From Chloroflexota bacterium (GTDB lineage Bacteria; Chloroflexota; Anaerolineae; Promineifilales; Promineifilaceae), in assembly GCA_013112725.1 (NCBI GenBank), contig JABFFZ010000012.1, positions 1 to 64,000 of the forward strand: a stretch of 64,000 bases of DNA, read 5' to 3'. The position numbers and the translations under genes were made by a program. Of this stretch, positions 1-64,000 are shown in pieces (position 1 is the first letter of the stretch; each line of letters begins with the position of its first letter). Below the pieces are notes generated by a model, which worked only from the letters and a program-made list of their open reading frames with translations, had not been told where the DNA came from and searched no databases.

Positions 1-63
1 CAGCGCTTCAAACCGCACCGGCGGGACAAGAAACAGCATAAAAACCGACCCAAACCGGCCTGA
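1..63 (+). CDS. C-terminal end of an unidentified protein (partial)
   Basis: Frame 1 is open from the window edge and stops at TGA 61-63, giving a very basic 20-residue tail rich in Lys, Arg and His. A terminator-like hairpin follows 37 bases later, which is what one expects after a real gene end. Strongly basic tails occur on RNA-binding proteins such as helicases and pseudouridine synthases, but nothing here identifies the family. Too short to assign; the strand and the gene itself are inferred. Confidence 0.35.
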   Translation, partial: QRFKPHRRDKKQHKNRPKPA

Positions 64-100
64 TTTGTTGCCTTCATTCGATTGTTAATGTTCAGTCAGA

Positions 101-131
101 CGCTGAGTTGCTCTCAGCGCGTTTTCATTTT
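101..131 (+). terminator. Rho-independent terminator
   Basis: CGCTGAG and CTCAGCG form a perfect 7-bp stem around a 5-base loop, followed by a T-rich tail (cgttttcattttt). It lies just after the partial gene at the window edge and before the kinase gene, so it probably ends the upstream transcript. Confidence 0.6.
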
Positions 132-235
132 TCTAAATGCGAATTCCTTTACTCTGGCTTGAAAGGATTTCTGGCATAAATTTGCCGGTGGAATGTTGAT
201 GGTTGCCATACGGCCGTACCTTATGCTACATTTCC

Positions 236-276
236 CCCAATTATCCATTTACCCAATTACCCAATGACACAATGAC
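236..276. repeat. Short-word repeat array before the kinase gene
   Basis: Degenerate copies of the word CCAATTAC or CCAATGAC follow each other here (ccaattatc, acccaattac, ccaatgacac). This resembles one arm of the hairpin arrays at 10535-10586 and 63802-63880. It abuts the kinase start, and no clear Shine-Dalgarno sequence is visible there. Confidence 0.5.
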
Positions 277-278
277 CT

Positions 279-2786
279 ATGATCCCCGAAAAAATCAACC
301 GTTACGAAATTAAACGAGAACTGGGCCGGGGTGGTATGGCTTCGGTCTATGAAGCATATGACCCCCAATTCCAGCGCCCCGTTGCCGTGAAACTGCTGCC
401 GCGTGAATTTTTGCATGACCCCGAATTCCGCGCCCGTTTCACCCGTGAAGCCCGCACCATTGCCGCTTTGGAGCATCCGGCCATTGTACCCGTCTATGAC
501 TTTGGCGAAGAAGATGGGCAGCCTTTCCTGGTGATGCGCCTGATGACCGGCGGCTCGCTCAATGACCGGTTGGCAAACGGCCCCATTTCCATTGACGAGG
601 CTGCCGAAATCTTGAAGCGGATTGGCTCGGCGCTCGATCGGGCGCACAGCCAGGGTATTATTCACCGTGATTTGAAGCCGGGTAATATCCTGTTTGATCA
701 TTATGGCGACGCCTTCCTGGCCGATTTTGGCATTGCCCGCATCACCACCGCCGGTTCGCAGCTAACAGCCAGTGGCAGCCTGGTGGGCACCCCCACCTAC
801 ATGAGTCCCGAACAGGTGTATGGCAACAAGGAGCTAGACGGCCGTTCCGACGTCTATGCCCTGGGTGTCATCCTCTACCAGATGCTCACCGGCGAAATCC
901 CCTTCGATGCCGATACCCCGGCGCGTATGATGATGGCCCATGTGATGAACCCGGTGCCGCACCTGGTAGACAAACGGCCCGACCTGGCCTCCTGTGACCT
1001 GGTGATCAGCAAAGCCATGGCCAAAGAGCGTGATGATCGTTTCTCTACCGCCTCTGACATGACCAGCGAACTGACGGCCATCACCCAAAAGATGAAGCAG
1101 CCGGATTTGACGGCCGTTCCCCCCCCCCCCCCGCCGACCCTGCCCATTACCCCGCCGGAATCAGCGCCAACAGAAACAGTAACGGCCACGGCCGTGCCCC
1201 AGCCCACCCCATCACCCGAACCACCACCGCCGCCGCCCCGCCCCATCTCCCAGGCGGTTGCCGCCTATGCCGAGCCGGCCTTCAGCGAAGAATTGGCTGC
1301 CACCGGTGGTAGTGCCAAAACGCCTACCTGGCTGCTGGTATTGCTGGGCGTGTTGGCGCTGTTTTGCCTGGGTGGCACGGTCGTTGGGGGGTATGCGGTT
1401 TATAACGTCTTCACCGGCGGCGAAGAGACTGCTATGCCGACGGCCGTCGCCAGTCAGGACAACGACAATAACGGCACATCTGTCTTTACCACCCTGGCTA
1501 CCAATACACCCATCCCACCCGACACACCCATCCCACCCGACACACCCGCGCCCACAGACACGGCCGTGCCCGAAGCCACGCCAATGCCCACCAATACGGC
1601 CGTGCCCGCCGTAGATGACGCCCTGGCCACCCGCCAAAGCCTGGAAGCCACCCGCGCCGCCGGCAGCCAGACCGACGACGGCAACAACGGCAGCGCCAGC
1701 GCCCTGGCCACCCGCCAAAGTTTAGAAGCCACCCGCGCCGCACTCATCGCCAGCCAGCCCGTCAGCCTTTTTGGCGAACTGAGCAACCAGAATGCCCTGC
1801 TGCGCCCCACCAGCGGCGAACTGCCCCATGACCCCGGCGATAACACCATTGAAATGTATTACCCCGGCATCAGCGCCGCTGATTTTGTCCTGAATGTCCA
1901 CTTTTTCAACCCCTACCCTACCCAGGCTGGCAGTTGGGACTTCGGCGTCACTTTCCGCCAGGAAGAGCCGGACGAAGAATTGCGATTGGTGGTACGTTCC
2001 GACGGCCTGTGGAATCTCAACAACCGCAGTCTGGACGGCGATGAATTTATCCAGGAAGGCAACGTCTCTGGCATCCTGGATGTGCAGCCGAACCAGGCCA
2101 ACCAGTTGACCCTGATCGTCCTCGGCGATGCCGGCGTCTTTTTCCTCAATGAAGAGTTTATCGCCACCCTGGATTTATCGGCGCGGCAAGATGAGGGCGA
2201 AATTGCATTAGGCACCGGCTTTTACACCAGCAACGAACGGCAAGGCGCTGCGACCGAATATGAGGATTTTGCCATCTGGTCGCTGGAACCAGAGTTTGGA
2301 TCGGCCAATGGTGAATTAGATCATGCCCTGGATGATTTGATCAAGCTGGAGGATTCCGGCGTCAGGCTGCGCAATCTCATCGCCGCCGCCACCTTCATGA
2401 ACCCATTTGCCGCCGCCGTTAATGATTTCGACTTCGGCTTCTCCTTCCGCGATGATAACGACGGCACCAAATACTGGCTGGTCATCGCTTCCGAAGGGGA
2501 ATGGGAGTTAGTTGGTCGCTACGGCGACGCCGACAGCGACACAACCCTGCAAAGCGGGCGGATCCGCAATTTGAATTTGGGCGCGAATGAGAGCAACGAT
2601 CTGGCCTTGATAGTGTGGGGAGAAACCGGTTTCTTTTTTGTCAATGGCGAGTTCATCGAGCAGCTAGACCTGTTTGACATTACTCACGCCGGGGACGTGG
2701 AAATTTTCACCGCCTTCTACTTTGACCACGAAATTGAAGGCGAAAGCACCGATTACGAGGAATTTACCATCTGGCCGCTGCCGTAG
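279..2786 (+). CDS. Transmembrane serine/threonine protein kinase with duplicated extracellular sensor domain
   Basis: An 835-residue PknB-type kinase. The catalytic domain (about 9-270) has the glycine loop GRGGMASV (16-23), the ATP lysine K38, HRDLKPGN (129-136) and DFG (149-151), so it should be active. A Pro-rich segment encoded partly by a run of 14 C (1119-1132) leads to one membrane helix (about 350-376). Outside follows a Pro/Thr linker (about 405-440), a duplicated ALATRQSLEATRAA motif, and two homologous beta-rich modules (about 500-670 and 675-835) resembling LamG/DUF1080-like ligand-binding folds. The architecture implies sensing outside and phosphorylation inside. The ligand is unknown. 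The stop codon lies inside a palindromic repeat. Confidence 0.93.
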   Translation: MIPEKINRYEIKRELGRGGMASVYEAYDPQFQRPVAVKLLPREFLHDPEFRARFTREARTIAALEHPAIVPVYDFGEEDGQPFLVMRLMTGGSLNDRLANGPISIDEAAEILKRIGSALDRAHSQGIIHRDLKPGNILFDHYGDAFLADFGIARITTAGSQLTASGSLVGTPTYMSPEQVYGNKELDGRSDVYALGVILYQMLTGEIPFDADTPARMMMAHVMNPVPHLVDKRPDLASCDLVISKAMAKERDDRFSTASDMTSELTAITQKMKQPDLTAVPPPPPPTLPITPPESAPTETVTATAVPQPTPSPEPPPPPPRPISQAVAAYAEPAFSEELAATGGSAKTPTWLLVLLGVLALFCLGGTVVGGYAVYNVFTGGEETAMPTAVASQDNDNNGTSVFTTLATNTPIPPDTPIPPDTPAPTDTAVPEATPMPTNTAVPAVDDALATRQSLEATRAAGSQTDDGNNGSASALATRQSLEATRAALIASQPVSLFGELSNQNALLRPTSGELPHDPGDNTIEMYYPGISAADFVLNVHFFNPYPTQAGSWDFGVTFRQEEPDEELRLVVRSDGLWNLNNRSLDGDEFIQEGNVSGILDVQPNQANQLTLIVLGDAGVFFLNEEFIATLDLSARQDEGEIALGTGFYTSNERQGAATEYEDFAIWSLEPEFGSANGELDHALDDLIKLEDSGVRLRNLIAAATFMNPFAAAVNDFDFGFSFRDDNDGTKYWLVIASEGEWELVGRYGDADSDTTLQSGRIRNLNLGANESNDLALIVWGETGFFFVNGEFIEQLDLFDITHAGDVEIFTAFYFDHEIEGESTDYEEFTIWPLP

Positions 2787-2810
2787 GACAATTTTGAAAA
2801 TTGTCCTACG
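2782..2810. repeat. Perfect palindrome overlapping the kinase stop codon
   Basis: Two 14-base arms (CGTAGGACAATTTT and its complement) flank a single central base. The kinase stop TAG (2784-2786) lies in the left arm. A shorter relative (ggacaaattgtcc) occurs at 13808-13820. It could act as a terminator, although no T tract follows. Confidence 0.7.
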
Positions 2811-2813
2811 AAC

Positions 2814-2924
2814 CTAATACGGCCGTCCATCCCATCCACATGCAGCCAATCAGCCCCCGCCGCCACCGCTTCCCGCGCCTGGCTCTCCAGCCGGGCAAAA
2901 TCGGCTGCCAAAATGGAGGGGCTA
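2814..2924 (-). pseudogene. rpe: Remnant of ribulose-phosphate 3-epimerase N-terminus
   Basis: The minus strand encodes SPSILAADFARLES, then AAGADWLHVDGMDGRI, which matches the N-terminal 35 residues of Rpe (PSILxADFxxL and AGADxxHxDVMDG). There is no start codon: an in-frame TAA sits immediately before it. The homology breaks off into the palindrome at 2782-2810. The HxDVMDG motif has Gly for Val. About 85 percent of the gene is missing, so it cannot work. It lies downstream of transketolase on the same strand, so a former tkt-rpe pentose phosphate cluster is inferred. Confidence 0.8.
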
Positions 2925-2964
2925 TCTTATTGTTTTGGGTTCTCGACAAAGTTTCTCTGTAACA

Positions 2965-3513
2965 TTACCAGATACGTCCCGGCTGACATTCTATTGTTAA
3001 CCCTCGGTCCAAATCAAGCGCAGGTGTTTGCTCCAGCCGCAAGATCATCACGCCGGTTTGATCTGGTGTGGGAATCAAACCATGCTCATCCCGACCGGCC
3101 AGAGGGCCGCGCCAGACTTCCCAACCCAACCGGCTATAAAATGCCGTTCGCTCCGTCTCTAAACAGGCAATGACATACTCATCACCAATTTCGCTTGCCA
3201 GCCGACGCAGGAGGGCGCTCCCATAACCGTACCCTTGAGAGGCCGGTAGCGTAGCCACAGCATCCACATAGGCTGTTTTCAAGATCGGATGACCTTCCGG
3301 TTGCAGCCAACGGGTTGTCACCAGAGCATGACCCATCAACAGATCATCTCGATAAGCAAGGAAATGCAAGCCGCCCGAAGGGACATAAGAAAACAGGTGT
3401 TGGAAATCTTCTTGCTGATGCGCGGCGATACAAAGCTGGATAATCGCTGTTCGGGTAGTCGGATTTAAGTCTTCCGTCCGGGCAGAAGTTATGATGAACG
3501 ACTCGGTACTCAT
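2965..3513 (-). CDS. GNAT acetyltransferase, aminoglycoside 2'-N-acetyltransferase-like
   Basis: A 182-residue GNAT protein. The acetyl-CoA pyrophosphate loop reads SQGYGYGSALLR (about residues 92-103). YVDAVATLPASQG precedes it and AFYSRLGWEVWRGPL follows. The layout and the C-terminal end (ECQPGRIW, compared with a Trp-terminated tail in mycobacterial AAC(2')-I enzymes) point to the AAC(2')-I group. Those enzymes acetylate the 2'-amine of aminoglycosides but are often chromosomal with other natural substrates, so resistance is not implied. The start lies 3 bases after the transketolase stop, which suggests translational coupling. ACGGCCGT palindromes are absent from this gene. Confidence 0.85.
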   Translation of the reverse strand: MSTESFIITSARTEDLNPTTRTAIIQLCIAAHQQEDFQHLFSYVPSGGLHFLAYRDDLLMGHALVTTRWLQPEGHPILKTAYVDAVATLPASQGYGYGSALLRRLASEIGDEYVIACLETERTAFYSRLGWEVWRGPLAGRDEHGLIPTPDQTGVMILRLEQTPALDLDRGLTIECQPGRIW

Positions 3514-3516
3514 TTC

Positions 3517-5505
3517 TCAACGTATCAATGATAACGCCGCATGGGACACTGCTTCAGCCGTCAGCCCCAACTTTTCATAAATGGTTTTGTACGGGGCCGA
3601 GGCGCCAAAGCGATTCAGGCCGATGGCTTTGCCGTTGTCGCCGATATGCCGTTCCCAGCCCAGGGTGACGCCCGCTTCAATGGAAACCCGCGCCTTGATG
3701 TGCGGCGGCAGCACTGTGTTTCGGTAAACATCGGGCTGGGCGGCAAACAGTTCCCAGGAGGGCATGGACACCACCTGCGCGCTCACCCTTTGTTCGGCCA
3801 GCAGCTTTTCCGCTTCCAGGGCAATCGCCACTTCCGATCCCGTCGCCAGGAGTAATACCTGCGGCTGGCGGGTGGGCCGCTTGATCACATACGCTCCTTG
3901 CGCCACGCTGCCGGTGATTTGTGACTGCACATGGTTGAGCGTGGGCACAGGCTGGCGTGTCAGGATGAGGGCGGTGGGGCCGCTCTTGTTTTCCAGGGCG
4001 ATTTGCCAGGCTTCGGCCGCTTCCACGGCGTCACACGGCCGTATCACCATCAGCCCCGGTATCGCCCGCAAACTCATCAACTGCTCAATGGGCTGGTGTG
4101 TGGGGCCGTCTTCGCCCAGACCAATGCTGTCATGGGTAAAAACATAGATAACGGGCAGCCCCATCAGCGCCGCCAGCCGGACAGAGCCACGCATGTAGTC
4201 CGAAAAAACGAGGAAGGTGCCGCCATACGGCCGTACCCCCCCATGCAGCGCCATGCCATTCATCATCCCGCCCATCCCATGTTCGCGGATGCCAAAATGG
4301 ATGTAACGCCCGGAAAAATCATCCTGTGACAGGGGCGTTTCCCCCTTGAGCGCGGTGTTGTTCGAGCCGGTCAGGTCGGCCGAACCACCCAGCAAATAAG
4401 GCACATGCGGCGCAATCGCATTTAGCACCATGCCGGAGGAAGCGCGCGTGGCCAGCGCCTTGCCCACTTCAAAGGTAGGCATGATCTCGCTCCAATTGGT
4501 GGGCAAGTCACCGTTAAGCGCCTGTTGGAACGCCGCCGCCAGTTCCGGGTACACCTCCTGGTAACGCCCCCACAATGCCTCCCAGGCCGCCTGCGCTGCA
4601 CCATTACCGGCCAAAAACACGGGGACTTCATCTGGCACATAAAAGAGCGGCTCCAACGGCCAGCCCAATGCCTCTTTGGTCAGGCGGATTTCTTCTTCGC
4701 CCAGCGGTTCGCCATGTGCTTTGGCGGTGTCTTGCCGGTTGGGGCTGCCATAACCGATGTGGGTGCGGCAGGCAATGATAGACGGCCGTGCCGCCGCCTG
4801 TGCTTCTTGAATGGCGGCGATGACGGCCAATGGATCGTGCCCATCCACGCGGCTGGTGTGCCAGCCGTAGGCCGCATACCGCGCCAGCACATCTTCGCTA
4901 AAGGTGAGGTCGGTACGGCCGTCAATGGTAATACCGTTATCGTCATACAGCACAATCAGCTTGCTCAGCCCCAAATGCCCCGCCAGCGAAGATGCCTCGG
5001 CCGATATGCCTTCCATCAGGTCGCCATCGCTGGCAATGACATAGGTGTAATGGTCAACCAGATCAAAACCGGGCTGGTTAAAACGCGCCGCCAGCCATTT
5101 CTCTGCCAGCGCCATGCCAATGGCATTGGTAATGCCCTGCCCCAACGGGCCGGTGGTCGTCTCCACACCCGGCGTGTGCCCGTATTCCGGGTGGCCCGGC
5201 GTGGCACTGCCCCACTGCCGGAACTGCATCAATTCCGCCATCGGTAGATCATAGCCACTCAGGTGCAGCAGGCTGTACAGCAGCATCGAGCCATGTCCGG
5301 CCGACAGGACAAAACGATCGCGGTCAAACCATTTCGGGTCCTGGGGATTGTGTTTGAGAAATTGCGTCCACAGCACTACGGCCACATCGGCCATGCCCAT
5401 CGGCATCCCTGGATGGCCGATATTGGCTTTTTGCACCGCGTCCATCGTCAGCCCACGAATGGTGTTGGCCGCCAGACGGTGTTTTTCCAGGTTGTAAGTT
5501 GTCAT
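3517..5505 (-). CDS. tkt: Transketolase
   Basis: A 662-residue thiamine diphosphate enzyme of usual length. It moves two-carbon ketol units between sugar phosphates in the non-oxidative pentose phosphate pathway. The N-terminal region has [19 protein letters not shown], the TPP motif begins [13 protein letters not shown] and ends in [10 protein letters not shown], and the pyrimidine-domain signature [20 protein letters not shown] is intact. The start ATG has GAGGA six bases upstream. It follows the SDR gene on the same strand after a 78-base gap holding a hairpin repeat, and precedes the acetyltransferase and the rpe remnant. Confidence 0.97.
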
Positions 5506-5513
5506 GTTGTTTC

Positions 5514-5580
5514 CTCGTGATGCGTGGTGGGTGATGCGTGACCGGGTCTCTCACAAGTCACGCATTACTCATCACGGTTC
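5514..5580. repeat. Hairpin of short degenerate words between SDR and tkt
   Basis: Words of the type gtgatgcgtg are repeated in the left arm and appear as the complement (gtcacgcattactcatcacg) in the right arm. It belongs to the same style of intergenic array as 9500-9560 and 26222-26334. Confidence 0.6.
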
Positions 5581-5583
5581 TTC

Positions 5584-6354
5584 TCATTTCGGCGCCATGC
5601 GGATCGCGCCGTCGAGCCGGATAACTTCGCCGTTGAGCATTTCGTTTTCAATGATGTGTTGCGCCAGGGCGGCATATTCGTCTGGGTGGCCCAGGCGAGA
5701 AGGGAAGGGAACCTGTTCGGCCAACGATTGGCGGGCCTTTTCCGGCAGCCCGGCCATCATCGGCGTTTCAAAAATGCCGGGGGCAATGGTCATCACCCGG
5801 ATGCCGAAGCGGGCCAGCTCGCGGGCGATGGGCAGCGTCAGGGCCACCACCCCCCCTTTGCTGGCGGCATAGGCCACCTGCCCAATTTGCCCATCATACG
5901 CAGCCACGGAAGCGGTATTGATGATGACGCCACGTTCGCCCACAGCGTTTGGTTCCCCTTTGCTCATCACCGCTGCCGCCAACCGGATGACGTTAAATGT
6001 GCCCATCAGGTTGACTTGAATGACCTTGTTAAAGGCATCAAAATCGTGGGGATTGCCTTCGCGGTCGAGCAGTTTGGCGGCAATAGCAATACCGGCGCAG
6101 TTGATGACACCATGGAGGGCGCCAAAGGTGGACACGGCCGTTGTCACGGCCGTGTCCACATCTGCCGCACTGGTTACATCCACCCGCGCAAAGCGAACGG
6201 TCCCGCCCAACTCTGCCACCAGTTCCGCCCCCGCCGCCTCATTCAAATCGGCGATAATGACGTTTCCGCCGGCCTGCGCCAGCCGCCGCGCACAGGCCGC
6301 GCCCAGGCCAGAACTCCCCCCCGTTACCAAAAATGTATGCTTTTGAATCTGCAT
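5584..6354 (-). CDS. Short-chain dehydrogenase, type II 3-hydroxyacyl-CoA dehydrogenase-like
   Basis: A 256-residue classical SDR. It has the NAD-binding TGGSSGLG near the N-terminus, an NCAGIA motif, catalytic Ser in NTASVAA and YAASK. The downstream stretch [20 protein letters not shown], then [10 protein letters not shown], closely resembles HSD17B10/type II 3-hydroxyacyl-CoA dehydrogenases of fatty-acid and isoleucine breakdown. The frame is open further upstream to 6612, but ATG 6354 is chosen because it is preceded by GGAAAGAGG, homology starts there, and the upstream part overlaps the SRAP gene. Exact substrate is inferred. Confidence 0.92.
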
Positions 6355-6375
6355 GGTTTTTACCTCTTTCCGTCC

Positions 6376-6409
6376 AGACCTGACAGGTTTTTGGAAACCT
6401 ATCAGGTCT
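6376..6409. repeat. CCTGACAGG-family hairpin
   Basis: Arms of 15 bases (AGACCTGACAGGTTT and AAACCTATCAGGTCT, one mismatch) flank the loop TTGG. It sits in the promoter region between the divergent SDR and SRAP genes. Relatives are at 8499-8532 and 14625-14658. Confidence 0.8.
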
Positions 6410-6529
6410 CTTTCCAAAAGATGGCCGGATTTTAACACAAATACGGCAAGTTTAACGCGCTGATGTTTACGCCTGCGGTGTGTGGTAAAATCAGGCCACG
6501 ACAAATGACCAGAGAGTAAGGACAAAGTT

Positions 6530-7213
6530 ATGTGCGGCCGATTTGCGCTCATTTCATCAACCGAAGAAGTAGCCGATGCCTTAGGGGTTGATCCGGCGAT
6601 CATTGCCGACATTCCCCCGGCTGTGCCCCGCTACAACATCGCCCCCACCCAACCGGTGCTGGCGGCCTATCTGGATGATACCGGGCAGCGCCGCCTGACG
6701 TTTTTTCAGTGGGGACTGGTGCCGTCCTGGTCAAAAGATGTGACCATTGGTTCCCGGTTGATCAATGCCCGGTCGGAAACGGTGACGGAAAAACCTTCGT
6801 TCCGCAACGCCTTCAAACGCCGCCGTTGCCTGATTCCGGCCGATGGTTTTTATGAATGGCAAAAGCAAAACGGCGGCAAACAGCCGATGTATATTCAGGG
6901 AACTGACGGCCGTCCGCTGGCGCTGGCGGGGCTGTGGGAAGTGTGGCAAGAGCCGGAGGGCACACGGCTGCAAACCTGTACCATCCTTACCACCACGCCG
7001 AATGAATTGATGGCCCCCATTCATGACCGGATGCCGGTTATTTTGGAACCGGCAGATTTTGGCATGTGGCTGGAGCCGGGCGCGCACCCCGACGAGGCGC
7101 TGCATCTGCTACGGCCGTACCCCGCCGCCACAATGAAAGCGTATCCGGTGAGTACGGCCGTGAATAATCCCCGTAATGACACGCCAGAGTGTATTCAGCC
7201 AATCCAGACCTGA
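6530..7213 (+). CDS. SRAP domain protein (YedK/HMCES family, abasic-site DNA crosslinking)
   Basis: A 227-residue SOS-response-associated peptidase family protein. After removal of Met1, Cys2 (MCGRF) becomes the residue that bonds covalently to abasic sites in single-stranded DNA. The other conserved sites are visible: NARSET, the Glu in FYEW and the His in HDRMP. Family length is about 220, so it appears complete. The start is fixed by the required Met-Cys. It shields abasic sites during replication and self-releases; that role is known for the family rather than tested here. It is divergent from the SDR gene. No LexA-type box is obvious upstream. Confidence 0.95.
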
Positions 7214-7280
7214 CCGGCGAAGGGATGACAAGGTGATCAACCACCTCCTTACTCCCTCACCCCCTCACCTGCTCATCTTC

Positions 7281-7844
7281 ATGCACCCCGCTCTCTTCCT
7301 CGACCGTGACGGCGTTATCATTGAAAACCGGGCCAGGTATGTGCGGCGCTGGGAGGATGTGGAGTTTTTCCCCCAGGCGTTGGCGGCGCTGGCGCAGATA
7401 CGGCACACGCCGTATAAGGTGATTGTGGTCACCAACCAGTCGGCGGTGGGGCGGGGATTGATAACGATGGAAACGGCCGTCGCCCTGAACGACCGGATTA
7501 TGGATGTAGTGCGGCAGCATAACGGCCGTGTTGACGCCAGCTACATTTGCCCGGACACCCCCGGCCAGGAAACGGGCTGCCGCAAACCCCTGCCCGGTAT
7601 GCTGCAACAGGCCGCCCAGGAACACCAGATTGATTTAAGCCAATCTATCATGATCGGCGACGCCCTGACCGACGTACAGGCCGGGCGCGCCGCCGGTGTG
7701 CGCATCTCTGCCCTGTTACACACCGGGCGCGGCCAGGCACAAGCCGCCAAACCAGAAGCGCAGGCGTTGGCGCCTTTCCCCATTTATGCCGATCTGCAAA
7801 CGGCCGTAACAGAACTGATCCTGCATCCATATCTTTTGCCCTGA
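7281..7844 (+). CDS. HAD-superfamily phosphatase, GmhB/histidinol-phosphatase-like
   Basis: About 187 residues. It has the HAD motif I LDRDGVI (nucleophile D8, acid/base D10), VVTNQS (motif II), CRKPLPGML (motif III) and MIGDALTDVQAG (motif IV). This is the pattern of D-glycero-D-manno-heptose 1,7-bisphosphatase. The zinc loop of that family (Cys-x-His ... Cys-x-Cys) is degraded here to CPD ... GCR, so metal binding is doubtful. ATG 7281 gives the normal N-terminus MHPALFLDRDG; a start at 7176 would overlap the SRAP gene. Substrate is uncertain. Confidence 0.88.
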   Translation: MHPALFLDRDGVIIENRARYVRRWEDVEFFPQALAALAQIRHTPYKVIVVTNQSAVGRGLITMETAVALNDRIMDVVRQHNGRVDASYICPDTPGQETGCRKPLPGMLQQAAQEHQIDLSQSIMIGDALTDVQAGRAAGVRISALLHTGRGQAQAAKPEAQALAPFPIYADLQTAVTELILHPYLLP

Positions 7845-7937
7845 TTGGGTATAACAGATAGAAATTGCGTATAACAGATGGAATGTTGCGGTATCGGGTA
7901 GGAACCGATATCCCACAAGCAGGTAGAGAGAAACAAT

Positions 7938-8500
7938 ATGTCCCCATTGAGACCTATTCCCAAACCAATCTTGTGCTGCGGGATTTTGCTGCTTGTATTG
8001 TGTGGTTGTGGCGCAAATGCGGGTGAGGGAACGGCCGTGTCCGCCACCGGCGCTCCCAACGCCGCCACCGCCAACGCCCTTGCCACCCGCATCATGGCCG
8101 CCGCCGCCGATGTAAACACCGCCGCCAACCCCAACTTTGCCCAACAACTAGCAGAAGCCAAAAGCCGTTGGGCCGCCCACAATATAGACGATTACACCGT
8201 CACCATTCGCTACAATCAGCCTGGCTGGAACACCCAATTTATTGACATCACCGTGCAAGACGGCGTGGCATTTACCACAAACAGGATTGTTTCCCACCGC
8301 GTGACTGCACATTGCAAAAGATAGACCCCGCCGAGTTCACCATAGACGAACTCCTGGGCGTGGCCGAATACGTTGGCAACCTGAACATACCCGACCATCC
8401 GGCTGAAATCACTTTTAGCCAGACATATGGCTACCCTACCTCCATCTCCTACGAAGATGGCTTCTGGAGCCTGGCACAATTTCAACCCACCAGTCCCTAA
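7938..8500 (+). pseudogene. DUF6174-like lipoprotein, disrupted by a frameshift
   Basis: The first part (7938-8324) starts with a lipoprotein signal (LVLCGCGANAG), has an Ala-rich spacer, and then WAAHNIDDYTVTIRY and VQDGVAFTTNRIVSHR, before running into a stop. A different frame continues DCTLQKIDPAEFTIDELLG to SISYEDGFWS and stops at 8500. The whole matches the pattern of small DUF6174-type lipoproteins. Removing one CG from CGCG at 8298-8301 would restore one continuous protein of about 187 residues. This is either a real mutation or an assembly error. The function of the family is unknown. Confidence 0.75.
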
Positions 8501-8532
8501 ACCTGACAGGTCTCAGAAGCCCTGTCAGGTTT
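8499..8532. repeat. CCTGACAGG-family hairpin
   Basis: Perfect 12-base arms (AAACCTGACAGG and CCTGTCAGGTTT) flank a 10-base loop. The first two bases are part of the TAA stop codon (8498-8500) of the preceding lipoprotein frame. The ribosome binding site of the following permease begins three bases after the element. Confidence 0.85.
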
Positions 8533-8545
8533 ACAAGAGGTACAC

Positions 8546-9496
8546 TTGGCCCGTCTCATCGCCCGCAAAATCATCATCATGCTCGTCATCCTGGGGCTGC
8601 TCAACTACGTTGCCTACCATTACGCCCTCATGCACCCACGCCTTTTTTTCTCTCCGGGCGGCCGGCCCGTCGAACGAGAAATCGAAAGTCATTATCTGGA
8701 ATATCTGCAAGCGCTACTGGGCGGTGATCTAGGCATGGTGGGCACAACGGCCGTCAATGACATCATCCGTGACCCCATCAAAAACAGCCTGATTCTGTTA
8801 GCCACCGCCATGCTGACCACCGTCATGCTGGGTCTGCTCTTTGGTTTCATCTCCATCTCCCGCCGCACCCGGCGCATACACCCGCTGGCGCTTACCTTTC
8901 TGGCGGCCGGTTCTTCCATGCCCGGCTTCGTCTTTGGCGCCGTCATCCTTTCCTTCATCGTTTACCGTCTGTTCTATTCCAGCAACAAGACGCCATTGCT
9001 GCCCATTAGCGGCTATGGGCTGGACGAGCATCTCATCCTGCCCGTATTGGTGCTGGCCATCCAGCCCACCTTCCATCTGGCCAAAGTCACCGCCGGGCTG
9101 CTGGAAAACGAACTGCAAAAGGATTACATCCAGGTAGCGCGCAGCAAGGGGCTGAGCTGGCCGCAGCTCATCTGGTCTCATGCCCTGCCCAATATGCTCT
9201 CGCCCGTCCTCATCACCATTGGCGAAGCGATGCGCCTGATGGTAGGCGCATTGGTCATTGTGGAGGCGATTTTTCTGTGGCCGGGTATCGGCCGTGTCTT
9301 TTTGCTTACCATTGGTCTGCGGCTGGATGCGCGGGGGCCGGGTGCGTTTTTTGGCGCTCAAGACCTGATCGCCATCATCACCGTCGTCCTGGGAAGCTGG
9401 CTGCTCCTTACCGACCTCTTTACTAGCGTTCTGGCCTACCGGTTAGACCCCCGCCTCAGCCACGCCGCTGAAGATGCAGAGGTGACGCTGGCCTGA
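8546..9496 (+). CDS. Peptide/oligopeptide ABC transporter permease (DppB-type)
   Basis: A 316-residue inner-membrane permease with about six helices. The first is at the very N-terminus (ARLIARKIIIMLVILG). The EAA-loop region reads YIQVARSKGLSWPQLIWSHALPN, typical of the DppB/OppB family. The start is TTG 8546, supported by AAGAGG at 8535-8540 and the position of the first helix. It is the first of four genes encoding a complete two-permease, two-ATPase transporter. The Pro-rich periplasmic loop after helix 1 is shorter than usual. No substrate-binding gene is adjacent. Confidence 0.93.
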   Translation: MARLIARKIIIMLVILGLLNYVAYHYALMHPRLFFSPGGRPVEREIESHYLEYLQALLGGDLGMVGTTAVNDIIRDPIKNSLILLATAMLTTVMLGLLFGFISISRRTRRIHPLALTFLAAGSSMPGFVFGAVILSFIVYRLFYSSNKTPLLPISGYGLDEHLILPVLVLAIQPTFHLAKVTAGLLENELQKDYIQVARSKGLSWPQLIWSHALPNMLSPVLITIGEAMRLMVGALVIVEAIFLWPGIGRVFLLTIGLRLDARGPGAFFGAQDLIAIITVVLGSWLLLTDLFTSVLAYRLDPRLSHAAEDAEVTLA

Positions 9497-9499
9497 AGA

Positions 9500-9560
9500 T
9501 GAGATTGGGAGATTGGGAGATTAAGAGATTACCCAATCTCCTAATCTCCCAATCTCCATC
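9500..9560. repeat. Hairpin array of AGATTGGG words
   Basis: The left arm repeats gattgggagattggga. The right arm carries the complements (cccaatctcctaatctccc). It fills the gap between the two permease genes, so it lies within a probable operon and cannot be a strong terminator unless the operon is attenuated there. Confidence 0.75.
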
Positions 9561-9580
9561 TCTCTCATTCTGTAATTGAT

Positions 9581-10537
9581 ATGTCAAAAGTTTCCTCCCG
9601 CAATTACCCCCTCTGGATTGGCATGGTTCTTACCGGCTTTTTTGTCTTAATCGCCATCATTGGCTCACGCCTGGCGCCACAAGATCCGCTGGAAGTATTT
9701 AATGAATTGATCCGAGTTGGCGACACCGTGTATGCCCCATCCCGGCTGCCGGTGCCGCCGCTAACGTTGGATCAATTTTTATTGGGCACGGATAACGCCG
9801 GGCGCGATTTATACAGCCGCCTCTTGTGGGCCATCCGCCCCACGCTGCTGCTCTGTTTTATCATTGCCTCGCTGCGGATTATTTTGGGTACGGTTTTGGG
9901 ATTGACGGGTGGCTGGTTTGGTGGGCCGGTGACGCGGGTGATTGATCTGTTGACGGATGTGAGCCTGGCGGTGCCGATATTGCTGTTTGCCCTGGCGTTG
10001 ATTTCGTTTATTGGCAACCGGGAATTGAGTACGTTTATGCTGGCGTTGGTGGCTACGGGGTGGGCCAACACGGCCGTGTTCGTTAAAAACAGCACCCTGG
10101 TCATCAAACAATCGCCGTATATTGAAGGGGCGCGGGCGGTGGGGGTACGGCCGTTTGGCATTTTGCGCGGTTATGTGCTGCCCCAACTGTGGCCCGCCCT
10201 GCCCGCCCTCATCGCCTTTGAATTGGCGGCTGCCCTGTTGGTCATCGCCGAACTCGGCTTCCTGGGCATGTTCATCGGCGACGCCTTTATACGCATGGCC
10301 GAAGACCCGTCTAGCGGCGGCGTCATCCCCGTGGGGCTGACGTCTGGTTTCCCGGAACTGGGGCAAATGCTTTCGGACTTTTGGAGCAAAATGCTGCTGA
10401 CGCCCTGGGAAGTGGCCTTTATCGGCGTCATCATCTTCCTGAACATCTTTGCCTTTAACATGCTGGGCGAAGGCTTACGGCGGCAAATGGACGTTACCCG
10501 CCCCCGCCGGCGCTGGCGGCGGCGTTATAGTAACTGA
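9581..10537 (+). CDS. Peptide/oligopeptide ABC transporter permease (DppC-type)
   Basis: A 318-residue partner permease. After the first helix (YPLWIGMVLTGFFVLIAIIG) it has the DppC hallmark FLLGTDNAGRDLYSRLLWA and an EAA loop SPYIEGARAVGVRPFGILRGYVLPQ. The C-terminus ends in a basic cytoplasmic tail. It forms the membrane channel with the preceding permease. The start at 9581 follows a hairpin repeat and has no strong Shine-Dalgarno sequence; homology supports it. An insertion before the last helix (about residues 245-270) is longer than in DppC. Confidence 0.93.
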   Translation: MSKVSSRNYPLWIGMVLTGFFVLIAIIGSRLAPQDPLEVFNELIRVGDTVYAPSRLPVPPLTLDQFLLGTDNAGRDLYSRLLWAIRPTLLLCFIIASLRIILGTVLGLTGGWFGGPVTRVIDLLTDVSLAVPILLFALALISFIGNRELSTFMLALVATGWANTAVFVKNSTLVIKQSPYIEGARAVGVRPFGILRGYVLPQLWPALPALIAFELAAALLVIAELGFLGMFIGDAFIRMAEDPSSGGVIPVGLTSGFPELGQMLSDFWSKMLLTPWEVAFIGVIIFLNIFAFNMLGEGLRRQMDVTRPRRRWRRRYSN

Positions 10538-10586
10538 GTAATTGGGTAATGGGAGCAACCAATTACCCAATTACTCAATTACCCAG
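10535..10586. repeat. Hairpin array of AATTACCC words
   Basis: Left arm gagtaattgggtaatggg, right arm caattacccaattactcaattaccc. It starts in the TGA stop of the permease gene (10535-10537) and ends just before the ATPase start. Confidence 0.75.
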
Positions 10587-10592
10587 ATACAC

Positions 10593-11597
10593 ATGTCATA
10601 TTTACTCGAAGTGGAAAACCTCACCACCCGCTTCTACACTCAGGATGGCGTTGTCCATGCGGTGAACGGCATTTCCTATACCCTGGCAAAGGGGGAATCA
10701 CTGGCGCTGGTGGGGGAAAGCGGCTGCGGTAAATCGGTCAGCGCCCTGTCGTTGATTGGGTTAGTGCCATCGCCGCCGGGGAAAGTGGAAAACGGCCGTA
10801 TCCTCTTCAACGAACAAGATTTATTGCACCTACCCGAACGGCAACTGCGCCGCATTCGCGGCCGTGACATGGCCATGATCTTTCAAGACCCCATGACCTC
10901 GCTCAACCCGGTGCTGACGGTGGGGCGGCAGGTAATGGAAAGCCTGCGGCTGCATCTTTCCCTCGGCCGGGCCGAAGCGCGGCAGCGAGCGGCCGAATTG
11001 TTGGCGATGGTAGGCATCCCGGACGCCGAGCGGCGGCTGGATGATTACCCGCACCAGTTTTCCGGCGGGCAACGACAGCGCATCAACATTGCCATGGCCC
11101 TGGCCTGTCGCCCGGCGCTGCTGATTGCCGACGAGCCAACGACGGCGCTGGATGTGACCATTCAGGCGCAAATTGTGACGCTGATTAAAGAACTCAAAGC
11201 GGAATTGGGCATGTCCGTCATCTGGATTACGCATGATTTGGGCGTGGTGGCCAGCCTGGTAAACCGGGTGGCGGTGATGTATGCCGGGCATATTGTGGAG
11301 ATGGCCCCGGCGCTGGAACTGTATGAACAAACCAGCCACCCGTATACGTTGGGGCTGCTGGAATCGCTGCCGAAGGTGAACCAACAGGAACGGCAGCGGC
11401 TGCGAGCCATTGAAGGTGCGCCGCCCGATTTGCTGGCCGAAGTGAAAGGCTGCCCGTTTGCCGACCGCTGCGCATTTGTGGAAGAACAGTGCCGGGTGAA
11501 ACGGCCGTTGCTAGAACTGATTGACCGCGACCACCACGTCGCCTGCTGGCGTTGGCCCGAAGTGCGCCAGGCTGGCCTGGAGACCATCAATGAGTGA
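10593..11597 (+). CDS. Peptide ABC transporter ATP-binding protein (DppD-type)
   Basis: A 334-residue ATPase. Walker A is GESGCGKS, the signature is [15 protein letters not shown], Walker B is [13 protein letters not shown] and the switch His is in WITHDLG. The C-terminal oligopeptide-transporter domain has the cysteine cluster of this family (CPFADRC ... CRVKRPL). ATG 10593 is preferred over a start at 10542 because the upstream codons come from the hairpin repeat. It overlaps the next ATPase gene by 8 bases, so the two are translationally coupled. Confidence 0.95.
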
Positions 11598-12582
11598 GCC
11601 ATTGCTAAAAGTGCGCGGCTTGAAGAAGTATTTCCCCATCCGGCGCGGCTGGCGGCGGCAGACGGTGGGGCTGGTGCAGGCCGTGGACGGCGTGGATTTT
11701 GATATTTTGCCGGGGGAGACGTTGGGGCTGGTGGGCGAAAGCGGCTGCGGTAAATCTACTACCGGGCGGCTGCTGCTGCGGCTGTTACGGCCGTCGGCGG
11801 GCGAAATATGGCTGGACGGCCGTAATCTGGCAACCCTGTCCGACTCTGAAATGCAACCCTTTCGCCGGCAAATGCAGATTATCTTTCAAGACCCGTATGC
11901 TTCGCTGAACCCGCGCATGACGGTGGGCGAGATTATCGAGGAGCCGCTGCGGATGCATGGGCTGGGTAATGGGGCGCAGCGGCGGCAGCGGGTGAAGGAA
12001 TTGATGAATATGGTGGGGCTGAATATAGCCGTGGCCAACCGCTACCCGCATGAATTTTCCGGCGGGCAGCGGCAGCGGGTGGGTATTGCCCGCGCGTTAG
12101 CGCCTGACCCACGTTTTATTGTGGCCGATGAGCCGATTTCGGCGCTGGATGTCTCCATTCAGGCGCAGGTAGTCAATTTGCTGGATGATTTGAAACAAGA
12201 ATTGGGGCTGACGTATCTGTTTATTGCCCACGACCTGGCCATGGTGCGTTACCTGAGTGACCGGGTGGCGGTGATGTATCTGGGCCAGATTGTGGAATTG
12301 GCCGAGCGGGATACGTTGTTTACACGGCCGTTGCACCCCTACACCCAGGCGCTCCTTTCCGCCATTCCTCTGCCCGACCCCCGCGCCGAAGCGAAGCGCC
12401 AGCCGATCATCTTGCAGGGGGAAACGCCCAACCCGGCACATCCGCCGACGGGCTGCCGTTTTCACCCGCGCTGTCCCATGGCCACGGACATTTGTCGGGT
12501 GGAAGTACCTGTTTTGCGGGATTTGGGCACGGCCGTAGCCCCTCACCCCGTTGCCTGCCATCATGCGGTAGTTGCTGCTTAA
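11590..12582 (+). CDS. Peptide ABC transporter ATP-binding protein (DppF-type)
   Basis: A 330-residue ATPase paired with the previous one. It begins [20 protein letters not shown], as DppF proteins do. Walker A is GESGCGKST, the signature [15 protein letters not shown], Walker [14 protein letters not shown], and the switch HDLA. The C-terminal cysteine motif is [11 protein letters not shown] 11590 overlaps the previous stop in ATGAGTGA. It closes the four-gene transporter set; no binding protein gene follows, so the substrate (oligopeptide, dipeptide, nickel or sugar) cannot be told. Confidence 0.95.
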
Positions 12583-12633
12583 TCAATAGATTGGCTCAAT
12601 CTGGTTGTCTATCAAAAATTAACCCTCGCCCCA

Positions 12634-13806
12634 TTACAGCCCCAGTCCCCAGGTGTATTCCAGGTTGCCAAAACCCTGCCCCATGCTTTCCTTATTGATG
12701 GGGCGGCCCTGAATTTGCCCCTGCACGTCTTCCATGCGGAAGAGGTATTCGTTGTAATTCCAATGGCTGTGGCCGCGCCAGAGGGGGCGCTCCAGGAAAA
12801 AACCGGTGCGAGCGTAGGGCACGGCCGTGAACTGCACAAAATCCCCCGCCTTATTTCCGGCGCTCACCGCAAACTGGGGATGTTCTCCCCGACCCAACAC
12901 GGGCGTCACCCGCGTCTGTTGCGCCAGCCAGATGCGTTCGGAAGCATCCGGCCAATCCCAAAAAGATTTGGGCGCAATAGAGAAGGTAGCCTGCTCTTTC
13001 CGGTTGCTGCTATAAAAATGGTAGCCTTTGCGGAACAGGTTCATACCCACGTAAGGCACATAAGAGGAAAACATGGAGCCATCGGGAAAAAGCGCCCAAA
13101 TCCATTTCCAGGGGAAGGGAGGCACATTCAGGCACACTCGCTGGAAATAGCCATATCCCGCCAGCCTCTCTCGGCCCGTACCTGGCAGGTCAAAATCCCC
13201 TTCAAAGCGCATCCGCCGCCAGGCGATGAAGTGGGTGCCGCCGACGGGGGTGTTGATGTTGATGGATTCGTGGGGGGCATTGTCCAGGCAGTTGAGGTCG
13301 CCCCAGGCAGTGAAGTCGGCACGGCCGTTCCTGCCCTCAATGTGCGCCTCCAGGGCTAACGGCTGGGCCGCAGAGGCGCAAATCTCATACCCCTGGCGAT
13401 GACCGTCTGGCTCATTAGCCCAGCAGGAGATGGTGCGGTCAGGTTGGGAGAGGTGGGTGACGGCCGTGGTGTGCAAGATGTTTTCATGCAGGGTACGGCC
13501 GTCGTAATACCAACCCACTGCCGCCGCCGGAAAACGGTCCACCCCATCTGTCACTTCGCGGCGCAGGTCTAGCCCCGGCAGTTCCAGGTCACTGATGTGG
13601 ATGGGGTGTTTACTGACGGCCGTAGCAATAGAAAACATCATCTGGCGGGGGCCATACCCTTCCACGTCTTGGGGAAACAGGATGAAATACCACCAGGTGG
13701 AGGAGGTACGCTTTTGCATGTGGGGCATTTGCGACCATATCAGGTCATATACCCGTTGGTGTTCGGACACTGTTTTGTAGGGAATCATAAAAGGGCGCAG
13801 GACCAT
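12634..13806 (-). CDS. Conserved protein of unknown function, possibly AttH/CrtC-like lipocalin fold
   Basis: A 390-residue soluble protein rich in Trp, Tyr and Phe, with no signal peptide or membrane helix. The N-terminal SSTWWYFILFPQDVEG and the later WYYDGRTLHENIL are reminiscent of the AttH/carotenoid hydratase (CrtC) lipocalin group, where a WWYF motif opens the first barrel. The match is loose and not decisive. A His/Asn-rich middle (NCLDNAPHESININTP) could form a polar pocket. It follows the molybdopterin oxidoreductase on the same strand after 28 bases, so the two may act together. Start could be ATG 13806 or the internal ATG 13788. Confidence 0.8.
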   Translation of the reverse strand: MVLRPFMIPYKTVSEHQRVYDLIWSQMPHMQKRTSSTWWYFILFPQDVEGYGPRQMMFSIATAVSKHPIHISDLELPGLDLRREVTDGVDRFPAAAVGWYYDGRTLHENILHTTAVTHLSQPDRTISCWANEPDGHRQGYEICASAAQPLALEAHIEGRNGRADFTAWGDLNCLDNAPHESININTPVGGTHFIAWRRMRFEGDFDLPGTGRERLAGYGYFQRVCLNVPPFPWKWIWALFPDGSMFSSYVPYVGMNLFRKGYHFYSSNRKEQATFSIAPKSFWDWPDASERIWLAQQTRVTPVLGRGEHPQFAVSAGNKAGDFVQFTAVPYARTGFFLERPLWRGHSHWNYNEYLFRMEDVQGQIQGRPINKESMGQGFGNLEYTWGLGL

Positions 13807-13823
13807 TGGACAAATTGTCCTAC
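13805..13823. repeat. Short palindrome GGACAAATTGTCC
   Basis: A 13-base palindrome with a single central base (13808-13820), related in sequence to the palindrome at 2782-2810. It sits between the molybdopterin oxidoreductase gene and the unknown gene on the minus strand. Confidence 0.55.
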
Positions 13824-13834
13824 ACTTTTTTCAT

Positions 13835-14485
13835 TCAAAACCAGCGATTGGCAAAGCGCTGTTCCGTCCAGGGATCGGCTTCATTGTGATAACCGGCATT
13901 TTCCCAGAAACCGGGCTGGTCATCGGCGCGGAATTCCAGGCCGCGCAGCCATTTGCCCCCTTTCCAGAAATAGGCTGTCTGCTTTTCGCTGCGGTCGGCA
14001 AAACTGCCGATCACCCCGCGCAAGGGCCAGCCGTGTTCCAAATCTAGCGGCTTGCCGTCGTAATGGGTAGCCAGCAGAAAGTTGTCGGCCGTCACCAATT
14101 CCAGGGGTGTGTTGGTGGTGTAGCCATATTCGCAATGCTGAATGACATAGCGGGCGGTGGGCAGCGGCTTGATAAAGCCCTGGTCAATCAGGGTTTTCAG
14201 CGAAACCCCTTCCCATAGCGTATCAAACTTTGACCAGCGGGTGACGCAGTGAATGTCTAGCATTACCTGGGTGCGGGGTAGCTGGTTGAACTCCTCCCAA
14301 TTCCAGGTAATGGGTTGTTCCACCGCGCCAAAGACCTTCAAATCCCAGGTGGCCAGGTCGGTGCGGGGCACAGGGCCGTAGTGCAAAACGGGGAATTTTT
14401 GGGTAAGGGATTGGCCGGGTGGCAGGCGCATCTGTCCCTTCACGGCATCCTCTTGCTCGCGGCGTCCTAATACTCGGTTGAACAT
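13835..14485 (-). CDS. Molybdopterin-dependent oxidoreductase, sulfite-oxidase family
   Basis: About 216 residues covering the catalytic Moco domain of the sulfite oxidase/YedY superfamily. The molybdenum-ligating Cys is in DIHCVTRW. FDTLWEGVSLKTLID, HCEYGYTTNTPLE and LEHGWPLRG follow as in the family. No Tat signal and no dimerisation domain are present, so it is probably cytoplasmic or a short form. ATG 14485 has AAGGAG at good spacing. A promoter with a perfect palindrome across its -10 box lies upstream, so it is likely repressor-controlled. Substrate unknown. Confidence 0.92.
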   Translation of the reverse strand: MFNRVLGRREQEDAVKGQMRLPPGQSLTQKFPVLHYGPVPRTDLATWDLKVFGAVEQPITWNWEEFNQLPRTQVMLDIHCVTRWSKFDTLWEGVSLKTLIDQGFIKPLPTARYVIQHCEYGYTTNTPLELVTADNFLLATHYDGKPLDLEHGWPLRGVIGSFADRSEKQTAYFWKGGKWLRGLEFRADDQPGFWENAGYHNEADPWTEQRFANRWF

Positions 14486-14508
14486 GGGGCGTCTCCTTGT
14501 AGCTGTAT

Positions 14509-14527
14509 GTCTATGACCATCATAGAC
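14509..14527 (-). promoter_or_regulatory. Promoter -10 box within a perfect palindrome (operator) upstream of the Moco oxidoreductase
   Basis: GTCTATGACCATCATAGAC is an 8-3-8 perfect palindrome. On the minus strand it contains TATGAT (14519-14524), which lies 16 bases from a TTGCTC -35-like box. A repressor bound here would block the -10 region. The two adjacent ArsR-type regulators are candidates, but their own operator sequence differs. Confidence 0.6.
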
Positions 14528-14624
14528 GAATTTGTGACCTGAGCAATACAGACAGCATATTAACCATATTTTCTTACGAGGCAATTACCAGCGAGTAACA
14601 GGAGGATGAAAGAAGAGATCCGCT

Positions 14625-14658
14625 AAACCAGACAGGTTTTTAGAAACCTGTCTGGTTT
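14625..14658. repeat. CCTGACAGG-family hairpin
   Basis: Perfect 15-base arms (AAACCAGACAGGTTT and complement) flank the loop TTAG. It lies just downstream of the minus-strand ArsR gene ending at 14662 and may terminate it. Confidence 0.85.
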
Positions 14659-14661
14659 TAT

Positions 14662-15228
14662 TTAGACCAACCGCCAATACATGTTGGCATTGTCGCGGGC
14701 CATGAGGCGGTCTTCCACCATGTAGCGGCGCAGGGAGGCACAGTCGGGGTGGTAGGCGCGCAGCCGTTCGTTTAGTTCCAGTTCATGATACCGCCGGCCG
14801 GGTTCAAACTGCGCACACAACCATTGCAAGACGACCAAACGTTTTTTGTGTTTAGAGGGGATGTCTTTGAGACGGCCGTCTACCACATAATAGCGCAGCA
14901 CCTTGTCCTCCCAGGCGTCACCCGTTTCATCAGTTGCCAGCGTTGCCAGATTACTCTGCGAAAAGATGTCCCGGCTCAGGTTTTCCAGGAATTGCGTTTT
15001 GAGCCAATACACCCGGTTATTCCCTTCCACGCGCACATCAATCAGCCCTAGCTCTTTCATGGCTGCCAGATGGTGAGAGACCGTCGGTTCGCGCAACTCC
15101 AGCAAAGCTGCCAGTTCGCCTACCGTGCGTTCGTCGTTGGCCAGCAGCCCCAATATCTTCAAGCGGCTTTCATTGCCCAACACCTTGAAAAATTGGAGCA
15201 GGGTGTTGAAGTGTTGTTCTTCACTCAT
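14662..15228 (-). CDS. ArsR-type regulator with C-terminal DUF2087 domain
   Basis: A 188-residue regulator. The winged helix (about 10-90) shows VLGNESRLKILGLLANDERTV and the recognition helix REPTVSHHLAAMKELGLI. The C-terminal half carries DUF2087, seen as FEPGRRYHELELNERLRAYHPDCASLRRYMVEDRLM. No ArsR metal-binding CxC pair is present in the recognition helix, so the signal is probably not a metal bound there. ATG 15228 is preceded by TGAGGA; an upstream start at 15267 would be encoded by the hairpin repeat. It is a diverged paralogue of the upstream gene and probably co-transcribed with it. Confidence 0.92.
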   Translation of the reverse strand: MSEEQHFNTLLQFFKVLGNESRLKILGLLANDERTVGELAALLELREPTVSHHLAAMKELGLIDVRVEGNNRVYWLKTQFLENLSRDIFSQSNLATLATDETGDAWEDKVLRYYVVDGRLKDIPSKHKKRLVVLQWLCAQFEPGRRYHELELNERLRAYHPDCASLRRYMVEDRLMARDNANMYWRLV

Positions 15229-15240
15229 GGTTATATCCTC

Positions 15241-15272
15241 AGAGATTGGAGATTGAAGAATCTCCAATCTCT
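15241..15272. repeat. Hairpin between the two ArsR genes
   Basis: Perfect 14-base arms (AGAGATTGGAGATT and complement) with the loop GAAG. It supplies the last codons and the TAG stop (15271-15273) of the upstream ArsR gene. Confidence 0.8.
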
Positions 15273-15843
15273 AATCTCCACTAAAATGCTCCGCCAACGG
15301 TCGCCAGTAGTGCCGCCCCGTTTGTTGCAGAAAACGGTGGTCGGCCAAAATGCGGCGTAACGTTAGTGGTTTGTCAAAGTATTGCTGTACCAGGTCGGTG
15401 ACTTCTGTTTCCGTATAACGCCGGTCCGGTTCAAACTTTTCAGCCATCCAGCGCAGAATGACGGCCCGTTCTTCCGGGCGGTGGGGAATGGCCCGCAGCC
15501 GGTCATTGGCAACGTATTGGCGCAGTACACGCTCCTCCAGATTTTCCGGCGTGACGTTGCCGTCTACAATGTTTTGCAAATCATCCAGGCCGGTGTTGCT
15601 GAAGGAGAAGGTGGGTATATGATCAACGGCACGCTGTATTACCAACCCGGCGGTTTGTAAGGCGTGCAGGTGGTGGGTCACGGCCGTCTCCTTCATCCCA
15701 GATGCCTCTACCAGTTCCGGCACGGTGCGCGCGTCGTTCGCCAGTAAACCCAGGATGCGCAGCCGGTCTGGTTGGCCGGTCGCTTTGAAGAAGGTTAATA
15801 ACGCTTCCATCTGGTGGTCAGGTTTGTGGTTCATCTCACTCAC
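15271..15843 (-). CDS. ArsR-type regulator with C-terminal DUF2087 domain (paralogue)
   Basis: A 190-residue paralogue of the following gene with the same layout: winged helix (ATGQPDRLRILGLLANDARTV, then KETAVTHHLHALQTAGLV) and DUF2087 (FEPDRRYTETEVTDLVQQYF, then TLRRILADHRFL). Four half-sites of an operator start directly upstream of its ATG, so autorepression is very likely. The final Gly-Asp-stop comes from the hairpin repeat. The two paralogues in tandem could form heterodimers or read different signals; this is inference. Confidence 0.92.
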   Translation of the reverse strand: MSEMNHKPDHQMEALLTFFKATGQPDRLRILGLLANDARTVPELVEASGMKETAVTHHLHALQTAGLVIQRAVDHIPTFSFSNTGLDDLQNIVDGNVTPENLEERVLRQYVANDRLRAIPHRPEERAVILRWMAEKFEPDRRYTETEVTDLVQQYFDKPLTLRRILADHRFLQQTGRHYWRPLAEHFSGD

Positions 15844-15844
15844 T

Positions 15845-15900
15845 CTATTTAGATGCCTTTCTATTTAGATGATTATCTAAATAGAAGAATATCTAAATTG
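15845..15900 (-). promoter_or_regulatory. Four-half-site operator for the ArsR-DUF2087 regulator
   Basis: CTATTTAGAT occurs at 15845-15854 and 15861-15870. Its complement ATCTAAATAG occurs at 15875-15884, and ATCTAAATTG (8 of 10) at 15891-15900. Spacing between like half-sites is 16 bases, and the centre of symmetry is at about 15872. The inner pair forms a perfect 10-4-10 palindrome. The array ends one base before the regulator's start codon, a classic place for autorepression by two dimers. Confidence 0.8.
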
Positions 15901-16078
15901 TCTGTACCTGTCAACCCCCAATTTGCCAGTGGCAGTGTGGTAAAATGGGCGTGGCGCTGGCGGCGGACTGGTAGCCATATTCGCTATAGTGGAATCAGGC
16001 ATAGCGGGCGGGAATTATCTATTGGCGGCAAAGGCCGGGCTGGTGAGGATATAAGGAAGCCGCTTTGTGCTGTTGAGC

Positions 16079-16849
16079 CTAATCTGCTCCGGTTGTTGGC
16101 TGGCTGGCATCAGCAGGTGCATAAGGCTGATGGAGTTTTATCGGGTCGCGGGTCTTGCGCATACGCAGATTGAGAAACTCCACAAACACGGAAAAGCCCA
16201 TGGCAAAATAGATGTACCCTTTGGGGATGTGTTGGTGCAGCCCTTCCACAATCAGCGTAAAGCCAATCAGCAGCAGGAAGGAGAGGGCCAGCATTTTGAT
16301 GGTGGGGTGGTGTTCCACGAAATTGCCAATGGGGTCGGCGGAAATGATCATCACGGTGGCAGCAATCAGCACGGCGATGACCATAATGGCGATTTCATCT
16401 ACCATGCCTACGGCCGTGATCACCGAATCCAGCGAAAAAACTACATCCAATAAAAGCACCTGGAAAATAACACTGGCAAAAGAAGCCTTTACTGCATCCG
16501 ACGCATGGCCTTCAGCGCCTTCTAGCTTTTGATGAATCTCGTAAGTGGCCTTCCCCATCAAGAACAGCCCACCCAAAAACAATATCAGGTCACGCCCCGA
16601 AACGGCAAACTCAAACACCTCAAAAATAGGTTCCGTCAGCCCAATGATCCAGGAGAGCGAGAAGAGCAGCAGAATGCGCGAGAGAACGGCGAGCGCCAGA
16701 CCGGTGCGACGGGCTTTTGACTGCTGCTCCTTTGGCAGCTTACCGGCCAGAATGGAAATAAAAATGACATTATCTACACCAAGCACCAATTCCAGAGAAA
16801 CCAGGGTTGCCAGGGCTATCCAGGCGCGAGGGTCAGTTAACCAATCCAT
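16079..16849 (-). CDS. TerC-family integral membrane protein
   Basis: A 256-residue membrane protein with seven or more helices. It shows the TerC signatures LELVLGVDNVIFISILAGKLP near the N-terminus and LLLDVVFSLDSVITAVGMV in the middle, each with the conserved acidic residue in a helix. Members of the family export manganese or other metals, possibly with co-translocating membrane proteins, or confer tellurite resistance. The C-terminal tail is hydrophilic (about 30 residues). It stands alone between the ArsR pair and the copper cluster. About 200 bases upstream separate it from copA, with a hairpin repeat. Confidence 0.93.
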   Translation of the reverse strand: MDWLTDPRAWIALATLVSLELVLGVDNVIFISILAGKLPKEQQSKARRTGLALAVLSRILLLFSLSWIIGLTEPIFEVFEFAVSGRDLILFLGGLFLMGKATYEIHQKLEGAEGHASDAVKASFASVIFQVLLLDVVFSLDSVITAVGMVDEIAIMVIAVLIAATVMIISADPIGNFVEHHPTIKMLALSFLLLIGFTLIVEGLHQHIPKGYIYFAMGFSVFVEFLNLRMRKTRDPIKLHQPYAPADASQPTTGAD

Positions 16850-16964
16850 GTTCTTTTGTCACCTTTTGTTGAATCGAATTAAGTGTGCCGAAGCATATCA
16901 CAACTGCTTAAAAAAGCAGCCAGCAGCCATATACGAACATGGCCGGCCACAGTTGCCGAGGGGA

Positions 16965-17026
16965 TGAGACTGGGAAATTGGGAGATTAGGAGACTCAATC
17001 TCTCAGTCTCCTAATCTCCCAATCTC
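16965..17026. repeat. Hairpin array of short words between copA and terC
   Basis: Left arm gagactgggaaattgggagattaggagac, right arm ctcagtctcctaatctcccaatctc. It follows the end of copA on the minus strand. Confidence 0.75.
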
Positions 17027-17046
17027 TATATTCTTTCAACTGGCTC

Positions 17047-19515
17047 TTACAGTTTCACCCGGCGCAGGCGGAGGGAGTTGGTGACGACACTGACGCTAGA
17101 GAAGGCCATGGCCCCCGCCGCCAGGATGGGGCTAAGCTGGCGCAAAAAGTCTGGCGCCCACTCAAACGGAGCCAGCACACCGGCCGCCACCGGAATCAGC
17201 ACTACGTTGTAGCCAAACGCCCACACCAGATTTTCGCGGATGTTTTTCATGGTCGCTTTGGAGAGGTGAATGGCCTGGGGCACGGTGCGCAAGTCGCCGC
17301 GCATCAGGGTGACATCGGCCGTTTCCATGGCAATGTCTGTGCCTGTGCCAATGGCCAACCCTACGTCAGCCTGGGCCAGGGCGGGGGCGTCGTTGATGCC
17401 GTCGCCGACCATGGCCACCACGTGGTTTTCATCTTGTAACGCTTTGACTTTGGCGGCTTTATCGCCGGGCAGTACCTCGGCCAGATAGCGATCCAGTCCC
17501 GCTTCGGCGGCAATGGCCTGGGCGGTGGCTTCGTTGTCACCGGTAATCATCACGGCCGTCAACCCCAACTCGTGCATCTGCGCCACTGCCTCTTTCGACC
17601 CATCTTTAATAGTGTCGGCCACGCCAATGAGGGCGCTGGCCTGCCCATCCACCGCCAGCCACATAGCCGTGCGCGCCTGGTTTTGCAGGTTGGCGGCTTT
17701 GGCTTCCAGGCCATCCAGGGCCACATTTTCCTGCTGCATCAGCCGTAAATTGCCCAGCAAAATGGCACGGCCGTCCACCTCCGCGCTGATCCCCTGCCCC
17801 GCAATCGCTTCAAAACTGGCGGGCACGCTCAAAGCCAGCCCACGTTCCTGCGCCGCCCGCACAATCGCCTCCCCCAACGGATGCTCCGAACCCCGCTCCG
17901 CAGAAGCCGCCAGTCGCAGCAACTCTTCACTGCTCACTGCCAACTGCTCACTGCTCACTAAATCAGTAACCGCCGGTTCCCCCTTCGTAATGGTGCCTGT
18001 TTTGTCCAGCAGCACGGCCGTGACTTTTTGCAGTAGTTCCAACGCGGCGCTGTCCTTGAAGAGGATGCCGTGTTCGGCCCCTTTGCCCATGCCTACCATG
18101 ATGGAGGTCGGCGTAGCCAACCCCATGGCACAGGGGCAGGCAATAACCAGCACGGCCGTTAACCTTAACAATGCCGCCGTAAAATCCCCGGTTGCCACAT
18201 ACCAGACCAAAAACGTGAGCAGGGCAATGGCGACAACGACGGGCACAAAATAAGCCGTCACCCGGTCTACCTGCTTCTGGATAGGCGCTTTACTGCCCTG
18301 CGCCTGCTCCACCATCTTGATGATTTGGGCCAACGCCGTTTCTTTGCCCACCTTCGTGGCCTGCATTGTCAGCAGCCCTTGTTTGTTGATGGTCGCGCCG
18401 ATGACGGCATCGCCTGTTTCTTTGGACACCGGCAGCGATTCGCCGGTGAGCATACTTTCGTCAAGGGTGGAACGGCCGTCTACCACCACGCCGTCCACCG
18501 GAATCTTCTCACCGGGCCGTACCAACAGCACATCACCCACCTGTACCTGGTCAATGGGCACATCTTGCTCCACCCCATCCCGCAGGCGGCGGGCCGTTTT
18601 GGGCTGTAAACCCATCAGCTTTTTGATAGCGGCACTGGTCTCTCCTTTGGCGCGGCTTTCCAACACCTTGCCCAGCGTCACCAGGGTGATGATCATGGCC
18701 GAGGTTTCAAAGTAGATATGGTGGCCGAGCGCCATGGAACCAGCCGTCAGCGCCAACAACACGGCTACGCTGTAGAGGTAAGCCACTGACGACCCCAGGG
18801 CTACCAGCACGTCCATGTTGGCGCTGCGATTGCGCAGGCTTTTCACCGCGCCAGTGTAATAGTCCCAACAAACGTAGGTTTGCACCGGCGTGGCCAGGGC
18901 AAAAAAGAGCCAGTTGACCCAATTGGCGTGTGACCAATCACCCAACAGATTGAAGTCCCGCGCCATACTCAACACAAACAGGGGAATGGAAAACAGCAGG
19001 CCCACGATGAGCCGTTTTTTCTGGTGTTCGTATTCCGCTTTGCGGGCGGTGGCTTCGGCGTCTGCTGTTTCCTCCCCAGCAGCCACTTCCACCACATCGT
19101 AACCGGCCTGGCGCACGGCCGTGACCAGATCAGCCCGTGTGGCTACCCCGGACGCTACCGTCACCTGCGCCTTTTCATTGGCCAGGTTGACGGCCACATC
19201 CAGCACGCCTTCCACTTTGTTCAGCCGTCGCTCGATGGTTTGGGCGCAGTTGGCGCAGGTCATCCCCAGCAGGGGCAGTTCGATGGTGGCGGTGGGGATT
19301 TCATAGCCGGCGCGCTGGATACGCTGGACGAGGTTGGTGGTGAGGGTTTGCGGGGTGGTCACGGCCGTGTCAAACGTCACCGTCACCTTTTCACTGGCAA
19401 AGTTTACGGCCGCGTCGGTCACGCCCTCTACCTTTTTGGCGCTGCGCTCCACGGCCGTCACACAGTTGGCGCAGGTCATGCCTACCACCGGGAAAGTCAG
19501 TTGTTGTTCGGACAT
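17047..19515 (-). CDS. copA: Copper-translocating P-type ATPase with two HMA domains
   Basis: An 822-residue P1B-type ATPase that pumps Cu(I) out of the cytoplasm. Two N-terminal metal-binding domains each carry GMTCANC (Cys15/18, and about residue 90). Then come the ion site CPC (ACPCAMG), the actuator motif LTGES, the phosphorylation site DKTGT, the nucleotide-binding SEHPLG and [12 protein letters not shown]. All catalytic residues are present. An in-frame copy of a short-word repeat (17928-17958) adds about eleven residues (around 520-530) just before the HP motif. It is the last gene of the csoR-copZ-copA group. Confidence 0.97.
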
Positions 19516-19522
19516 GGGGTTT

Positions 19523-19581
19523 TGTCAAAGATTGCGCAGATTTCACAGATTTTTATATCTGCGTAATCTGCGCCATCTTTG
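19523..19581. repeat. Imperfect hairpin between copZ and copA
   Basis: TCAAAGAT and ATCTTTGA close a stem whose arms repeat words of the type gcgcagatt and aatctgcg. It contains no T tract. It separates two genes that should be co-transcribed. Confidence 0.65.
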
Positions 19582-19586
19582 ATGAT

Positions 19587-19808
19587 TTATTGAATCTGAA
19601 TCAACCCCTCTGGCGGGTAATTGATTTCTTGCAAAAGCGCCTGGATTTGTGGCCAGGTGGCCGGTTCTTGCCAGGCCACGGTCACTTGTTTGCTGTCTTG
19701 CACCGCTTTGACGCTGGTCACGCCCGCCAGTTCACCCAGTTCCATCTCGATGGTGTGGGTGCAGTGGCCGCAGCTAATGTTGGGTACGGTAAAGGTTTTG
19801 CTGTTCAT
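19587..19808 (-). CDS. copZ: Copper chaperone, heavy-metal-associated domain protein
   Basis: A 73-residue single HMA domain. The Cu(I) site is Cys13-Gly-His-Cys16 in NISCGHCTHTIEMELGE, with the usual ferredoxin-like beta-alpha-beta pattern after it. It should carry Cu(I) to the N-terminal domains of the neighbouring CopA and to the CsoR sensor. The Ser-Cys-Gly-His-Cys form resembles the variant used by Gram-positive and Chloroflexota chaperones. It lies between csoR and copA on one strand. Confidence 0.93.
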   Translation of the reverse strand: MNSKTFTVPNISCGHCTHTIEMELGELAGVTSVKAVQDSKQVTVAWQEPATWPQIQALLQEINYPPEGLIQIQ

Positions 19809-19832
19809 GGGTAATGCTCCTTTGTCTGCTTT

Positions 19833-19887
19833 GTTCGTAGTAGGCGATTTATCGCCTTTTCACGGCGATGAATCGCCTACTACAAAC
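19833..19887. repeat. GTAGTAGGCGATT-family hairpin
   Basis: A 24-base left arm (GTTCGTAGTAGGCGATTTAT then CGCC) pairs with 19864-19887 with two mismatches around a 7-base loop. A near-identical element lies at 33259-33313. It separates csoR and copZ. Confidence 0.85.
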
Positions 19888-19894
19888 GGAGTGG

Positions 19895-20173
19895 TTATAT
19901 TCGGTTTGACATATCAAACACGCTGGTCACTTCGGTTAACACCCGCTGCCGCTCGGCGGGGTCGTCGCCCTGGATGGCGGTGGTGACGCAGGTTTGCAGG
20001 TGGTTGTCCAAAATCATGGCGCTGACGCGGTTGAGGGCCGCCTGCACCGCCTGAATCTGCTTGATCACGTCAATGCAGTACGTGTCTTCCTGTACCATAC
20101 GCTCAATGCCCTTGATGTGCCCGGCGGCGCTGGCTAACCGTTGGCTCACAGCCTGTTTGGTCATGTCATTCAT
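19895..20173 (-). CDS. csoR: Copper-sensing transcriptional repressor CsoR
   Basis: A 92-residue all-helical repressor of the CsoR/RcnR family. The Cu(I) ligands Cys33, His58 and Cys62 (DTYCIDV and NHLQTC) are all present, which separates it from nickel or formaldehyde sensors. Without copper it binds a G/C-tract inverted repeat; copper releases it. Such a repeat lies 14 bases upstream of its start (20187-20212), so it should control itself and the following copZ and copA. Start ATG 20173 could also be the internal Met4. Confidence 0.95.
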   Translation of the reverse strand: MNDMTKQAVSQRLASAAGHIKGIERMVQEDTYCIDVIKQIQAVQAALNRVSAMILDNHLQTCVTTAIQGDDPAERQRVLTEVTSVFDMSNRI

Positions 20174-20186
20174 CTTTCTCGCCTTC

Positions 20187-20212
20187 TACCCCACCCCCCT
20201 GGGGGAGGGGTA
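20187..20212 (-). promoter_or_regulatory. Probable CsoR operator
   Basis: TACCCC at one end and GGGGTA at the other flank a C tract and a G tract, making a nearly perfect inverted repeat of 26 bases. This is the known style of CsoR boxes. It sits directly before csoR, where it would govern the copper operon. Confidence 0.6.
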
Positions 20213-20342
20213 TGCGGCAGGATGATACAACTCTTTAGGGTGACTGTCAATTTTTCGTTGAATGGAAGTAAGAGAGAGTGGGACTATGGAGTACCAGAGA
20301 CATCCAATTTCTCCAAGAAATTGGATGTCTGACAATTTGAGG

Positions 20343-22313
20343 TTATTCGGCAGCCAGGGCTGCCCGGACTTGATTAAGGACGTCAATCATGTAGAGGGTA
20401 AAAGTGTGATCAGGGATAAATGTCTGAGCCAGAGCTACAGCTTTAGCAATCAGTTGCTCCCCATCGCGTAAGGCATTGCGCTGGCACAAGCGCATACCCA
20501 ACCCCCAATAACAATTCACCAATCCAGTTCGATCCTCTATTCGCGTATACAATTCCACAGCCGTTTGCCAGGCAGACAACCCCTCCTCGTCCTGTCCCAG
20601 ATCGAGATAGTAAAAGCCGATGGCCTTTCGCGTGTTGGCTTCCCCCAACCGGTCGCCGACCGCCCGGAACAGTTCCAACGCCTGCCCGTAGCTGGCTAAC
20701 GCCGCCTCGTTTTCCTTTTGGAACGCCTGCACGTCGCCGATGGCCTTTCGCGTGTTGGCTTCCCCCAACCGGTCGCCGACCGCCCGGAACAGTTCCAACG
20801 CCTGCCCGTAGCTGGCTAACGCCGCCGTTTGCTCATACTGGCGCATGTGCCATTGGCCGCGGTTGCGGCGCAATTCCCCTTGTTGTTCTGTTTCCAGGCG
20901 GCGGAACTGGGCCGGCGCTTCCAAAACCGCGAGCAGTTCATCCCACCAATCCCGGTCGCCGGCCAACTGCGCCTGAAACGCCGCCTGCATGGCGGTCTCG
21001 AACAGGGGCTGAGGGTCAAGAAAACAGGCATGGTACAGCCAGTTCTGGTTGGCAATTGGATCATTCGTTATCCGAAACTGCGCCGCAAAATAATCACGCG
21101 CCCGCCGGTGGGCCTGCAGCACTTCGGGATCATCTTGCCGCGCCAGATAGGCGCGCTGCACCTGGCGCACCAGTTCGTGAAACTGCCAGCCGCCACCCGC
21201 TACGCTTTTGACAAAAGAGCGGCTGCTGAAATGGCGAAATGCAGACTCATCAAACGGGGCCACGCTCTCCGGCAAGATCGCGTTGAGGCTGCCCATCACA
21301 AAGTCAGCCCGTAACAACGGCCCCAGGCGGGCGGCAGCCATCTGGGTCTCTTGCCTCGCCGCCTTAAACCGATCAATCATGCGTCCATACAACCATTCTT
21401 CGGCCGAACGCTGTAACAAACCAGTTCTTAATTCTGTGATGGTCAAAGGTTTGGCGACTTTCTCCCCTTCCTGCCATACTTCGGCAGCCATTTCTGTTAA
21501 CAGGGGATGGCCCTTTGCCAGTTCATAAATCACCCCAATCAACGTCTCGGGCATCTTTTTGCCGCTCCATTCGGTTAAAAAGATAGCTGAATCCGCTGCG
21601 GAAAATGCCTCCAGCGGCACATGCCGCCGCCACTCCCGCATGGAGGCATCCGCAATATCTTCCCGGCTGCCCACCACCACCCGCAGGTTCGGGCGCTGCT
21701 GGCAAATGGCCGCCAGCAGTTGCCAGAGTCCGGCCAACTCTTCTGCCGGGGTGCTGCCCTCCATATGCTCAAACGTGTCCAGAAAGATGACCCCCCTGTC
21801 CGGGATCAGGTGCGCCATTTCCACCTGAAACAACACCAACAAATCATCCTGTAATATCTGGCGCAGCGCGCGCCGGTTCTCGGCCATACCGGTCTGGATG
21901 TGCATATCGGCATGATGAATCTGGCCGCCGCTTTCCGCTTTTTGCTCTGCATGAATGGGGCGGCCGGCATCCGCTTGCAGCGCTTCCGCCAGCCGGGCCT
22001 GGTGTGCCTGCCAGGCGGCCAATGCCGCTGCCCGATACCGCTGCGCCGCCTCTGGCGTCAGCAAATCGGCCAGCGCCACCATCAGCTCATACGGCTTCAA
22101 GCCGCCGGAAAAATCCACATGCACCACGCGCACCATTTGCGGCCGGCAGTGATTTTGAATGAGCCATTGCATCAGGGTGCTTTTGCCCGCCCCACTCATG
22201 CCGGAAAAGAGCAGAAAAGGTCTGGCCTGGGCATCCCATAAGCGGGCAAAGGCCGCTTTTTGTTCATCCCGGTCGGTAAAATGTTTCAGCTTTTCGGCGT
22301 CCAGATAAACCAT
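20343..22313 (-). CDS. STAND-type P-loop ATPase with C-terminal TPR repeats
   Basis: A 656-residue protein built like NACHT/AAA-16 signal ATPases. Walker A is GMSGAGKST (about 38-46), Walker B is GVIFLDTFEH, and GSRED looks like a sensor motif. A helical/winged region follows (about 330-460), then TPR-like repeats of 40 residues. Two of these repeats are identical at DNA level over 91 bases. No known effector domain is visible at either end. Its ATG lies 3 bases after the stop of a small membrane protein gene, so the two are coupled. Bacterial relatives include anti-phage and signalling proteins; a defence role is only a hypothesis. The region lacks ACGGCCGT palindromes. Confidence 0.88.
   Translation of the reverse strand: MVYLDAEKLKHFTDRDEQKAAFARLWDAQARPFLLFSGMSGAGKSTLMQWLIQNHCRPQMVRVVHVDFSGGLKPYELMVALADLLTPEAAQRYRAAALAAWQAHQARLAEALQADAGRPIHAEQKAESGGQIHHADMHIQTGMAENRRALRQILQDDLLVLFQVEMAHLIPDRGVIFLDTFEHMEGSTPAEELAGLWQLLAAICQQRPNLRVVVGSREDIADASMREWRRHVPLEAFSAADSAIFLTEWSGKKMPETLIGVIYELAKGHPLLTEMAAEVWQEGEKVAKPLTITELRTGLLQRSAEEWLYGRMIDRFKAARQETQMAAARLGPLLRADFVMGSLNAILPESVAPFDESAFRHFSSRSFVKSVAGGGWQFHELVRQVQRAYLARQDDPEVLQAHRRARDYFAAQFRITNDPIANQNWLYHACFLDPQPLFETAMQAAFQAQLAGDRDWWDELLAVLEAPAQFRRLETEQQGELRRNRGQWHMRQYEQTAALASYGQALELFRAVGDRLGEANTRKAIGDVQAFQKENEAALASYGQALELFRAVGDRLGEANTRKAIGFYYLDLGQDEEGLSAWQTAVELYTRIEDRTGLVNCYWGLGMRLCQRNALRDGEQLIAKAVALAQTFIPDHTFTLYMIDVLNQVRAALAAE
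20616..20826. repeat. Perfect 91-bp direct repeat inside the TPR region
   Basis: 20616-20706 and 20736-20826 are identical, with a period of 120 bases, equal to one 40-residue TPR unit. The repeat is in frame, so copy number can change without breaking the protein. Confidence 0.95.
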
Positions 22314-22316
22314 GGC

Positions 22317-22655
22317 TCACTCCAATTCAATACGGGAATTCTTGACTTTGCTGCCCTCGCCTTTTGCCTCTTGTGTCACCTCAACCGGGGCATTAGCGGG
22401 TGCTTTTATGTGAGAGCCTTCCACCACGCCGCCGTCGCTGGTCTGTTGGGAAAAGTGGCCAGGGCCAGGTAGCTTTTCCGCTGTTACTGCGGGCGCCTTT
22501 TTGTCTCCCGGTTCCCGTTTCATACTGGCTTCGCCAATGCCCCACTTGAGCTTGAGTTCGGTCAGACGAAAACCAGATTTATAGAACAGGTATGCCACGA
22601 GCAAAACCAAAACAACGATAAGAATACCCAAGATAATCCAGGAAAGGGGTTGCAT
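22317..22655 (-). CDS. Small single-pass membrane protein paired with the STAND ATPase
   Basis: 112 residues. An N-terminal membrane helix (about residues 5-27, WIILGILIVVLVLLVAYLFY) is followed by a basic juxtamembrane segment and a polar tail that ends in short alternating segments (EGSHIKAPANAPVEVTQEAK, then KVKNSRIE). No known domain is recognised. A strong AAGGAGG lies five bases before the ATG. Its stop is 3 bases before the STAND gene, so it should be made with it and may anchor or sense for it at the membrane. Confidence 0.8.
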   Translation of the reverse strand: MQPLSWIILGILIVVLVLLVAYLFYKSGFRLTELKLKWGIGEASMKREPGDKKAPAVTAEKLPGPGHFSQQTSDGGVVEGSHIKAPANAPVEVTQEAKGEGSKVKNSRIELE

Positions 22656-22730
22656 AGGAGCCTCCTTCTGGGCAACAGCGCCCGGCTATCAACTGACAAT
22701 GGCTAACAATGGGAGGATTGTAGCGAATAA

Positions 22731-22773
22731 TGGGGTAATTGGGTAATTGGGTAATTGGGAGATTGGGAGATTC
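22731..22773. repeat. One-sided array of AATTGGGT and GATTGGGA words
   Basis: Three copies of gggtaattgggtaatt pass into gggagattgggagatt. It joins directly to the Calx-beta remnant, suggesting the breakpoint of a deletion. Confidence 0.7.
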
Positions 22774-22962
22774 CCCTTCACCACCGTGCCTCTTCTCGAC
22801 AATGATCTGGACGACGGTGACCGCACGTTCAGCCTGGTTTTGAGCAATCCGGTGAATGGCGAGTTGGGGAACGATACGGCCGTGGGCACAATCCTGGACG
22901 ACGACAACCCCCCACCCATCCCCGGCTGGCAGGTTTATCTGCCCGTCATCCTGAAGCCCTAA
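22774..22962 (+). pseudogene. C-terminal remnant of a Calx-beta surface protein
   Basis: The frame encodes LLDNDLDDGDRTFSLVLSNP, then TAVGTILDDDNPPP, which is the second half of a Calx-beta domain, and ends GWQVYLPVILKP. That tail matches the C-termini of two other secreted proteins in this window. No signal peptide or first half of the domain remains; the fragment begins at the short-word repeat. It could not fold alone. It contains one ACGGCCGT palindrome, unlike its flanks, so it probably belongs to the older chromosome. Confidence 0.75.
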
Positions 22963-22990
22963 ATAAAGTGGCTTTTGGGGAATTCAAGGT

Positions 22991-23029
22991 GAGGTGTGAA
23001 GCACATTTCTGAATGATGCTTCACCCTTC
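22991..23029. terminator. Hairpin between converging genes
   Basis: GGTGTGAAGCA (22993-23003) pairs with TGCTTCACCC (23017-23026) around a 13-base loop. It lies between the plus-strand Calx-beta remnant and the minus-strand xisI end, so it may terminate xisI. Confidence 0.45.
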
Positions 23030-23041
23030 ACAACACCTGGG

Positions 23042-23383
23042 CTACGCCGTGGCAAATTCAGTATGCGGGCGTATTTCCGGCGGATGAAAAGCTAACACAA
23101 TATCCGCTTTAGGCACACCCGCCTCTAGTAACAAATTAGCAACACCCTCTTCCGTCCAATCTTCTTCAATTCGAAACTTGCCATTGCGTATGCGCACATA
23201 GATGGTCGCTTCAGACACCGGCCCTTCGGCGGGCCAGCCTACATTGTAGAGCATGTAGTGGTCTCTTTCTTCGTCAAAGACCAATTCCGTATCCATACCC
23301 GGTACCGGTTGGTTTTTAAGCAATTCAGCATACTCTGTGAGAATTTTTTTGATGATCAATCTGTAATTAGTTAGCTTGTCCAT
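23042..23383 (-). CDS. xisI: XisI-family protein
   Basis: 113 residues matching XisI: DKLTNYRLIIKKILTEYA at the N-terminus, FDEERDHYMLYNVGW in the middle and VLAFHPPEIRPHTEFA at the C-terminus. In Anabaena XisI helps control excision of the fdxN element with XisH and XisF. Outside that setting its job is unknown. It overlaps xisH by 13 bases. No recombinase or nif gene is near. Low palindrome density suggests the pair is mobile or recently acquired. Confidence 0.93.
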   Translation of the reverse strand: MDKLTNYRLIIKKILTEYAELLKNQPVPGMDTELVFDEERDHYMLYNVGWPAEGPVSEATIYVRIRNGKFRIEEDWTEEGVANLLLEAGVPKADIVLAFHPPEIRPHTEFATA

Positions 23384-23787
23384 ATGACGATCTCCTCTTC
23401 TATTGTGTTGACAACCAGGAGTTTTATCTGGAACATTTCGATGACTGCTTGCAAAGCCTCTCGCTTAATGATCCGACGATAAGCCCCTTCACTCAGAGCC
23501 AGATAGAGAACATGCTCCGACTGTGTCTTTTGCAGTAGAGCAAAATATAAGTTGTATTGTCCTAACGCTTCCTCAAAGTCCTGAATCAGTGAAGGAGTGA
23601 TAAAACTCTTGATTTCAACCACTATTTTCTCCCCGGCCCGTTCCGCAGCAATGGTGCGCTCCGCACCCAAATCGGCAGAAACTGTCAAACCCTTGTAACG
23701 GATAGGATATGGATCATGTGTAATAGTCCATCCATCCTTGACAAGAGTATTTTTCACTGCATCGTGAATCAAATCTTTAGCTGCCAT
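23371..23787 (-). CDS. xisH: XisH-family protein (restriction-endonuclease-like fold)
   Basis: 138 residues from ATG 23787 (MAAKDLIHDAVKNTLVKDGW), the usual XisH start. The upstream open frame to 23841 lacks homology. Asp in VSADLG and Glu-x-Lys in VVEIKSF match the PD-(D/E)xK active site seen in this family. ALGQYNLYFALL and EHVLYLALSEGAYRR are also typical. With XisI it forms a conserved two-gene unit whose role outside cyanobacterial DNA excision is undefined. It may instead be a toxin-antitoxin or defence-like unit; this is speculation. Confidence 0.93.
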   Translation of the reverse strand: MAAKDLIHDAVKNTLVKDGWTITHDPYPIRYKGLTVSADLGAERTIAAERAGEKIVVEIKSFITPSLIQDFEEALGQYNLYFALLQKTQSEHVLYLALSEGAYRRIIKREALQAVIEMFQIKLLVVNTIEEEIVIWTS

Positions 23788-23853
23788 ACAGCAAGTATAA
23801 GAATCGGGATGAGGGTCGTCAATTGACTTGCATCGGCTCACCCCCTCACCTTG

Positions 23854-26208
23854 TCACCCCTTCACCCCGGCGTCCTCGCCGCCCTCATCCCACACCGGCA
23901 CGCCGGGCAAGGTGAACACAAACTGACTGCCGCCGACGACGGCGCCCCCACCCGGCGCATCTTCCACCCAGATACGGCCGTGCTGCGCTTCCACCACCAT
24001 CTTGCAAAACGTCAGCCCCAACCCCGCGCCGCGTACCGGCGCGCCGCCGGGATTGGTGCGTGTGTAGCGGTCAAACGCCTGCTCGCGGAAGGCGGGCGGG
24101 ATGCCGGGCCCGCTGTCTTGAATAATGCAGCGCAGGCCCGGCTCATGGCCCGGCTGTGCCGGTTCCGGCTGCATGGTGATGGTGATACGGCCGTTGGCCG
24201 GCGTAAACTTCAGCGCATTATCCAGCAAATTCAACAGTACCCGCCGCACCAGTTCCGCGTCCGCCCAGACGGGGGGCAGGTCGGGTGAAGATGTGATCGT
24301 CAGCATAATCCCTTTATGCACCAACAGCGGTTGCAGGCGCGCCGCCACCGCGTCTACCAGCGGCGGCAGCCGCATGGCGTCCGGGTCCACAATAGAACGT
24401 CCCGCTTCCAGCCGGTGCATATCCATCAGCGAATCCACCATATCCAGCAAATCCTGGCTGCTGCCGTAGGCGTTTTGCAGCAGCGGGCGCGTGCCGTCAT
24501 CAGCCACGCCAGACAATCGCTCTTGCGCCAGTTGCAGCGTGGTGGCCATCGTCGTCAGCGGATTGCGTAAATCATGCACAATCATGCGCGTCAGGTCTTC
24601 ACGCCGTTCGGCCAGCTCTTGCGCCTCGGTTACATCGCGGAACAGCAGCAGCCAGCCAATGAGCTGGCCGTCCCGGTCAAACACCGGCGCTTCCTGCCGT
24701 TCCAGTACCCGGCGGGGGGATGTGGGCGGTGTGAAATGGACACGGCCGTACTCCCCTCGTATTGTCCCGGCGGCCAGTTCTTGCAAGCGAGCCGCCAACT
24801 GGCTTTCCGCAAACCCAAGCCAGGGCGCGGTGGCCAAATCCAAGGGCGTATCGGTGGCCAGGGTGTTGTCCAGCAGCACGGCCGTCATTGGATTTGCCAG
24901 CATCACCCGCCCCTGCCGGTCCACCATCACCACCGCTTCCGTCAGGGCGTTGAGCAAGGCCTGAAGCTGCTGCACCCGCTGCGCCAGCGCCTCGTCGGTG
25001 AGCGTATACAGGCGCACCATTTCGCCGTGCAGCCGGGCATTGCGCACGGCCACGCTCACCTGGGCGGCCACGGCGTGTAACAATTCCAACTGCCAGCGGT
25101 TATACGGCCGTGCCTTCCCCCCCCGCTGCAACACCATTACCCCCAGCACGGCCCCGTCTAACAGTAGCGGCAGCCCCAGCCAGACAGTGGGCGGCGGGTT
25201 GGGCAGCGCCAGGTGATGGCGGGCGGCAAAATGAAAATTGGCGGGAACCAGGTGCAGGGCACGGCCGTGCGCCGCCACCCAACCGGTCAAATCATCCAGC
25301 GCCGCCGGTAATAGTTTGCCGGCAGACGGATCGCCACCCGACCACGCTCCCTGCTCCTGCAAAAAGAGCGCCAGCCTGTCGGCGCTGACCAGTTCCGTTA
25401 CCAACGCCCCGGTGCGGCGCAGCACTTCGGGTAATTCCAACGTCTCCCGCAGGGAATGTTCGCTGCGGTTTAGAATGGCAAATTGGGCCACCTGCTGCGC
25501 CAGCGAATAACGCCGCTGCCAGGAGAGCCAGAGCAGCACGGCAAACACCGCCGCGCCCAGGCAAAAAACCACAAACGGTGGCAGCCCGCCCAACGCATAG
25601 ACAATCCCCCCCAACAGAGCAAACGGCAGCGCCAGAAAACCGGCGGCCATTACCAACAGCCCATTATCGCGGAAAAAAGCGCCGGGCGATTGGCGCTGCG
25701 CCAGCCACCACAGCAGCAGCCCGCTGCCATAAACCAGGCCAAAACCGGCCATCAAATTCAGGAAAAGGGGAAAGGCATTGGCCGTATTCTGGCTGAGGGG
25801 GGCGCTGCCGCCACGCTGTGTATAGAGCCAGACGCCGCCCCCCAGCGCCAGGAGATGGATGACAAAGGCGATGAACCGCTGGTGAAGGGTGGGCGTTTCT
25901 GGCCCGACCGTTGGCGTCAGTTCCCACAGGGGCCGCCACAGCGGGCGGCTGAGTTCGGCGATCACAAATCCGGCGACAAAGAGGGGCACGGCCGTGCCCA
26001 CCCCCACCACCAGATACCCGCTCACCATCACCACCGGCAGCAGCCCCACGCTGCTCAGGGCCGGCGGCAGGCTGAATTGCAGGGCAATAACGGTTAGCAC
26101 CGCCAGCAAAATGACCAGCGGCGCGTCACGGCTTTGTGTAGCCGCCCATATCGCCGCCACCAGCAGCAAAAACAGCAGCCCCCATTCGATGAGTCGTCGC
26201 CAATTCAT
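23854..26208 (-). CDS. Membrane-bound sensor histidine kinase with GAF and PAS domains
   Basis: About 784 residues from ATG 26208 (792 if the upstream ATG 26232 is used, which sits in a repeat). The N-terminal third has seven or eight membrane helices. Then come a GAF domain (about 260-425), a PAS domain (about 440-545), HisKA with the phospho-acceptor His in MIVHDLRNPLT (about residue 545) and HATPase (NLLDNALKFTP, DSGPGIPP, GAGLGLTFCK). All ATP-binding boxes are intact. No response regulator gene is adjacent, so it is an orphan kinase whose partner is elsewhere. The signal may be membrane-derived. Confidence 0.94.
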   Translation of the reverse strand: MNWRRLIEWGLLFLLLVAAIWAATQSRDAPLVILLAVLTVIALQFSLPPALSSVGLLPVVMVSGYLVVGVGTAVPLFVAGFVIAELSRPLWRPLWELTPTVGPETPTLHQRFIAFVIHLLALGGGVWLYTQRGGSAPLSQNTANAFPLFLNLMAGFGLVYGSGLLLWWLAQRQSPGAFFRDNGLLVMAAGFLALPFALLGGIVYALGGLPPFVVFCLGAAVFAVLLWLSWQRRYSLAQQVAQFAILNRSEHSLRETLELPEVLRRTGALVTELVSADRLALFLQEQGAWSGGDPSAGKLLPAALDDLTGWVAAHGRALHLVPANFHFAARHHLALPNPPPTVWLGLPLLLDGAVLGVMVLQRGGKARPYNRWQLELLHAVAAQVSVAVRNARLHGEMVRLYTLTDEALAQRVQQLQALLNALTEAVVMVDRQGRVMLANPMTAVLLDNTLATDTPLDLATAPWLGFAESQLAARLQELAAGTIRGEYGRVHFTPPTSPRRVLERQEAPVFDRDGQLIGWLLLFRDVTEAQELAERREDLTRMIVHDLRNPLTTMATTLQLAQERLSGVADDGTRPLLQNAYGSSQDLLDMVDSLMDMHRLEAGRSIVDPDAMRLPPLVDAVAARLQPLLVHKGIMLTITSSPDLPPVWADAELVRRVLLNLLDNALKFTPANGRITITMQPEPAQPGHEPGLRCIIQDSGPGIPPAFREQAFDRYTRTNPGGAPVRGAGLGLTFCKMVVEAQHGRIWVEDAPGGGAVVGGSQFVFTLPGVPVWDEGGEDAGVKG

Positions 26209-26221
26209 GGGGGAGCAAGCG

Positions 26222-26334
26222 TCACTTGTCACTCGTCAATGACCCATGACGAGTGACGAGTGACAAGTGACGAGTGACAAGTGACGAGTGACAAGTGACG
26301 AGTGACAAGTGACGAGTGACAAGTGACGAGTGAC
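26222..26334. repeat. Tandem array of a 14-bp unit (GACGAGTGACAAGT)
   Basis: About five to six 14-base units run from 26247 to 26333, each made of two 7-base words (GACGAGT and GACAAGT). A reverse-complement start (gtcacttgtcactcgtc) lies at 26221-26237. It sits between two minus-strand genes. Units have no spacers, so this is not a CRISPR array. Confidence 0.9.
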
Positions 26335-26337
26335 CAT

Positions 26338-26799
26338 TCACCCCTTCCCCGAAATCCCATACGCCGCGCGGGTGGCGGGGTGTAGCAGCCAGGCCAGCCC
26401 CAGCAGCGGTTGGAAGAGGGGGAAGAAGCCGTAATCTATGCCAAAATAGCGCCAGACCGTGCCGCCAATGACCGCCGGGTAGAGGATGCTGAGCGTGCCC
26501 ACAAGGAAGGTCATGGTTGTTTCAAAGGTGAGCACGCCCACCGACAGTTTCCAGGCCCACCGTTGGCGCACAAAAAAACCGATGGTGGCGGTGAGATAAC
26601 AGGCGGCGGCAACGGCCGTGAGCGCCGGCCCCACATAATTCGTCACGTCTTCCTTCAAAAAAAGCTGGTACGCCGCCCGGAAAAAGGTGGAGATCGCCAA
26701 TACCGGGTAGGAGACGCCCAGGATAAACCCGGTGGCGCGCAGCCAGCGGGGTAATTCAGGGGTCGTTGTTTCCAGGGGAATTGATTGTGAATTGTCCAT
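26338..26799 (-). CDS. Four-helix membrane protein of unknown function
   Basis: 153 residues. Four hydrophobic segments are visible: [59 protein letters not shown] and [16 protein letters not shown] short polar N-terminus precedes them. I recognise no family motif. It precedes the histidine kinase gene on the same strand, separated by the tandem repeat, so a shared transcript is possible. It is divergent from the propeller gene starting at 26847. Confidence 0.78.
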
Positions 26800-26846
26800 A
26801 AACTATCCGTCCTTTGCGCGCCCGATTTTAGCATGATTGGAGTAAA

Positions 26847-28376
26847 ATGACCGATATGTACGATCAAGACGACCATTTCGATGATGAACCCGAACCTTAT
26901 TATTTTGAACCGGAGCCGGAACCGGTGGTGTGGGCGGATACGGCGGTGCGCCGCCCCTCCGGCTGCTGGCTGGCTATTGCCATTGTGCTAATCCTGTCGC
27001 TGTTGGCGAGTTCCTTGTCGGGTCTGTATTGGTTGGTGAATCCTGGTTCGGAGAGCGGCCGTCCGCCTACGGCCGTGCCGCGGCCCACCCGCACCGCCGC
27101 CCCCATTGTCGGGCTAGAGGAATTGACGGTCACAGCCACCTCGCCGGCGTTCAGCGCTGCCCCTTCCCTGCCTACCCCCACCGTCAACCCGGCGCTCATC
27201 AACCGCATCGCTTTCATTGACAACGACGGGCAAATTGTGACCATCGCCCCTGATGGCAGCAGTTCCCGCCGCCTGACGGAGGGTAGCACCTTTTTCCAAT
27301 TCCCGGCCTGGTCGCCGGACGGCCGTCAGATTGCCGCCATTGGCAGCAATAATCTGGGCGGCGCGGTGTATGTGGTAGCCGATGAGGAGCGCCGGCAAGG
27401 GCCACTCGCGGAGCCGTTGTCGCTTTACCTCAGCCGCCGTGAGGCCCCCTTTTACCTCTATTGGTCGCCGGACGGGCAGACGGTCAGCTTCCTGGCCAGC
27501 GACGCGCAGGGCATGGCGCTCTATCTGGCGGCGGCCGATGGTGCGGCTGAAAGCCGCAAACGCACCACCGGCGGCCCACTCTATTGGCAGTGGACGGCCG
27601 ACAGCCAGCAGCTTCTCATTCACAGCGGTTTTGCCGGGCCGGGATCCCGCCTGGAACTGCTTGATGCCGCCGGGGATAGGGACGGCGATCAGATTGCTGC
27701 GCCGGGTTATTTTCAAGCGCCGGGCATTTCCGGCGACGGCCGTTTGCTGGCCTATGCCGAAGAGTTAGCCGCTCTTAGCAGTCGCGTGGTGGTCAACAAT
27801 CTTCAGGATGGGGATAGCCAAACGCAGCTCCACGAAGGGCGCAGCATCCTCGGCCTCAGCCCCGACGCCACCTGGCTGGCCTACATCAGCCCGGACACAC
27901 CCGGCGAAACGGAGTTCGTTGGCCCACTGCGGCTGATGCATACCGCCACCGGGGAAATTCGCCTGCTCAGCCGGAATGATGTGGCCGCTTTTTTCTGGTC
28001 GCCAGACGGCCGTTACCTGGCTGCCTTTTTGCCCAATCTGCCCGGCGGGGATATTAACGCGGCCCTGCCGGGTAAAATCAGCGCCAGGATGGCCGGGCAA
28101 AACCGGCTGCCCACGCTCAACCTGGTCATCTTTGACGCAGCCAGCGGCGAGGGGCGGCAACTGCTGACCTTTACCCCCACCCGCACCTTCCTCACCCAAC
28201 TACTCCCCTTTTTTGACCAATACGCCCTCAGCCACCGCCTCTGGTCGCCGGCGGGTGATGCGTTGGTGCTGCCCATGCTGGAAGACGGCCGTAGCGCCAT
28301 TTACGTGGTGCCCATTCACGGCGGTGGCAAACGCTTCCTGGCCGAGGGCAGCATGGCCTTTTGGAGCCAGCAGTAG
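26847..28376 (+). CDS. Membrane-anchored TolB/WD40-like beta-propeller protein
   Basis: 509 residues. A very acidic cytoplasmic N-terminus (about 1-35) leads to one membrane helix (about 39-64). A Pro/Thr-rich stalk follows (about 70-115), and then an extracellular propeller. Propeller blades carry the PD40 signature repeatedly: FPAWSPDGRQIAAIGS, YWSPDGQTVSFLA, WTADSQQLLIHS and FFWSPDGRYLAAFL. Such domains bind proteins or ligands rather than catalyse. Five ACGGCCGT copies fall in it, three as Asp-Gly-Arg in blades. Role unknown; it stands alone between a membrane protein and a binding lipoprotein. Confidence 0.88.
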   Translation: MTDMYDQDDHFDDEPEPYYFEPEPEPVVWADTAVRRPSGCWLAIAIVLILSLLASSLSGLYWLVNPGSESGRPPTAVPRPTRTAAPIVGLEELTVTATSPAFSAAPSLPTPTVNPALINRIAFIDNDGQIVTIAPDGSSSRRLTEGSTFFQFPAWSPDGRQIAAIGSNNLGGAVYVVADEERRQGPLAEPLSLYLSRREAPFYLYWSPDGQTVSFLASDAQGMALYLAAADGAAESRKRTTGGPLYWQWTADSQQLLIHSGFAGPGSRLELLDAAGDRDGDQIAAPGYFQAPGISGDGRLLAYAEELAALSSRVVVNNLQDGDSQTQLHEGRSILGLSPDATWLAYISPDTPGETEFVGPLRLMHTATGEIRLLSRNDVAAFFWSPDGRYLAAFLPNLPGGDINAALPGKISARMAGQNRLPTLNLVIFDAASGEGRQLLTFTPTRTFLTQLLPFFDQYALSHRLWSPAGDALVLPMLEDGRSAIYVVPIHGGGKRFLAEGSMAFWSQQ

Positions 28377-28426
28377 AAATAGAGCCTCGGATTAGACGAA
28401 TTTAGCGGATTGTCGCGGATTTTTTT

Positions 28427-28527
28427 CTCGTTCCCATGCTCTGCGTGGGAATGCCTGTTGGGGCGCTCCGCGTCCCTCTCGGCGCAGAGCGCCCTACCGG
28501 TCATTCCACGCAGAGCGTGGAACGAGG
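28427..28527. repeat. REP-like palindromic element of about 100 bp
   Basis: The ends CTCGTTCCCATGCTCTGCGT and ACGCAGAGCGTGGAACGAG are near-complementary. Inside, gcgctccgcg and gcgcagagcgccc form a second hairpin. Elements of this sequence type (garbled 'cgttcccacgctctgcgtggg') are scattered in many bacterial genomes. It lies between the propeller gene and the lipoprotein gene. Confidence 0.8.
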
Positions 28528-28624
28528 GGTTGTATCGTTACGAAAACCTGAACCCCATGTTGTTACGATTTTTTACGGTATAATTCGCCTATCCTGTGTG
28601 GTGATTCCAATTTGGGAGGGTCAA

Positions 28625-30136
28625 ATGGCAAGGCAGAGATTCCAATCTGGTTTATTCTGGCTGATGTTGATTGTTAGTGTGTGCGGTTTGGCTGCCTGCC
28701 GTCCGGTGGATACGGTAGTGCCTACCGTTACCACTGCTCTGGCGCAAATCACGGCCGTGCCCACGGCAACACCGGTTACGCCCACGCTCACGGCCGTGCC
28801 CCCCACCGCCACCCACACGACCACACCCACACAGACGGCCACCCAAACCGCTACCACGATGCCATCCCCTACCGCTACCGCCACCCACACCCCCAGCCCC
28901 ACGCCCACCGCCACGCCTGACCTGGCCGTGTACGGCCGTCTGGATGCGCTCGACCCTACCGGGGTGACGGCCGTGTTCTGGCACAATTACGATGGGTATG
29001 CCGGGCGCATCTTGGGTGACATTATTGCCGATTTTAACCAGAACAATTCCTATGGTATTACCATTCAGCCGTTGTACTGGCAGCGCTTCAATTATCTGGT
29101 AGATGCGGTGCAAACCGGGCTGGCGGAGGGGGAAGATTTACCGGCGCTGGTAGCCGCCTATCCTGACCATACCGTCAGCTATGTGGCCGGTGAGGGAGTG
29201 GTGGATGTACGGCCGTATCTCACCCACCCCACCTATGGCTTCACCCCGTCCGACCTGGCTGACTTTTTCCCTTATGCCCAGGTGCAATCCGCTGCGCCGC
29301 TCTACGGCCTGCCGCTGCACCGCACGCTGGAAATGCTCTACGTCAACAACGGCTGGCTGGCCTCGCTTGATCTGCCCTTTGTGGGCGCGCCGCAAACGCC
29401 GGCGCAGTTTGCCCAGGCGGCCTGCGCCGCCGCTGACCCGGCGCAGCGGCGCGTGGGGTACGAGGTGGAAGCCAGCAGCGGCAGCTTTCTGGCCTGGATT
29501 CACGCCTTTGGCGGCGATGTCTACGACGAAGCCAGTCAGACCTTCACCTTCAACACCCCGGCAGCGGTAGCGGCGATGATGCTGTTGCAACAACTAATTC
29601 AAGACGGCTGCGCCGCACCCGCCTCCGGTTTTACCTATCAGGACAACTTTGCCCGGCAGCAAACGCTCTTGGGGCCGGGCACAACGCGCGGTCTCTATTT
29701 TTATGACCGCGCCGTCCATAACTTCAACGCCCAGCCCTTTTCCTGGTCGGTGTCGCCGCTGCCCCATAGCGGGGAAATGCCCGCCGTGCAACTTTCTGGC
29801 CCCAACGTCAACGTGCTGCGTACCGACCCGGAAACCCAGTTCGCCGCCTGGCTGTTTCTGGCCTATTTCTATTCGCCAGAAGTGCAGGCGCGTTGGGCAC
29901 AGGTGAACAGCTACCTACCTGCCCGCGCCGCCGCTGCCAGCTATCTGGAAGATACCTTTGCGGCTGATCCTGCCTATGCTACTGCCTTTGGCTGGCTGCC
30001 TTATGCCGTTGACCCGCCGCCGCTCACCGGGCAATACGATGTGTGGCGGGCGCTGGTTGACGCTTACAGCCGTATCCTGCAAAATGAGGATGTCACGGCC
30101 GTTTTGCAAGCATTAGACGAGACGGTGAATGAATGA
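28625..30136 (+). CDS. Extracellular solute-binding lipoprotein with Pro/Thr stalk
   Basis: 503 residues from ATG 28625, which has GGGAGG nine bases upstream. An open frame extends upstream but runs through the palindromic element. A signal peptide ends in a lipobox (GLAAC, Cys about 25). A Thr/Pro-rich stalk (about 45-100) leads to a family 1 ABC-type binding fold (TAVFWHNYDGYAGRILGDIIADFN onward, and a C-terminal VNSYLPARA). It resembles sugar-binding proteins, but no transporter genes adjoin it. It overlaps dinB by 8 bases, an unusual partner. Confidence 0.88.
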   Translation: MARQRFQSGLFWLMLIVSVCGLAACRPVDTVVPTVTTALAQITAVPTATPVTPTLTAVPPTATHTTTPTQTATQTATTMPSPTATATHTPSPTPTATPDLAVYGRLDALDPTGVTAVFWHNYDGYAGRILGDIIADFNQNNSYGITIQPLYWQRFNYLVDAVQTGLAEGEDLPALVAAYPDHTVSYVAGEGVVDVRPYLTHPTYGFTPSDLADFFPYAQVQSAAPLYGLPLHRTLEMLYVNNGWLASLDLPFVGAPQTPAQFAQAACAAADPAQRRVGYEVEASSGSFLAWIHAFGGDVYDEASQTFTFNTPAAVAAMMLLQQLIQDGCAAPASGFTYQDNFARQQTLLGPGTTRGLYFYDRAVHNFNAQPFSWSVSPLPHSGEMPAVQLSGPNVNVLRTDPETQFAAWLFLAYFYSPEVQARWAQVNSYLPARAAAASYLEDTFAADPAYATAFGWLPYAVDPPPLTGQYDVWRALVDAYSRILQNEDVTAVLQALDETVNE

Positions 30137-31187
30137 TCCGCGCAGGGCCATTTTGCATCTGGATATGGATGCCTTTTACGTGAACGTGCATTTGCTGGAT
30201 CACCCGGCAGATGGGGGGGCGCCGTTGGTGGTGGGCGGGCAGCCAGACCAGCGTGGGGTGGTGTCATCGGCCAGTTATGAAGCGCGCAAATTGGGCATTC
30301 ATTCGGCCATGTCTACGGCCGTGGCCCGGCGTCTTTGTCCCACCCTCAAAATTGTGCCCGTCAACTGGGAGCGGGTGCGGGAATGTTCCCGGCAGATCAT
30401 GGACATCTTGCGCCAGTTTGGGCCGGTGGAGCAAATGAGCGTAGATGAGGCATACGTAGACCTGTCCGCCTGGGCGGAACCGGTGGTAAAAGCGGGGGAG
30501 GTGCGGACGGCCGTGAAATCCCAAACCCATCTGCCCTGCTCCGTCGGTTTAGCCACCAGCAAACTCGTCGCTAAAGTGGCTTCTGACCACGATAAACCGG
30601 AAGGCTTTACCATCGTGCCGCCGGGAACGGAGGCCGCCTTCTTAGCTCCGCTGCCCTGCCGTGCCCTGTGGGGCATCGGCCCCAAGACGGCCGAAAAGCT
30701 GGCGCGCCAGGGTATTCACACCTGTGGCGATCTGGCGGCGGCGGACACGGCCGTGCTGCGTTCCCTGTTGGGCAACCAGGCGATGGCGCTTAAAGAACGT
30801 GCCGCCGGTATTGACGGCCGTCCGGTGCAGGCCGAACATGGCCCGCCCAAGAGCATCAGCCAGGAATGGACGTTTAATAGTGATGTGGATGATGCGGATG
30901 TGTTGCGTGACCGGCTGCACCAGATGTGCCACGATGTGGCCGAGATGCTGCAAAAACATGGGCTGACGGCCTCTACCGTCAGCGTCAAATTCCGTTGGGC
31001 AGACTTCACCACCTACACCCGGCAGCGTTCCGTTGCCGTGCCCTTTGACGATGCGGCCACGTTGGTTGAACTGGCCCATGCCCTCTGGGATGAGCATTGG
31101 CCGCGTGACAAAAAGCTGCGGCTGCTGGGCGTCGCCGTCAGCAAACTGGCTGAAGCCCAGGTCAGGCAGTTGGGGTTTGATTTTTAG
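30129..31187 (+). CDS. dinB: DNA polymerase IV (Y-family translesion polymerase)
   Basis: 352 residues, the normal length. The Y-family palm shows HLDMDAFYVNV (metal-binding Asp) and the catalytic MSVDEAYVDL. A helix-hairpin-helix WGIGPKTAEKLARQGI and a little-finger domain complete it. It copies past damaged bases at the cost of errors. It starts within the last codons of the lipoprotein gene (ATGAATGA region), so the two are on one transcript. The C-terminus lacks a clear canonical clamp-binding motif, ending VRQLGFDF. No LexA box is evident. Confidence 0.96.
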   Translation: MNDPRRAILHLDMDAFYVNVHLLDHPADGGAPLVVGGQPDQRGVVSSASYEARKLGIHSAMSTAVARRLCPTLKIVPVNWERVRECSRQIMDILRQFGPVEQMSVDEAYVDLSAWAEPVVKAGEVRTAVKSQTHLPCSVGLATSKLVAKVASDHDKPEGFTIVPPGTEAAFLAPLPCRALWGIGPKTAEKLARQGIHTCGDLAAADTAVLRSLLGNQAMALKERAAGIDGRPVQAEHGPPKSISQEWTFNSDVDDADVLRDRLHQMCHDVAEMLQKHGLTASTVSVKFRWADFTTYTRQRSVAVPFDDAATLVELAHALWDEHWPRDKKLRLLGVAVSKLAEAQVRQLGFDF

Positions 31188-31194
31188 AAGTTGT

Positions 31195-31223
31195 CCGGGT
31201 CATTGGCTTAGCCAATGACCCGG
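31195..31223. terminator. Bidirectional terminator hairpin
   Basis: CCGGGTCATTGGC and its exact complement form a 13-bp stem around the loop TTA. It lies between the converging dinB (plus) and CARDB protein (minus) genes. Confidence 0.6.
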
Positions 31224-31231
31224 CGCCCTGA

Positions 31232-32119
31232 TTATTTGGTGGTTACAGGCAGGTAGTGCTGGTAGGGGGGTGTTGGCGTGGGCGTGCAGGGCGGCGGCTG
31301 CGTGGGAACAGGTAAAATGGCGCTGAAACTGTTGTTGCTTTCGTCGCTTTCTTCAAGCAGATTAGTGGCGTCGGCTACGGCCGTGACCGGCCCCAATGCC
31401 CCACCAAACACCAACGATAGCTGTTCACCCGCCGCTAGTTCTTCTACCGTTTGCTGCCAGGTATTATTCACCTCCACCACAAATGAGCCGGCAGGGGCAT
31501 TGCCAATGTTTGCCACCCAAACACGCGCACCCAGGTCTGGCGGATGCGTGCCACATTGTGGCGTACCGCCGTTGTAGGTGATGTCGCTGATGATCAGATC
31601 GGGCAAATTACCCGTAGGCGCTAATTGCACCGTCACCGGGTCAGAAAGGTCCCCAACCCACCACCAGTTCCAGTAATCACCGCAGTTTCGCTCGCCAAAA
31701 AGCGCAGAACGGAACCGGATGGTTCCGGCGGTTACGGCCGTAAAGGTAATGGTATGGGGCATGGCAATGGGTGGCCCCAGAATGACGCTTTCGGGAGCAA
31801 AGATGGGTGCATCTTCGCCCTGTTGTGTCAGCGCCAGCTCCATGAGCGGAAAAACGCAACCAGGCGCAATGGTCAGGTTGGTAGTAACCGAGACCTCTTC
31901 ACCGATAGCTACAACGGTGTCTGAGGTGGTGACTTCTGCTGTTGCCCAAAATGTCGGCAGCGTGGTCGGCGTGATGGTGGGTGTAAGGGAGGGTGTAGCG
32001 GTTAGAAGCGGCACGGCCGTAACCGGCATGACCCAAGACCACATCACAAAGGACCAGGCCAACAACCCGGCACATAAGATGAAAATGACCGCTAAAGTTT
32101 TTTTCATTGGGGCCTCCAT
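31232..32119 (-). CDS. Secreted CARDB-domain protein with C-terminal YLP tail
   Basis: 295 residues (ATG 32119, or MKKTL at 32107). It has a signal peptide (LAVIFILCAGLLAWSFVMWS), a Thr/Pro-rich segment, and a first beta domain with Cys residues. A CARDB adhesion-type domain follows (PDLIISDITYNGG, VANIGNAPAG, LLEESDESNNSF). The C-terminus is Pro/Thr-rich and ends HYLPVTTK, like the YLPLLFKP end of the 4,694-residue protein. It is probably surface-located. Function is unknown; CARDB domains usually support cell-surface display or binding. Confidence 0.87.
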   Translation of the reverse strand: MEAPMKKTLAVIFILCAGLLAWSFVMWSWVMPVTAVPLLTATPSLTPTITPTTLPTFWATAEVTTSDTVVAIGEEVSVTTNLTIAPGCVFPLMELALTQQGEDAPIFAPESVILGPPIAMPHTITFTAVTAGTIRFRSALFGERNCGDYWNWWWVGDLSDPVTVQLAPTGNLPDLIISDITYNGGTPQCGTHPPDLGARVWVANIGNAPAGSFVVEVNNTWQQTVEELAAGEQLSLVFGGALGPVTAVADATNLLEESDESNNSFSAILPVPTQPPPCTPTPTPPYQHYLPVTTK

Positions 32120-32265
32120 TTGACGAGAATGATGTCAGTTTACATCAGGGACGTTGATCCACTGTTGATAAACCGTTGAACTGGCGTTTTTAGATAAGGT
32201 TGCGACCATATTGGTGGCTGGCGGGCAATATGTGTTGTGGCTACAATTCGAGGTGGAGGCTATTG

Positions 32266-33249
32266 ATGATGACACAAATGCTTTACGGCCGTTTCCCCAC
32301 CCAATCTGCTGGCGCAAAACCTGTATCCCGTCTGGTGCAAGGCAGTGCCTTTGTCAATGCCAGCAACGAGGCAGAAGCGCTGGCGCTGTTTGATGCGGTG
32401 TATGACATGGGCTGTAACGCCTTTGACACGGCTCATGCTTACGGCGGCGGCCATAGTGAGCGTGTGTTGGGCAAATGGCTGGCCGCGCGTGGCTGCCGCA
32501 ACCAGGTGTTTATCCTCAGCAAATGTGGCCATCCTAACCAGGATCGGGATCGGGTGACGCCTTACGATATCGCCGCTGACCTGCATGATTCATTGGCGCG
32601 GCTGCAAACGGATTACATTGATCTCTACCTGCTGCATCGGGATGACACGGCCGTGCCCGTTCAGGTTATTGTTGACGCCTTTAATGAACATCTGCACAGC
32701 GGCAAAATCCGCGCCTATGGCGGCTCTAACTGGACGGCCGTGCGTGTGCAGGAAGCAAATGAATATGCGGCGGCAAACGGGTTGGTGGGCATGACGGCCG
32801 TCAGCCCCCAATTCAGCCTGGCCGTGCCCGCCAGACCACCCTGGCCCGGCTGCATCTCCGTCAGCGGCCCGGTGGGGCAGGCGGAACGAGAATGGTATGC
32901 CAGCCAGAACATCCCTCTCTTCACCTGGTCAAGCGTCGCTGCCGGGTTTTTCTCCGGCCGTTTCACCCCGGACAATCTGGACAGCTTTGACTACTGGCTG
33001 GACCGGGTGTGTGTGGATTCCTACTGCACTCCGGACAATTTTGCCCGCCTGGAGCGGGCCACGCAACTGGCTGCCGAACGCGGCCTGACGCCCATGCAGA
33101 TAGCGGTAGCCTATGTCTTAAACAAGTCGCCGCACATCTTCGCTATCATTGGCAGCCGCACGCCAGCGGAATTCGAGATGAATCTCACGGCCGCGACCCG
33201 CCACCTTTCTGGCGACGAAATTCGTTGGTTGGAAAGTGGAAAAAATTAG
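32266..33249 (+). CDS. Aldo/keto reductase
   Basis: 327 residues from ATG 32266, with GGAGG five bases upstream. The AKR TIM barrel has its catalytic tetrad: Asp in NAFDTAHAYG, Tyr of the same segment, Lys in FILSKCGHP, and His in YLLHRDD. The C-terminal NADPH-binding segment reads AIIGSRTPAEFEMNL. It reduces aldehydes or ketones of an unknown substrate. It precedes an isomerase and an oxidoreductase on the same strand after a hairpin repeat; the three may form a sugar or polyol catabolic group. Confidence 0.93.
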   Translation: MMTQMLYGRFPTQSAGAKPVSRLVQGSAFVNASNEAEALALFDAVYDMGCNAFDTAHAYGGGHSERVLGKWLAARGCRNQVFILSKCGHPNQDRDRVTPYDIAADLHDSLARLQTDYIDLYLLHRDDTAVPVQVIVDAFNEHLHSGKIRAYGGSNWTAVRVQEANEYAAANGLVGMTAVSPQFSLAVPARPPWPGCISVSGPVGQAEREWYASQNIPLFTWSSVAAGFFSGRFTPDNLDSFDYWLDRVCVDSYCTPDNFARLERATQLAAERGLTPMQIAVAYVLNKSPHIFAIIGSRTPAEFEMNLTAATRHLSGDEIRWLESGKN

Positions 33250-33258
33250 CACAAATCC

Positions 33259-33313
33259 GTTCGTAGTAGGCGATTTATCGCCGTCAGACGGCGATAAATT
33301 GCCTACTACGAAC
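33259..33313. repeat. GTAGTAGGCGATT-family hairpin (second copy)
   Basis: Arms 33259-33282 and 33290-33313 pair along 24 bases with one mismatch around GTCAGAC. It is nearly identical to the element at 19833-19887. The next gene's AGAGGAA ribosome site follows it. Confidence 0.88.
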
Positions 33314-33332
33314 CATTTCAAGAGGAATTCCC

Positions 33333-34094
33333 ATGACCAAACCCATTGCTCTACAACTGTACACCGTGCGCGAACAACTGGCGCACGATTTTACCGGTGT
33401 CATGCGCCGTATTGCCGACATGGGCTATGTGGGCGTGGAAACAGCCGGATTCCCCGAAGGCGTCACCATCACCCAGGCCAAAGCCCTCTTTGATGAACTG
33501 GGGTTGGCGGTGTGCGCCGCTCATGCCCCGCTGCCGCTTGGCGAACAAAAGGAAGAAACGCTGGAAAGGCTGGCGGCCTTGGGCTGCCAGCGGCTGGTTT
33601 GTGCCTGGCTGCCGCCGGACGAATACCAGAGCGTGGACAGCATCCGTCGCCTGTGTGACCGGGTGAATGAGGCCGCCGACGTAGCCGCGGCGCATGGCCT
33701 GACGCTGCTCATGCACAATCACTGGTTTGAGTTTGAGCCGGTAGAGGGAAAGCTACCGTACCACCTCTGGCTGGAATATCTGCACCCGGCAGTAGAGTTT
33801 GAACTGGATGCCTATTGGGTGCAGGTGGGCGGCGTGGAGCCGCTCACGGCCGTTGCCGACCTGGGCGCTCGCCTGACGCTGCTGCACGTCAAAGACGGCC
33901 CGGCAGACAATACGCAATCCAGCATGACGGCCGTTGGCCAGGGCGTAATGGATTATCAGACCATCATCCCTGCCGCTACTTATGCGGAGTGGATGGTGGT
34001 GGAATTAGATCGCTGCGCCACCGATATGCTCACGGCCGTGCAGCAAAGTTATACCTATCTCATTGAAAAAGGATTAGCACATGGAACCCGTTAA
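33333..34094 (+). CDS. Sugar phosphate isomerase/epimerase (xylose isomerase-like TIM barrel)
   Basis: 253 residues. It opens KPIALQLYTVREQL, the usual start of this family, and has GYVGVETAGFPEG, HNHWFEFEP (metal-binding His and Glu), ELDAYWVQVGG (Asp) and LLHVKDGP. These are the metal-binding positions of IolE/IolI-type enzymes. It interconverts or dehydrates a sugar or inositol derivative; which one cannot be told. It overlaps the following oxidoreductase gene by 14 bases, so the pair likely acts on the same compound. Confidence 0.93.
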   Translation: MTKPIALQLYTVREQLAHDFTGVMRRIADMGYVGVETAGFPEGVTITQAKALFDELGLAVCAAHAPLPLGEQKEETLERLAALGCQRLVCAWLPPDEYQSVDSIRRLCDRVNEAADVAAAHGLTLLMHNHWFEFEPVEGKLPYHLWLEYLHPAVEFELDAYWVQVGGVEPLTAVADLGARLTLLHVKDGPADNTQSSMTAVGQGVMDYQTIIPAATYAEWMVVELDRCATDMLTAVQQSYTYLIEKGLAHGTR

Positions 34095-35172
34095 AGTAGG
34101 CATTATCGGCTGTGGCAATATCAGCAGCGCGTACATCAATGGCTGCCGGTTGTTCGATATGTTGGAGGTCACGGCCGTCGCTGACGTTCTGCCCGCCGTT
34201 GCCCAGGCCAAAGCGGCCGAACACAACATCCCCCGCGTATATGCCAGCCCGGCCGAACTGCTGACCGACCCGGAGATCGAGATCGTCATCAACCTGACTA
34301 TCCCCGCCGCCCACGCCGAAGTCAGTCTGGCGGCCATTGCCGCTGGCAAACACCTGCACAGCGAAAAACCACTGGCGATCACCCGCGCCGACGGCCGTGC
34401 CATCCTGCAAGCCGCCCAGGAAAAGGGTGTGCGCGTCGGCTGCGCCCCGGATACCTTCCTGGGCGGCGGTTTGCAAACCTGCCGCAAATTGATTGACGAT
34501 GGCGCGATTGGCGAGCCGGTAGCGGCCACTGCCTTCATGTTGAGTCACGGGCCGGAAGGGTGGCATCCCAACCCCACCTTTTTCTACAAAGTAGGGGCCG
34601 GCCCCATGTTTGATATGGGCCCATATTACATCACCGCCCTGGTGCATTTACTGGGGCCGGTGCGCCAGGTAGCGGCCATGGCCCGTGCTTCTTTCCCGGA
34701 GCGGGTGGCGGCCAACGGCGAGCGCATCAGTGTAGATGTGCCCACCCATGTGGCCGGGACGATGCAAATGCACGCCGGCGCGATTGTCACCATGATCACC
34801 AGCTTTGATTGTTGGGGCCACCACCTGCCGCGCATTGAGATTTATGGTTCAGCCGGCTCGCTGAGTGTGCCCGACCCGAACATTTTTGGTGGCCCGGTGC
34901 GGCTGCGCCGTTCGGCCAGCAATGAATGGGAAGAGGTGGCTCTGACGCACAATGATGAGGTGAGGCGTGGCATTGGTGTGGCGGATATGGCGTACGGGCT
35001 GCGTTACGGCCGTGCCCATCGCGCTTCCGGTGAACTGGCCTACCATGTGCTGGATGTGATGCACACGTTTTATGATTCGTCTGCGCAGGAGCGGCATGTG
35101 ACGGTAGCCAGCAGTTGTGAACAGCCACGGCCGTTGCCGCCTGGCCTGCTTCTAGGTACGCTTGATCGTTAA
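34081..35172 (+). CDS. Gfo/Idh/MocA-family oxidoreductase
   Basis: 363 residues. The N-terminal Rossmann fold starts VKVGIIGCGNISSAYI, with the family motif GKHLHSEKPLAITRADGRAI containing the catalytic Lys of EKP. The C-terminal alpha/beta domain includes GPMFDMGPYYITALVHLLGPV, whose Asp and His are conserved. It oxidises or reduces a sugar with NAD(P). It overlaps the isomerase gene and ends well before pckA. It carries four palindromes, at native density. Confidence 0.94.
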   Translation: MEPVKVGIIGCGNISSAYINGCRLFDMLEVTAVADVLPAVAQAKAAEHNIPRVYASPAELLTDPEIEIVINLTIPAAHAEVSLAAIAAGKHLHSEKPLAITRADGRAILQAAQEKGVRVGCAPDTFLGGGLQTCRKLIDDGAIGEPVAATAFMLSHGPEGWHPNPTFFYKVGAGPMFDMGPYYITALVHLLGPVRQVAAMARASFPERVAANGERISVDVPTHVAGTMQMHAGAIVTMITSFDCWGHHLPRIEIYGSAGSLSVPDPNIFGGPVRLRRSASNEWEEVALTHNDEVRRGIGVADMAYGLRYGRAHRASGELAYHVLDVMHTFYDSSAQERHVTVASSCEQPRPLPPGLLLGTLDR

Positions 35173-35180
35173 TTTGGGGG

Positions 35181-35221
35181 TGGCAAGTTGCAGGCAAAAG
35201 TTGCTTGCTACCTGCCGCCTG
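35181..35221. repeat. Short-word hairpin after the oxidoreductase gene
   Basis: ggcaagttgcaggca and tgcttgctacctgcc are near-complementary. It follows the oxidoreductase stop by nine bases and might end its transcript. Confidence 0.5.
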
Positions 35222-35237
35222 TCATTCCCACATTCAT

Positions 35238-35266
35238 TTGTGAAAATCGTCACATTGTATTACACT
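35238..35266 (+). promoter_or_regulatory. Candidate promoter for pckA
   Basis: TTGTGA (35238-35243) and TACACT (35261-35266) are separated by 17 bases, an acceptable sigma-70 type promoter about 50 bases before the pckA start. An AAAGGAAAGGTGA ribosome site follows. Confidence 0.35.
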
Positions 35267-35315
35267 TAGGTCATTACAATTTCCCATTGAATTTTGAAAA
35301 AAGGAAAGGTGAGCT

Positions 35316-36923
35316 ATGCAAAACTTTGGTGCAAATGTCAGCAAGTATGGTGTGGAAAATCACGGCGTGCGCAATGCCGGTATTGTTTATTGGAATTTAC
35401 CTACGCCCATGCTTTATGAGCAGGTAATTCGCCGCCGTGAAGGCGTGGTAGGGCATTTAGGGCCGCTGCTGGTGGCCACGGGCGACCATACTGGCCGTTC
35501 TCCTAACGACAAATTTATTGTCGAAGAACCAACCAGCGAAAAAGACATCTGGTGGGGCAAAGTGAACCGTCCCATTTCCCAGGAAAAGTTTGATAATCTG
35601 TACCGGCGTATCATTGCCTATATCCAGAACCGGGACATTTTTGTCTTTGATGGCTATGTGGGGGCAGACCCGCGTTACCAGATGCCGGTGCGCATCATCA
35701 CCGAGTATGCCTGGCACAATCTGTTTGCGCGCAATATGTTCATCCGCGAGCGTGACCCGGAAAAATTGGCGAACCATGTGCCAGAATTTACCGTGATTGA
35801 CATGCCGCGCTTTCATGCCGAACCGGAATTTGACGGCACCCGCAGCCAGACCTTTATCCTGGTGGATTTTGGCCGGCGGCTGGTGATCATTGGCGGCACG
35901 GAGTATGGCGGTGAAATCAAGAAGAGCATCTTTTCGGCCATGAATTATTACCTGCCCAAACGGGGGGTGATGAGTATGCATTGCAGCGCGAATTATGGGA
36001 AGGATTTGGATGATGTGGCCCTGTTTTTTGGCCTGAGCGGCACGGGCAAAACCACTCTCAGTAGCGATCCGAAGCGTACGTTGATTGGTGATGATGAACA
36101 TGGCTGGAGCGATGACGGCGTCTTTAATTTTGAAGGCGGCTGTTATGCCAAAGTGATCCGGTTGAATCCGGAGGGGGAACCGGAGATTTACCAGACGACG
36201 CGCATGTTTGGCACGGTGCTGGAAAATGTGGTGTATGATTCGGCCACGCACCGGATTGATTTGAATGATGACACGCTAACGGAGAATACCCGTTCCAGCT
36301 ATCCCATTACCCATATCCCCCACGCCGATCCACGTGGCGTGGGTGGACATCCTAAGAACATTCTCTTTCTCACGGCCGACGCCTTTGGTGTGCTGCCACC
36401 CCTCTCCCGGCTGACAGAGGCGCAGGCGATGTACCATTTCCTGAGCGGGTACACGGCCAAGGTGGCGGGTACGGAACGGGGCGTAACGGAACCGCAGCCG
36501 AACTTTAGCACCTGCTTTGGCGCGCCGTTTATGCCCCTGCATCCGGGGGTGTATGGCAAGCTGCTGGGCGAGAAAATTGCGAAGCATGAGGTGAAGGTGT
36601 GGTTGGTGAACACCGGATGGACGGGTGGCCCGTATGGTGTGGGCAGCCGGATGAAGCTGGCGTACACGCGGGCGATGGTCACGGCCGTACTGGAGAATCA
36701 GTTGGATGAGGTGGTGTTTGAAACTGAACCCTACTTTGGCCTGCAAATTCCCACGCACGTCCCCGGTGTGCCCGAAGAGGCGCTGAACCCGCGCAATACC
36801 TGGGCGGACAAGGATGCCTATGACGTCCAGGCGCGTAAACTGGTGGGCATGTTTATTGAGAACTTCAAGCAGTTTGAGGCCGGCGTCAGTGATGAGGTGA
36901 AAGCGGCAGGGCCGGCTCAGTAA
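35316..36923 (+). CDS. pckA: Phosphoenolpyruvate carboxykinase (ATP)
   Basis: 535 residues, typical for the ATP-dependent form. It converts oxaloacetate and ATP to PEP, CO2 and ADP in gluconeogenesis. The kinase-1a P-loop is GLSGTGKTTLS (about residues 239-249), the metal motif is LIGDDEHGW, and the substrate Arg is in THTGRSPNDK form (GDHTGRSPNDKF). TRMFGTVLENVV and NTGWTGGPYGVG are also conserved. It stands alone with its own promoter. Only one ACGGCCGT copy occurs in 1.6 kb. Its TAA stop is the start of a hairpin repeat. Confidence 0.97.
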   Translation: MQNFGANVSKYGVENHGVRNAGIVYWNLPTPMLYEQVIRRREGVVGHLGPLLVATGDHTGRSPNDKFIVEEPTSEKDIWWGKVNRPISQEKFDNLYRRIIAYIQNRDIFVFDGYVGADPRYQMPVRIITEYAWHNLFARNMFIRERDPEKLANHVPEFTVIDMPRFHAEPEFDGTRSQTFILVDFGRRLVIIGGTEYGGEIKKSIFSAMNYYLPKRGVMSMHCSANYGKDLDDVALFFGLSGTGKTTLSSDPKRTLIGDDEHGWSDDGVFNFEGGCYAKVIRLNPEGEPEIYQTTRMFGTVLENVVYDSATHRIDLNDDTLTENTRSSYPITHIPHADPRGVGGHPKNILFLTADAFGVLPPLSRLTEAQAMYHFLSGYTAKVAGTERGVTEPQPNFSTCFGAPFMPLHPGVYGKLLGEKIAKHEVKVWLVNTGWTGGPYGVGSRMKLAYTRAMVTAVLENQLDEVVFETEPYFGLQIPTHVPGVPEEALNPRNTWADKDAYDVQARKLVGMFIENFKQFEAGVSDEVKAAGPAQ

Positions 36924-36984
36924 CCGGTAATCGGTAATTGACGCGGCGTCAATTACCGATTACCAGCCACCGATTACCAATTCC
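36921..36984. repeat. Hairpin array of GGTAATC words between converging genes
   Basis: The left arm accggtaatcggtaattgacg pairs with cgtcaattaccgattaccag and a third copy, accgattaccaatt. It begins with the pckA stop codon TAA (36921-36923) and reaches into the end of the acyl-AMP ligase gene on the other strand. Confidence 0.8.
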
Positions 36985-38677
36985 TAACCTCTGCCAGCCA
37001 CTTCTCCCGGTTGGCGGCGCGGGCAATTTTGCCGCTGGACGTTTTCAGCAGCCAGTGGGGGCCAACCAGATGCACGTAGCTGACGTTGACGCTGCTCTGC
37101 CGGGACACTTCCTGGCGGATGGTTTTGTTGATTTCTTTGTGTTCGGCGGGGTCGCTGCTTTTCACCTCGGCTACAACGGCGATGAGTTCTGTGCCTTCTT
37201 TTTCATCCGGCACGCCAAAACAGACGGCGCGGCCGGCATGGACGCCAGGTACATCGTTGACAATAGCTTCAATATCCTGTGGGTAGATGTTTTTCCCGGC
37301 GTTGATGATCAAATCTTTGGCCCGGCCAATCACAAACAATTCGCCATTCACGGTGTAACCTTGGTCGCCGGTTTTGTACCAACCGTTCACAAACGGCCGT
37401 AAATCAGGCCGTCGGTAGTATTCCGTAAGCATACAGTTGCTGCGGATGGCAATTTCGCCCACGCAGCGGTCGGGCAGGGCACGGCCGTCTCCATCCCACA
37501 CGGCCACCTCCGTCCCCGCAATCACCGGGCCGCAGGAAACTTTCACGGCCGCCTGGGGGTGGTCGGCCGCCACTGGCTGCGCATATTGATGGTGGGTAAG
37601 TTCATGTTCGTCTATCGTGTCCAGTACGGCCGTGCCCTCTGGCGCCGTCTGTGTCACGGCAAAGGTATTTTCAGCCATGGCGTAACTGACGCCGAGCATT
37701 TCCGGGCGAACGCCGTTTTCGGCAAAGGCCGCCAGGAATAACTGGTGGCTGTCATAGCGCACCGGTTCGGAGCAGTTGATGAACAGGCGCATCGAAGCCA
37801 GCGATAAACCTTCCTTGTCTCGCGCCCGGATGCGGCGGGCGCAGTGGTTGTAGGCAAAGTTAGGCAGCCAGCAAAGCGTGCCCTGGTAATCGTGAATGGC
37901 GCGCAGCAGTAGCGCCGGGTGGCTGACCCAATCAAAGGGGGACATCAGCACCAGGGGAACGCCCTGCACCAGCGGCAGCAGAAACCCGGCAATAAGGCCC
38001 ATATCGTGGTACAGCGGCAGCCAACTGACAATGACATCTTGCTCTGTGAGTTGGAGGGCATCACTATAACTGGCAAGCTGGTTGAGTACGGCCGTGTGTG
38101 ACAACGCCACCCCTTTTTGCAGCCCGGTGGTGCCGGAGGAGTGTTGCAGGAAGGCGATAGAATTGGGATCAGGAGATTGAGAGATTAGGGATTGGAGATT
38201 GGAGATTGAATCTCTAATCTCCAATCTCCAATCTCCAATCCCTTTTGACCCATACACCGCACACGTCACGGCCGTTTGCAATTGCGGCGCAAATTCATCC
38301 GTCGTCAGTATCGCTTTTACAGCCGAGAGGCGCACCAGTTCGGCCATGTGGCGCATGTAAATGTCCGCGTCTAGTTTTTCCGTGAGAGTGGGGAACATGG
38401 AAGGGATCGCGCCCACCAGCAGCGCCCCCCAAAAGGCGTAGATGCTCGCCAAATTTTGGGTGTGGGCGATGACGATCAGGTCGCCCGGCCCCATGCCCAA
38501 CCGCCGTAAACCATTCGCATAGCCAGTGACGGCCTGCCGAAATATCTGGCGCGAAATGATTTCCGGCGGACTGTCCGTTTGCCGGTAGATGATGGCAGGT
38601 GGGGTGGCGTCTACGGCCGTCAATACCTGCGCATCGAGCAATGTGTGGTAGGACGGCCGTGTTGCCAGTGTCAGCAT
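36974..38677 (-). CDS. Fatty-acyl-AMP ligase (FAAL)-type adenylation enzyme
   Basis: 567 residues of the ANL superfamily. It has the phosphate loop SSGTTGLQKG (180-189), SWLPLYHDMGLIAGF (typical of FAALs), the A5-type YAMAENTFAV, the A7 GWYKTGDQGY, and the A10 Lys in LKTSSGKIAR. FAALs activate fatty acids to acyl-AMP and load them onto carrier proteins rather than CoA. Residues 146-169 (IGDWRLEIRDSISNLQSLIS) are encoded by an in-frame hairpin repeat and interrupt the normal linker. Its start directly abuts the stop of the next minus-strand gene, so the pair is coupled. No carrier protein gene is near. Confidence 0.92.
   Translation of the reverse strand: MLTLATRPSYHTLLDAQVLTAVDATPPAIIYRQTDSPPEIISRQIFRQAVTGYANGLRRLGMGPGDLIVIAHTQNLASIYAFWGALLVGAIPSMFPTLTEKLDADIYMRHMAELVRLSAVKAILTTDEFAPQLQTAVTCAVYGSKGIGDWRLEIRDSISNLQSLISQSPDPNSIAFLQHSSGTTGLQKGVALSHTAVLNQLASYSDALQLTEQDVIVSWLPLYHDMGLIAGFLLPLVQGVPLVLMSPFDWVSHPALLLRAIHDYQGTLCWLPNFAYNHCARRIRARDKEGLSLASMRLFINCSEPVRYDSHQLFLAAFAENGVRPEMLGVSYAMAENTFAVTQTAPEGTAVLDTIDEHELTHHQYAQPVAADHPQAAVKVSCGPVIAGTEVAVWDGDGRALPDRCVGEIAIRSNCMLTEYYRRPDLRPFVNGWYKTGDQGYTVNGELFVIGRAKDLIINAGKNIYPQDIEAIVNDVPGVHAGRAVCFGVPDEKEGTELIAVVAEVKSSDPAEHKEINKTIRQEVSRQSSVNVSYVHLVGPHWLLKTSSGKIARAANREKWLAEVRNW
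38160..38245. repeat. AGATTGG-type hairpin array inside the acyl-AMP ligase gene
   Basis: The left arm repeats gattgagagattagggattggagattgg. The right arm carries the complements (aatctctaatctccaatctcc). It is the same kind of array as 9500-9560 and 15241-15272, but within an open frame that it does not break. Confidence 0.9.
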
Positions 38678-40579
38678 TTACGGCCACTCCGTTGCGGCCT
38701 TGCCGGTTTGTAAATCTACGCCGATCAGCGCCCGGATGGTCAGGTATAGATGGCTGGGCGAACGGCTAATGCCGCGCCAGAAATCATCGTCCAATGTATT
38801 CTTTACTTCATAATTGAGCGCGCCTGTGCTGGTGTTGAGCGACTGCACCAACAATTCCGGTGGGTTAGGTGTGGCGAAAAGCTGCACAATGTACAGGCCA
38901 TTGTTTGTCAGCTCATAGGTCCATTTATCATCAAATGGGTCCATTTCAAACAGATATTGAGCTTTGAGGGGATGCTGCCACAGGCGTTCGCCGCTGGTCA
39001 CATCCAACCCCCACACTTCGATCTGTTTGGAGCCACGCTGTCGTTCGCCCCAGACAACGGCCGTGTTCCCCTGCACCCCCATCGGCCATAATTCATAATC
39101 ACCCCCCTCCACATAAAACTGGAGTTCGCCGCTGTTCAAATCCACCGATGCGATACCCTGGTTGCCAGAGTCATAGGCCGGCAGCAGCAGTGTATCTCCG
39201 TTGAAGGCAAAATAAGGGGAGAAATTCCAATCGGTGACAATGCCCCGGCCAATGGAGGAGGAGATGCTGGCATCGCCGGGCAGGCGGGATTGCCAGATGG
39301 GCTGACCGGTTTCCGGGTCCCACTCTTCCAGACATTCTGCGCCATTGATGGAGGTGCCCCACAGGAAAAAGAGCCGATCTTGAGCCTCATCTGCAAAGAC
39401 CTGATCATAATAACCAAAGGGGGCGGGATCAAAGAAGTTGCCATCATCCGGGCACATCGGGATTAACTCTTGCATCAACTCGCCATTGTTGAGGTCGAAC
39501 AATTTGAGGGCAAAACCGAAAGCGCCAGCCTGCGCCGATTCGTCTAACACAGCCGCCATGTTTTTGAGGATAGTCACCGCCACAAACCCTTCTTCCATGT
39601 AAACGGGGGTGTCATTTTCCAGACGCGCCTGCCATAAGGTTTGGCCGGTTTTGGCATTCAGCCCGTAGAGGGTGTTATCGGCCGTCAGAGCGACCACAAC
39701 GCCCTGTTCCGAGCGTAGACAGCCATAACAGCGCCGGTCTACAATGTCGCTGAGGTTGGCCTGCCAGACCTGTTCGCCGCTGGCCCGGTCGAGGGCGCGC
39801 AGGGTGCTGCCGCTGGTGTGGTAAATGTGTTGATTGTCATAGGTGACATTGAAGTCCATGTTATTGCTCGAATCGCCAACCGCTGTTTCCCAGCGGACTG
39901 TGCGACGGCCGTCCTTCTCTTCGGTGTAGCTGAGGAAAATGTTGTTGATGTCGTTGCTGTACTGCCAGTTTTCTACCATCAGGTCAGAACCCATGCCATC
40001 GCCGCCACTGGTGACCACCAGCGGATTATTTTGAATATTTCGATTAACGGTGGCTACCTGCACGCTCACTTCCTGTACAAAAGTTTGGATGTCGCCTTCA
40101 GACACTTGCTGGATGAATGTTTGGGGGTCTTCTATAACTTGGGTGATGGTGGTAAATGGCACCAGGGCCGCCACCACAATGCCCAAAGTGAAGAGGATAA
40201 TGACGATGGCTAACAGGCAGCCACAACTGTTGTTGCCGCTGCTGGAGACGGTGGTATAGGTAACGGCCGTTGGTTTGCCCATTTCCAGACCATCCACAAT
40301 ATCTTTGGCCTCTTTTAGCCCAACGCCGAAGGTTTCCCGGTATAGTTTGATGGCTTCAATTTTTTGTCCGTGATGTACCAGTTCTAAAATGCGGTGGATA
40401 CTGTCGGCCTTTTCTGGAGATGCGTCGCCCATGTAGCCGGCCTGGTAGGCGCCGATGCGCATGTTTTCGGGCACGATGATGGTGGTGCCGCAAAATTCGC
40501 AGCGAATGGTTTCGGAACGGCCGTCATATTCTAATGAGGCATTACACGAGGGGCACTTAAGGGCTTGTACTTGGGTCAT
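38678..40579 (-). CDS. Zinc-ribbon / L7-L12-like / membrane-anchored PQQ-propeller protein
   Basis: 633 residues with an unusual order. A zinc ribbon (CPSC and CEFC, residues 9-30) comes first. A ribosomal L7/L12 C-terminal-like motif follows (IEAIKLYRETFGVGLKEAKDIVDGLE, about 77-102). Then one membrane helix (about 121-145) and an extracellular PQQ-type beta-propeller (about 200-633) with repeats such as LRALDRASGEQVWQANL, LYGLNAKTGQTLWQARL and WDPETGQPIWQSRL. It may couple outside binding to a cytoplasmic partner. It abuts the acyl-AMP ligase start (TAA next to ATG), so joint function is suggested. No catalytic residues are recognised. Confidence 0.87.
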   Translation of the reverse strand: MTQVQALKCPSCNASLEYDGRSETIRCEFCGTTIIVPENMRIGAYQAGYMGDASPEKADSIHRILELVHHGQKIEAIKLYRETFGVGLKEAKDIVDGLEMGKPTAVTYTTVSSSGNNSCGCLLAIVIILFTLGIVVAALVPFTTITQVIEDPQTFIQQVSEGDIQTFVQEVSVQVATVNRNIQNNPLVVTSGGDGMGSDLMVENWQYSNDINNIFLSYTEEKDGRRTVRWETAVGDSSNNMDFNVTYDNQHIYHTSGSTLRALDRASGEQVWQANLSDIVDRRCYGCLRSEQGVVVALTADNTLYGLNAKTGQTLWQARLENDTPVYMEEGFVAVTILKNMAAVLDESAQAGAFGFALKLFDLNNGELMQELIPMCPDDGNFFDPAPFGYYDQVFADEAQDRLFFLWGTSINGAECLEEWDPETGQPIWQSRLPGDASISSSIGRGIVTDWNFSPYFAFNGDTLLLPAYDSGNQGIASVDLNSGELQFYVEGGDYELWPMGVQGNTAVVWGERQRGSKQIEVWGLDVTSGERLWQHPLKAQYLFEMDPFDDKWTYELTNNGLYIVQLFATPNPPELLVQSLNTSTGALNYEVKNTLDDDFWRGISRSPSHLYLTIRALIGVDLQTGKAATEWP

Positions 40580-40772
40580 GTCGTCTCCTGTAAAATTGTG
40601 GCGCGCTTTGCCAGATTGCGTTACGAATTTTCATATGCAATGGACAGGTTGTCAATCAATCCTGTTTTTTGATTGGCAGCAGTGTAGGGCACGGCCGTCC
40701 GAAACCCGTCCGAACCTCATCCTGGCGCAAGAATCGGGTGGAGAATCGTAGACTGGTTTGTTACAGTTAATA

Positions 40773-40804
40773 GCGATGAGGAGATTGTCCAATCTCCTCA
40801 TCGC
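40773..40804. repeat. Perfect 15-bp hairpin before the Ada gene
   Basis: GCGATGAGGAGATTG and its exact complement flank TC. It ends 32 bases before the start of the methyltransferase gene. It could be an operator, an attenuating mRNA hairpin, or one more repeat of the AGATTG type. Confidence 0.75.
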
Positions 40805-40836
40805 TGAATCTTACCTAACATCTGGAGGTTCCATTC

Positions 40837-41688
40837 ATGTTCACACAAGCATCCGCCGATTATGCCCTTGTGGAAAAAGCCATTCACTACCTGGAAGAAA
40901 ATTACCAGGATCAACCGGCGCTGGCCGATGTGGCCGCCCATGTGGGGTTAAGCGAATTTCATTTCCAGCGGCTGTTCCGCCGGTGGGCGGGCATCAGCCC
41001 CAAGCGTTTTGGGCAATACCTGACCATGCAACATGCCAAACAAGTACTGGCTGAATCACAAAACGTGTTGGAAGCGGCCTATGCTGCCGGGCTTTCTGGG
41101 CCGGGCCGTTTGCATGATCTCTTTGTCACCCACGAAGCGGTGACGCCGGGTGAGTACAAAACCAGGGGCGCAGGGCTGACGATTCGTTATGGGTTTCATC
41201 CCACCCCTTTTGGCGAGGCGCTGTTGGCGGAGACGGAGCGGGGGATTTGTGGCCTGTCGTTTATCACCGGCAACGGCCGTGCGGCCGCTTTTGCCGATCT
41301 GACCCACGCCTGGCCCCAGGCGGTGTTGGCGGAAGACGCGGTGGGCACGGCGACGGCCGTGAACCAAATTTTCACCCCTGCTGATGAGCGGCAAATGCCG
41401 CTGCCCGTCTTCTTGAAGGGTACCAATTTCCAGATTCAGGTGTGGATGGCGCTGCTGCGCGTCCCGCCGGGCGCATTGGTGACGTATGGCGCGTTGGCGC
41501 GGGCAGCGGGACAAGAGAAGGCGGTGCGGGCGGTGGGCACGGCCGTCGGCCATAACCCCATCGCCTACCTTATCCCTTGCCACCGCGTCATCCAAAAAAG
41601 CGGCAACCTGGGCGGCTACCATTGGGGTCTTCCCCGTAAAAAGGCGCTCATCGGCTGGGAAGCGGCACATGCGGGATGGGGTGAGTAG
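40837..41688 (+). CDS. Bifunctional AraC-type regulator/O6-methylguanine-DNA methyltransferase (Ada-like)
   Basis: 283 residues. The N-terminal part (about 8-105) is an AraC-type helix-turn-helix domain (ALADVAAHVGLSEFHFQRLF, then PKRFGQYL). The C-terminal part is the alkyltransferase, with the active Cys in IPCHRVIQKSG (about residue 248), FQIQVWMALLRVPPG and YGALARAAG. It moves methyl groups from O6-methylguanine to its own Cys. The N-terminal zinc domain of E. coli Ada that repairs phosphotriesters is missing. How it senses methylation for regulation is therefore unclear. ACGGCCGT occurs three times. Confidence 0.94.
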   Translation: MFTQASADYALVEKAIHYLEENYQDQPALADVAAHVGLSEFHFQRLFRRWAGISPKRFGQYLTMQHAKQVLAESQNVLEAAYAAGLSGPGRLHDLFVTHEAVTPGEYKTRGAGLTIRYGFHPTPFGEALLAETERGICGLSFITGNGRAAAFADLTHAWPQAVLAEDAVGTATAVNQIFTPADERQMPLPVFLKGTNFQIQVWMALLRVPPGALVTYGALARAAGQEKAVRAVGTAVGHNPIAYLIPCHRVIQKSGNLGGYHWGLPRKKALIGWEAAHAGWGE

Positions 41689-41689
41689 A

Positions 41690-41742
41690 TTAAGATATTA
41701 TGATATTTAATTATTGAATACCCCAATATCCCAATATCCTCT
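41690..41742. repeat. Hairpin of short AT-rich words
   Basis: taagatattatgatatttaa in the left arm and accccaatatcccaatatcc in the right arm repeat the word atatt/aatat. It fills the short gap between the methyltransferase and the propeller gene. Confidence 0.55.
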
Positions 41743-41747
41743 TTTCT

Positions 41748-44498
41748 ATGTCTCGTCATATGCGTCTGGCGCTGGTCGGATTGGTTGGGCTGCTGTTGCT
41801 GGCCTGCCTGGCCGGGCTGATTTATCTGCTCGCCACCTATCCCATTCTGGCACGGCCGTCGCCGGTGGGCACGCCGGCCGCCTGGTCTGGCCTGCCCCAA
41901 CCCGCTGTCATTCACCCCCAATGGACCAGTTTTACCGGGCCGCAAAGCGTGAATGATGCGCTGTTGCACGAGGGGTTGCTCTGGGCAGCCACCGATGGCG
42001 GCGTGGTGGTGTGGGCCTGGTCTATGGGGGAAGCCGCTCGATTTACTACCGAACATGGTTTAGCGGAGAATGTTGTTACCAGTGTGGCCGTAGGCCGCGA
42101 TGGGGTGCTGTGGTTTGGTACGCAGTCGGGTGGCCTGAGCCGGTATGATGGTCTTGCCTGGCAAACCTTTACGACGGTTGATGGCCTACCCTCTAACCAC
42201 ATCATTGATGTGGCAGCTACGGCTGATGGCATGATTTGGGCGGCGACGGCTGAGGGTGTAGGGCAGTATGATGGCCGTCGTTGGTACAGCCATACCCGCG
42301 CCCGCAGCTTTTTCCAGCTACCCGGCGAGCAGATTCGGCGGCTGGCAGTGGCCCCGGATGGAGTCACAGTATGGGTGGGCACAGACCAGGGGGTGGCCTG
42401 GTGGAACGGCCGTCGCTGGCAGGAAGTGGCACATGTGGGCAGCGGGAGCATCAACGATATTCAAGACCTGGCCATTACTCCAGATAGCATGGTGTGGGCG
42501 GCCACGTCGGGTGGCCTGAAGCGGTATGACGGGACGCGCTGGCAAATTTTCACAACAGGAGATGGTTTGGTGAATGGTGCAGTCAGCCGGGTCACGGCCG
42601 TGCCCGACAACACCGTCTGGCTGGCTTATGCAGACCCGGCGGCCGGGCTGACCTTGTTTGACGCCACCGGTTCTGTACCTGTTGCCACTACTGCTGTCGT
42701 CACCGCACCGGCGCTGCGGGTGACGGCCGTATTGCCCAACGGTCTGTTGCTAACCGTACCCGGCGGCCTGTTTTATGCTGACAATAGCGGCGACGACCGG
42801 TTGTTTACTGCGCCGGCCGATTTACCCGATCACCAGTTAACGGGATTGGTGGCAGCGGATGGCGCGGTGTGGGCCAGCAGCGCGGCGGGGATCAGTCGCT
42901 TTGATGGGGCTGCCTGGCGTACCTATACCACAACGCATGGCCTGGCGAGTGCAGGCGTGTCCGCCCTCACCCGCGACGCCAATGGACAGCCGGTAGCGGT
43001 TTTTGCTACGGTTGCTCAGGGTATTGCCCGGTATAACGCTGCATTGGATACCTGGGAAACGGTGGTGTGCCCGGTGGCTGGGCCGCCTTCCGCCTTTGTG
43101 CGCGCCGGGCTGCAAACGACCGACGGCGCGCTCTGGTTTGCCACCAACCGCGGGCTGGCCCGTTTTGACGGCGCCAATTGGCGCATCTTTACCAGCCTAG
43201 ATGGGCTGCCGTCGAACAATGTGCAGACGCTGGCGCGGCGTGGTGAGGTGCTGTGGGCCGGCACGGACAAGGGGCTGGCCTCTTTTCAGGATGGCGTTTG
43301 GCGCACGGCGCTGTTGGATGATGTGCGGGCGTTGAGCAGCGGGCCGGAGGGCACGCTCTGGTTTTTTAATGCGGACAGCTTGTTTTCTTTTGCGGCCGAC
43401 GGCCGTGCCCTTACGCCTATTTCCCTGCCGCCGGTACAGCAGGTGTATGACCAGTTGGTCACGGCCGATGGTTTCTGGCTGGCGGCGGATGCCGGCGTCT
43501 TTTTTTGGCCGGTAGCAGGTGCAGAATGGCAGACGTTCCCGGCGGTGGATGGGCAGCCGATGGGGGAGATGACGGCACTGGCGCAAACGGCCGACGGCCG
43601 TATCTGGGCCGGCTCCGGGCAGGGGTTGTGGCAGTTGGCAGATGAGGGGGTGTGGCTGTTACGGCCGTTGCCGGGTCAGGAGCGTTCACCCATTACGCGG
43701 TTGGTGGTTGACACTGATGCTTCCTTGCTGGCGGGCACGTTTGACGGTCGTGTCTACCGCGTGGCGGCGGGTGAAATTGTCATTGAAAAACCAATGCCGT
43801 CCGGCAATGAACGCGCCCCGGTCAGCGCCATCCTGCCGGTGGGCGAAGCGTTGTGGGTGGCCCATTTTGGCGGCGGCGTCTCCTGGGGCGCAGGGGATAC
43901 CGGGGAGCGCAATTGGCAGCGTGTGGCTTCCGACGAGGGGTTACAGGCGGCCGTCAACAGTCTGGCCATGGGCGCAGACGGCGACGCCTGGTTGGGTACG
44001 GACAGGGGGCTGCTTTCTCTGCACAGCGGCCAGGTGACCGTCTGCCGGATTGAGCAAGGGGGCGAACCGCTGGCCTGGGCCGGGGTGCTGGTAGACCGGC
44101 AAGGGCAGGTGTGGGGCGTGAATGGCCCCACGTTTTGGCGGCTGGATGGGGGGAATCGGGTGCGGTCGGGGACATTAGCGAAGGCGGTTACGGCCGTTGC
44201 CCCCGATGGCGCTGTGTGGGTAGTGACGGAGAGTGGGCTGGTGCGCCATACGGCGGGCCGCCGCCAGACCGTCAGCACCCCGGCCCCCTTTGCGCAGATT
44301 ACGGCGCTGGCCCCGGCCGCCAACGGCGCGCTGGGGGTAGGTACAACAGAGGGGTTGTATTGGTATGACGGCCGTGCGTGGCGCCATTTCACCGCCGCCG
44401 ATGGCCTGGCAGCCAACCATGTGACTCACGTGGCAGTAGCGGCTGATGGGTCGGTGTGGGTGGGCACAAAGGGCGGGGTGAGTTGGTTACGGCCGTAG
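41748..44498 (+). CDS. Large two-component-regulator-propeller (reg_prop) protein
   Basis: 916 residues. One N-terminal signal or membrane helix (about 5-30) is followed by a string of about 20 propeller strands of the reg_prop type. Repeated signatures are LWFGTQSGGLSRYDGLAWQTF, MIWAATAEGVGQYDGRRW, VWVGTDQGVAWWNGRRW and, at the end, SVWVGTKGGVSWLRP. Two or three propellers could form. No kinase or DNA-binding domain is attached, unlike hybrid two-component sensors with such repeats. It is thus a free or anchored extracellular binding protein. It precedes the small and giant protein genes in the same direction. Confidence 0.9.
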   Translation: MSRHMRLALVGLVGLLLLACLAGLIYLLATYPILARPSPVGTPAAWSGLPQPAVIHPQWTSFTGPQSVNDALLHEGLLWAATDGGVVVWAWSMGEAARFTTEHGLAENVVTSVAVGRDGVLWFGTQSGGLSRYDGLAWQTFTTVDGLPSNHIIDVAATADGMIWAATAEGVGQYDGRRWYSHTRARSFFQLPGEQIRRLAVAPDGVTVWVGTDQGVAWWNGRRWQEVAHVGSGSINDIQDLAITPDSMVWAATSGGLKRYDGTRWQIFTTGDGLVNGAVSRVTAVPDNTVWLAYADPAAGLTLFDATGSVPVATTAVVTAPALRVTAVLPNGLLLTVPGGLFYADNSGDDRLFTAPADLPDHQLTGLVAADGAVWASSAAGISRFDGAAWRTYTTTHGLASAGVSALTRDANGQPVAVFATVAQGIARYNAALDTWETVVCPVAGPPSAFVRAGLQTTDGALWFATNRGLARFDGANWRIFTSLDGLPSNNVQTLARRGEVLWAGTDKGLASFQDGVWRTALLDDVRALSSGPEGTLWFFNADSLFSFAADGRALTPISLPPVQQVYDQLVTADGFWLAADAGVFFWPVAGAEWQTFPAVDGQPMGEMTALAQTADGRIWAGSGQGLWQLADEGVWLLRPLPGQERSPITRLVVDTDASLLAGTFDGRVYRVAAGEIVIEKPMPSGNERAPVSAILPVGEALWVAHFGGGVSWGAGDTGERNWQRVASDEGLQAAVNSLAMGADGDAWLGTDRGLLSLHSGQVTVCRIEQGGEPLAWAGVLVDRQGQVWGVNGPTFWRLDGGNRVRSGTLAKAVTAVAPDGAVWVVTESGLVRHTAGRRQTVSTPAPFAQITALAPAANGALGVGTTEGLYWYDGRAWRHFTAADGLAANHVTHVAVAADGSVWVGTKGGVSWLRP

Positions 44499-44641
44499 CG
44501 AACAAACGCAGGCTGTGGCCTGGAGCGAGGAAGGTCAGTTTGTCGTTTGACGGTCCAACCAACTCACCCCGTCTCACCCCATTTCTCCCCTCACCTACCC
44601 CGTCACATTTTCGTCACGGTTGCCCGTTATAGTGGCCGCCA

Positions 44642-44863
44642 ATGACCACTAAACCATTGCCTCCTTCGCCATTAGCCGGGCAAACGTTTCTGCTGCGGCT
44701 ATGGCAAGAAAACCCGGATGCCCCCTGGCGCGTGTCTTTGCAACACGCCGTCACCGGGGAGCGTTGGGGTTTTGCCACGCTGGAGGCGTTGTTTTCCTTT
44801 CTCCATCATTCATTTTCTGACTCGATTCAACAGCCGCCGCCAGAACAAGATGCTGGTGGCTAG
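44642..44863 (+). CDS. Small conserved protein of unknown function
   Basis: 73 residues. The core FLLRLWQENPDAPWRVSLQH, then TGERWGFATLEALFSFLHH, looks like a compact single-domain family of Chloroflexota seen as free-standing small genes; the recollection is from general knowledge and is not checked. No signal peptide or membrane helix is present, so it is cytoplasmic. It lies 144 bases after the propeller gene and 55 before the giant gene, in the same direction. A regulatory or chaperone role for the neighbours is conceivable but not supported by sequence. Confidence 0.7.
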   Translation: MTTKPLPPSPLAGQTFLLRLWQENPDAPWRVSLQHAVTGERWGFATLEALFSFLHHSFSDSIQQPPPEQDAGG

Positions 44864-44903
44864 CGGCTGGCGACTGGTATTCACGACCGGCTACCAGCCC
44901 CCA
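44863..44903. repeat. Short-word hairpin before the giant gene
   Basis: gcggctggcgactggt and accggctaccagcc pair imperfectly around attcacg. The giant gene's TGGAGG ribosome site follows it. Confidence 0.55.
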
Positions 44904-44917
44904 ATGGAGGTAAACCC

Positions 44918-47900
44918 ATGTCCGCACTTATTGGCCGATTATCTGGTGCCCATCCCGCGCGCCGCCGCTTACTGCCGGTGGTATTTGTGGCTGTGGCCCT
45001 CTTGTTGTATCTGGTAAAGGCGGCCCTGCCGATCACGGCCGTATCCGAATCTCCCCTCCACGTCGCCTGGCAGCAAGCCCAGCGGGCCGGCGCCTATACT
45101 TTCCGCGCCGACATCCGCCAGCGTTCCATCCCCGTGGCCAGCGTTCTAAACGTGGGCCGAACTCACCGGGAGGATAATCTACACCTGCAAGGCACGGCCG
45201 ACCTGTCTGCCCAATCCTTGAACCTGACGCTTTGGTCCAACGGCGGTAATATCCTGGACGCTACCAGCGGCACCGAAGTGGAAGTGCGTGACGGCCGTAC
45301 CCGCATCCGCCGCGAAAATGGCCCCTGGGAAGAGCTGCCCAACGTCCTGGATACCTTCGCCCCCCAGGGCGACTTCCTCAGCTTCCTCGTCGCCGCCCAA
45401 AACGTGCAATCCTTCGACGAAGCTCAGGACGGGTCTCCCAATCTCCAATCCCCCCACTTCACCTACGACATTGACTCCGCCGCCTTTGCCGTCTACCTGC
45501 GCGACCAACTGCAAAACCAGGCGCTCCGCCAGGGGGAGCTGCTGCCCGGCACGACGCTGGACGTTTCGCAACAAATCCGCGAGATGCGCGGTACAGGCGA
45601 ACTGTGGCTGGATGCTAACGGCTATCCGCAGCGCCAGGTGACACGCCTGCAATTCCCGCCCCAGGACGGCTACTGGGTGGAAACAGAAATTGTGGTCACA
45701 TATGGTTTCCCCAACACGGCCGTTTCCTTTTTCTCCTCCACCCACCTCAGCCGTTACCTGCCCATTCTGCAACAAGGGTTATGGCTCACGGCCATCGTCA
45801 TGTTGCTCACCGGCCTCATTCTCTTTTTCACCCTGCGTTATCCCCGCTCCCGTCCCGTCTATTACACCATCACCCTCACCTTCATCTTCTCCACCATCTT
45901 TGGCCCACTGCTGCAATCCGTCCATGCGGAATCCGTGTATAACCGCCGCAGCCAGCGCCAACAGGTGCAAGAGAGCTACCAGCAGCAGGTAGACGGCCGT
46001 CAGGAATTCATCAACGCCCGCGAACAGTCTGCTGCCAACGACCTGGCCCAGACCAGCCCGGAGGTGTTGGCGGCCATCCGCAGTGGGAATTATGAATTAG
46101 GAATTATGAATTATGAAGAAAGAGATTCTTCCTTCATAAATCCTGATTCGTTCGGCTCTGCTGATAGTGATCAGGATGGCCTCACCGACTACGAGGAATC
46201 CATCCTGGGCACCAATCCAGACAACGCGGACACCGATGGCGACAACCTGACCGATTGGCAAGAAATTCAAGGGTTTACGCACAACGGCCGTCAGTGGCAC
46301 ACCAACCCCCTTGACTCCGACACCAACCAGGACGGCATTGCTGACGACCGCGAATGGAACAACTCAGACGCCCACCATGCCACCTGGGACACCGACAACG
46401 ACGGCATTCCCGACCTCTTCGATGAAGACAACGACAACGACGGCGTGCCTGACCGCCTGGACATTTCCCCCTTTAGCCAGCACAGCCAGACCTTCAACCA
46501 GAACAACCCCTTTTCCCTACTTCTCAATGGCCTGACGCCGGGCGAACCCACCTTTGCGGAATTTCAGGTACGCCCCACCAACCCCGACCATCTCTGGTAT
46601 GCCCTCAGCGCCTATAACTGGCCCGCTGACTCCCTGGGCAACATCAAAGACATTACCAATGCCACTTTCCCCGACAGTCTGGGCGACATCCAACTGGTAC
46701 CGGCCCTGGAAATCCAGATGAGCAGCGCCAACGCCAATCTGCCCCTCACCGATCCCATCGCCGTTGTGCCCATCCGCCCCATTCCCGGCGTCATCCCCCA
46801 GACCAATATCCTTAGCGGCACATTGACCCTGGCCCCCAGCGGCAATGACCTGACTGTCACCTTCGACACTAACCGGTTGGACAATCTGACGGTACGCCGG
46901 GGTACCTGCGCCGCGCCGGGGGACATCGTCACCACCATCCCCTTTCCTACCAGCGGACTCACGACCATCATGTCCAATGTCCGTTTGCAGGATTGGGCCG
47001 ACGGCAGCCACATCATTGTCGCCCGTGAATTTGACCCACGTAACCTGATCAGCTGCGCCCAAATTCCGCACATCCCCTTTGTGGGTAACCAGATGGTAGA
47101 TGAGGAACAGCTACGGCCGTATCAGATCACCGTGCGCGACATCTCCCCCGACCGCAACACCAAAGCCGTCTACGTTCCCCTCAGCCTGATCACCGATGAC
47201 CGCACTGGCCAGCGCGTCGCTTTCAGCGGCAAGATGCTCTATCTGCCCGGCGGTAGTTGGCAAAGCGTCCACCAGGTTCGTTTTGTCTGGACGGTGAACA
47301 TGCTCACCGACGAAGTGTGCACCTATGGCGCCATCCTGCCCAGTGTGCCCAACGGCTGTTACCAGCAGCAAAACGACGTCGCCCGCGTCATCCACACCTA
47401 CCCCGAAGCATGGCGGCTTACCGGCCTCAACGTCGTTGAAGAGCGACAGGTAGACGCCGTTACCATCTACGAAGACCCGGCGCTGGACAGCAACCTGCAC
47501 AGCGACAGCGCCATTATCCCCCTGGCCTATGGGCTAGACCTGGCCTATCTGCAAGGGCGCGACTGCGATACGGCCGACGCCGACGGCAACTGCCAGGGCG
47601 ACGGCCAGCGCGACATCTTGCCCGCCGAAATCCAGCGCCGCTTCCATCATCCCACCAACCAGTTTGTGCCCGCCGTACAGCGCTGGCACATTGAAAACAT
47701 CCTGCGCGTTAACCGCGCCCAATATGAAACCCTCGGTGACTTTGTACGCGCCACCGCCGAAGACACCACTACACCCATTCTGGACACCTTTACGCCTTAC
47801 TGGTCAGCCACGAATCCCATCACTCCTACCCTTCTCTTCGCCTATGATTACCGCTACCGCAGCCTGAACCTGGACAGCCTGGCTGCCGCCGATGGCACGC

Positions 47901-50900
47901 TCACCTGGAACAGCGCCAACCGCCTCACCGTCAACTTTGCCGGGAACGGCGGCGTCCCGGTCATCACCCAGGCCAACTTGAAACTGGCGGCGTATGGGTA
48001 TGACGACACGGCCGTGTCCTGGTCACGCCTCACCCCCGAAGCCATCTGGGACATGGCCGGGCAGCGTTACGCCGCCGACTTCGCCGACGAACCCGACCCC
48101 GACGTGGCCGACGGGATGCTCATGGGCGTTCAGCTTTATTTCCTGGCCCTCTCGCGTGGCGTCCAGAATGTCGTTCAGATTGGGGATATTACCGTGCCCG
48201 CCTACCGTGAACCGGAAGACGTCACCGCTTCACGGGCGATACAGGCCGGCGCGGCCGGCGTCGGCCGTTTCATCACCGGCGTCATCTACGTAGGCAACGT
48301 ATTGGTCACCAGCGGTGACATCCCCAGCAGTGTATGGGCCAGGCTCGGCCGCACCTTTACCGAGGGGCTATCCAATCCGGTGCGCTCCATCAATGCCAAC
48401 CTCATCCGCCCCGTGCGCGAATTTTTTCAGGGGTTAAGCCGCGTCCAAATCGCTCTGGTCGTCACCATTGTCGCCGTTGTGGTAGTGGCATTGGTGGCCG
48501 GCGTCGTGGTCGCGCTCATTGCCGCCCGTGCCCATTCCAGCAGTGGCACGGTAGATTTTATCGTGGGTATTGCCGTGCTGGTGGCCGCCATCATCTTCTT
48601 TGTCCTGAGTGTGGTTTTGCCCATTCTGGACTTGATTGGCCTGATTCAGGTGGGCACGGTGGCTACCACCACCGTCAACGGCTCGCGGCTGGCCTCCAGC
48701 TTCACCAGCGTCAAGGCCAACGCGCTGGCTGCCGCCATCGGCCTGATCATCGAACTGGGCGTCATCTGGGGCGTTTTCATTTATGAGATTGCCAGCGGCA
48801 ACATTGACCCCAACTCCGCTGAATTTTCACAATTGCTGGCCGTTTCCCTGGCCGCTTCTCTGGTCGCTGCCCTGTATGCTGCCCTGGGGGCCATTCCTGG
48901 CGTTAATGTCATCATTGGTCTGGCGGCCGTGGTAGACCTGATCATCCTGGGACTGTGTAAACTTGGTTTTGCCGGGGCGCTGCAAGATTTCCAGGGAAAT
49001 GGCTGCTTCAGCATTCGCAACCAGCTCACCCAGGAAATTGCCCGCTTCCTCTACCGGGGTAACATCATCTTCAACTTTGAAGATTACTCTGACTCTATCA
49101 GTCTGCGCTCTCTGGATATGCGCCTCACGAACCCCACCGCCGGGCTGGCCGCCGGGAACAGCCTGGTTTTCACCGCCACCGTCAGCACCAATCTGCGTCC
49201 CTCGGTGCCAGATGGCCCGGCTACCAGCGCTTACCGGCAAACCAATATCCGCAGCACTGGCCTCAACTACCAGTTGAGCAGCACCGCTAACGACTCGCTG
49301 GCTGCCAGCCGCGATAGTAACCGGGATGGCTGGACGTTTTATGACTACGGCCGTGTCCGTTTCACCATCGCCGCCATCCCCGTCCCCTACCAATTCACCT
49401 TAGACCTGTACCGGGGGGTTTACCAGACGCGCACCATCGTCAGCGACCCCATCCCCCTGACGGCCGGCATCAACACCACCGTTCCCCTCCACTTCAACGT
49501 CGGTCTGGCCATTCCCGCCTGGTCGTGCGCCGCCGACATTTGCAATAACTTCAACGAAGACGCCAGCTTCACCCAATCCCTGGGCAGCAACTTTTACTTT
49601 GACGTTTTGCCCGCCACTGTGAACGAATTTGCCAGCTCTGACTGGACGCCTGGCTGGCTGGCTCACCAACGCGACCTGGACGGTGACGGTTTGCTCAGCA
49701 TCACCCATGGTGGCAACGACCCGGATGACACCACCTTTGACGCGGACGGCGACGGCCTTACCGACAACCTGGAAATTGGGTATCAAAGCCTGGGTACGGC
49801 CAATGGCGGCGGGTATATCAATCCGCTTAACCGGGACACCGATGGCGATGGCCTGTGTGACGCCGACGAACTGCGCGTGGGCAGCAACCCCAACCTGGCC
49901 GATACCGACGGCGATGGCCTGACGGACGGCGAAGAGGTGTTCCGCCAGGATCGCTGCGATATGGACAACGATGGCAACACCACCGAATGGCTTGGCGGCT
50001 GGCTGTTCACCTATGCCTCCGGCCAGGGTACCCGCATCAGCTCCGATCCCACCCAACGAGACGGCGATGACGACGGCATGAACGACCGCACCGAGCGCGA
50101 ACTGCACCTGCTCGACGCCATCGCCTTCCCGTTTCATCCCGACGTGTTCAATGAGGCCCCCATCGGCATTTACCCATCTACCAGCGATCTGGACAATGTG
50201 GTACGGCCGAACACCGCCATCATCTACACCGCCACCGTGCAAAACAACTTCGACGTGCCCCTTTATGCCGCCGGTTTGTTGACGACCACTTTCCCCACTG
50301 CCTTGGGCGGCGGGCAGCCGGTGACCCCCTTCACCATTTTTCAGGGAGACCGGGCCACCTATGCCGCCAACCTCACGGCCGTCGGCAATTCCCAGACCGT
50401 CACCATCCAAAACAGCGCCCACGCCGAAGCGCAAAGCTCCGACCAGATGACGGCGCCGCCCGGCCTCTTTTTTGACCTGAGCGAAAATCTGCCCTTCACC
50501 ATTGACAATGACCAACCTACCAGCCAGCTTACCAGCGGCGACTATGTGCGCGCCGGCGGCTACCGCGTCATCGGCGGCAGCGCCAGCGACCCCACCTCCT
50601 ACGTGCAGCGCGTGGAAGTCAGCGTGGATGGCGGCGTGACCTATGCCCCGGCCAATGGCGCCGAGGCGTGGGCCTTCACCTGGGACGTGCCCGCCGCCGA
50701 AGGGCCGTTCACCCTGCGCACCCGCGCCGTTGACGCCGTAGATTTTGTGGAATCGCCGGTCAACAGCGTCACCGTACTCATTGACGGCCAGCCGCCGGCG
50801 CTCACCAGCAATGACACCGGCAACCCGGTGCAGCGCGCCACGCGCAACCTGCAAAACACCTGGACGGTGGCCCTCAGCGGTACGGTTAGCGACCCGCCCG

Positions 50901-53900
50901 TTGGCGGCAGCCCCGGCAGCGGCGTGGGCCGGGTGGAAGTGTGGCTGGAACCGTTGAGCAATGGCTGGCAAACGGCCGTGCTCACCGGCAATAACTGGAA
51001 CATCGCCTACGCCCTGGCGGCCACCGACAACAGCGGCAACGCCGTGGTGGAACCCACCGGCCAGTACACCGTCACCATCCGCGCTTTTGACAATGTGGAA
51101 AACGTGGCCGACGAAGCTGCTTACCTGGTCTTCCCCGTCCGCGTAGACAACAGCGCGCCGCAGACGCAGTTCGATCCGGTGGGGTTGGAAACGGCCGTTA
51201 TCTCCCCCAACGAAACCGCCATCACCCGCACTACCTTCATCAGCCAGCCGCTCACCTTCACCGGCCTCATCACCGACGCCACCAACGCCGTCGGCGCAGG
51301 TGTAGACGAACTGCAAATCGCCTTCGTGCCCGCTTCCCTGCTAGATACCCTGGCTGCCCCCAACCTGCTTATGTACTTCAACGAACCGGCGGGCAGCACT
51401 GACTTTGCCGAAGTATCCGGCAACAACCATGAAGTCATTTGTTACATCGGCTCCGTTGACGCCTGTCCCCGCGCCAGCGGCAGCGGCGGCGCGTTTGGCG
51501 GCGCTATCAACTTCGACGGCGTGGATGACTTTCTGGACATCGGCGCTAACATTCCCGAATCCGGCGCCACCGTCGCCCTCTGGTTCAACACCACCTGCGA
51601 CAACTGTGGCCTGCTCATTGCCGACCAGGGACTCCTCGGCGCGGGCGGCTATGATCGCAGCCTCTACCTGCAAAACGGCAACGTCTGCTCCTTTGTAGAC
51701 GGCGCGGCCTTCAACGAAACCATCTGCACCACCGGCACGAACTGGGCCGACGGCCAATGGCATCAGGTCATCCACACCCTGGGCAGCAGCGGCAACATCC
51801 TCTACGTGGATGGTGACGCCCGCGCCAGCGGCGTCCTCACCGCTTCCGCCTTCACCGCCCAAGACGGCCTCAGCCTGGGGTATGCGCCAGAAGCAGCCAA
51901 TGATTACTTGAACGGCCGTATGGACGAATTGGCTATCTACACCACCGCATTCACGGCCGATGAAGTGGACACCCTCTACCGCCGCTGGCAGCCGGTGACG
52001 CTGGCCCACTCTGGCCCGGACATCACCACCAGCCAGTGGGCCTACACCCTCACCGAGGGCGTTTTGGAAGGATATTACCAGGTAGATATGCGCGGCGCAG
52101 ACGTGCTAGGCAACCGTGAGGATGAACAGCGCGGCCTATGGGCGCAGTGGAACGGCCTGATTGACCTGGCCCCGCCGCAAGTCAGCCTGGGCGTGCAATA
52201 CAGCGGCCTGGGCGCGGCGGCCCAAACCACCTACAGCGCCAACATCACCGACTTCAATTTAGTGGTGGATGGTTATGCCGGCCCCTGTGCCCTGGAACCA
52301 AACGACGCCCACTACGACGATTCAGCCTGGTGGCAGACGATCAGCAACAATACCCCCCGGCTCAACCAGTTGACGCCGTCCTGTACCGTCAGCGGTTTCC
52401 AGAGCGATGCTGTCTTCGCCCGCGCCTGTGACCAGTTTGGCCGCTGCTCTGCTGCCATACCTGACCAGTACCAGCTCTTTTTTGCCAGCTACCCGCGCCT
52501 CACCTACGAGTTTAACCGCATTGAGCGCGCCAACCTGCTGGGCGGGGCCAACCGCCAGGTGGTGATTGATGGGTTGGACCACGTCAGCGGCATTGCCCTG
52601 GACGAGCAGGCCGGCTACCTGTATTGGCTGGAAATTGACCGGGATGGGGGGAACAACGGCCGTATCCGCCGCGCCTCCCTGAACGATTATATTCCCCAAG
52701 ACCTGATCACCGGCCTGGCCTACAGCCCCGCCCGCCTGCCCCGTACCGGTGGCCTGGCCGTCAACCCTGCCAGCAACCGCCTTTTCTGGACACAGCAAGG
52801 GCAAATCTGGGCCGCCAACGTAGACGGCTCCGGCGCCGCCCTGCTGCATACGCTGGCCAATGACGCCACCGCCGGTGAAATCGTCCTGGATCGCCCGAAC
52901 GGCCGTATCTACGGCATTGCCACCGCCAGCTTTAGCAACAGCTACCAGCCTTCCATCTTCCGCCTGAACGTGGATGGCAGCGGCTTCCAGACCATCTACA
53001 CCGCGCCCGTTCAGCCAGAAGTGTTTAATATGACTGACCTGGCGCTGAGCCAGGATGGCGCTACCCTGTACTGGATTAACAATTTCCAGCTCTGGCGGGC
53101 CAACAGCGATGGCAGCGGTGTCGCCAATCTGGGATATACTGCCAATTCACGGCAAGACGTTGGTTCGCTCCTGGTCAGCCCGGTAGGGCAGCAGGTGTAT
53201 TACACCAACTTCAGCGACATTGCCGTCACCGATTTGACCACCGGCCAAACCAGCACGGTGTTGCCCGCGTTGTGGAGCTACAGCCCACCAATAGACATGT
53301 ACACCCACCACGCCGCAGGGGTGATGACCGCCGGCCCGATCCCGGCGGCGGCCATCACCCGCGTAGACCTGGCGCTAGATAAGCAGCTACAGAGCGGCCT
53401 GGCCGTCACCGGCAGCACGCTGATCTATGACTTGGTAGTGCAAAATCGCAGCTATCTGGACGCCACCAACGTGACGCTGGTAGACACGCTGCCCAATGGC
53501 GTCACCTACCACAGCGTCAGCTCCACGCCGCCTGGCGTCACCTGCCAGAGCAGTGCCGGGATGGTAACTTGCGACCTGGCGACGCTGAATGGCGGCACGG
53601 CCGTGACCGTCACCCTCACCGTCAATGTTACCGGCGCCGCCAGCGGCACGCTGGTCAACACCGCCGCCGTCTCTGCCCGGCAAGAGGACAGTAACCCGGC
53701 CAACAACAGCGTCACCCTGACGCGCGGCCTGGTAGTGCCCCCCGCCACCGCTACTCCGGTTAGCCCGGCGGTGGGCCGCTTCATCTATTGGAGCAGCAAC
53801 TATGACATTCGTCGTCTGCGCCTGGATGTGCCCGGCAGCCCGGAAACGGTTATCCGGCTCCCCTTCCAGGAGGGGCTGGTGGATGGTGTGGCGGTGGATC

Positions 53901-56900
53901 AGGTGAACGGCCGTCTCTACTTTGCCCGCCTGGGGGCCGATGTCATCCAGACGACTAACCTGGATGGTAGCAATTTGCAAAGCATCAGTGTGCCCGGCCC
54001 GGCGCGCGCTGTCACCGTAGACCCGGCCCATAACGCCCTCTTCTGGATTGATGCCGATGCAGACGTCATCTACCGCGCCAATCTGGACGGCAGCAATCAG
54101 ACCATCATCGTCACCGGCCTGATTGCCGGTAAAGACCTGCTGGTGGACAGCCTGCGCGGCTATCTGTATTGGTCAGATGGCACGGGCACTTTGTATCGCA
54201 GTGGGCTGGATGGCACGGCCGTGCAGCGGCAGCGTGGCCCCTCTGCCTGGGCGTATGGCCTGGCTCTGGACAGTTACGGGCAGCGGCTCTACTGGATCAA
54301 CCCCAATGAGGGTCTCATCCAGTCTGCGCCCCTGGACGGCGGGCAGGGCATCACCTCTTTGCCGCAAACCCTGGTCTGGCCCTACAGCGGCCTGATGATT
54401 GATGCTGCCGCCGGTAAGCTGTACTGGTCGCAAAGCGAAACCCTCTACCGCGCCAATGTGGATGGCAGCAACCAGGAAACGGTGGCGACCGGCGTGCCAA
54501 ACCTGAGCCAGGGCGGAATTCTGGCCCCGTTGGCCCAGGTGTACACGCCCCCCTTCCCCACGCCTACCCACACGCCCACGCCCACCAACACACCCACGCC
54601 GTCCAATACCCCCACGCCCACGCCGACGAACACGCCCGCGCCCACGGCCACGCCTACCACCACCCCCTTCCCGCTGCCTTCGCCCACGCCGGGCGGTCCG
54701 CCGGCTGCCGCCAATCTCTTCTTTGGCGCCTTTGACCTGCTGCAACGCGCCCCCATTACCGGCTGCGCCGACGGTAGCTGTGTCACCACCATTTACGATA
54801 ACCCTGGCAACTCCACTATCAGCGACATTGCCGTTGATTCTTTCAACAACAAGGTGTATTGGTTCTCGTCAGACGTTATCGGTGAAATTCATCGCGCCAA
54901 TCTGGATGGGAGCGATGAGGAAGTGATCTTCAGCAATCCCACCTTGTTCATCAACGAGATGGCGCTGGATGCGGTGGCTGGTTATCTCTACGTTACGGAC
55001 CTGGACGGCGGCATTCACCGCATGACGCTGGACGGCCAGCAACTGACGCCCATTCTCAGTGGCCTGGGTTTTATTTCTTACATCACCCTTGACCCCATCC
55101 GTGAAAAGATGTATTGGCTGAATGAAGACAATTACCCGGCCAAAATCATTTACCGCGCCAATCTGGACGGCAGCCAGGTAGAGGTGGTGCTGGAAGATGA
55201 TGGCACACAAGTGCCACCGCCGATTGGTTCGTTTGTGGTGGGCCTGGTGATTGACCCTGACCATAACTGGTTGTTGTGGACGTATCGCGGTGGGTTTGAA
55301 GACCCTTACGGCCGTATCCGCCGTGCTGACCTGAATTGTGGCGAACCGTTCCCCCTGCCGGAAAGCTGTCTGCGCACCATGTGGGAAGATGGCGACCTGG
55401 TACCGCGTGGGCTTGATCTGGATCGGACGACGCTGCAACTGGTCTTTGGCACCGAACATATTTGGGACCCAGATTTCGATATGCAGCAGATGCCTCTGGA
55501 TGGCATGGGGCCGGCTACCGTGCTGGTGGGCAATATGAGCGGCGGGCCGCAAGCGGTGGCGCTGCACTATCCTTACCCGCCGGGCTGCGCGGCCATTGAC
55601 CCAGACGCCTATGAGCCAGACAATGCCTTTACGCAGGCAACGGCCGTGACTCTGGAACAGGCCAGTGTTGACCACAACTTCCACACCCTCAGCGACAGTG
55701 ACTGGCTTTACTTTGATGCCTCCCGCGCCATCATTTACACCATCAACACTGGTTCCCAGACCGGGCGTGGCGACACCTATCTGGAATTGTACGATACAGA
55801 CGGTGCCACCCTGCTGGCCGCCGACGACAACAACGGCGCGGGCCTGAACAGCCGCCTGCAATTCACGCCGTCGGTGGACGGCCGTTACTACCTGCGCGTC
55901 AGCAACCTCTCTGGCGTCGCCTCTTGCGACACCGTATATGGCGTCTACCTGGACAGCGCCCCGGCTACGCCGGATGATGGTGACTCGGCCCCGCCCACGC
56001 ATCAGTTACCGCTGCTGCACAGCGCCGTCATCACCCCCGCTCACGAAAGCCACATTCCCAGCCTGGGGCCGGTAGATGTGACCGCCGCCGTTGCCGCCCT
56101 CGACTTTGCCCGCGCCGTGACCATTACGGTAGATGGCGCGCCGCTGGCAACAACCACCTATCCCAACGGCACGGTGACGGAAACGCTCTTCACCGCCCCT
56201 TGGACGCCGCCTGCCGAAGGCACATACACCCTCTCTTCGGTGGCCGAAGATTGGGCCGGCCGGGTGCAGACAATGACAATACCGATACAGGTGGTGGTGG
56301 ACACGGCCGTGCCCACCATTGCCATCGCCCCCACCGTTTACACCAGCACCCACCTGCTGGCCGACGGCCAGATCGCCTTCCGCGGTACGGCTGGCGACAG
56401 CGCCGGTCCGCCGCAGGTCAGCGCCAGTGTAGACGGCCATCCCTTCCGCGCCGCCACCCTGAGCGGCAACAACTGGCAACTGCCCTGGCTGGTGGGGGAT
56501 ATGGACGGTGACTCCTTCCCATTGGTAGCCCGCGCTACTGACCGCGCCGGGCAAACGGGTCAGGCCAGCCAAACCGTCACCGTAGACGTTGTGCCGCCAC
56601 AGGCTGGAACGATCACTCTTCTGCACAACAGCGAAGTGCTAACCGCCAGCCAGACCATCTATCAGGCCAACCCAGAACTGGAAATCACCTGGCAGCCGTT
56701 CAGCGATGGCAGCGGCCTGCAAGGATATTACGTCGGCTGGACGACTGCGCCCACGCCCACCCTGGCGGCGCTCACCTTTGTACCCCCCGCCGGGCCGCTG
56801 CAACACATCCAGACTGCCGGCGAAGCAGAAATCCGTTACGCTCACGTGATTGCCATTGACAGCTATGGCAACCGCAGCCAGCACACCTTTGGCCCGTTTT

Positions 56901-59002
56901 ACGTAGATGGCCCGGCCACGCCTGACCTGATCAGCCACCCGGATGGCGGTGTTTTCAGCAGTTACCTGGGCTGGCTGGACAGTGGCGCCACACAGTTGGG
57001 CGGCGATTTCGCCTTGCTGAACGGGAACTACGGCCAATCCAGCCAGGGCGGGCCGCAGCGTTTTTACCTGAGTTGGGATGACGCTGCCCTGCGTATGGCC
57101 TGGGACGGGGCCAATTGGGATACGGACGGCGACTTGTTCATTTATCTGGACACGGCCGTTGGCGGCGCATCCACCCTTTACAACCCATACACCGGCACGC
57201 CCACCACCACCATCAGCTTCCCCACAGGGATGACACCCAATTACGCCATCCTGGTGGAAGACAGCAGCACGGCCACCCTCTTCACCTGGACGGGCAGCGT
57301 CTGGCAGCCGGTTGGCCCGCTACCGCTCACCGATAACGGCTCACCGATTACCGATCTCTACCTGCCCTTTGCCCAGGTGGGCCTCACCAACAGCAGCACC
57401 TTACGCCTCCTGGCTGTGGCCAGCGAGGAAGAGGGGCTGCGCCTGTGGGCGGCCGCGCCAGACAAGAACCCGCTGAACAGCGAATGGGTGGTGAACCCCA
57501 TCGCCATTGGCCGCGACCTGAATGTGTATAGCCTGACTTTGTATCACCAGACGCCGCTGGCATTGGGTACGTTGCCGGACGACGGCCGTTTTGCGGAGAG
57601 CGATTTGCAGGTGAGTGTGAGTGCCAGCCCGGCCGGCGTCAGCGTGGGCTACCTGGGCAGCAGCCTGTTGGATGTGTTGACGCCCGGTGACCGCATTGAC
57701 GCTGACGGTGATGGAAACATTGACGTCGAGTTGCCCATTGTGCTGGATCAACCACCGCTGGCAAACGGTCAGACAGTCACCTTTACCATCCAGTATGCCA
57801 ATCATGGCCCGGTAACGGCGACGAATGTGGTGGTGAACCTGGAAGATTGGGGCGCGCTGACGCTGACGGGCAATCCAAACATCTCTCTGGGCAATGTGGG
57901 GCCAGGGGAAACGGGGGCAGTGGCGGTCACGGCCGTTGTTAACAGCGCCAATGGTATCTCGGCAGAGTTGACGGCCGTGATCGGCGACGGGTGGCGTGGC
58001 ACACACGATTGGGCCTGGGTGCAGCATGACCTGGACGCCACCCCGCCCGACCTGGCGCTCACTTTCCCGGTGGAGTGGATACGGCCGTTTACCCAGACCT
58101 TCCAGGGCACGGTGGTAGACGCCTCTGGTCTGAACAGCGTGACCATCGAATGGCAGCCGCTGCCTGGCGGCCCGGTGCAAACGGACGCCTGCAACGACGC
58201 CAATCCACTGGATAACACCTGGGCCTGCCCGGTGAATGTGGGGAACCTGAGCGGCTTCACCCAGGTGCGGGTGCGCATCGCCGGCATTGACCGCGCCAGC
58301 AATGCCAGCGGTTTCAGCGCCCCCATCTTCCTGACGGTAGACAGTACCGCGCCCAGTGTTGTCCTCAGCGACGCCTTTGAAGCGGCCATTGCCGATGGTT
58401 TCCTCAGTGCCAAAGAAAATTTGATCAGCGGGCAGGTGGTGGATGATTACCGCGCCAGCCTGATCGAGATTTGCACCGAGGCGGACAATCCGGTGACGTG
58501 CAGTGTACGCCCGGTGGTACCGGGTGATACGCCCACCGGTGACTGGTCATTGCGGCTGCCGGTGGATGGCGCGGATGGGGAGCCGGTGACGCTGGTCTTT
58601 TACGGCCGTGACGCCGTCGGCAATCGTTCCGTCCCCGTCATTCGTTCCTTCCAGATTGACAGTACACCGCCGCAGTTGACGGCCGTGCAGCACATCACCC
58701 AGATCAATCTGAGCAACCCACCCATCGGCCCTATCCTCAGCGGTACAGTGACGGACGGCGGCGAGGTGGGGGAGGTGCTGGTGCGCGTCAGCCGGCCTGA
58801 TGGCGGCGTGGTCTGGCTGCCCGCCAGCCGCAATGGCCAAAACTGGACATTCCCGAACAGTTTTACCGCGCCGGGCACGTACCAGTTGATGGTGGAGGCG
58901 TGGGATGTGGCGGGTAACGGCCGTGCCAGCCAGCCCTTTACGTTGGTGGTGACGGGTACGGCCGTGCAGCGATTGTACCTGCCGCTATTGTTCAAGCCGT
59001 AG
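44918..59002 (+). CDS. Giant multidomain surface protein (4,694 residues)
   Basis: Starts with a signal-type helix (about 18-38). Two more helices lie at about 285-335. Two calcium-binding thrombospondin type 3 regions (DSDQDGLTDYEE-like) lie at about 415-521 and 1586-1675. A cluster of about four to five helices sits between them (about 1177-1351). Then come Ig-like/Big domains, a LamG domain (about 2146-2358), three YWTD-type propellers (about 2528-2795, 2952-3202, 3266-3555), a DUF11 domain (about 2815-2942), a Pro/Thr linker (about 3208-3265), a PPC domain (about 3558-3682), more Ig-like domains, a beta-sandwich like CBM9 (about 4007-4188) and a second DUF11. It ends RLYLPLLFKP. TGGAGG precedes the ATG. 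Probably a cell-surface adhesin or matrix protein. Confidence 0.93.
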   Translation: MSALIGRLSGAHPARRRLLPVVFVAVALLLYLVKAALPITAVSESPLHVAWQQAQRAGAYTFRADIRQRSIPVASVLNVGRTHREDNLHLQGTADLSAQSLNLTLWSNGGNILDATSGTEVEVRDGRTRIRRENGPWEELPNVLDTFAPQGDFLSFLVAAQNVQSFDEAQDGSPNLQSPHFTYDIDSAAFAVYLRDQLQNQALRQGELLPGTTLDVSQQIREMRGTGELWLDANGYPQRQVTRLQFPPQDGYWVETEIVVTYGFPNTAVSFFSSTHLSRYLPILQQGLWLTAIVMLLTGLILFFTLRYPRSRPVYYTITLTFIFSTIFGPLLQSVHAESVYNRRSQRQQVQESYQQQVDGRQEFINAREQSAANDLAQTSPEVLAAIRSGNYELGIMNYEERDSSFINPDSFGSADSDQDGLTDYEESILGTNPDNADTDGDNLTDWQEIQGFTHNGRQWHTNPLDSDTNQDGIADDREWNNSDAHHATWDTDNDGIPDLFDEDNDNDGVPDRLDISPFSQHSQTFNQNNPFSLLLNGLTPGEPTFAEFQVRPTNPDHLWYALSAYNWPADSLGNIKDITNATFPDSLGDIQLVPALEIQMSSANANLPLTDPIAVVPIRPIPGVIPQTNILSGTLTLAPSGNDLTVTFDTNRLDNLTVRRGTCAAPGDIVTTIPFPTSGLTTIMSNVRLQDWADGSHIIVAREFDPRNLISCAQIPHIPFVGNQMVDEEQLRPYQITVRDISPDRNTKAVYVPLSLITDDRTGQRVAFSGKMLYLPGGSWQSVHQVRFVWTVNMLTDEVCTYGAILPSVPNGCYQQQNDVARVIHTYPEAWRLTGLNVVEERQVDAVTIYEDPALDSNLHSDSAIIPLAYGLDLAYLQGRDCDTADADGNCQGDGQRDILPAEIQRRFHHPTNQFVPAVQRWHIENILRVNRAQYETLGDFVRATAEDTTTPILDTFTPYWSATNPITPTLLFAYDYRYRSLNLDSLAAADGTLTWNSANRLTVNFAGNGGVPVITQANLKLAAYGYDDTAVSWSRLTPEAIWDMAGQRYAADFADEPDPDVADGMLMGVQLYFLALSRGVQNVVQIGDITVPAYREPEDVTASRAIQAGAAGVGRFITGVIYVGNVLVTSGDIPSSVWARLGRTFTEGLSNPVRSINANLIRPVREFFQGLSRVQIALVVTIVAVVVVALVAGVVVALIAARAHSSSGTVDFIVGIAVLVAAIIFFVLSVVLPILDLIGLIQVGTVATTTVNGSRLASSFTSVKANALAAAIGLIIELGVIWGVFIYEIASGNIDPNSAEFSQLLAVSLAASLVAALYAALGAIPGVNVIIGLAAVVDLIILGLCKLGFAGALQDFQGNGCFSIRNQLTQEIARFLYRGNIIFNFEDYSDSISLRSLDMRLTNPTAGLAAGNSLVFTATVSTNLRPSVPDGPATSAYRQTNIRSTGLNYQLSSTANDSLAASRDSNRDGWTFYDYGRVRFTIAAIPVPYQFTLDLYRGVYQTRTIVSDPIPLTAGINTTVPLHFNVGLAIPAWSCAADICNNFNEDASFTQSLGSNFYFDVLPATVNEFASSDWTPGWLAHQRDLDGDGLLSITHGGNDPDDTTFDADGDGLTDNLEIGYQSLGTANGGGYINPLNRDTDGDGLCDADELRVGSNPNLADTDGDGLTDGEEVFRQDRCDMDNDGNTTEWLGGWLFTYASGQGTRISSDPTQRDGDDDGMNDRTERELHLLDAIAFPFHPDVFNEAPIGIYPSTSDLDNVVRPNTAIIYTATVQNNFDVPLYAAGLLTTTFPTALGGGQPVTPFTIFQGDRATYAANLTAVGNSQTVTIQNSAHAEAQSSDQMTAPPGLFFDLSENLPFTIDNDQPTSQLTSGDYVRAGGYRVIGGSASDPTSYVQRVEVSVDGGVTYAPANGAEAWAFTWDVPAAEGPFTLRTRAVDAVDFVESPVNSVTVLIDGQPPALTSNDTGNPVQRATRNLQNTWTVALSGTVSDPPVGGSPGSGVGRVEVWLEPLSNGWQTAVLTGNNWNIAYALAATDNSGNAVVEPTGQYTVTIRAFDNVENVADEAAYLVFPVRVDNSAPQTQFDPVGLETAVISPNETAITRTTFISQPLTFTGLITDATNAVGAGVDELQIAFVPASLLDTLAAPNLLMYFNEPAGSTDFAEVSGNNHEVICYIGSVDACPRASGSGGAFGGAINFDGVDDFLDIGANIPESGATVALWFNTTCDNCGLLIADQGLLGAGGYDRSLYLQNGNVCSFVDGAAFNETICTTGTNWADGQWHQVIHTLGSSGNILYVDGDARASGVLTASAFTAQDGLSLGYAPEAANDYLNGRMDELAIYTTAFTADEVDTLYRRWQPVTLAHSGPDITTSQWAYTLTEGVLEGYYQVDMRGADVLGNREDEQRGLWAQWNGLIDLAPPQVSLGVQYSGLGAAAQTTYSANITDFNLVVDGYAGPCALEPNDAHYDDSAWWQTISNNTPRLNQLTPSCTVSGFQSDAVFARACDQFGRCSAAIPDQYQLFFASYPRLTYEFNRIERANLLGGANRQVVIDGLDHVSGIALDEQAGYLYWLEIDRDGGNNGRIRRASLNDYIPQDLITGLAYSPARLPRTGGLAVNPASNRLFWTQQGQIWAANVDGSGAALLHTLANDATAGEIVLDRPNGRIYGIATASFSNSYQPSIFRLNVDGSGFQTIYTAPVQPEVFNMTDLALSQDGATLYWINNFQLWRANSDGSGVANLGYTANSRQDVGSLLVSPVGQQVYYTNFSDIAVTDLTTGQTSTVLPALWSYSPPIDMYTHHAAGVMTAGPIPAAAITRVDLALDKQLQSGLAVTGSTLIYDLVVQNRSYLDATNVTLVDTLPNGVTYHSVSSTPPGVTCQSSAGMVTCDLATLNGGTAVTVTLTVNVTGAASGTLVNTAAVSARQEDSNPANNSVTLTRGLVVPPATATPVSPAVGRFIYWSSNYDIRRLRLDVPGSPETVIRLPFQEGLVDGVAVDQVNGRLYFARLGADVIQTTNLDGSNLQSISVPGPARAVTVDPAHNALFWIDADADVIYRANLDGSNQTIIVTGLIAGKDLLVDSLRGYLYWSDGTGTLYRSGLDGTAVQRQRGPSAWAYGLALDSYGQRLYWINPNEGLIQSAPLDGGQGITSLPQTLVWPYSGLMIDAAAGKLYWSQSETLYRANVDGSNQETVATGVPNLSQGGILAPLAQVYTPPFPTPTHTPTPTNTPTPSNTPTPTPTNTPAPTATPTTTPFPLPSPTPGGPPAAANLFFGAFDLLQRAPITGCADGSCVTTIYDNPGNSTISDIAVDSFNNKVYWFSSDVIGEIHRANLDGSDEEVIFSNPTLFINEMALDAVAGYLYVTDLDGGIHRMTLDGQQLTPILSGLGFISYITLDPIREKMYWLNEDNYPAKIIYRANLDGSQVEVVLEDDGTQVPPPIGSFVVGLVIDPDHNWLLWTYRGGFEDPYGRIRRADLNCGEPFPLPESCLRTMWEDGDLVPRGLDLDRTTLQLVFGTEHIWDPDFDMQQMPLDGMGPATVLVGNMSGGPQAVALHYPYPPGCAAIDPDAYEPDNAFTQATAVTLEQASVDHNFHTLSDSDWLYFDASRAIIYTINTGSQTGRGDTYLELYDTDGATLLAADDNNGAGLNSRLQFTPSVDGRYYLRVSNLSGVASCDTVYGVYLDSAPATPDDGDSAPPTHQLPLLHSAVITPAHESHIPSLGPVDVTAAVAALDFARAVTITVDGAPLATTTYPNGTVTETLFTAPWTPPAEGTYTLSSVAEDWAGRVQTMTIPIQVVVDTAVPTIAIAPTVYTSTHLLADGQIAFRGTAGDSAGPPQVSASVDGHPFRAATLSGNNWQLPWLVGDMDGDSFPLVARATDRAGQTGQASQTVTVDVVPPQAGTITLLHNSEVLTASQTIYQANPELEITWQPFSDGSGLQGYYVGWTTAPTPTLAALTFVPPAGPLQHIQTAGEAEIRYAHVIAIDSYGNRSQHTFGPFYVDGPATPDLISHPDGGVFSSYLGWLDSGATQLGGDFALLNGNYGQSSQGGPQRFYLSWDDAALRMAWDGANWDTDGDLFIYLDTAVGGASTLYNPYTGTPTTTISFPTGMTPNYAILVEDSSTATLFTWTGSVWQPVGPLPLTDNGSPITDLYLPFAQVGLTNSSTLRLLAVASEEEGLRLWAAAPDKNPLNSEWVVNPIAIGRDLNVYSLTLYHQTPLALGTLPDDGRFAESDLQVSVSASPAGVSVGYLGSSLLDVLTPGDRIDADGDGNIDVELPIVLDQPPLANGQTVTFTIQYANHGPVTATNVVVNLEDWGALTLTGNPNISLGNVGPGETGAVAVTAVVNSANGISAELTAVIGDGWRGTHDWAWVQHDLDATPPDLALTFPVEWIRPFTQTFQGTVVDASGLNSVTIEWQPLPGGPVQTDACNDANPLDNTWACPVNVGNLSGFTQVRVRIAGIDRASNASGFSAPIFLTVDSTAPSVVLSDAFEAAIADGFLSAKENLISGQVVDDYRASLIEICTEADNPVTCSVRPVVPGDTPTGDWSLRLPVDGADGEPVTLVFYGRDAVGNRSVPVIRSFQIDSTPPQLTAVQHITQINLSNPPIGPILSGTVTDGGEVGEVLVRVSRPDGGVVWLPASRNGQNWTFPNSFTAPGTYQLMVEAWDVAGNGRASQPFTLVVTGTAVQRLYLPLLFKP
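46085..46135. repeat. Repeat of the AATTATGA type inside the giant gene
   Basis: gggaattatgaattaggaattatgaattatgaag is a short-word array of the intergenic kind. It encodes GNYELGIMNYEE in frame (about residues 390-402), between the second membrane segment and the first calcium-binding repeats. Confidence 0.8.
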
Positions 59003-59014
59003 ATCAACTCGAAT

Positions 59015-59057
59015 GCCAGGCAAGGGATAATAGCCCCTTGTCTGGCTCTTCTCATTT
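59015..59057 (+). terminator. Rho-independent terminator of the giant gene
   Basis: GCCAGGCAAGGG (59015-59026) pairs with CCCTTGTCTGGC (59035-59046) with one G-T pair, followed by tcttctcatttt. It lies 12 bases after the giant gene stop. Confidence 0.75.
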
Positions 59058-59060
59058 TGG

Positions 59061-59335
59061 TGTGCGACGGCAGATAAACCTGCACCAATATACAGCAAAG
59101 TTACTCCGCACCAACCAGCACATAGCCCACGAAAGTGGGCTTTGCCTTTTGTAGGATTTGACTTGACTCAGCAATTCTCAATTTACCAAGAGCCAGCGAT
59201 TCAAATCGCGCCTGCAGAGAGCAAAGCCCACCCTTCAACAGGTTTAGGGCAGGCTCTGCGTGGGCTGGGCGTCAGTCGGCGCAGGCCAACTTTACCTTTT
59301 GTAGGTGCAGATTTATCTGCCGCCGCTAGCTCGAC
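59061..59335. repeat. Composite repeat region without genes
   Basis: This gap between the giant gene and the GntR promoter has no gene. It holds a hairpin AGCCCAC-GAAA-GTGGGCT (59124-59141) followed by a T-rich stretch, and two copies of the word CCTTTTGTAGG (59146-59156 and 59296-59306), each after a tttgcc/tttacc lead. GATTTATCTGC at 59311-59321 is the complement style of gcagataaacc at 59071. The arrangement looks like two copies of one palindromic element in tandem. Confidence 0.6.
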
Positions 59336-59364
59336 TTGACACTCTGCGCTACGATCTTTATAAT
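59336..59364 (+). promoter_or_regulatory. Consensus sigma-70 promoter of the GntR gene
   Basis: TTGACA (59336-59341) and TATAAT (59359-59364) are both exact consensus hexamers separated by 17 bases. This is the ideal housekeeping promoter, so strong repression by the palindrome downstream is expected. Confidence 0.85.
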
Positions 59365-59373
59365 GTTATGCAG

Positions 59374-59404
59374 CCTGTATACAGGTGGTATATTTACATT
59401 ATAC
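59374..59404 (+). promoter_or_regulatory. GntR operator region over the transcription start
   Basis: The perfect 12-base palindrome CCTGTATACAGG (59374-59385) lies ten bases after the -10 box. A second site GTATA-N7-TATAC covers 59388-59404. Both share the GTATAC core. Their place at and after the start site suits autorepression by the FCD-type GntR protein encoded just downstream. Confidence 0.65.
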
Positions 59405-59448
59405 ACCCGATATAAAAGCCAGGTTTTTGCCCAAAACCCGGCTTCTGG

Positions 59449-60153
59449 ATGGTCATGGACGCACTGGAAAGTTATCTGTCGGCGCATCAGGCCGAACTGC
59501 CTGAAAACGATTCCCGCCTCCTGCGTGAAGTCGCTTATGAGCGCCTCAAAGACGCCTTGCGCCATGCCAGTTTGCAACCAGGTGAGCCACTCTCCGAAAA
59601 TCGCATCTCCAAAGCCTTAGGTATCAGTCGTACACCGGTGCGTGAAGCGCTGCAAATGTTGTCCCAGGAAGGGTTGGTGGAAATCATTCCGGGGCGGGCT
59701 GTGTTTGTCGCTTCTCGTTCGTTCCGGGAGGTGTTGGACGTATTGTATATGCGGCTGCTGCTAGAACCGGAACTGGTGCGTATGGTGGCAGAAACCATTT
59801 CCGCTGAACAGCTAGATATTATGTGGGATTGTTTGGACAGGATGGACACGGCCGTAGACCAGGAAGACCGCTCTGCCTGGTCCAAAGCCGACACCGTCTG
59901 GCATGAAACCCTCAGCGATGCCTGCCCTAACCGTCTGCTTGGCGAAATGGTATTGCAGATGCGCAACCGGATTCACCGCTACAGCAATGTTGATAACCAG
60001 CTCAAAATTGAACAACTGCGCCTGGGTACGGCCGAACACCGGCACATCGTGGAGCAAATTGCCCGCCGTGATGCCGAAAACGCAGCCTTAGCTATGCGGC
60101 AACATTTGGAAAGTCTTCGCAGCAATCTTTTTAGCCAGCTAATTTATGCCTGA
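59449..60153 (+). CDS. GntR-family transcriptional regulator, FCD (FadR-type) subfamily
   Basis: 234 residues (ATG 59449 or 59455). The N-terminal winged helix shows LKDALRHASLQPGEPLSENRISKALGISRTPVREALQMLSQEGLVEI, a textbook GntR domain. The C-terminal all-helical FCD ligand domain spans about 100-225, with His residues (WHETL, EHRHIVEQI) typical of the metal-binding effector site. It probably senses a sugar acid or similar metabolite and controls itself and the following sugar ABC operon. A consensus promoter with palindromic operators lies upstream. Confidence 0.94.
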   Translation: MVMDALESYLSAHQAELPENDSRLLREVAYERLKDALRHASLQPGEPLSENRISKALGISRTPVREALQMLSQEGLVEIIPGRAVFVASRSFREVLDVLYMRLLLEPELVRMVAETISAEQLDIMWDCLDRMDTAVDQEDRSAWSKADTVWHETLSDACPNRLLGEMVLQMRNRIHRYSNVDNQLKIEQLRLGTAEHRHIVEQIARRDAENAALAMRQHLESLRSNLFSQLIYA

Positions 60154-60201
60154 GCCTCGTCGGGCGATTGGCTAAATTGCCGGGCAGTAAGGCTATGTGA
60201 C

Positions 60202-60293
60202 AAAGGAGGTGGTTGTTATTTGCAGAAATGCCAATCAATGACCCGCTATTTTACCGGCAAGAAAAGTTGTACGAACGCGCGTTTTATCTCTAA
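60202..60293 (+). CDS. Possible leader peptide with near-perfect Shine-Dalgarno sequence
   Basis: AAAGGAGGTG (60202-60211) matches the 16S anti-Shine-Dalgarno complement at ten bases, though no annotated gene follows at normal spacing. In frame downstream are TTG 60213 and ATG 60228, giving a 21 to 26-codon peptide (MPINDPLFYRQEKLYERAFYL) whose TAA stop (60291-60293) overlaps the AAGGAGG site of the binding-protein gene. Spacing is too short for TTG 60213 and too long for ATG 60228, so real translation is uncertain. Translational coupling or attenuation of the ABC operon is a possibility. The site could also be a remnant. Confidence 0.3.
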
Positions 60294-60304
60294 GGAGGAG
60301 ATAC

Positions 60305-61723
60305 ATGAAACACACAGTTGGCAAATACATTTTTGGTTTTTTGGTTCTTTTTCTGGTGTTGACGCTGATCGCCTGTAGTGGTGGCAGCAGCGAAACGACC
60401 AGCCCCACGGCCACATCGGGGGCGGCTGCGCCCGCAGCCACCACCGCGCCAGAGACCGCGCCCCAGTCGAACGTTAGAGAATTAACCATATTCTGGGCGC
60501 AATGGGACCCGGCCGACTATCTGCAAGAATTAGTTAAAGATTATGAAGCCGAAACTGGCATCAAAGTCAACGTGATACAAGAACCCTGGGGTTCATTTGG
60601 GGATGTCTTCTTTGCTGAAATGGCCGCTCAGGGCACATCCTATGACATGGTCATCGGCGACAGCCAATGGCTGGGGCAGGCCACCACGCAAGGTCACTAC
60701 GTTAACCTGACCGAGTTCATGAACAGCGAAGGTCTTACCGACAGTGTGACGGAAGCCACCCTGACCTATTACGGTGAATATCCACCCGGTTCCGGCGCCT
60801 ATTGGGCCTTCCCCACTGAGGGTGACGCTAACGGTTGGGCTTATCGCAAAGACTTGTTTGAAGACCCGGCAGAGATGGCTGCTTTTGAAGAAGAATATGG
60901 CTATCCGCTGGCCCCGCCCACCACCATGTCCCAGTTAATGGATATTGCCAAATTCTTCACCCGGCCAGAGCAAGGGTTGTATGGCACGGCCATCTATACG
61001 CAGGCAGATTATGATGGGTTGACGATGGGTTTCCAGAACATGCTCTTCTCCTTTGGCGGCGATTGGTCAGATGCAAATTTCAACCCGGAAGGGGTTATCA
61101 ATTCGCCAGAATCGGTGGCGGCGCTGGAGTTTTACAAAGAGCTGTATGACTGTTGCCAGCCGCCGGGCATGAGTAATGCCTTCTTTGCCGAAGTGAATGA
61201 CGCTTTCATCAGCGGGCAGGCGGCCATGGGCATGAACTACTTTGCCTTCTTCCCCGCCCTGGCGAACCCGCAGGTGAACCCATATGCCGAATCTACCGGG
61301 TATTTTGTGAACCCGGCTGGCCCCAGCGGCGACCACTTTGCTTCACTGGGTGGCCAGGGTATCAGCATCATCTCCTACATTTCGCCGGAGCGCCAACAGG
61401 CGGCCAGAGATTTCATCCGCTGGTTTGGGCAGGATGCTGTTCAGGCCAAATGGGCAGCCTTGGGCGGGTATTCGGCCAACCGGCAAGTGTTGTCTTCAGA
61501 TGAGTTCCTGGCGGTAGCGCCCTTCAACGCGGCTTTTGCCGAGACGATGCAAATTGTTAAGGATTTCTACAACATTCCGGTTTATGGCGAACTGTTGCGT
61601 GTAGCGCAGGATGAAATGGGCCGGTATGTTGTGGGTGGTGAAGGTTCAGCACAGCAAGTGTTGGATGCAATTGCCGCCAGACATGCAGAAATTTTGAAGG
61701 ATGGGGGCTTTTTGGATCAGTAA
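60305..61723 (+). CDS. Sugar ABC transporter substrate-binding lipoprotein (CUT1 type)
   Basis: 472 residues. Signal peptide with lipobox LIAC (Cys about 24), a Ser/Thr/Ala-rich linker, then a family 1 binding protein fold: ELTIFWAQWDPADYLQELVKDYEAETGIKV at the start, EGDANGWAYRKDLFEDP in the middle. It captures a sugar or oligosaccharide outside and hands it to the permeases that follow. AAGGAGG lies six bases before the ATG. Its TAA stop is the first codon of a hairpin repeat. The region has few ACGGCCGT copies. Confidence 0.95.
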   Translation: MKHTVGKYIFGFLVLFLVLTLIACSGGSSETTSPTATSGAAAPAATTAPETAPQSNVRELTIFWAQWDPADYLQELVKDYEAETGIKVNVIQEPWGSFGDVFFAEMAAQGTSYDMVIGDSQWLGQATTQGHYVNLTEFMNSEGLTDSVTEATLTYYGEYPPGSGAYWAFPTEGDANGWAYRKDLFEDPAEMAAFEEEYGYPLAPPTTMSQLMDIAKFFTRPEQGLYGTAIYTQADYDGLTMGFQNMLFSFGGDWSDANFNPEGVINSPESVAALEFYKELYDCCQPPGMSNAFFAEVNDAFISGQAAMGMNYFAFFPALANPQVNPYAESTGYFVNPAGPSGDHFASLGGQGISIISYISPERQQAARDFIRWFGQDAVQAKWAALGGYSANRQVLSSDEFLAVAPFNAAFAETMQIVKDFYNIPVYGELLRVAQDEMGRYVVGGEGSAQQVLDAIAARHAEILKDGGFLDQ

Positions 61724-61794
61724 TCGGTAATCAGTAAGCGGTAAACGGTAATCGGCTAACCCGCCGATTACCGTTTACTGATAACCGATTACTA
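61721..61794. repeat. Hairpin array of GGTAATC words
   Basis: taatcggtaatcagtaagcg and its relatives make the left arm; cgattaccgtttactgataaccgatt is the right arm. It begins with the binding-protein stop codon and fills the gap to the first permease, inside a probable operon. Confidence 0.85.
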
Positions 61795-61813
61795 TATTGG
61801 TGAGAATAGAACA

Positions 61814-62767
61814 ATGACCAGCACATCAGCAACGGACACGGCCGTGCCTGGCGCCCAAAAACACCGCGCTCTCAGTGACCGCGCCATCATTAATCTCTTT
61901 ATCTGGCCGACGTTGATCATCTTGATCGCTTTCAACGTTTTCCCGCTGTTTTATAGCCTCTTTTTGAGCTTTACCGACTATTCGGCTATTGCCGGCCGGC
62001 CGCCGGTCTGGGTGGGCTTTGACAATTTCAACCGTGTCTTGTTTAGCGAAGATATGTGGCGAGCCTTTACCATTACCGGTCGTTACGTCTTGTTTTCCGT
62101 AGCCCTGGAGCTGGTGTTGGGCTTTGCTTTGGCCTTGCTTATCCGGGAACAGTTTCGGGGTAGTGGCATTGTCACCACCTTGATCCTGATTCCCATGATG
62201 CTTTCACCTGTAGTCGTGGGGTTGTTCTGGAAGCTCATCTATACACCCACCTTCGGTTACTTCAACTATTTGATTGGCTTTCGCAATCCCACAGTAGCGC
62301 CCGACTGGCTGGCCAGCCGTTTTGCCGGGCAGCCTATGCCGGGGCTGGCGCTGTGGGCGGTGATCATCGTGGATGTGTGGATGTGGACACCGTTCATCGC
62401 CCTGCTTATTTACTCAGGTTTAAGAGCCATACCCGATTATCTCTATGAAGCGGCCGTTATAGATCGTGCCAGTTCATGGTTCCAATTCCGGCGCATCACG
62501 CTGCCCCAGGTGATGCCGCTGATGCTCATTGCCATCCTGTTCCGCACCATCGAAGCCTTCACCAAATCGTTTGACCTGGTGATGGGTATGACCGGCGGTG
62601 GCCCCGGTGGGCAAACCGAAGTGGTAGCCGTCAAAATTTATCAGCAAGCCTTTCTGGGCCAATTCCAGACCGGGCGGGCCAGCGCCTTTGCCTATATGGT
62701 GCTGATTATTGTGATTGCTATTAGCAATCTATACATTCGCAATCTGAACCAGATGAAAGAAGGGTAG
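61814..62767 (+). CDS. Sugar ABC transporter permease (MalF/UgpA type)
   Basis: 317 residues with six helices, the first at about 32-55 (INLFIWPTLIILIAFNVFPLFYSLFLS). The EAA loop reads YLYEAAVIDRASSWFQFRRITLPQV and docks the ATPase. GGPGGQTEVVAVKIYQQAF near the end is typical for MalF-like permeases. It pairs with the next permease. The start follows GTGAG eight bases upstream. One ACGGCCGT falls in the N-terminal codons (Thr-Ala-Val), just before the first helix. Confidence 0.95.
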   Translation: MTSTSATDTAVPGAQKHRALSDRAIINLFIWPTLIILIAFNVFPLFYSLFLSFTDYSAIAGRPPVWVGFDNFNRVLFSEDMWRAFTITGRYVLFSVALELVLGFALALLIREQFRGSGIVTTLILIPMMLSPVVVGLFWKLIYTPTFGYFNYLIGFRNPTVAPDWLASRFAGQPMPGLALWAVIIVDVWMWTPFIALLIYSGLRAIPDYLYEAAVIDRASSWFQFRRITLPQVMPLMLIAILFRTIEAFTKSFDLVMGMTGGGPGGQTEVVAVKIYQQAFLGQFQTGRASAFAYMVLIIVIAISNLYIRNLNQMKEG

Positions 62768-62805
62768 GAGGGTATTGCTATACGCCCCTGCCGCGAGAGT
62801 TTGTC

Positions 62806-63804
62806 ATGGCAATATTTGAAGAAACAGGCCCCCGCCATCCGGTAACGGAAAGCACACGGGTAGATAAGGTACACCCCCGCGCCAGGCTGGCCAAAAACGT
62901 GCGCGCCATTATAGTCATTATTGTCGCCATCATGCTGCTTTTCCCTGTGTTTGTGATGATGATGACCGCCTTTAAGTCTCGGTCGGATGTGGTTTCCATC
63001 CCCCCTAAACTCATCTTTGAGCCAACGCTCGAAGGGTTCGTCTTTCTGCTCACCGAGCGTTCCCAACTCAGCGGTGTGGCGTTGGAAGAAGCCAGGGCCA
63101 ATGCGGACGAATTGGGTATCTTTGGACAGGTGGCGCTGCGCAACGGTCAGCGCATTACTGGCCCCAGTGACTTCACCATCCGCCTGCGCAACTCGGTCAT
63201 CATTGCTTTTGGCGCGACGGTGGCTTCGGTGACATTAGGTTTGTTTGCCGCTTACGCCTTTAGCCGTTTTGATGTGCCCGGCAAAGGTGACCTGATGTTT
63301 TTTATCCTCAGCGGCCGTATGCTGCCGGCCGTGGTCGTCACCATCCCCATCTTCCTCATGTACCGTCAGTTGGGTCTGCATGATACCCACGCGGGCATGA
63401 TCCTGATTTATACCGTGTTTAATCTTTCGCTGACGGTGTGGCTGTTGAAGGGGTTTATTGATGAAATTCCACGTGAGTATGAAGAGGCGGCGCTGGTAGA
63501 TGGTTACAGCCGCTTCCAGGCATTTTACAAAATTGTGGTACCTCAGGCGGCTACCGGCATTGCGGCCACTACCGTGTTTAGCTTGATTTTTGTCTGGAAT
63601 GAGTATGCCTTTGCTTTGATGCTCACCAGCCAGAAGGCGCGCACCGCGCCACCGGCCATTGCCACCATGTTAGGGCGGGGCGGCATTGAATGGTCGGCCA
63701 TTGCGGCGGGCACCCTGGTGTTTCTGGTTCCGGTTCTGATTATCATCTTTGCCTTGCGGCGGCATTTGCTGCGCGGGGTGACGTTTGGAGCGATCAGGCA
63801 GTAA
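62806..63804 (+). CDS. Sugar ABC transporter permease (MalG/UgpE type)
   Basis: 332 residues. Six helices; the EAA loop reads REYEEAALVDGYSRFQAFYKIVVPQ. A long loop between helices 1 and 2 (about 65-125, with LTERSQLSGVALEEARANAD and FGQVALRNGQRITG) is larger than in MalG and has the look of the UgpE/glycerol-like or AraQ variants that face the binding protein. It starts 38 bases after the previous permease and completes the channel. Its TAA stop is part of the next repeat. Confidence 0.94.
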   Translation: MAIFEETGPRHPVTESTRVDKVHPRARLAKNVRAIIVIIVAIMLLFPVFVMMMTAFKSRSDVVSIPPKLIFEPTLEGFVFLLTERSQLSGVALEEARANADELGIFGQVALRNGQRITGPSDFTIRLRNSVIIAFGATVASVTLGLFAAYAFSRFDVPGKGDLMFFILSGRMLPAVVVTIPIFLMYRQLGLHDTHAGMILIYTVFNLSLTVWLLKGFIDEIPREYEEAALVDGYSRFQAFYKIVVPQAATGIAATTVFSLIFVWNEYAFALMLTSQKARTAPPAIATMLGRGGIEWSAIAAGTLVFLVPVLIIIFALRRHLLRGVTFGAIRQ

Positions 63805-63880
63805 TTAGGTAATGAAGTAGTTGTGTAATTACCCAATTACCCAATTACCCAATTACCCAATTACCCAATCACCCAATTAC
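63802..63880. repeat. Tandem array of the 8-bp word AATTACCC
   Basis: Seven copies of aattaccc (one reads aatcaccc) run from about 63829 to 63880, after taattaggtaatgaagtag which gives a weak opposite arm. It starts with the permease stop codon and sits immediately before the ATPase start. Confidence 0.9.
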
Positions 63881-63883
63881 CAC

Positions 63884-64000
63884 ATGGCAACTATAGAACT
63901 ACGTCAGGTAGAAAAAAGATTCGGCGAGATGTATGCCGTGAAGCCGGTAGATTTGACCATTCAGAGCGGTGAGTTTGTGGTGTTGCTGGGGCCGTCGGGC
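63884..64000 (+). CDS. Sugar ABC transporter ATP-binding protein (partial, cut by window end)
   Basis: The first 39 codons read MATIELRQVEKRFGEMYAVK, then LTIQSGEFVVLLGPSG, which is the start of a MalK/UgpC-type ATPase up to the first half of Walker A. The rest lies outside the window. It is the ATPase that would energise the two permeases before it. The AATTACCC array occupies the place of its ribosome binding site, so translation initiation is not obvious. Confidence 0.9.
   Translation, partial: MATIELRQVEKRFGEMYAVKPVDLTIQSGEFVVLLGPSG

What the first reader, a model, noticed from the sequence alone, without database searches (positions are those of the whole stretch)
15845..15900. Symmetrical four-half-site operator before an ArsR-DUF2087 gene
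Two CTATTTAGAT and two reverse copies lie 16 bases apart about one centre and touch the start codon. Spacing suggests two dimers bound side by side, or one dimer of dimers. Such an arrangement for the ArsR-DUF2087 class is not known to me. The DUF2087 function itself is undefined.
Basis: partly seen in the sequence, partly recalled or inferred. Interest (0 to 1): 0.62.

Follow-up and report, generated by a model that had tools for sequence, protein, structure and literature searches.

The report
Phased tandem operator of ArsR-DUF2087 repressor
The four matching sequence blocks in front of this gene are part of a longer, regularly spaced row of binding sites for a gene-control protein that probably switches off its own gene, and the same row recurs in distantly related bacteria.

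Summary
The four half-sites are the most visible part of a 16-bp lattice: three TAGA-N6-TCTA palindromes (15850-15863, 15866-15879, 15882-15895) separated by two A/T bases, plus one extra half-site (15844-15847), seven exact half-sites in all. The first unit encloses the -10 hexamer of a TTGACA-17-TATTCT promoter. The array precedes a two-gene unit of ArsR-DUF2087 paralogues, A and B. In the genus all 24 half-site columns are invariant while the bases between them drift. The same lattice precedes 25 of 43 non-redundant relatives, from Chloroflexota to Nostocales (38 of 43 if variant half-sites are allowed; shuffles at most 1), mostly with 2 or 3 units, up to 5. Every zero-mismatch two-unit array in 26 genomes lies at an ArsR-DUF2087 promoter. 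Best reading: an autorepressor operator on which B dimers, one per unit, lie side by side over the -10 element. It is not exclusive to DUF2087: four other ArsR loci carry it. ArsR operators are known; an interlocked 16-bp array of variable length is a new variant. Nothing was tested at the bench.

The parts
15844..15895 (-). Whole operator array: seven exact half-sites TAGA/TCTA on a 16-bp lattice (three complete units and one half-site)
15882..15895 (-). Unit 1, TAGA-TATTCT-TCTA, encloses the -10 hexamer
15866..15879 (-).
15850..15863 (-). Unit 3, TAGA-AAGGCA-TCTA, between the inferred transcription start and the ATG
15844..15847 (-). Extra half-site TAGA (read on the - strand) after unit 3
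   Evidence: kept in the sister genome (L075) but CAGG in three of the five genus sequences
15909..15914 (-). -35 element TTGACA
   Evidence: conserved in register in 12 of 13 Chloroflexota upstreams handled (11 TTGACA, 1 TTGACG)
15886..15891 (-). -10 element TATTCT, 17 bp from the -35, inside unit 1
15271..15834 (-). Gene A, ArsR-DUF2087 paralogue of 187 aa from ATG 15834 (190 aa from GTG 15843); recognition helix varies among orthologues
14662..15228 (-). Gene B, ArsR-DUF2087 protein of 188 aa (ATG 15228), the likely binder; recognition helix strongly conserved
14625..14658 (-). Terminator-like 15-bp hairpin right after gene B, also present in the four genus relatives

Best explanation
The element is the autoregulatory operator of a two-gene ArsR-DUF2087 unit (A-B). 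Shown by sequence: three TAGA-N6-TCTA palindromes repeat every 16 bp, separated by two A/T bases; the first encloses the -10 box; the arrangement is conserved at the same place in front of relatives in two phyla. Inferred: one ArsR dimer, most likely B, binds each unit with a recognition helix on each tetramer, in the register of the classical 12-2-12 ArsR/SmtB site. Sixteen bp is about one and a half helical turns, so neighbouring dimers would sit on alternating faces with their outer contacts interlocked. Occupancy of unit 1 covers the -10 box and bars RNA polymerase; units 2 and 3 extend the complex over the start site and make repression cooperative. More dimer means more complete shut-off, so the level of the regulator is held within bounds until an unknown signal, perhaps sensed by the winged-helix-like DUF2087 domain, releases it.
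For: (a) Spacing in 43 non-redundant upstreams: TAGA to TAGA 16 bp in 45 pairs (next best, other than 32, is 4); TAGA to TCTA 10 bp in 52; TCTA to TAGA 6 bp in 61. The N6/N2 geometry fits 25 of 43, every other spacing tried at most 3. At least four exact half-sites in 20 of 43, none in 200 first-order Markov resamplings; coding controls 0 of 99. (b) Footprint in five genus members: half-site columns 24 of 24 invariant, A/T pairs 6 of 6, -35 6 of 6, -10 5 of 6, but N6 of unit 2 2 of 6, of unit 3 1 of 6, spacer 1 of 11. (c) Zero-mismatch two-unit arrays: 25 windows in 15 of 26 genomes, all at ArsR-DUF2087 promoters by coordinates compared by eye. (d) From motif to gene: 301 phylum genomes, 16 sites in 15 genomes, 14 next to an ArsR-type gene, reversed-pattern control 0. 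(e) TTGACA-17-TATTCT. (f) N-terminal half of B models as ArsR (2oqg Z 14.3, rmsd 6.6 over 106 residues; 6j05 Z 14.1, rmsd 2.0 over 89; CzrA 1r1u Z 13.2, rmsd 2.1 over 83). (g) TAGA falls where TGAA falls in a published 12-2-12 site (PMC8790569, passages). (h) B-only loci have the same operator (L079, L082, L070).
Against: No binding, expression or start-site data. 5 of 43 non-redundant upstreams lack even the relaxed lattice (L084, L088, L101, L116, L128). One cyanobacterial group has weaker outer half-sites (TTGA, TCGA) and no -10-like hexamer inside its first unit. Full 12-2-12 sites spaced 16 bp would overlap by 10 bp, so simultaneous occupancy is not certain. Sites with two or more mismatches cannot be told from chance in AT-rich genomes (reversed-pattern control positive in 11 of 26 at <=2 mismatches), so degenerate extra targets are not excluded. 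Loci were the best 80 of 322 relatives, so distant members are under-sampled.
Confidence: 0.72

Rival explanations
1. Only one or two dimers bind: the strong central palindrome (unit 2) is the site, the flanks are weak accessory half-sites, or a dimer of dimers spans four half-sites.
For: The four extended half-sites are symmetric about unit 2; many cyanobacterial operators have only two units with perfect inner and weaker outer half-sites.
Against: All 24 half-site columns of three units are invariant in the genus; in L080 and L081 the strongest palindrome is unit 1, not unit 2; L098 has five exact units.
Confidence: 0.13
2. The units are mutually exclusive because full sites overlap: either units 1 and 3 (32 bp, same face) or unit 2 are filled, giving a switch between states rather than a filled row.
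For: 16-bp steps leave a 10-bp overlap of 26-bp 12-2-12 sites (geometry; register from PMC8790569 passages).
Against: The tetramers themselves do not overlap and lie 2 bp apart; arrays of two units, which could hold only one dimer on this view, are the commonest (23 of 43).
Confidence: 0.12
3. Protein A, or an A-B heterodimer, is the main binder.
For: A lies next to the operator and keeps the ArsR domain (HTH_5 37 bits); A and B are adjacent in nine loci.
Against: Recognition-helix residues of A differ among orthologues (THH, SRH, SNH, VKH) while the operator does not; those of B hardly vary. Loci with B alone keep the operator.
Confidence: 0.15
4. It is not an operator but an RNA hairpin, recombination site or mobile-element end.
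For: Inverted repeats lie partly in the inferred leader RNA.
Against: The leader folds no better than shuffles (z -1.05, 29 of 200 as good); the lattice is tied to promoters of one regulator class and to the -10 box.
Confidence: 0.02

Closest known systems
ArsR/SmtB 12-2-12 operators (smt, zia, nmtA, czr; PMC8790569 and PMC6555750, passages)
   Same: Tetramer-N6-tetramer register (TGAA-N6-TTCA in a published Anabaena repeat, TAGA-N6-TCTA here); overlaps core promoter; one homodimer per repeat as stated there.
   Different: Those passages describe one repeat, or two in smt. Here 2 to 5 repeats interlock at a fixed 16-bp step and the first encloses the -10 box.
NolR site (A/T)TTAG-N9-A(T/A) (PMC8960804, passages)
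   Same: ArsR-fold protein with TTAG-type half-sites.
   Different: No array is described in the passages seen; I know of no DUF2087 in NolR (recall).
Rv2034, an ArsR autorepressor (PMC3338718, passages)
   Same: Represses its own promoter through a palindrome with 8-bp arms and a 4-bp spacer.
   Different: One palindrome, other sequence, and it has further targets.
BtmL, an ArsR-like DUF2087 protein of the bottromycin cluster (PMC7113386, passages)
   Same: Same predicted two-domain make-up; lacks the residues of ArsR metal binding, as the paper says.
   Different: No binding site is described in the passages seen (no hit for EMSA or operator).

Membership tests
ArsR/SmtB transcriptional repressors | ArsR winged helix (PF01022) above the curated cut-off | tested here: met
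   A 37.1 and B 57.5 bits against 22
ArsR/SmtB transcriptional repressors | ArsR fold | tested here: met
   B model residues 3-85 on CzrA Z 13.2, rmsd 2.1, 83 aligned
ArsR/SmtB transcriptional repressors | Operator in 12-2-12 register at the core promoter | tested here: met
   Tetramer-N6-tetramer, compared with the Anabaena repeats quoted in PMC8790569; unit 1 around the -10
ArsR/SmtB transcriptional repressors | Metal-binding box ELCV(C/G)D (definition from PMC5658604 passage) | tested here: not met
   B reads GELAALLELREPTVSHHL; A has no Cys, B has Cys 138 and 163 only, outside the ArsR domain. So it is not filed as a metal sensor; members without the box are known (RexT, NolR)
ArsR/SmtB transcriptional repressors | Binds and represses its promoter as a dimer | not testable with these tools
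   Needs protein and DNA in vitro
DUF2087 (PF09860) | Domain above the curated cut-off | tested here: met
   A 66.6, B 87.3 bits against 22.4
SdpR autorepressor family (NF033789) | NCBIfam cut-off of 100 bits | tested here: not met
   A 34.4, B 55.1 bits
Metalloregulator ArsR/SmtB subfamily (NF033788) | NCBIfam cut-off of 55 bits | tested here: inconclusive
   B 75.3 above, A 50.5 below; a name of the model, not proof of metal sensing
Winged-helix fold for DUF2087 | Close structural match to solved winged helices | tested here: inconclusive
   Model pLDDT 92 with H-S-H-H-S-S order, but best Foldseek E 0.12 and best Z 6.0 with rmsd 2.6 over 59 residues (5n35)

The most novel reading that the evidence does not exclude
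ArsR-DUF2087 dimers assemble on DNA as a growing row with a fixed 16-bp step, alternating faces of the helix, with DUF2087 winged-helix-like domains bridging neighbours. The number of units is then an evolvable dial for autorepression strength, and L098 shows it being turned by tandem expansion to five units.
Probability: 0.17. Interest if true: 0.75.

Novelty: new variant of a known kind. Interest (0 to 1): 0.5.

Why it matters
DUF2087 proteins are common and uncharacterised. This gives a widespread subfamily a predicted binding code, a single dominant target (its own promoter) and a simple quantitative test, because nature supplies arrays of 2, 3 and 5 units at comparable promoters. It would show how ArsR proteins can be stacked in a fixed phase, which single 12-2-12 sites do not.

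Tried and rejected
RNA hairpin in the leader: no signal. Scattered regulon: none at useful stringency in the own genome; of 14 sites in 59 relatives at <=1 mismatch (window genome included), 11 precede ArsR-DUF2087 genes, one an ArsR gene without DUF2087 (G010), and two (G033:C8, G054) show no ArsR gene next to them. Molybdoenzyme gene 13835-14584 as a co-transcribed target: it follows B in the genus (5 of 5 loci with the window), but a strong hairpin lies between and none of the other Chloroflexota loci has it nearby, so it is not claimed. G211 and the second G340 site had no ArsR gene beside them and are counted as misses. L082 was dropped from the column count because the script found no -35 in the expected register. 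Papers: nine answered searches listed no paper that, by title and abstract start, treats an ArsR array with a 16-bp step; the nine papers with TCTAATTAGA are not on ArsR by title. The library lacks most subscription journals.

Full report
What is there. All four are present, one with a mismatch. Read in the direction of the gene, the sequence is TTGACA-GGTACAGACAA-TT-[TAGA-tattct-TCTA]-tt-[TAGA-taatca-TCTA]-aa-[TAGA-aaggca-TCTA]-aa-TAGA-g. So there are three palindromic units of 14 bp with 2-bp A/T links, a 16-bp step, and one extra half-site. The four half-sites that stood out are those extended to TTTAGA or TCTAAA by the A/T link.

The promoter. TTGACA at 15914-15909 and TATTCT at 15891-15886, 17 bp apart, is the only promoter-like match in 15700-16100 (10 of 12; 0.5 expected in shuffles). 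The -10 hexamer is exactly the N6 of unit 1. In 12 of 13 Chloroflexota upstreams that I handled, TTGACA or TTGACG stands in the same register to a first unit; the thirteenth (L082) was dropped because no such register was found.

The genes. The array precedes gene A, ATG 15834 (aligned with relatives) or GTG 15843, then gene B; both have an ArsR domain and DUF2087. The upstream gene TerC (16079-16849) is on the same strand, so this is not a divergent promoter. A strong hairpin follows B in the window and in four genus relatives, so A-B is probably the whole unit. A molybdopterin oxidoreductase gene follows after it in the genus only.

Is it more than chance? In the own genome the palindrome has one exact copy and the next matches have three mismatches, in total no more than the reversed control (10 against 11). 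The two-unit array is found only here at up to 2 mismatches. I collected 80 of 322 relatives of B from a genome collection, giving 99 regulator ORFs, 86 leading genes and 43 non-redundant upstreams. Exact lattices of at least three half-sites stand in 25 of 43 and of at least four in 20 of 43, against none in 200 resamplings; with variant half-sites 38 of 43, against at most 1 in 300 resamplings. No other pair of spacings reaches more than 3 of 43, and coding controls give 0 of 99.

Conservation. Among five genus members the half-sites do not change (24 of 24 columns) while the N6 of units 2 and 3 and the spacer do (2 of 6, 1 of 6, 1 of 11). In Nostocales the link is AT, giving TCTAATTAGA; a second cyanobacterial group has TTGA/TCGA outer half-sites. 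A mechanical lattice count over the 43 gives two units in 23, three in 14, one in 4, four in 1 and five in 1; the rule tolerates mismatches, so single weak units and the four-unit case (L082, first unit poor) should not be pressed. L098 has five exact units, four of them with the same N6, which looks like tandem expansion.

Which protein binds? Probably B. Its recognition helix (consensus REPTVSHHLAAMKE) hardly varies among the 12 orthologues aligned, down to 43% overall identity, with T49, S51, H52, H53 and L54 invariant. A varies there among 9 orthologues whose operators do not. Loci with B alone (for example L079, L082) keep the operator. This is inference, not proof.

Is it a DUF2087 trait? 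No. In 301 Chloroflexota genomes, 16 sites at <=1 mismatch fall in 15 genomes, with none for the reversed pattern. Ten precede ArsR-DUF2087 genes (five checked by Pfam; the other five by sequence). Three (G079, G128, G185) precede an ArsR protein of about 370 aa with another N-terminal part (DUF5937 below cut-off). One (G215) precedes a plain ArsR with a methyltransferase-like gene (that name is my reading of the sequence). Two have no ArsR gene beside them. The site follows the ArsR helix of type PT[VI][ST]HHL rather than DUF2087.

How it probably works. The register tetramer-N6-tetramer is that of the 12-2-12 sites of SmtB-type repressors, for example AATACCTGAACA-GA-TGTTCAAGTATT (PMC8790569, passages), where one homodimer is said to sit on each repeat (PMC6555750, passages). 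I therefore place one dimer on each unit. Sixteen bp is 1.5 turns, so neighbours alternate faces (inference; dimer pairs on opposite faces are known to me by recall from DtxR-type repressors). Unit 1 blocks the -10 box. Since the exact array is found only at this promoter, autorepression is the main function that can be read from sequence. The signal is unknown: the classical metal box is absent and there is no conserved cysteine. DUF2087 models with high confidence and a winged-helix order of elements, but structure matches are weak.

Verdict. A real, deeply conserved operator of known family type with an arrangement that I did not find described in the papers searched. Observation confirmed, interpretation partly supported.

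Noticed in passing
15244-15269, and a looser copy near 16963-17026: A dispersed intergenic hairpin repeat, GATTGGAGATT-N4-AATCTCCAATC; 18 forward and 20 reverse hits at <=1 mismatch in the own genome, reversed-pattern control 0. One copy sits between genes A and B here and in the sister genome, not in the other genus members.
   Followed up: partly
L098 upstream of the ArsR-DUF2087 gene (about 90 bp before the start): Operator array expanded to five units, four with the identical N6.
   Followed up: partly
L126, L127, L129, L130, L132: Two ArsR-DUF2087 genes in tandem about 0.7 kb apart, each with its own array, of different outer half-site types.
   Followed up: no
L198:4006-5445, L197, L199, L061:5468-6508: A family of 346-369 aa ArsR proteins with a large N-terminal part shares this operator type; in L198 a transporter-like gene follows.
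   Followed up: partly
14625-14658: 15-bp perfect hairpin after gene B, -24.5 kcal/mol for the 70-base stretch folded, conserved in the genus with a changed stem in L077 and L078.
   Followed up: partly
12634-13806: 390-aa ORF without Pfam or NCBIfam match, about 89-91% identical in the genus and downstream of the molybdoenzyme gene.
   Followed up: no

Follow-up and report, generated by a model that had tools for sequence, protein, structure and literature searches.

Three open reading frames in the 64,000-nucleotide stretch of Chloroflexota DNA analysed here (the window) end in nearly the same few residues, which raises the question of what so short a tail might do. The first belongs to a giant exported protein of 4694 amino acids (44918-59002, plus strand) with DUF11, laminin-G, propeller-like, PPC and Big_13 Ig domains, whose C-terminus reads RLYLPLLFKP. 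Its tail, LYLPLLFKP (58973-58999, plus strand), was read directly and is also matched by the genome-wide pattern; it comes shortly after the final Ig domain, a Big_13 domain reaching residue 4678, and is succeeded by the stop codon at 59000-59002. The second, YLPVTTK (31235-31255, minus strand; read directly), stands after a TPTPTP linker in a CARDB-domain protein of 295 amino acids with a signal peptide (31232-32119, minus strand), which ends in HYLPVTTK. The third, YLPVILKP (22936-22959, plus strand; read directly), closes a Calx-beta-like reading frame of 71 amino acids (22747-22962, plus strand) with the C-terminus QVYLPVILKP. An earlier note had described three secreted proteins that end alike, and all three tails are indeed present; the last reading frame, however, is a gene remnant that lacks a signal peptide and is therefore not itself a secreted protein. 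It resembles the tail-bearing C-terminus of an intact protein of the same genome (L016:16615-17751; BLAST, 45% over 58 amino acids), and Calx-beta was not detected in it by Pfam alone.

The recurrence of the tail is real, far beyond chance and larger than the earlier note saw. The scan of C-termini proposed there was run as a genome-wide pattern with a reversed control: Y-L-P-[LIV]-..-[K/R]-P-stop has 27 sites in the genome to which the window belongs, as compared with one for the pattern read backward, and the broader K/R form has 54 as compared with three. Besides the three reading frames in the window, about 50 other proteins of this genome carry YLP-type tails. Protein-level counts come from 861 proteins encoded in sampled, tail-enriched stretches of the same genome, 53 of which bear the tail, whereas 0.35 such C-termini would be expected from residue composition; 51 of 53 motif occurrences (319,134 amino acids) are C-terminal and two are internal. 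The consensus is [IV]-Y-L-P-[VIL]-[IV]-x-[KR]-(P), that is, YLPVILKP-like, with near-invariant Y (50/53), L (52/53) and P (53/53), and in 49 of the 53 tails the protein ends zero or one residue past the K/R position. From the Y to the end, the tail comprises 6-10 amino acids, contains no membrane helix and mostly stops right after a single K or R. The tails use TAC (26) and TAT (24), four Pro codons and three different stops, and this synonymous variety shows that selection acts on the protein and that the tail is not a DNA repeat. When 50 tail proteins were aligned with MAFFT, the tail, comprising only the last 8-10 residues, was the sole continuous block in common; the proteins are otherwise unrelated, as the earlier note had stated for its three, and include proteases, Ig, PKD, propeller and "choice-of-anchor" families.

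With a home-made signal-peptide caller that over-calls, the tail was found on 45 of 268 sampled proteins of the SPI class and on 6 of the 484 for which no signal was predicted (Fisher p = 1e-15). Equal frequency on cytoplasmic proteins, which would have spoken against a role in sorting, was thus not observed. Of the six exceptions, five appear to be truncated, frameshifted or mis-started and the remaining one is probably due to chance, so that almost all intact tail proteins in the sample have a signal peptide. None of 30 sampled lipoproteins has the tail (p = 0.012 only, in a tail-enriched sample). The view that the tail is a sorting tag of Sec-exported proteins is well supported: the C-terminal sorting signal guessed at in the earlier note agrees with this enrichment, and NCBI curators independently came to the same view. 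CARDB orthologues end in YLPVTTK or FLPVT[TI]K in four sister genomes, namely those holding a full-length orthologue; as they were found without using the tail, its retention is unbiased. A comparison of tail and linker conservation (97% versus 80% identity, with 102 synonymous and 13 nonsynonymous differences) was dropped in favour of these orthologues because the loci had been found by the tail and were therefore biased. Outside Chloroflexota, the strict KP form was not found apart from three chance matches in Algibacter, Beggiatoa and Bernardetiaceae, which lie in open frames of just 10-19 amino acids.

The tail very probably marks proteins for the cell surface, with the attachment step suggested by context. 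This is supported by what one might call an anchor swap, as relatives of several of the host proteins use T9SS, rhombosortase or myxosortase tails. We consider it somewhat probable that the YLP-box works independently of sortase, as a C-terminal tag by which proteins exported through Sec are docked or retained, which presupposes a receptor. According to this proposal, the C-terminal peptide would mark such proteins in Anaerolineae and Chloroflexia-like lineages to be kept at the cell surface. Once exported, the free tail would be bound by a receptor exposed on the outside of the envelope, which might recognise the YLP core together with the hydrophobic pair and the basic residue near the carboxy end. 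Capture would most likely be a non-covalent docking rather than a sortase-type cleavage, since the tail has no membrane helix that could keep the substrate in place for an enzyme, and it persists where neither sortase nor exosortase is detectable. More tentatively, one might speculate that Chloroflexota have a surface-display system without sortase or exosortase, based on an ultrashort, helix-less peptide held non-covalently by a dedicated receptor, and that one genome displays at least 50 unrelated proteins in this manner.

Alternatively, the tail could be an export or stability cap rather than an address, with a hydrophobic-basic end that aids release from Sec or a chaperone or blocks carboxypeptidases. 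Its occurrence on exported proteins only, on hosts of all sizes, would fit this, as would the frequent Pro at the last position, because a C-terminal Pro resists carboxypeptidases. We regard a cap as unlikely, as the exact Y-L-P is demanded more strongly than a cap would need, and the sampled lipoproteins, which are likewise exported, are devoid of the tail. In addition, four of the eight RP endings coincide with the genome-wide palindrome ACGGCCGT, so the terminal Pro may be incidental in those.

A protease or transpeptidase co-occurring with the tail, as suggested by the earlier note, was sought, but none was found among sortases and exosortases. Similarly, no recurrent partner gene emerged from a Pfam tally of tail neighbours in four other genomes, and neighbour clustering around the tail genes of the window's own genome revealed no obvious partner. 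Sortase copy number has no simple relation to the tails; a single clade tracks them. The YLP-box proteins could be substrates of this Chloroflexota clade (active site TL[VI][TS]CWP), which would cleave within the YLP core and join the protein to the envelope. The clade is supported (SH-aLRT 96), almost all tail-rich genomes contain it, those of Chloroflexia-like families included, and in related genera (families f1 and f2) the tail excess is higher with than without it (Mann-Whitney p = 0.0007; 0.004 per genus). That the window's genome lacks it is consistent with a gap, as the whole 3.7-kb locus of a close relative is missing in the 83% complete assembly, and none of the proteins sampled from this genome was recognised as having an LPXTG-type tripartite C-terminus. 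Against a strict requirement, G197 has five verified tails with signal peptides, G021 at least six tail C-termini and G022 two, all without a PF04203 match, a lack which in these draft genomes is strong rather than absolute, and G025, with about eight tails, has only sortases of other types. The CWP gene in the window's family (f1) also adjoins its own evident substrate, consisting of a signal peptide, an SdrD_B-like part, LP[EQ]SG, a membrane helix and RRR, and CWP-type motifs occur in G102 and family f61 with essentially no tails, while the YLP tail itself has no membrane helix. G193, G088 and G201, which had appeared by counts to be sortase-free tail genomes, were discarded since a stricter pattern left mostly chance matches. 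Due to the three tail-verified genomes without detectable sortase and the LPxSG substrate beside the CWP gene, a sortase is unlikely to read the tail, and we consider cleavage by the CWP clade in particular improbable.

An AlphaFold2 model of the window's CARDB protein alone was unusable (pLDDT 39). For a family from the sister genomes composed of an Ig domain, a linker and the tail, the domain was predicted with pLDDT 95-97 and its last strand ends at residue 152, whereas residues 153-170 have no secondary structure (pLDDT about 65-72), so the tail is predicted to lie free beyond the last strand, at the end of a flexible linker. That the tail is merely the last beta-strand of the preceding domains, common by descent or convergent folding, is very improbable: its residues favour beta structure and beta-sandwich domains precede it in many proteins, but it also follows unrelated domains and Pro/Thr linkers, is the only block common to the 50 aligned proteins and lies outside the modelled fold.

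For the docking tag, the search for a reader is narrowed, as exosortase is out, sortase is apparently not required in at least three genomes and the sampled lipoproteins are tail-free. Tail-rich, tail-poor and sortase-free genomes are now identified as a basis for a gene-content comparison. A receptor, should there be one, would represent a new way in which members of a large bacterial phylum hold proteins on their surface, and the tail an eight-residue display tag useful for engineering.

The motif is already known as the "YLP-box putative sorting motif" of NCBIfam (NF053834, ultrashort_CTERM, and NF050076, sort_motif_YLP), which shares the C-terminal position, the length (10-11 positions) and the YLP core, with no essential difference. 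A position at the very C-terminus of exported proteins, as expected of this motif, is seen here with 51 terminal and two internal occurrences; the description calls the motif putative and names no machinery, and our literature searches found neither a paper on it nor a machinery. The window remnant and L007:7908-8396 score 13.7 and 14.6 bits with NF053834, above the cut-off of 10, and 13.2 and 12.7 with NF050076, below the cut-off of 15. The NCBIfam scan, in which HMMER filters may drop matches so short, reported neither the giant nor the CARDB tail, and the two models match 10 and 8 of the 50 tail proteins (E<=2). Like LPXTG proteins, the substrates of sortase (PF04203), the tail proteins are Sec-exported and have a C-terminal tag with an LP pair, and sortases occur in most of these genomes; in contrast, the YLP tail has neither LPxTG nor a membrane helix and is also found where sortase was not detected. 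PEP-CTERM, the exosortase motif, is likewise short, C-terminal and borne by many diverse signal-peptide proteins, and was recognised by the same logic (PMC1569441). Exosortase can be excluded, as the YLP tail has no PEP and no helix and PF09721 is absent from most tail-rich genomes tested (G000, G013, G018, G020, G049, G059, G092, G100 and other tail genomes). Several hosts belong to the NCBI choice-of-anchor B, J, Q and T families or to the M36 proteases, and in other phyla the same host families, M36 proteases and choice-of-anchor proteins, bear rhombosortase, myxosortase and T9SS tags. Those tags are longer and consist either of a helix plus a basic tail or of an Ig-like domain (about 80 amino acids); compared with the conserved T9SS C-terminal domain (~80 amino acids), the YLP-box proteins have only their last 8-10 residues in common.

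The tails that the earlier note had placed at the ends of the giant protein (44918-59002, forward strand), the CARDB protein (31232-32119, reverse strand) and a Calx-beta-like remnant (22747-22962, forward strand) are all present in the window. In the 5.5-Mb, 83% complete assembly holding this contig, a DNA-level search for Y-L-P-[LIV]-..-[K/R]-P-stop returned 27 sites versus 1 for the backwards pattern, and the broader Y-L-P-[LIV]-[LIV]-x-[basic or similar]-stop returned 54 versus 3 in the control. Proteins were then sampled from approximately 1.1 Mb of the same genome using a simple codon model for gene calling; as stretches were chosen partly at tail sites and partly blind, the 53 tails among 861 proteins come from a partly selected sample. 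Composition alone predicts 0.35 per 861. The blind stretches and the window together gave five tails in 373 proteins, on four signal-peptide proteins and the window remnant.

By position, the tail reads I/V/L, Y, L, P, V/I/L, I/V, a variable residue and K or R, followed by P-stop or stop, with Y, L and P found in 50, 52 and 53 of the 53 tails, respectively. In 49 of the 53, no more than one residue follows the K/R position, and the motif is terminal 51 times versus internal twice in 319,134 amino acids scanned. One sequence, L083:2-3196, continues for around 17 residues after a tail-like RVYLPLVIKP, possibly due to a lost stop codon. Tail codons differ synonymously among carriers, a Pro-rich linker precedes 16 of the 53 tails, and a MAFFT alignment of 50 hosts revealed no further continuous block common to all. 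An AlphaFold2 model for a family of C-terminal Ig domains in sister genomes shows a confident domain (pLDDT 95-97); residues 153-170, which make up the linker and tail, have no secondary structure and a pLDDT of approximately 65-72.

The expected enrichment on exported proteins was borne out: by a crude rule, 45 of the 53 carriers possess a signal peptide, two run off the end of a contig or sampled stretch, and six lack a signal; none of the 30 lipoprotein-type proteins sampled in this genome has the tail. The window remnant, a fragment, is among the six, and the description of all three window carriers as secreted therefore does not hold for it. L105 and L113 seem to have a frameshift or to be incomplete, the start of L125 seems to be unrecognised, L133 begins close to a contig end, and L106 (IFLPIVD) is probably a chance match.

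CARDB orthologues, searched with the tail removed from the query to avoid bias, were found within the genus. After a TPTPTP linker, they end in YLPVTTK (own genome and G002), FLPVTTK (G003), FLPVTIKES (G001) or FLPVTIK (G004); in a more distant match, from G005, the open frame ends in a Pro-Thr stretch. Across 84,980 species, the strict KP form occurred in 58 stretches, of which 55 belong to Chloroflexota; the remaining three were rejected as chance frames. The broader tail numbers 40-60 per genome in the genus, is scattered in the family, and also occurs outside the class in families f28, f29 and f39, whereas most other lineages of the phylum are at control level. The f29 form is YLP[LIV][LIV]xR without proline, on hosts with a signal peptide where the gene start is readable. 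In G021, the last residues are relaxed (YLPLIQN, YLPIIRH, YLPVIQSN, YLPIIVKQ and YLPIIPHQ in L167, L173, L264, L273 and L276, respectively).

The partner protease or transpeptidase that the earlier note proposed to look for did not emerge among sortases and exosortases. Exosortases (PF09721) were not found in most tail-rich genomes, and sortases (PF04203) are present in most genomes, tail-rich and tail-poor alike. One might nevertheless speculate that a particular sortase is causally linked to the tail, as a supported clade with the active site TL[VI][TS]CWP in a tree of 80 sortases tracks tail number in f1, the family of our genome, and f2 (p = 0.0007; 0.004 per genus). This CWP sortase was not found in our assembly, but as the entire surrounding 3.7-kb locus of a close relative is also missing, it may lie in an assembly gap. 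Against such a link, the f1 gene adjoins one for a small signal-peptide protein ending in LP[EQ]SG, a membrane helix and RRR, which is its evident dedicated substrate; in addition, approximately eight tails occur in G025, which lacks the CWP clade, and tails are also present in G197, G021 and G022, where no sortase was matched. Based on sequence-profile searches of draft genomes, a sortase is thus probably not required for the tail.

The pair of CWP sortase and small SdrD_B-like LP[EQ]SG protein, with its membrane helix and RRR, is conserved in L181-L200 (for example L183:941-1513 and 1578-2366). Elsewhere, in Anaerolineae families f15 and f17, very large ORFs of up to approximately 3,600 amino acids carry a sortase domain at their C-terminus (L247-L250 and L252; G102, G042, G062 and G205), and a G048 paralogue (L244:1254-1976) with the active-site Cys replaced by Ser (TLITS), next to the intact L243 in the tree, is possibly an inactive duplicate.

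The octamer palindrome ACGGCCGT occurs 142 times in the window (1-64000) versus 1.7 expected and once per approximately 500 bp in the sampled stretches of this genome, resembling the highly iterated palindrome (HIP1-like) in its over-representation. It is frequent in every genome of the genus, as well as in several from the family (G006, G007, G018 and G020), was absent from the stretches read of G008, G019, G197, G049 and G164, and finishes four of eight RP-ending tails. A dispersed, AT-rich, near-palindromic repeat of approximately 54 bp, built of GGGTAATTGAGTAATT-like units and matching on both strands, is found at L183:897-950 and more than 40 places in our genome; a related run lies at approximately 22734-22775 of the window. 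Downstream of the giant gene, 59449-63804 encodes a GntR-type regulator, a solute-binding protein of the lipoprotein type and two ABC permeases, which form an ordinary uptake operon with no relation to the tail.

As a putative signal for sorting, the motif is already on record: NCBIfam release 20 has two models for it, NF053834 (ultrashort_CTERM) and NF050076 (sort_motif_YLP), each with the description "YLP-box putative sorting motif"; our literature search found no paper on it. This analysis adds the host census, the lipoprotein contrast, the phyletic picture and the dissociation from sortase and exosortase. Hosts include subtilases, one M36 and one M23 peptidase, and Calx-beta, PKD, DUF11, CARDB, SdrD_B, beta-helix and propeller proteins, several of which belong to NCBI families named choice-of-anchor or divided by T9SS-, rhombosortase- or myxosortase-dependence. 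In these cases, the YLP tail occupies the place that T9SS, rhombosortase and myxosortase anchors take in relatives from these families.
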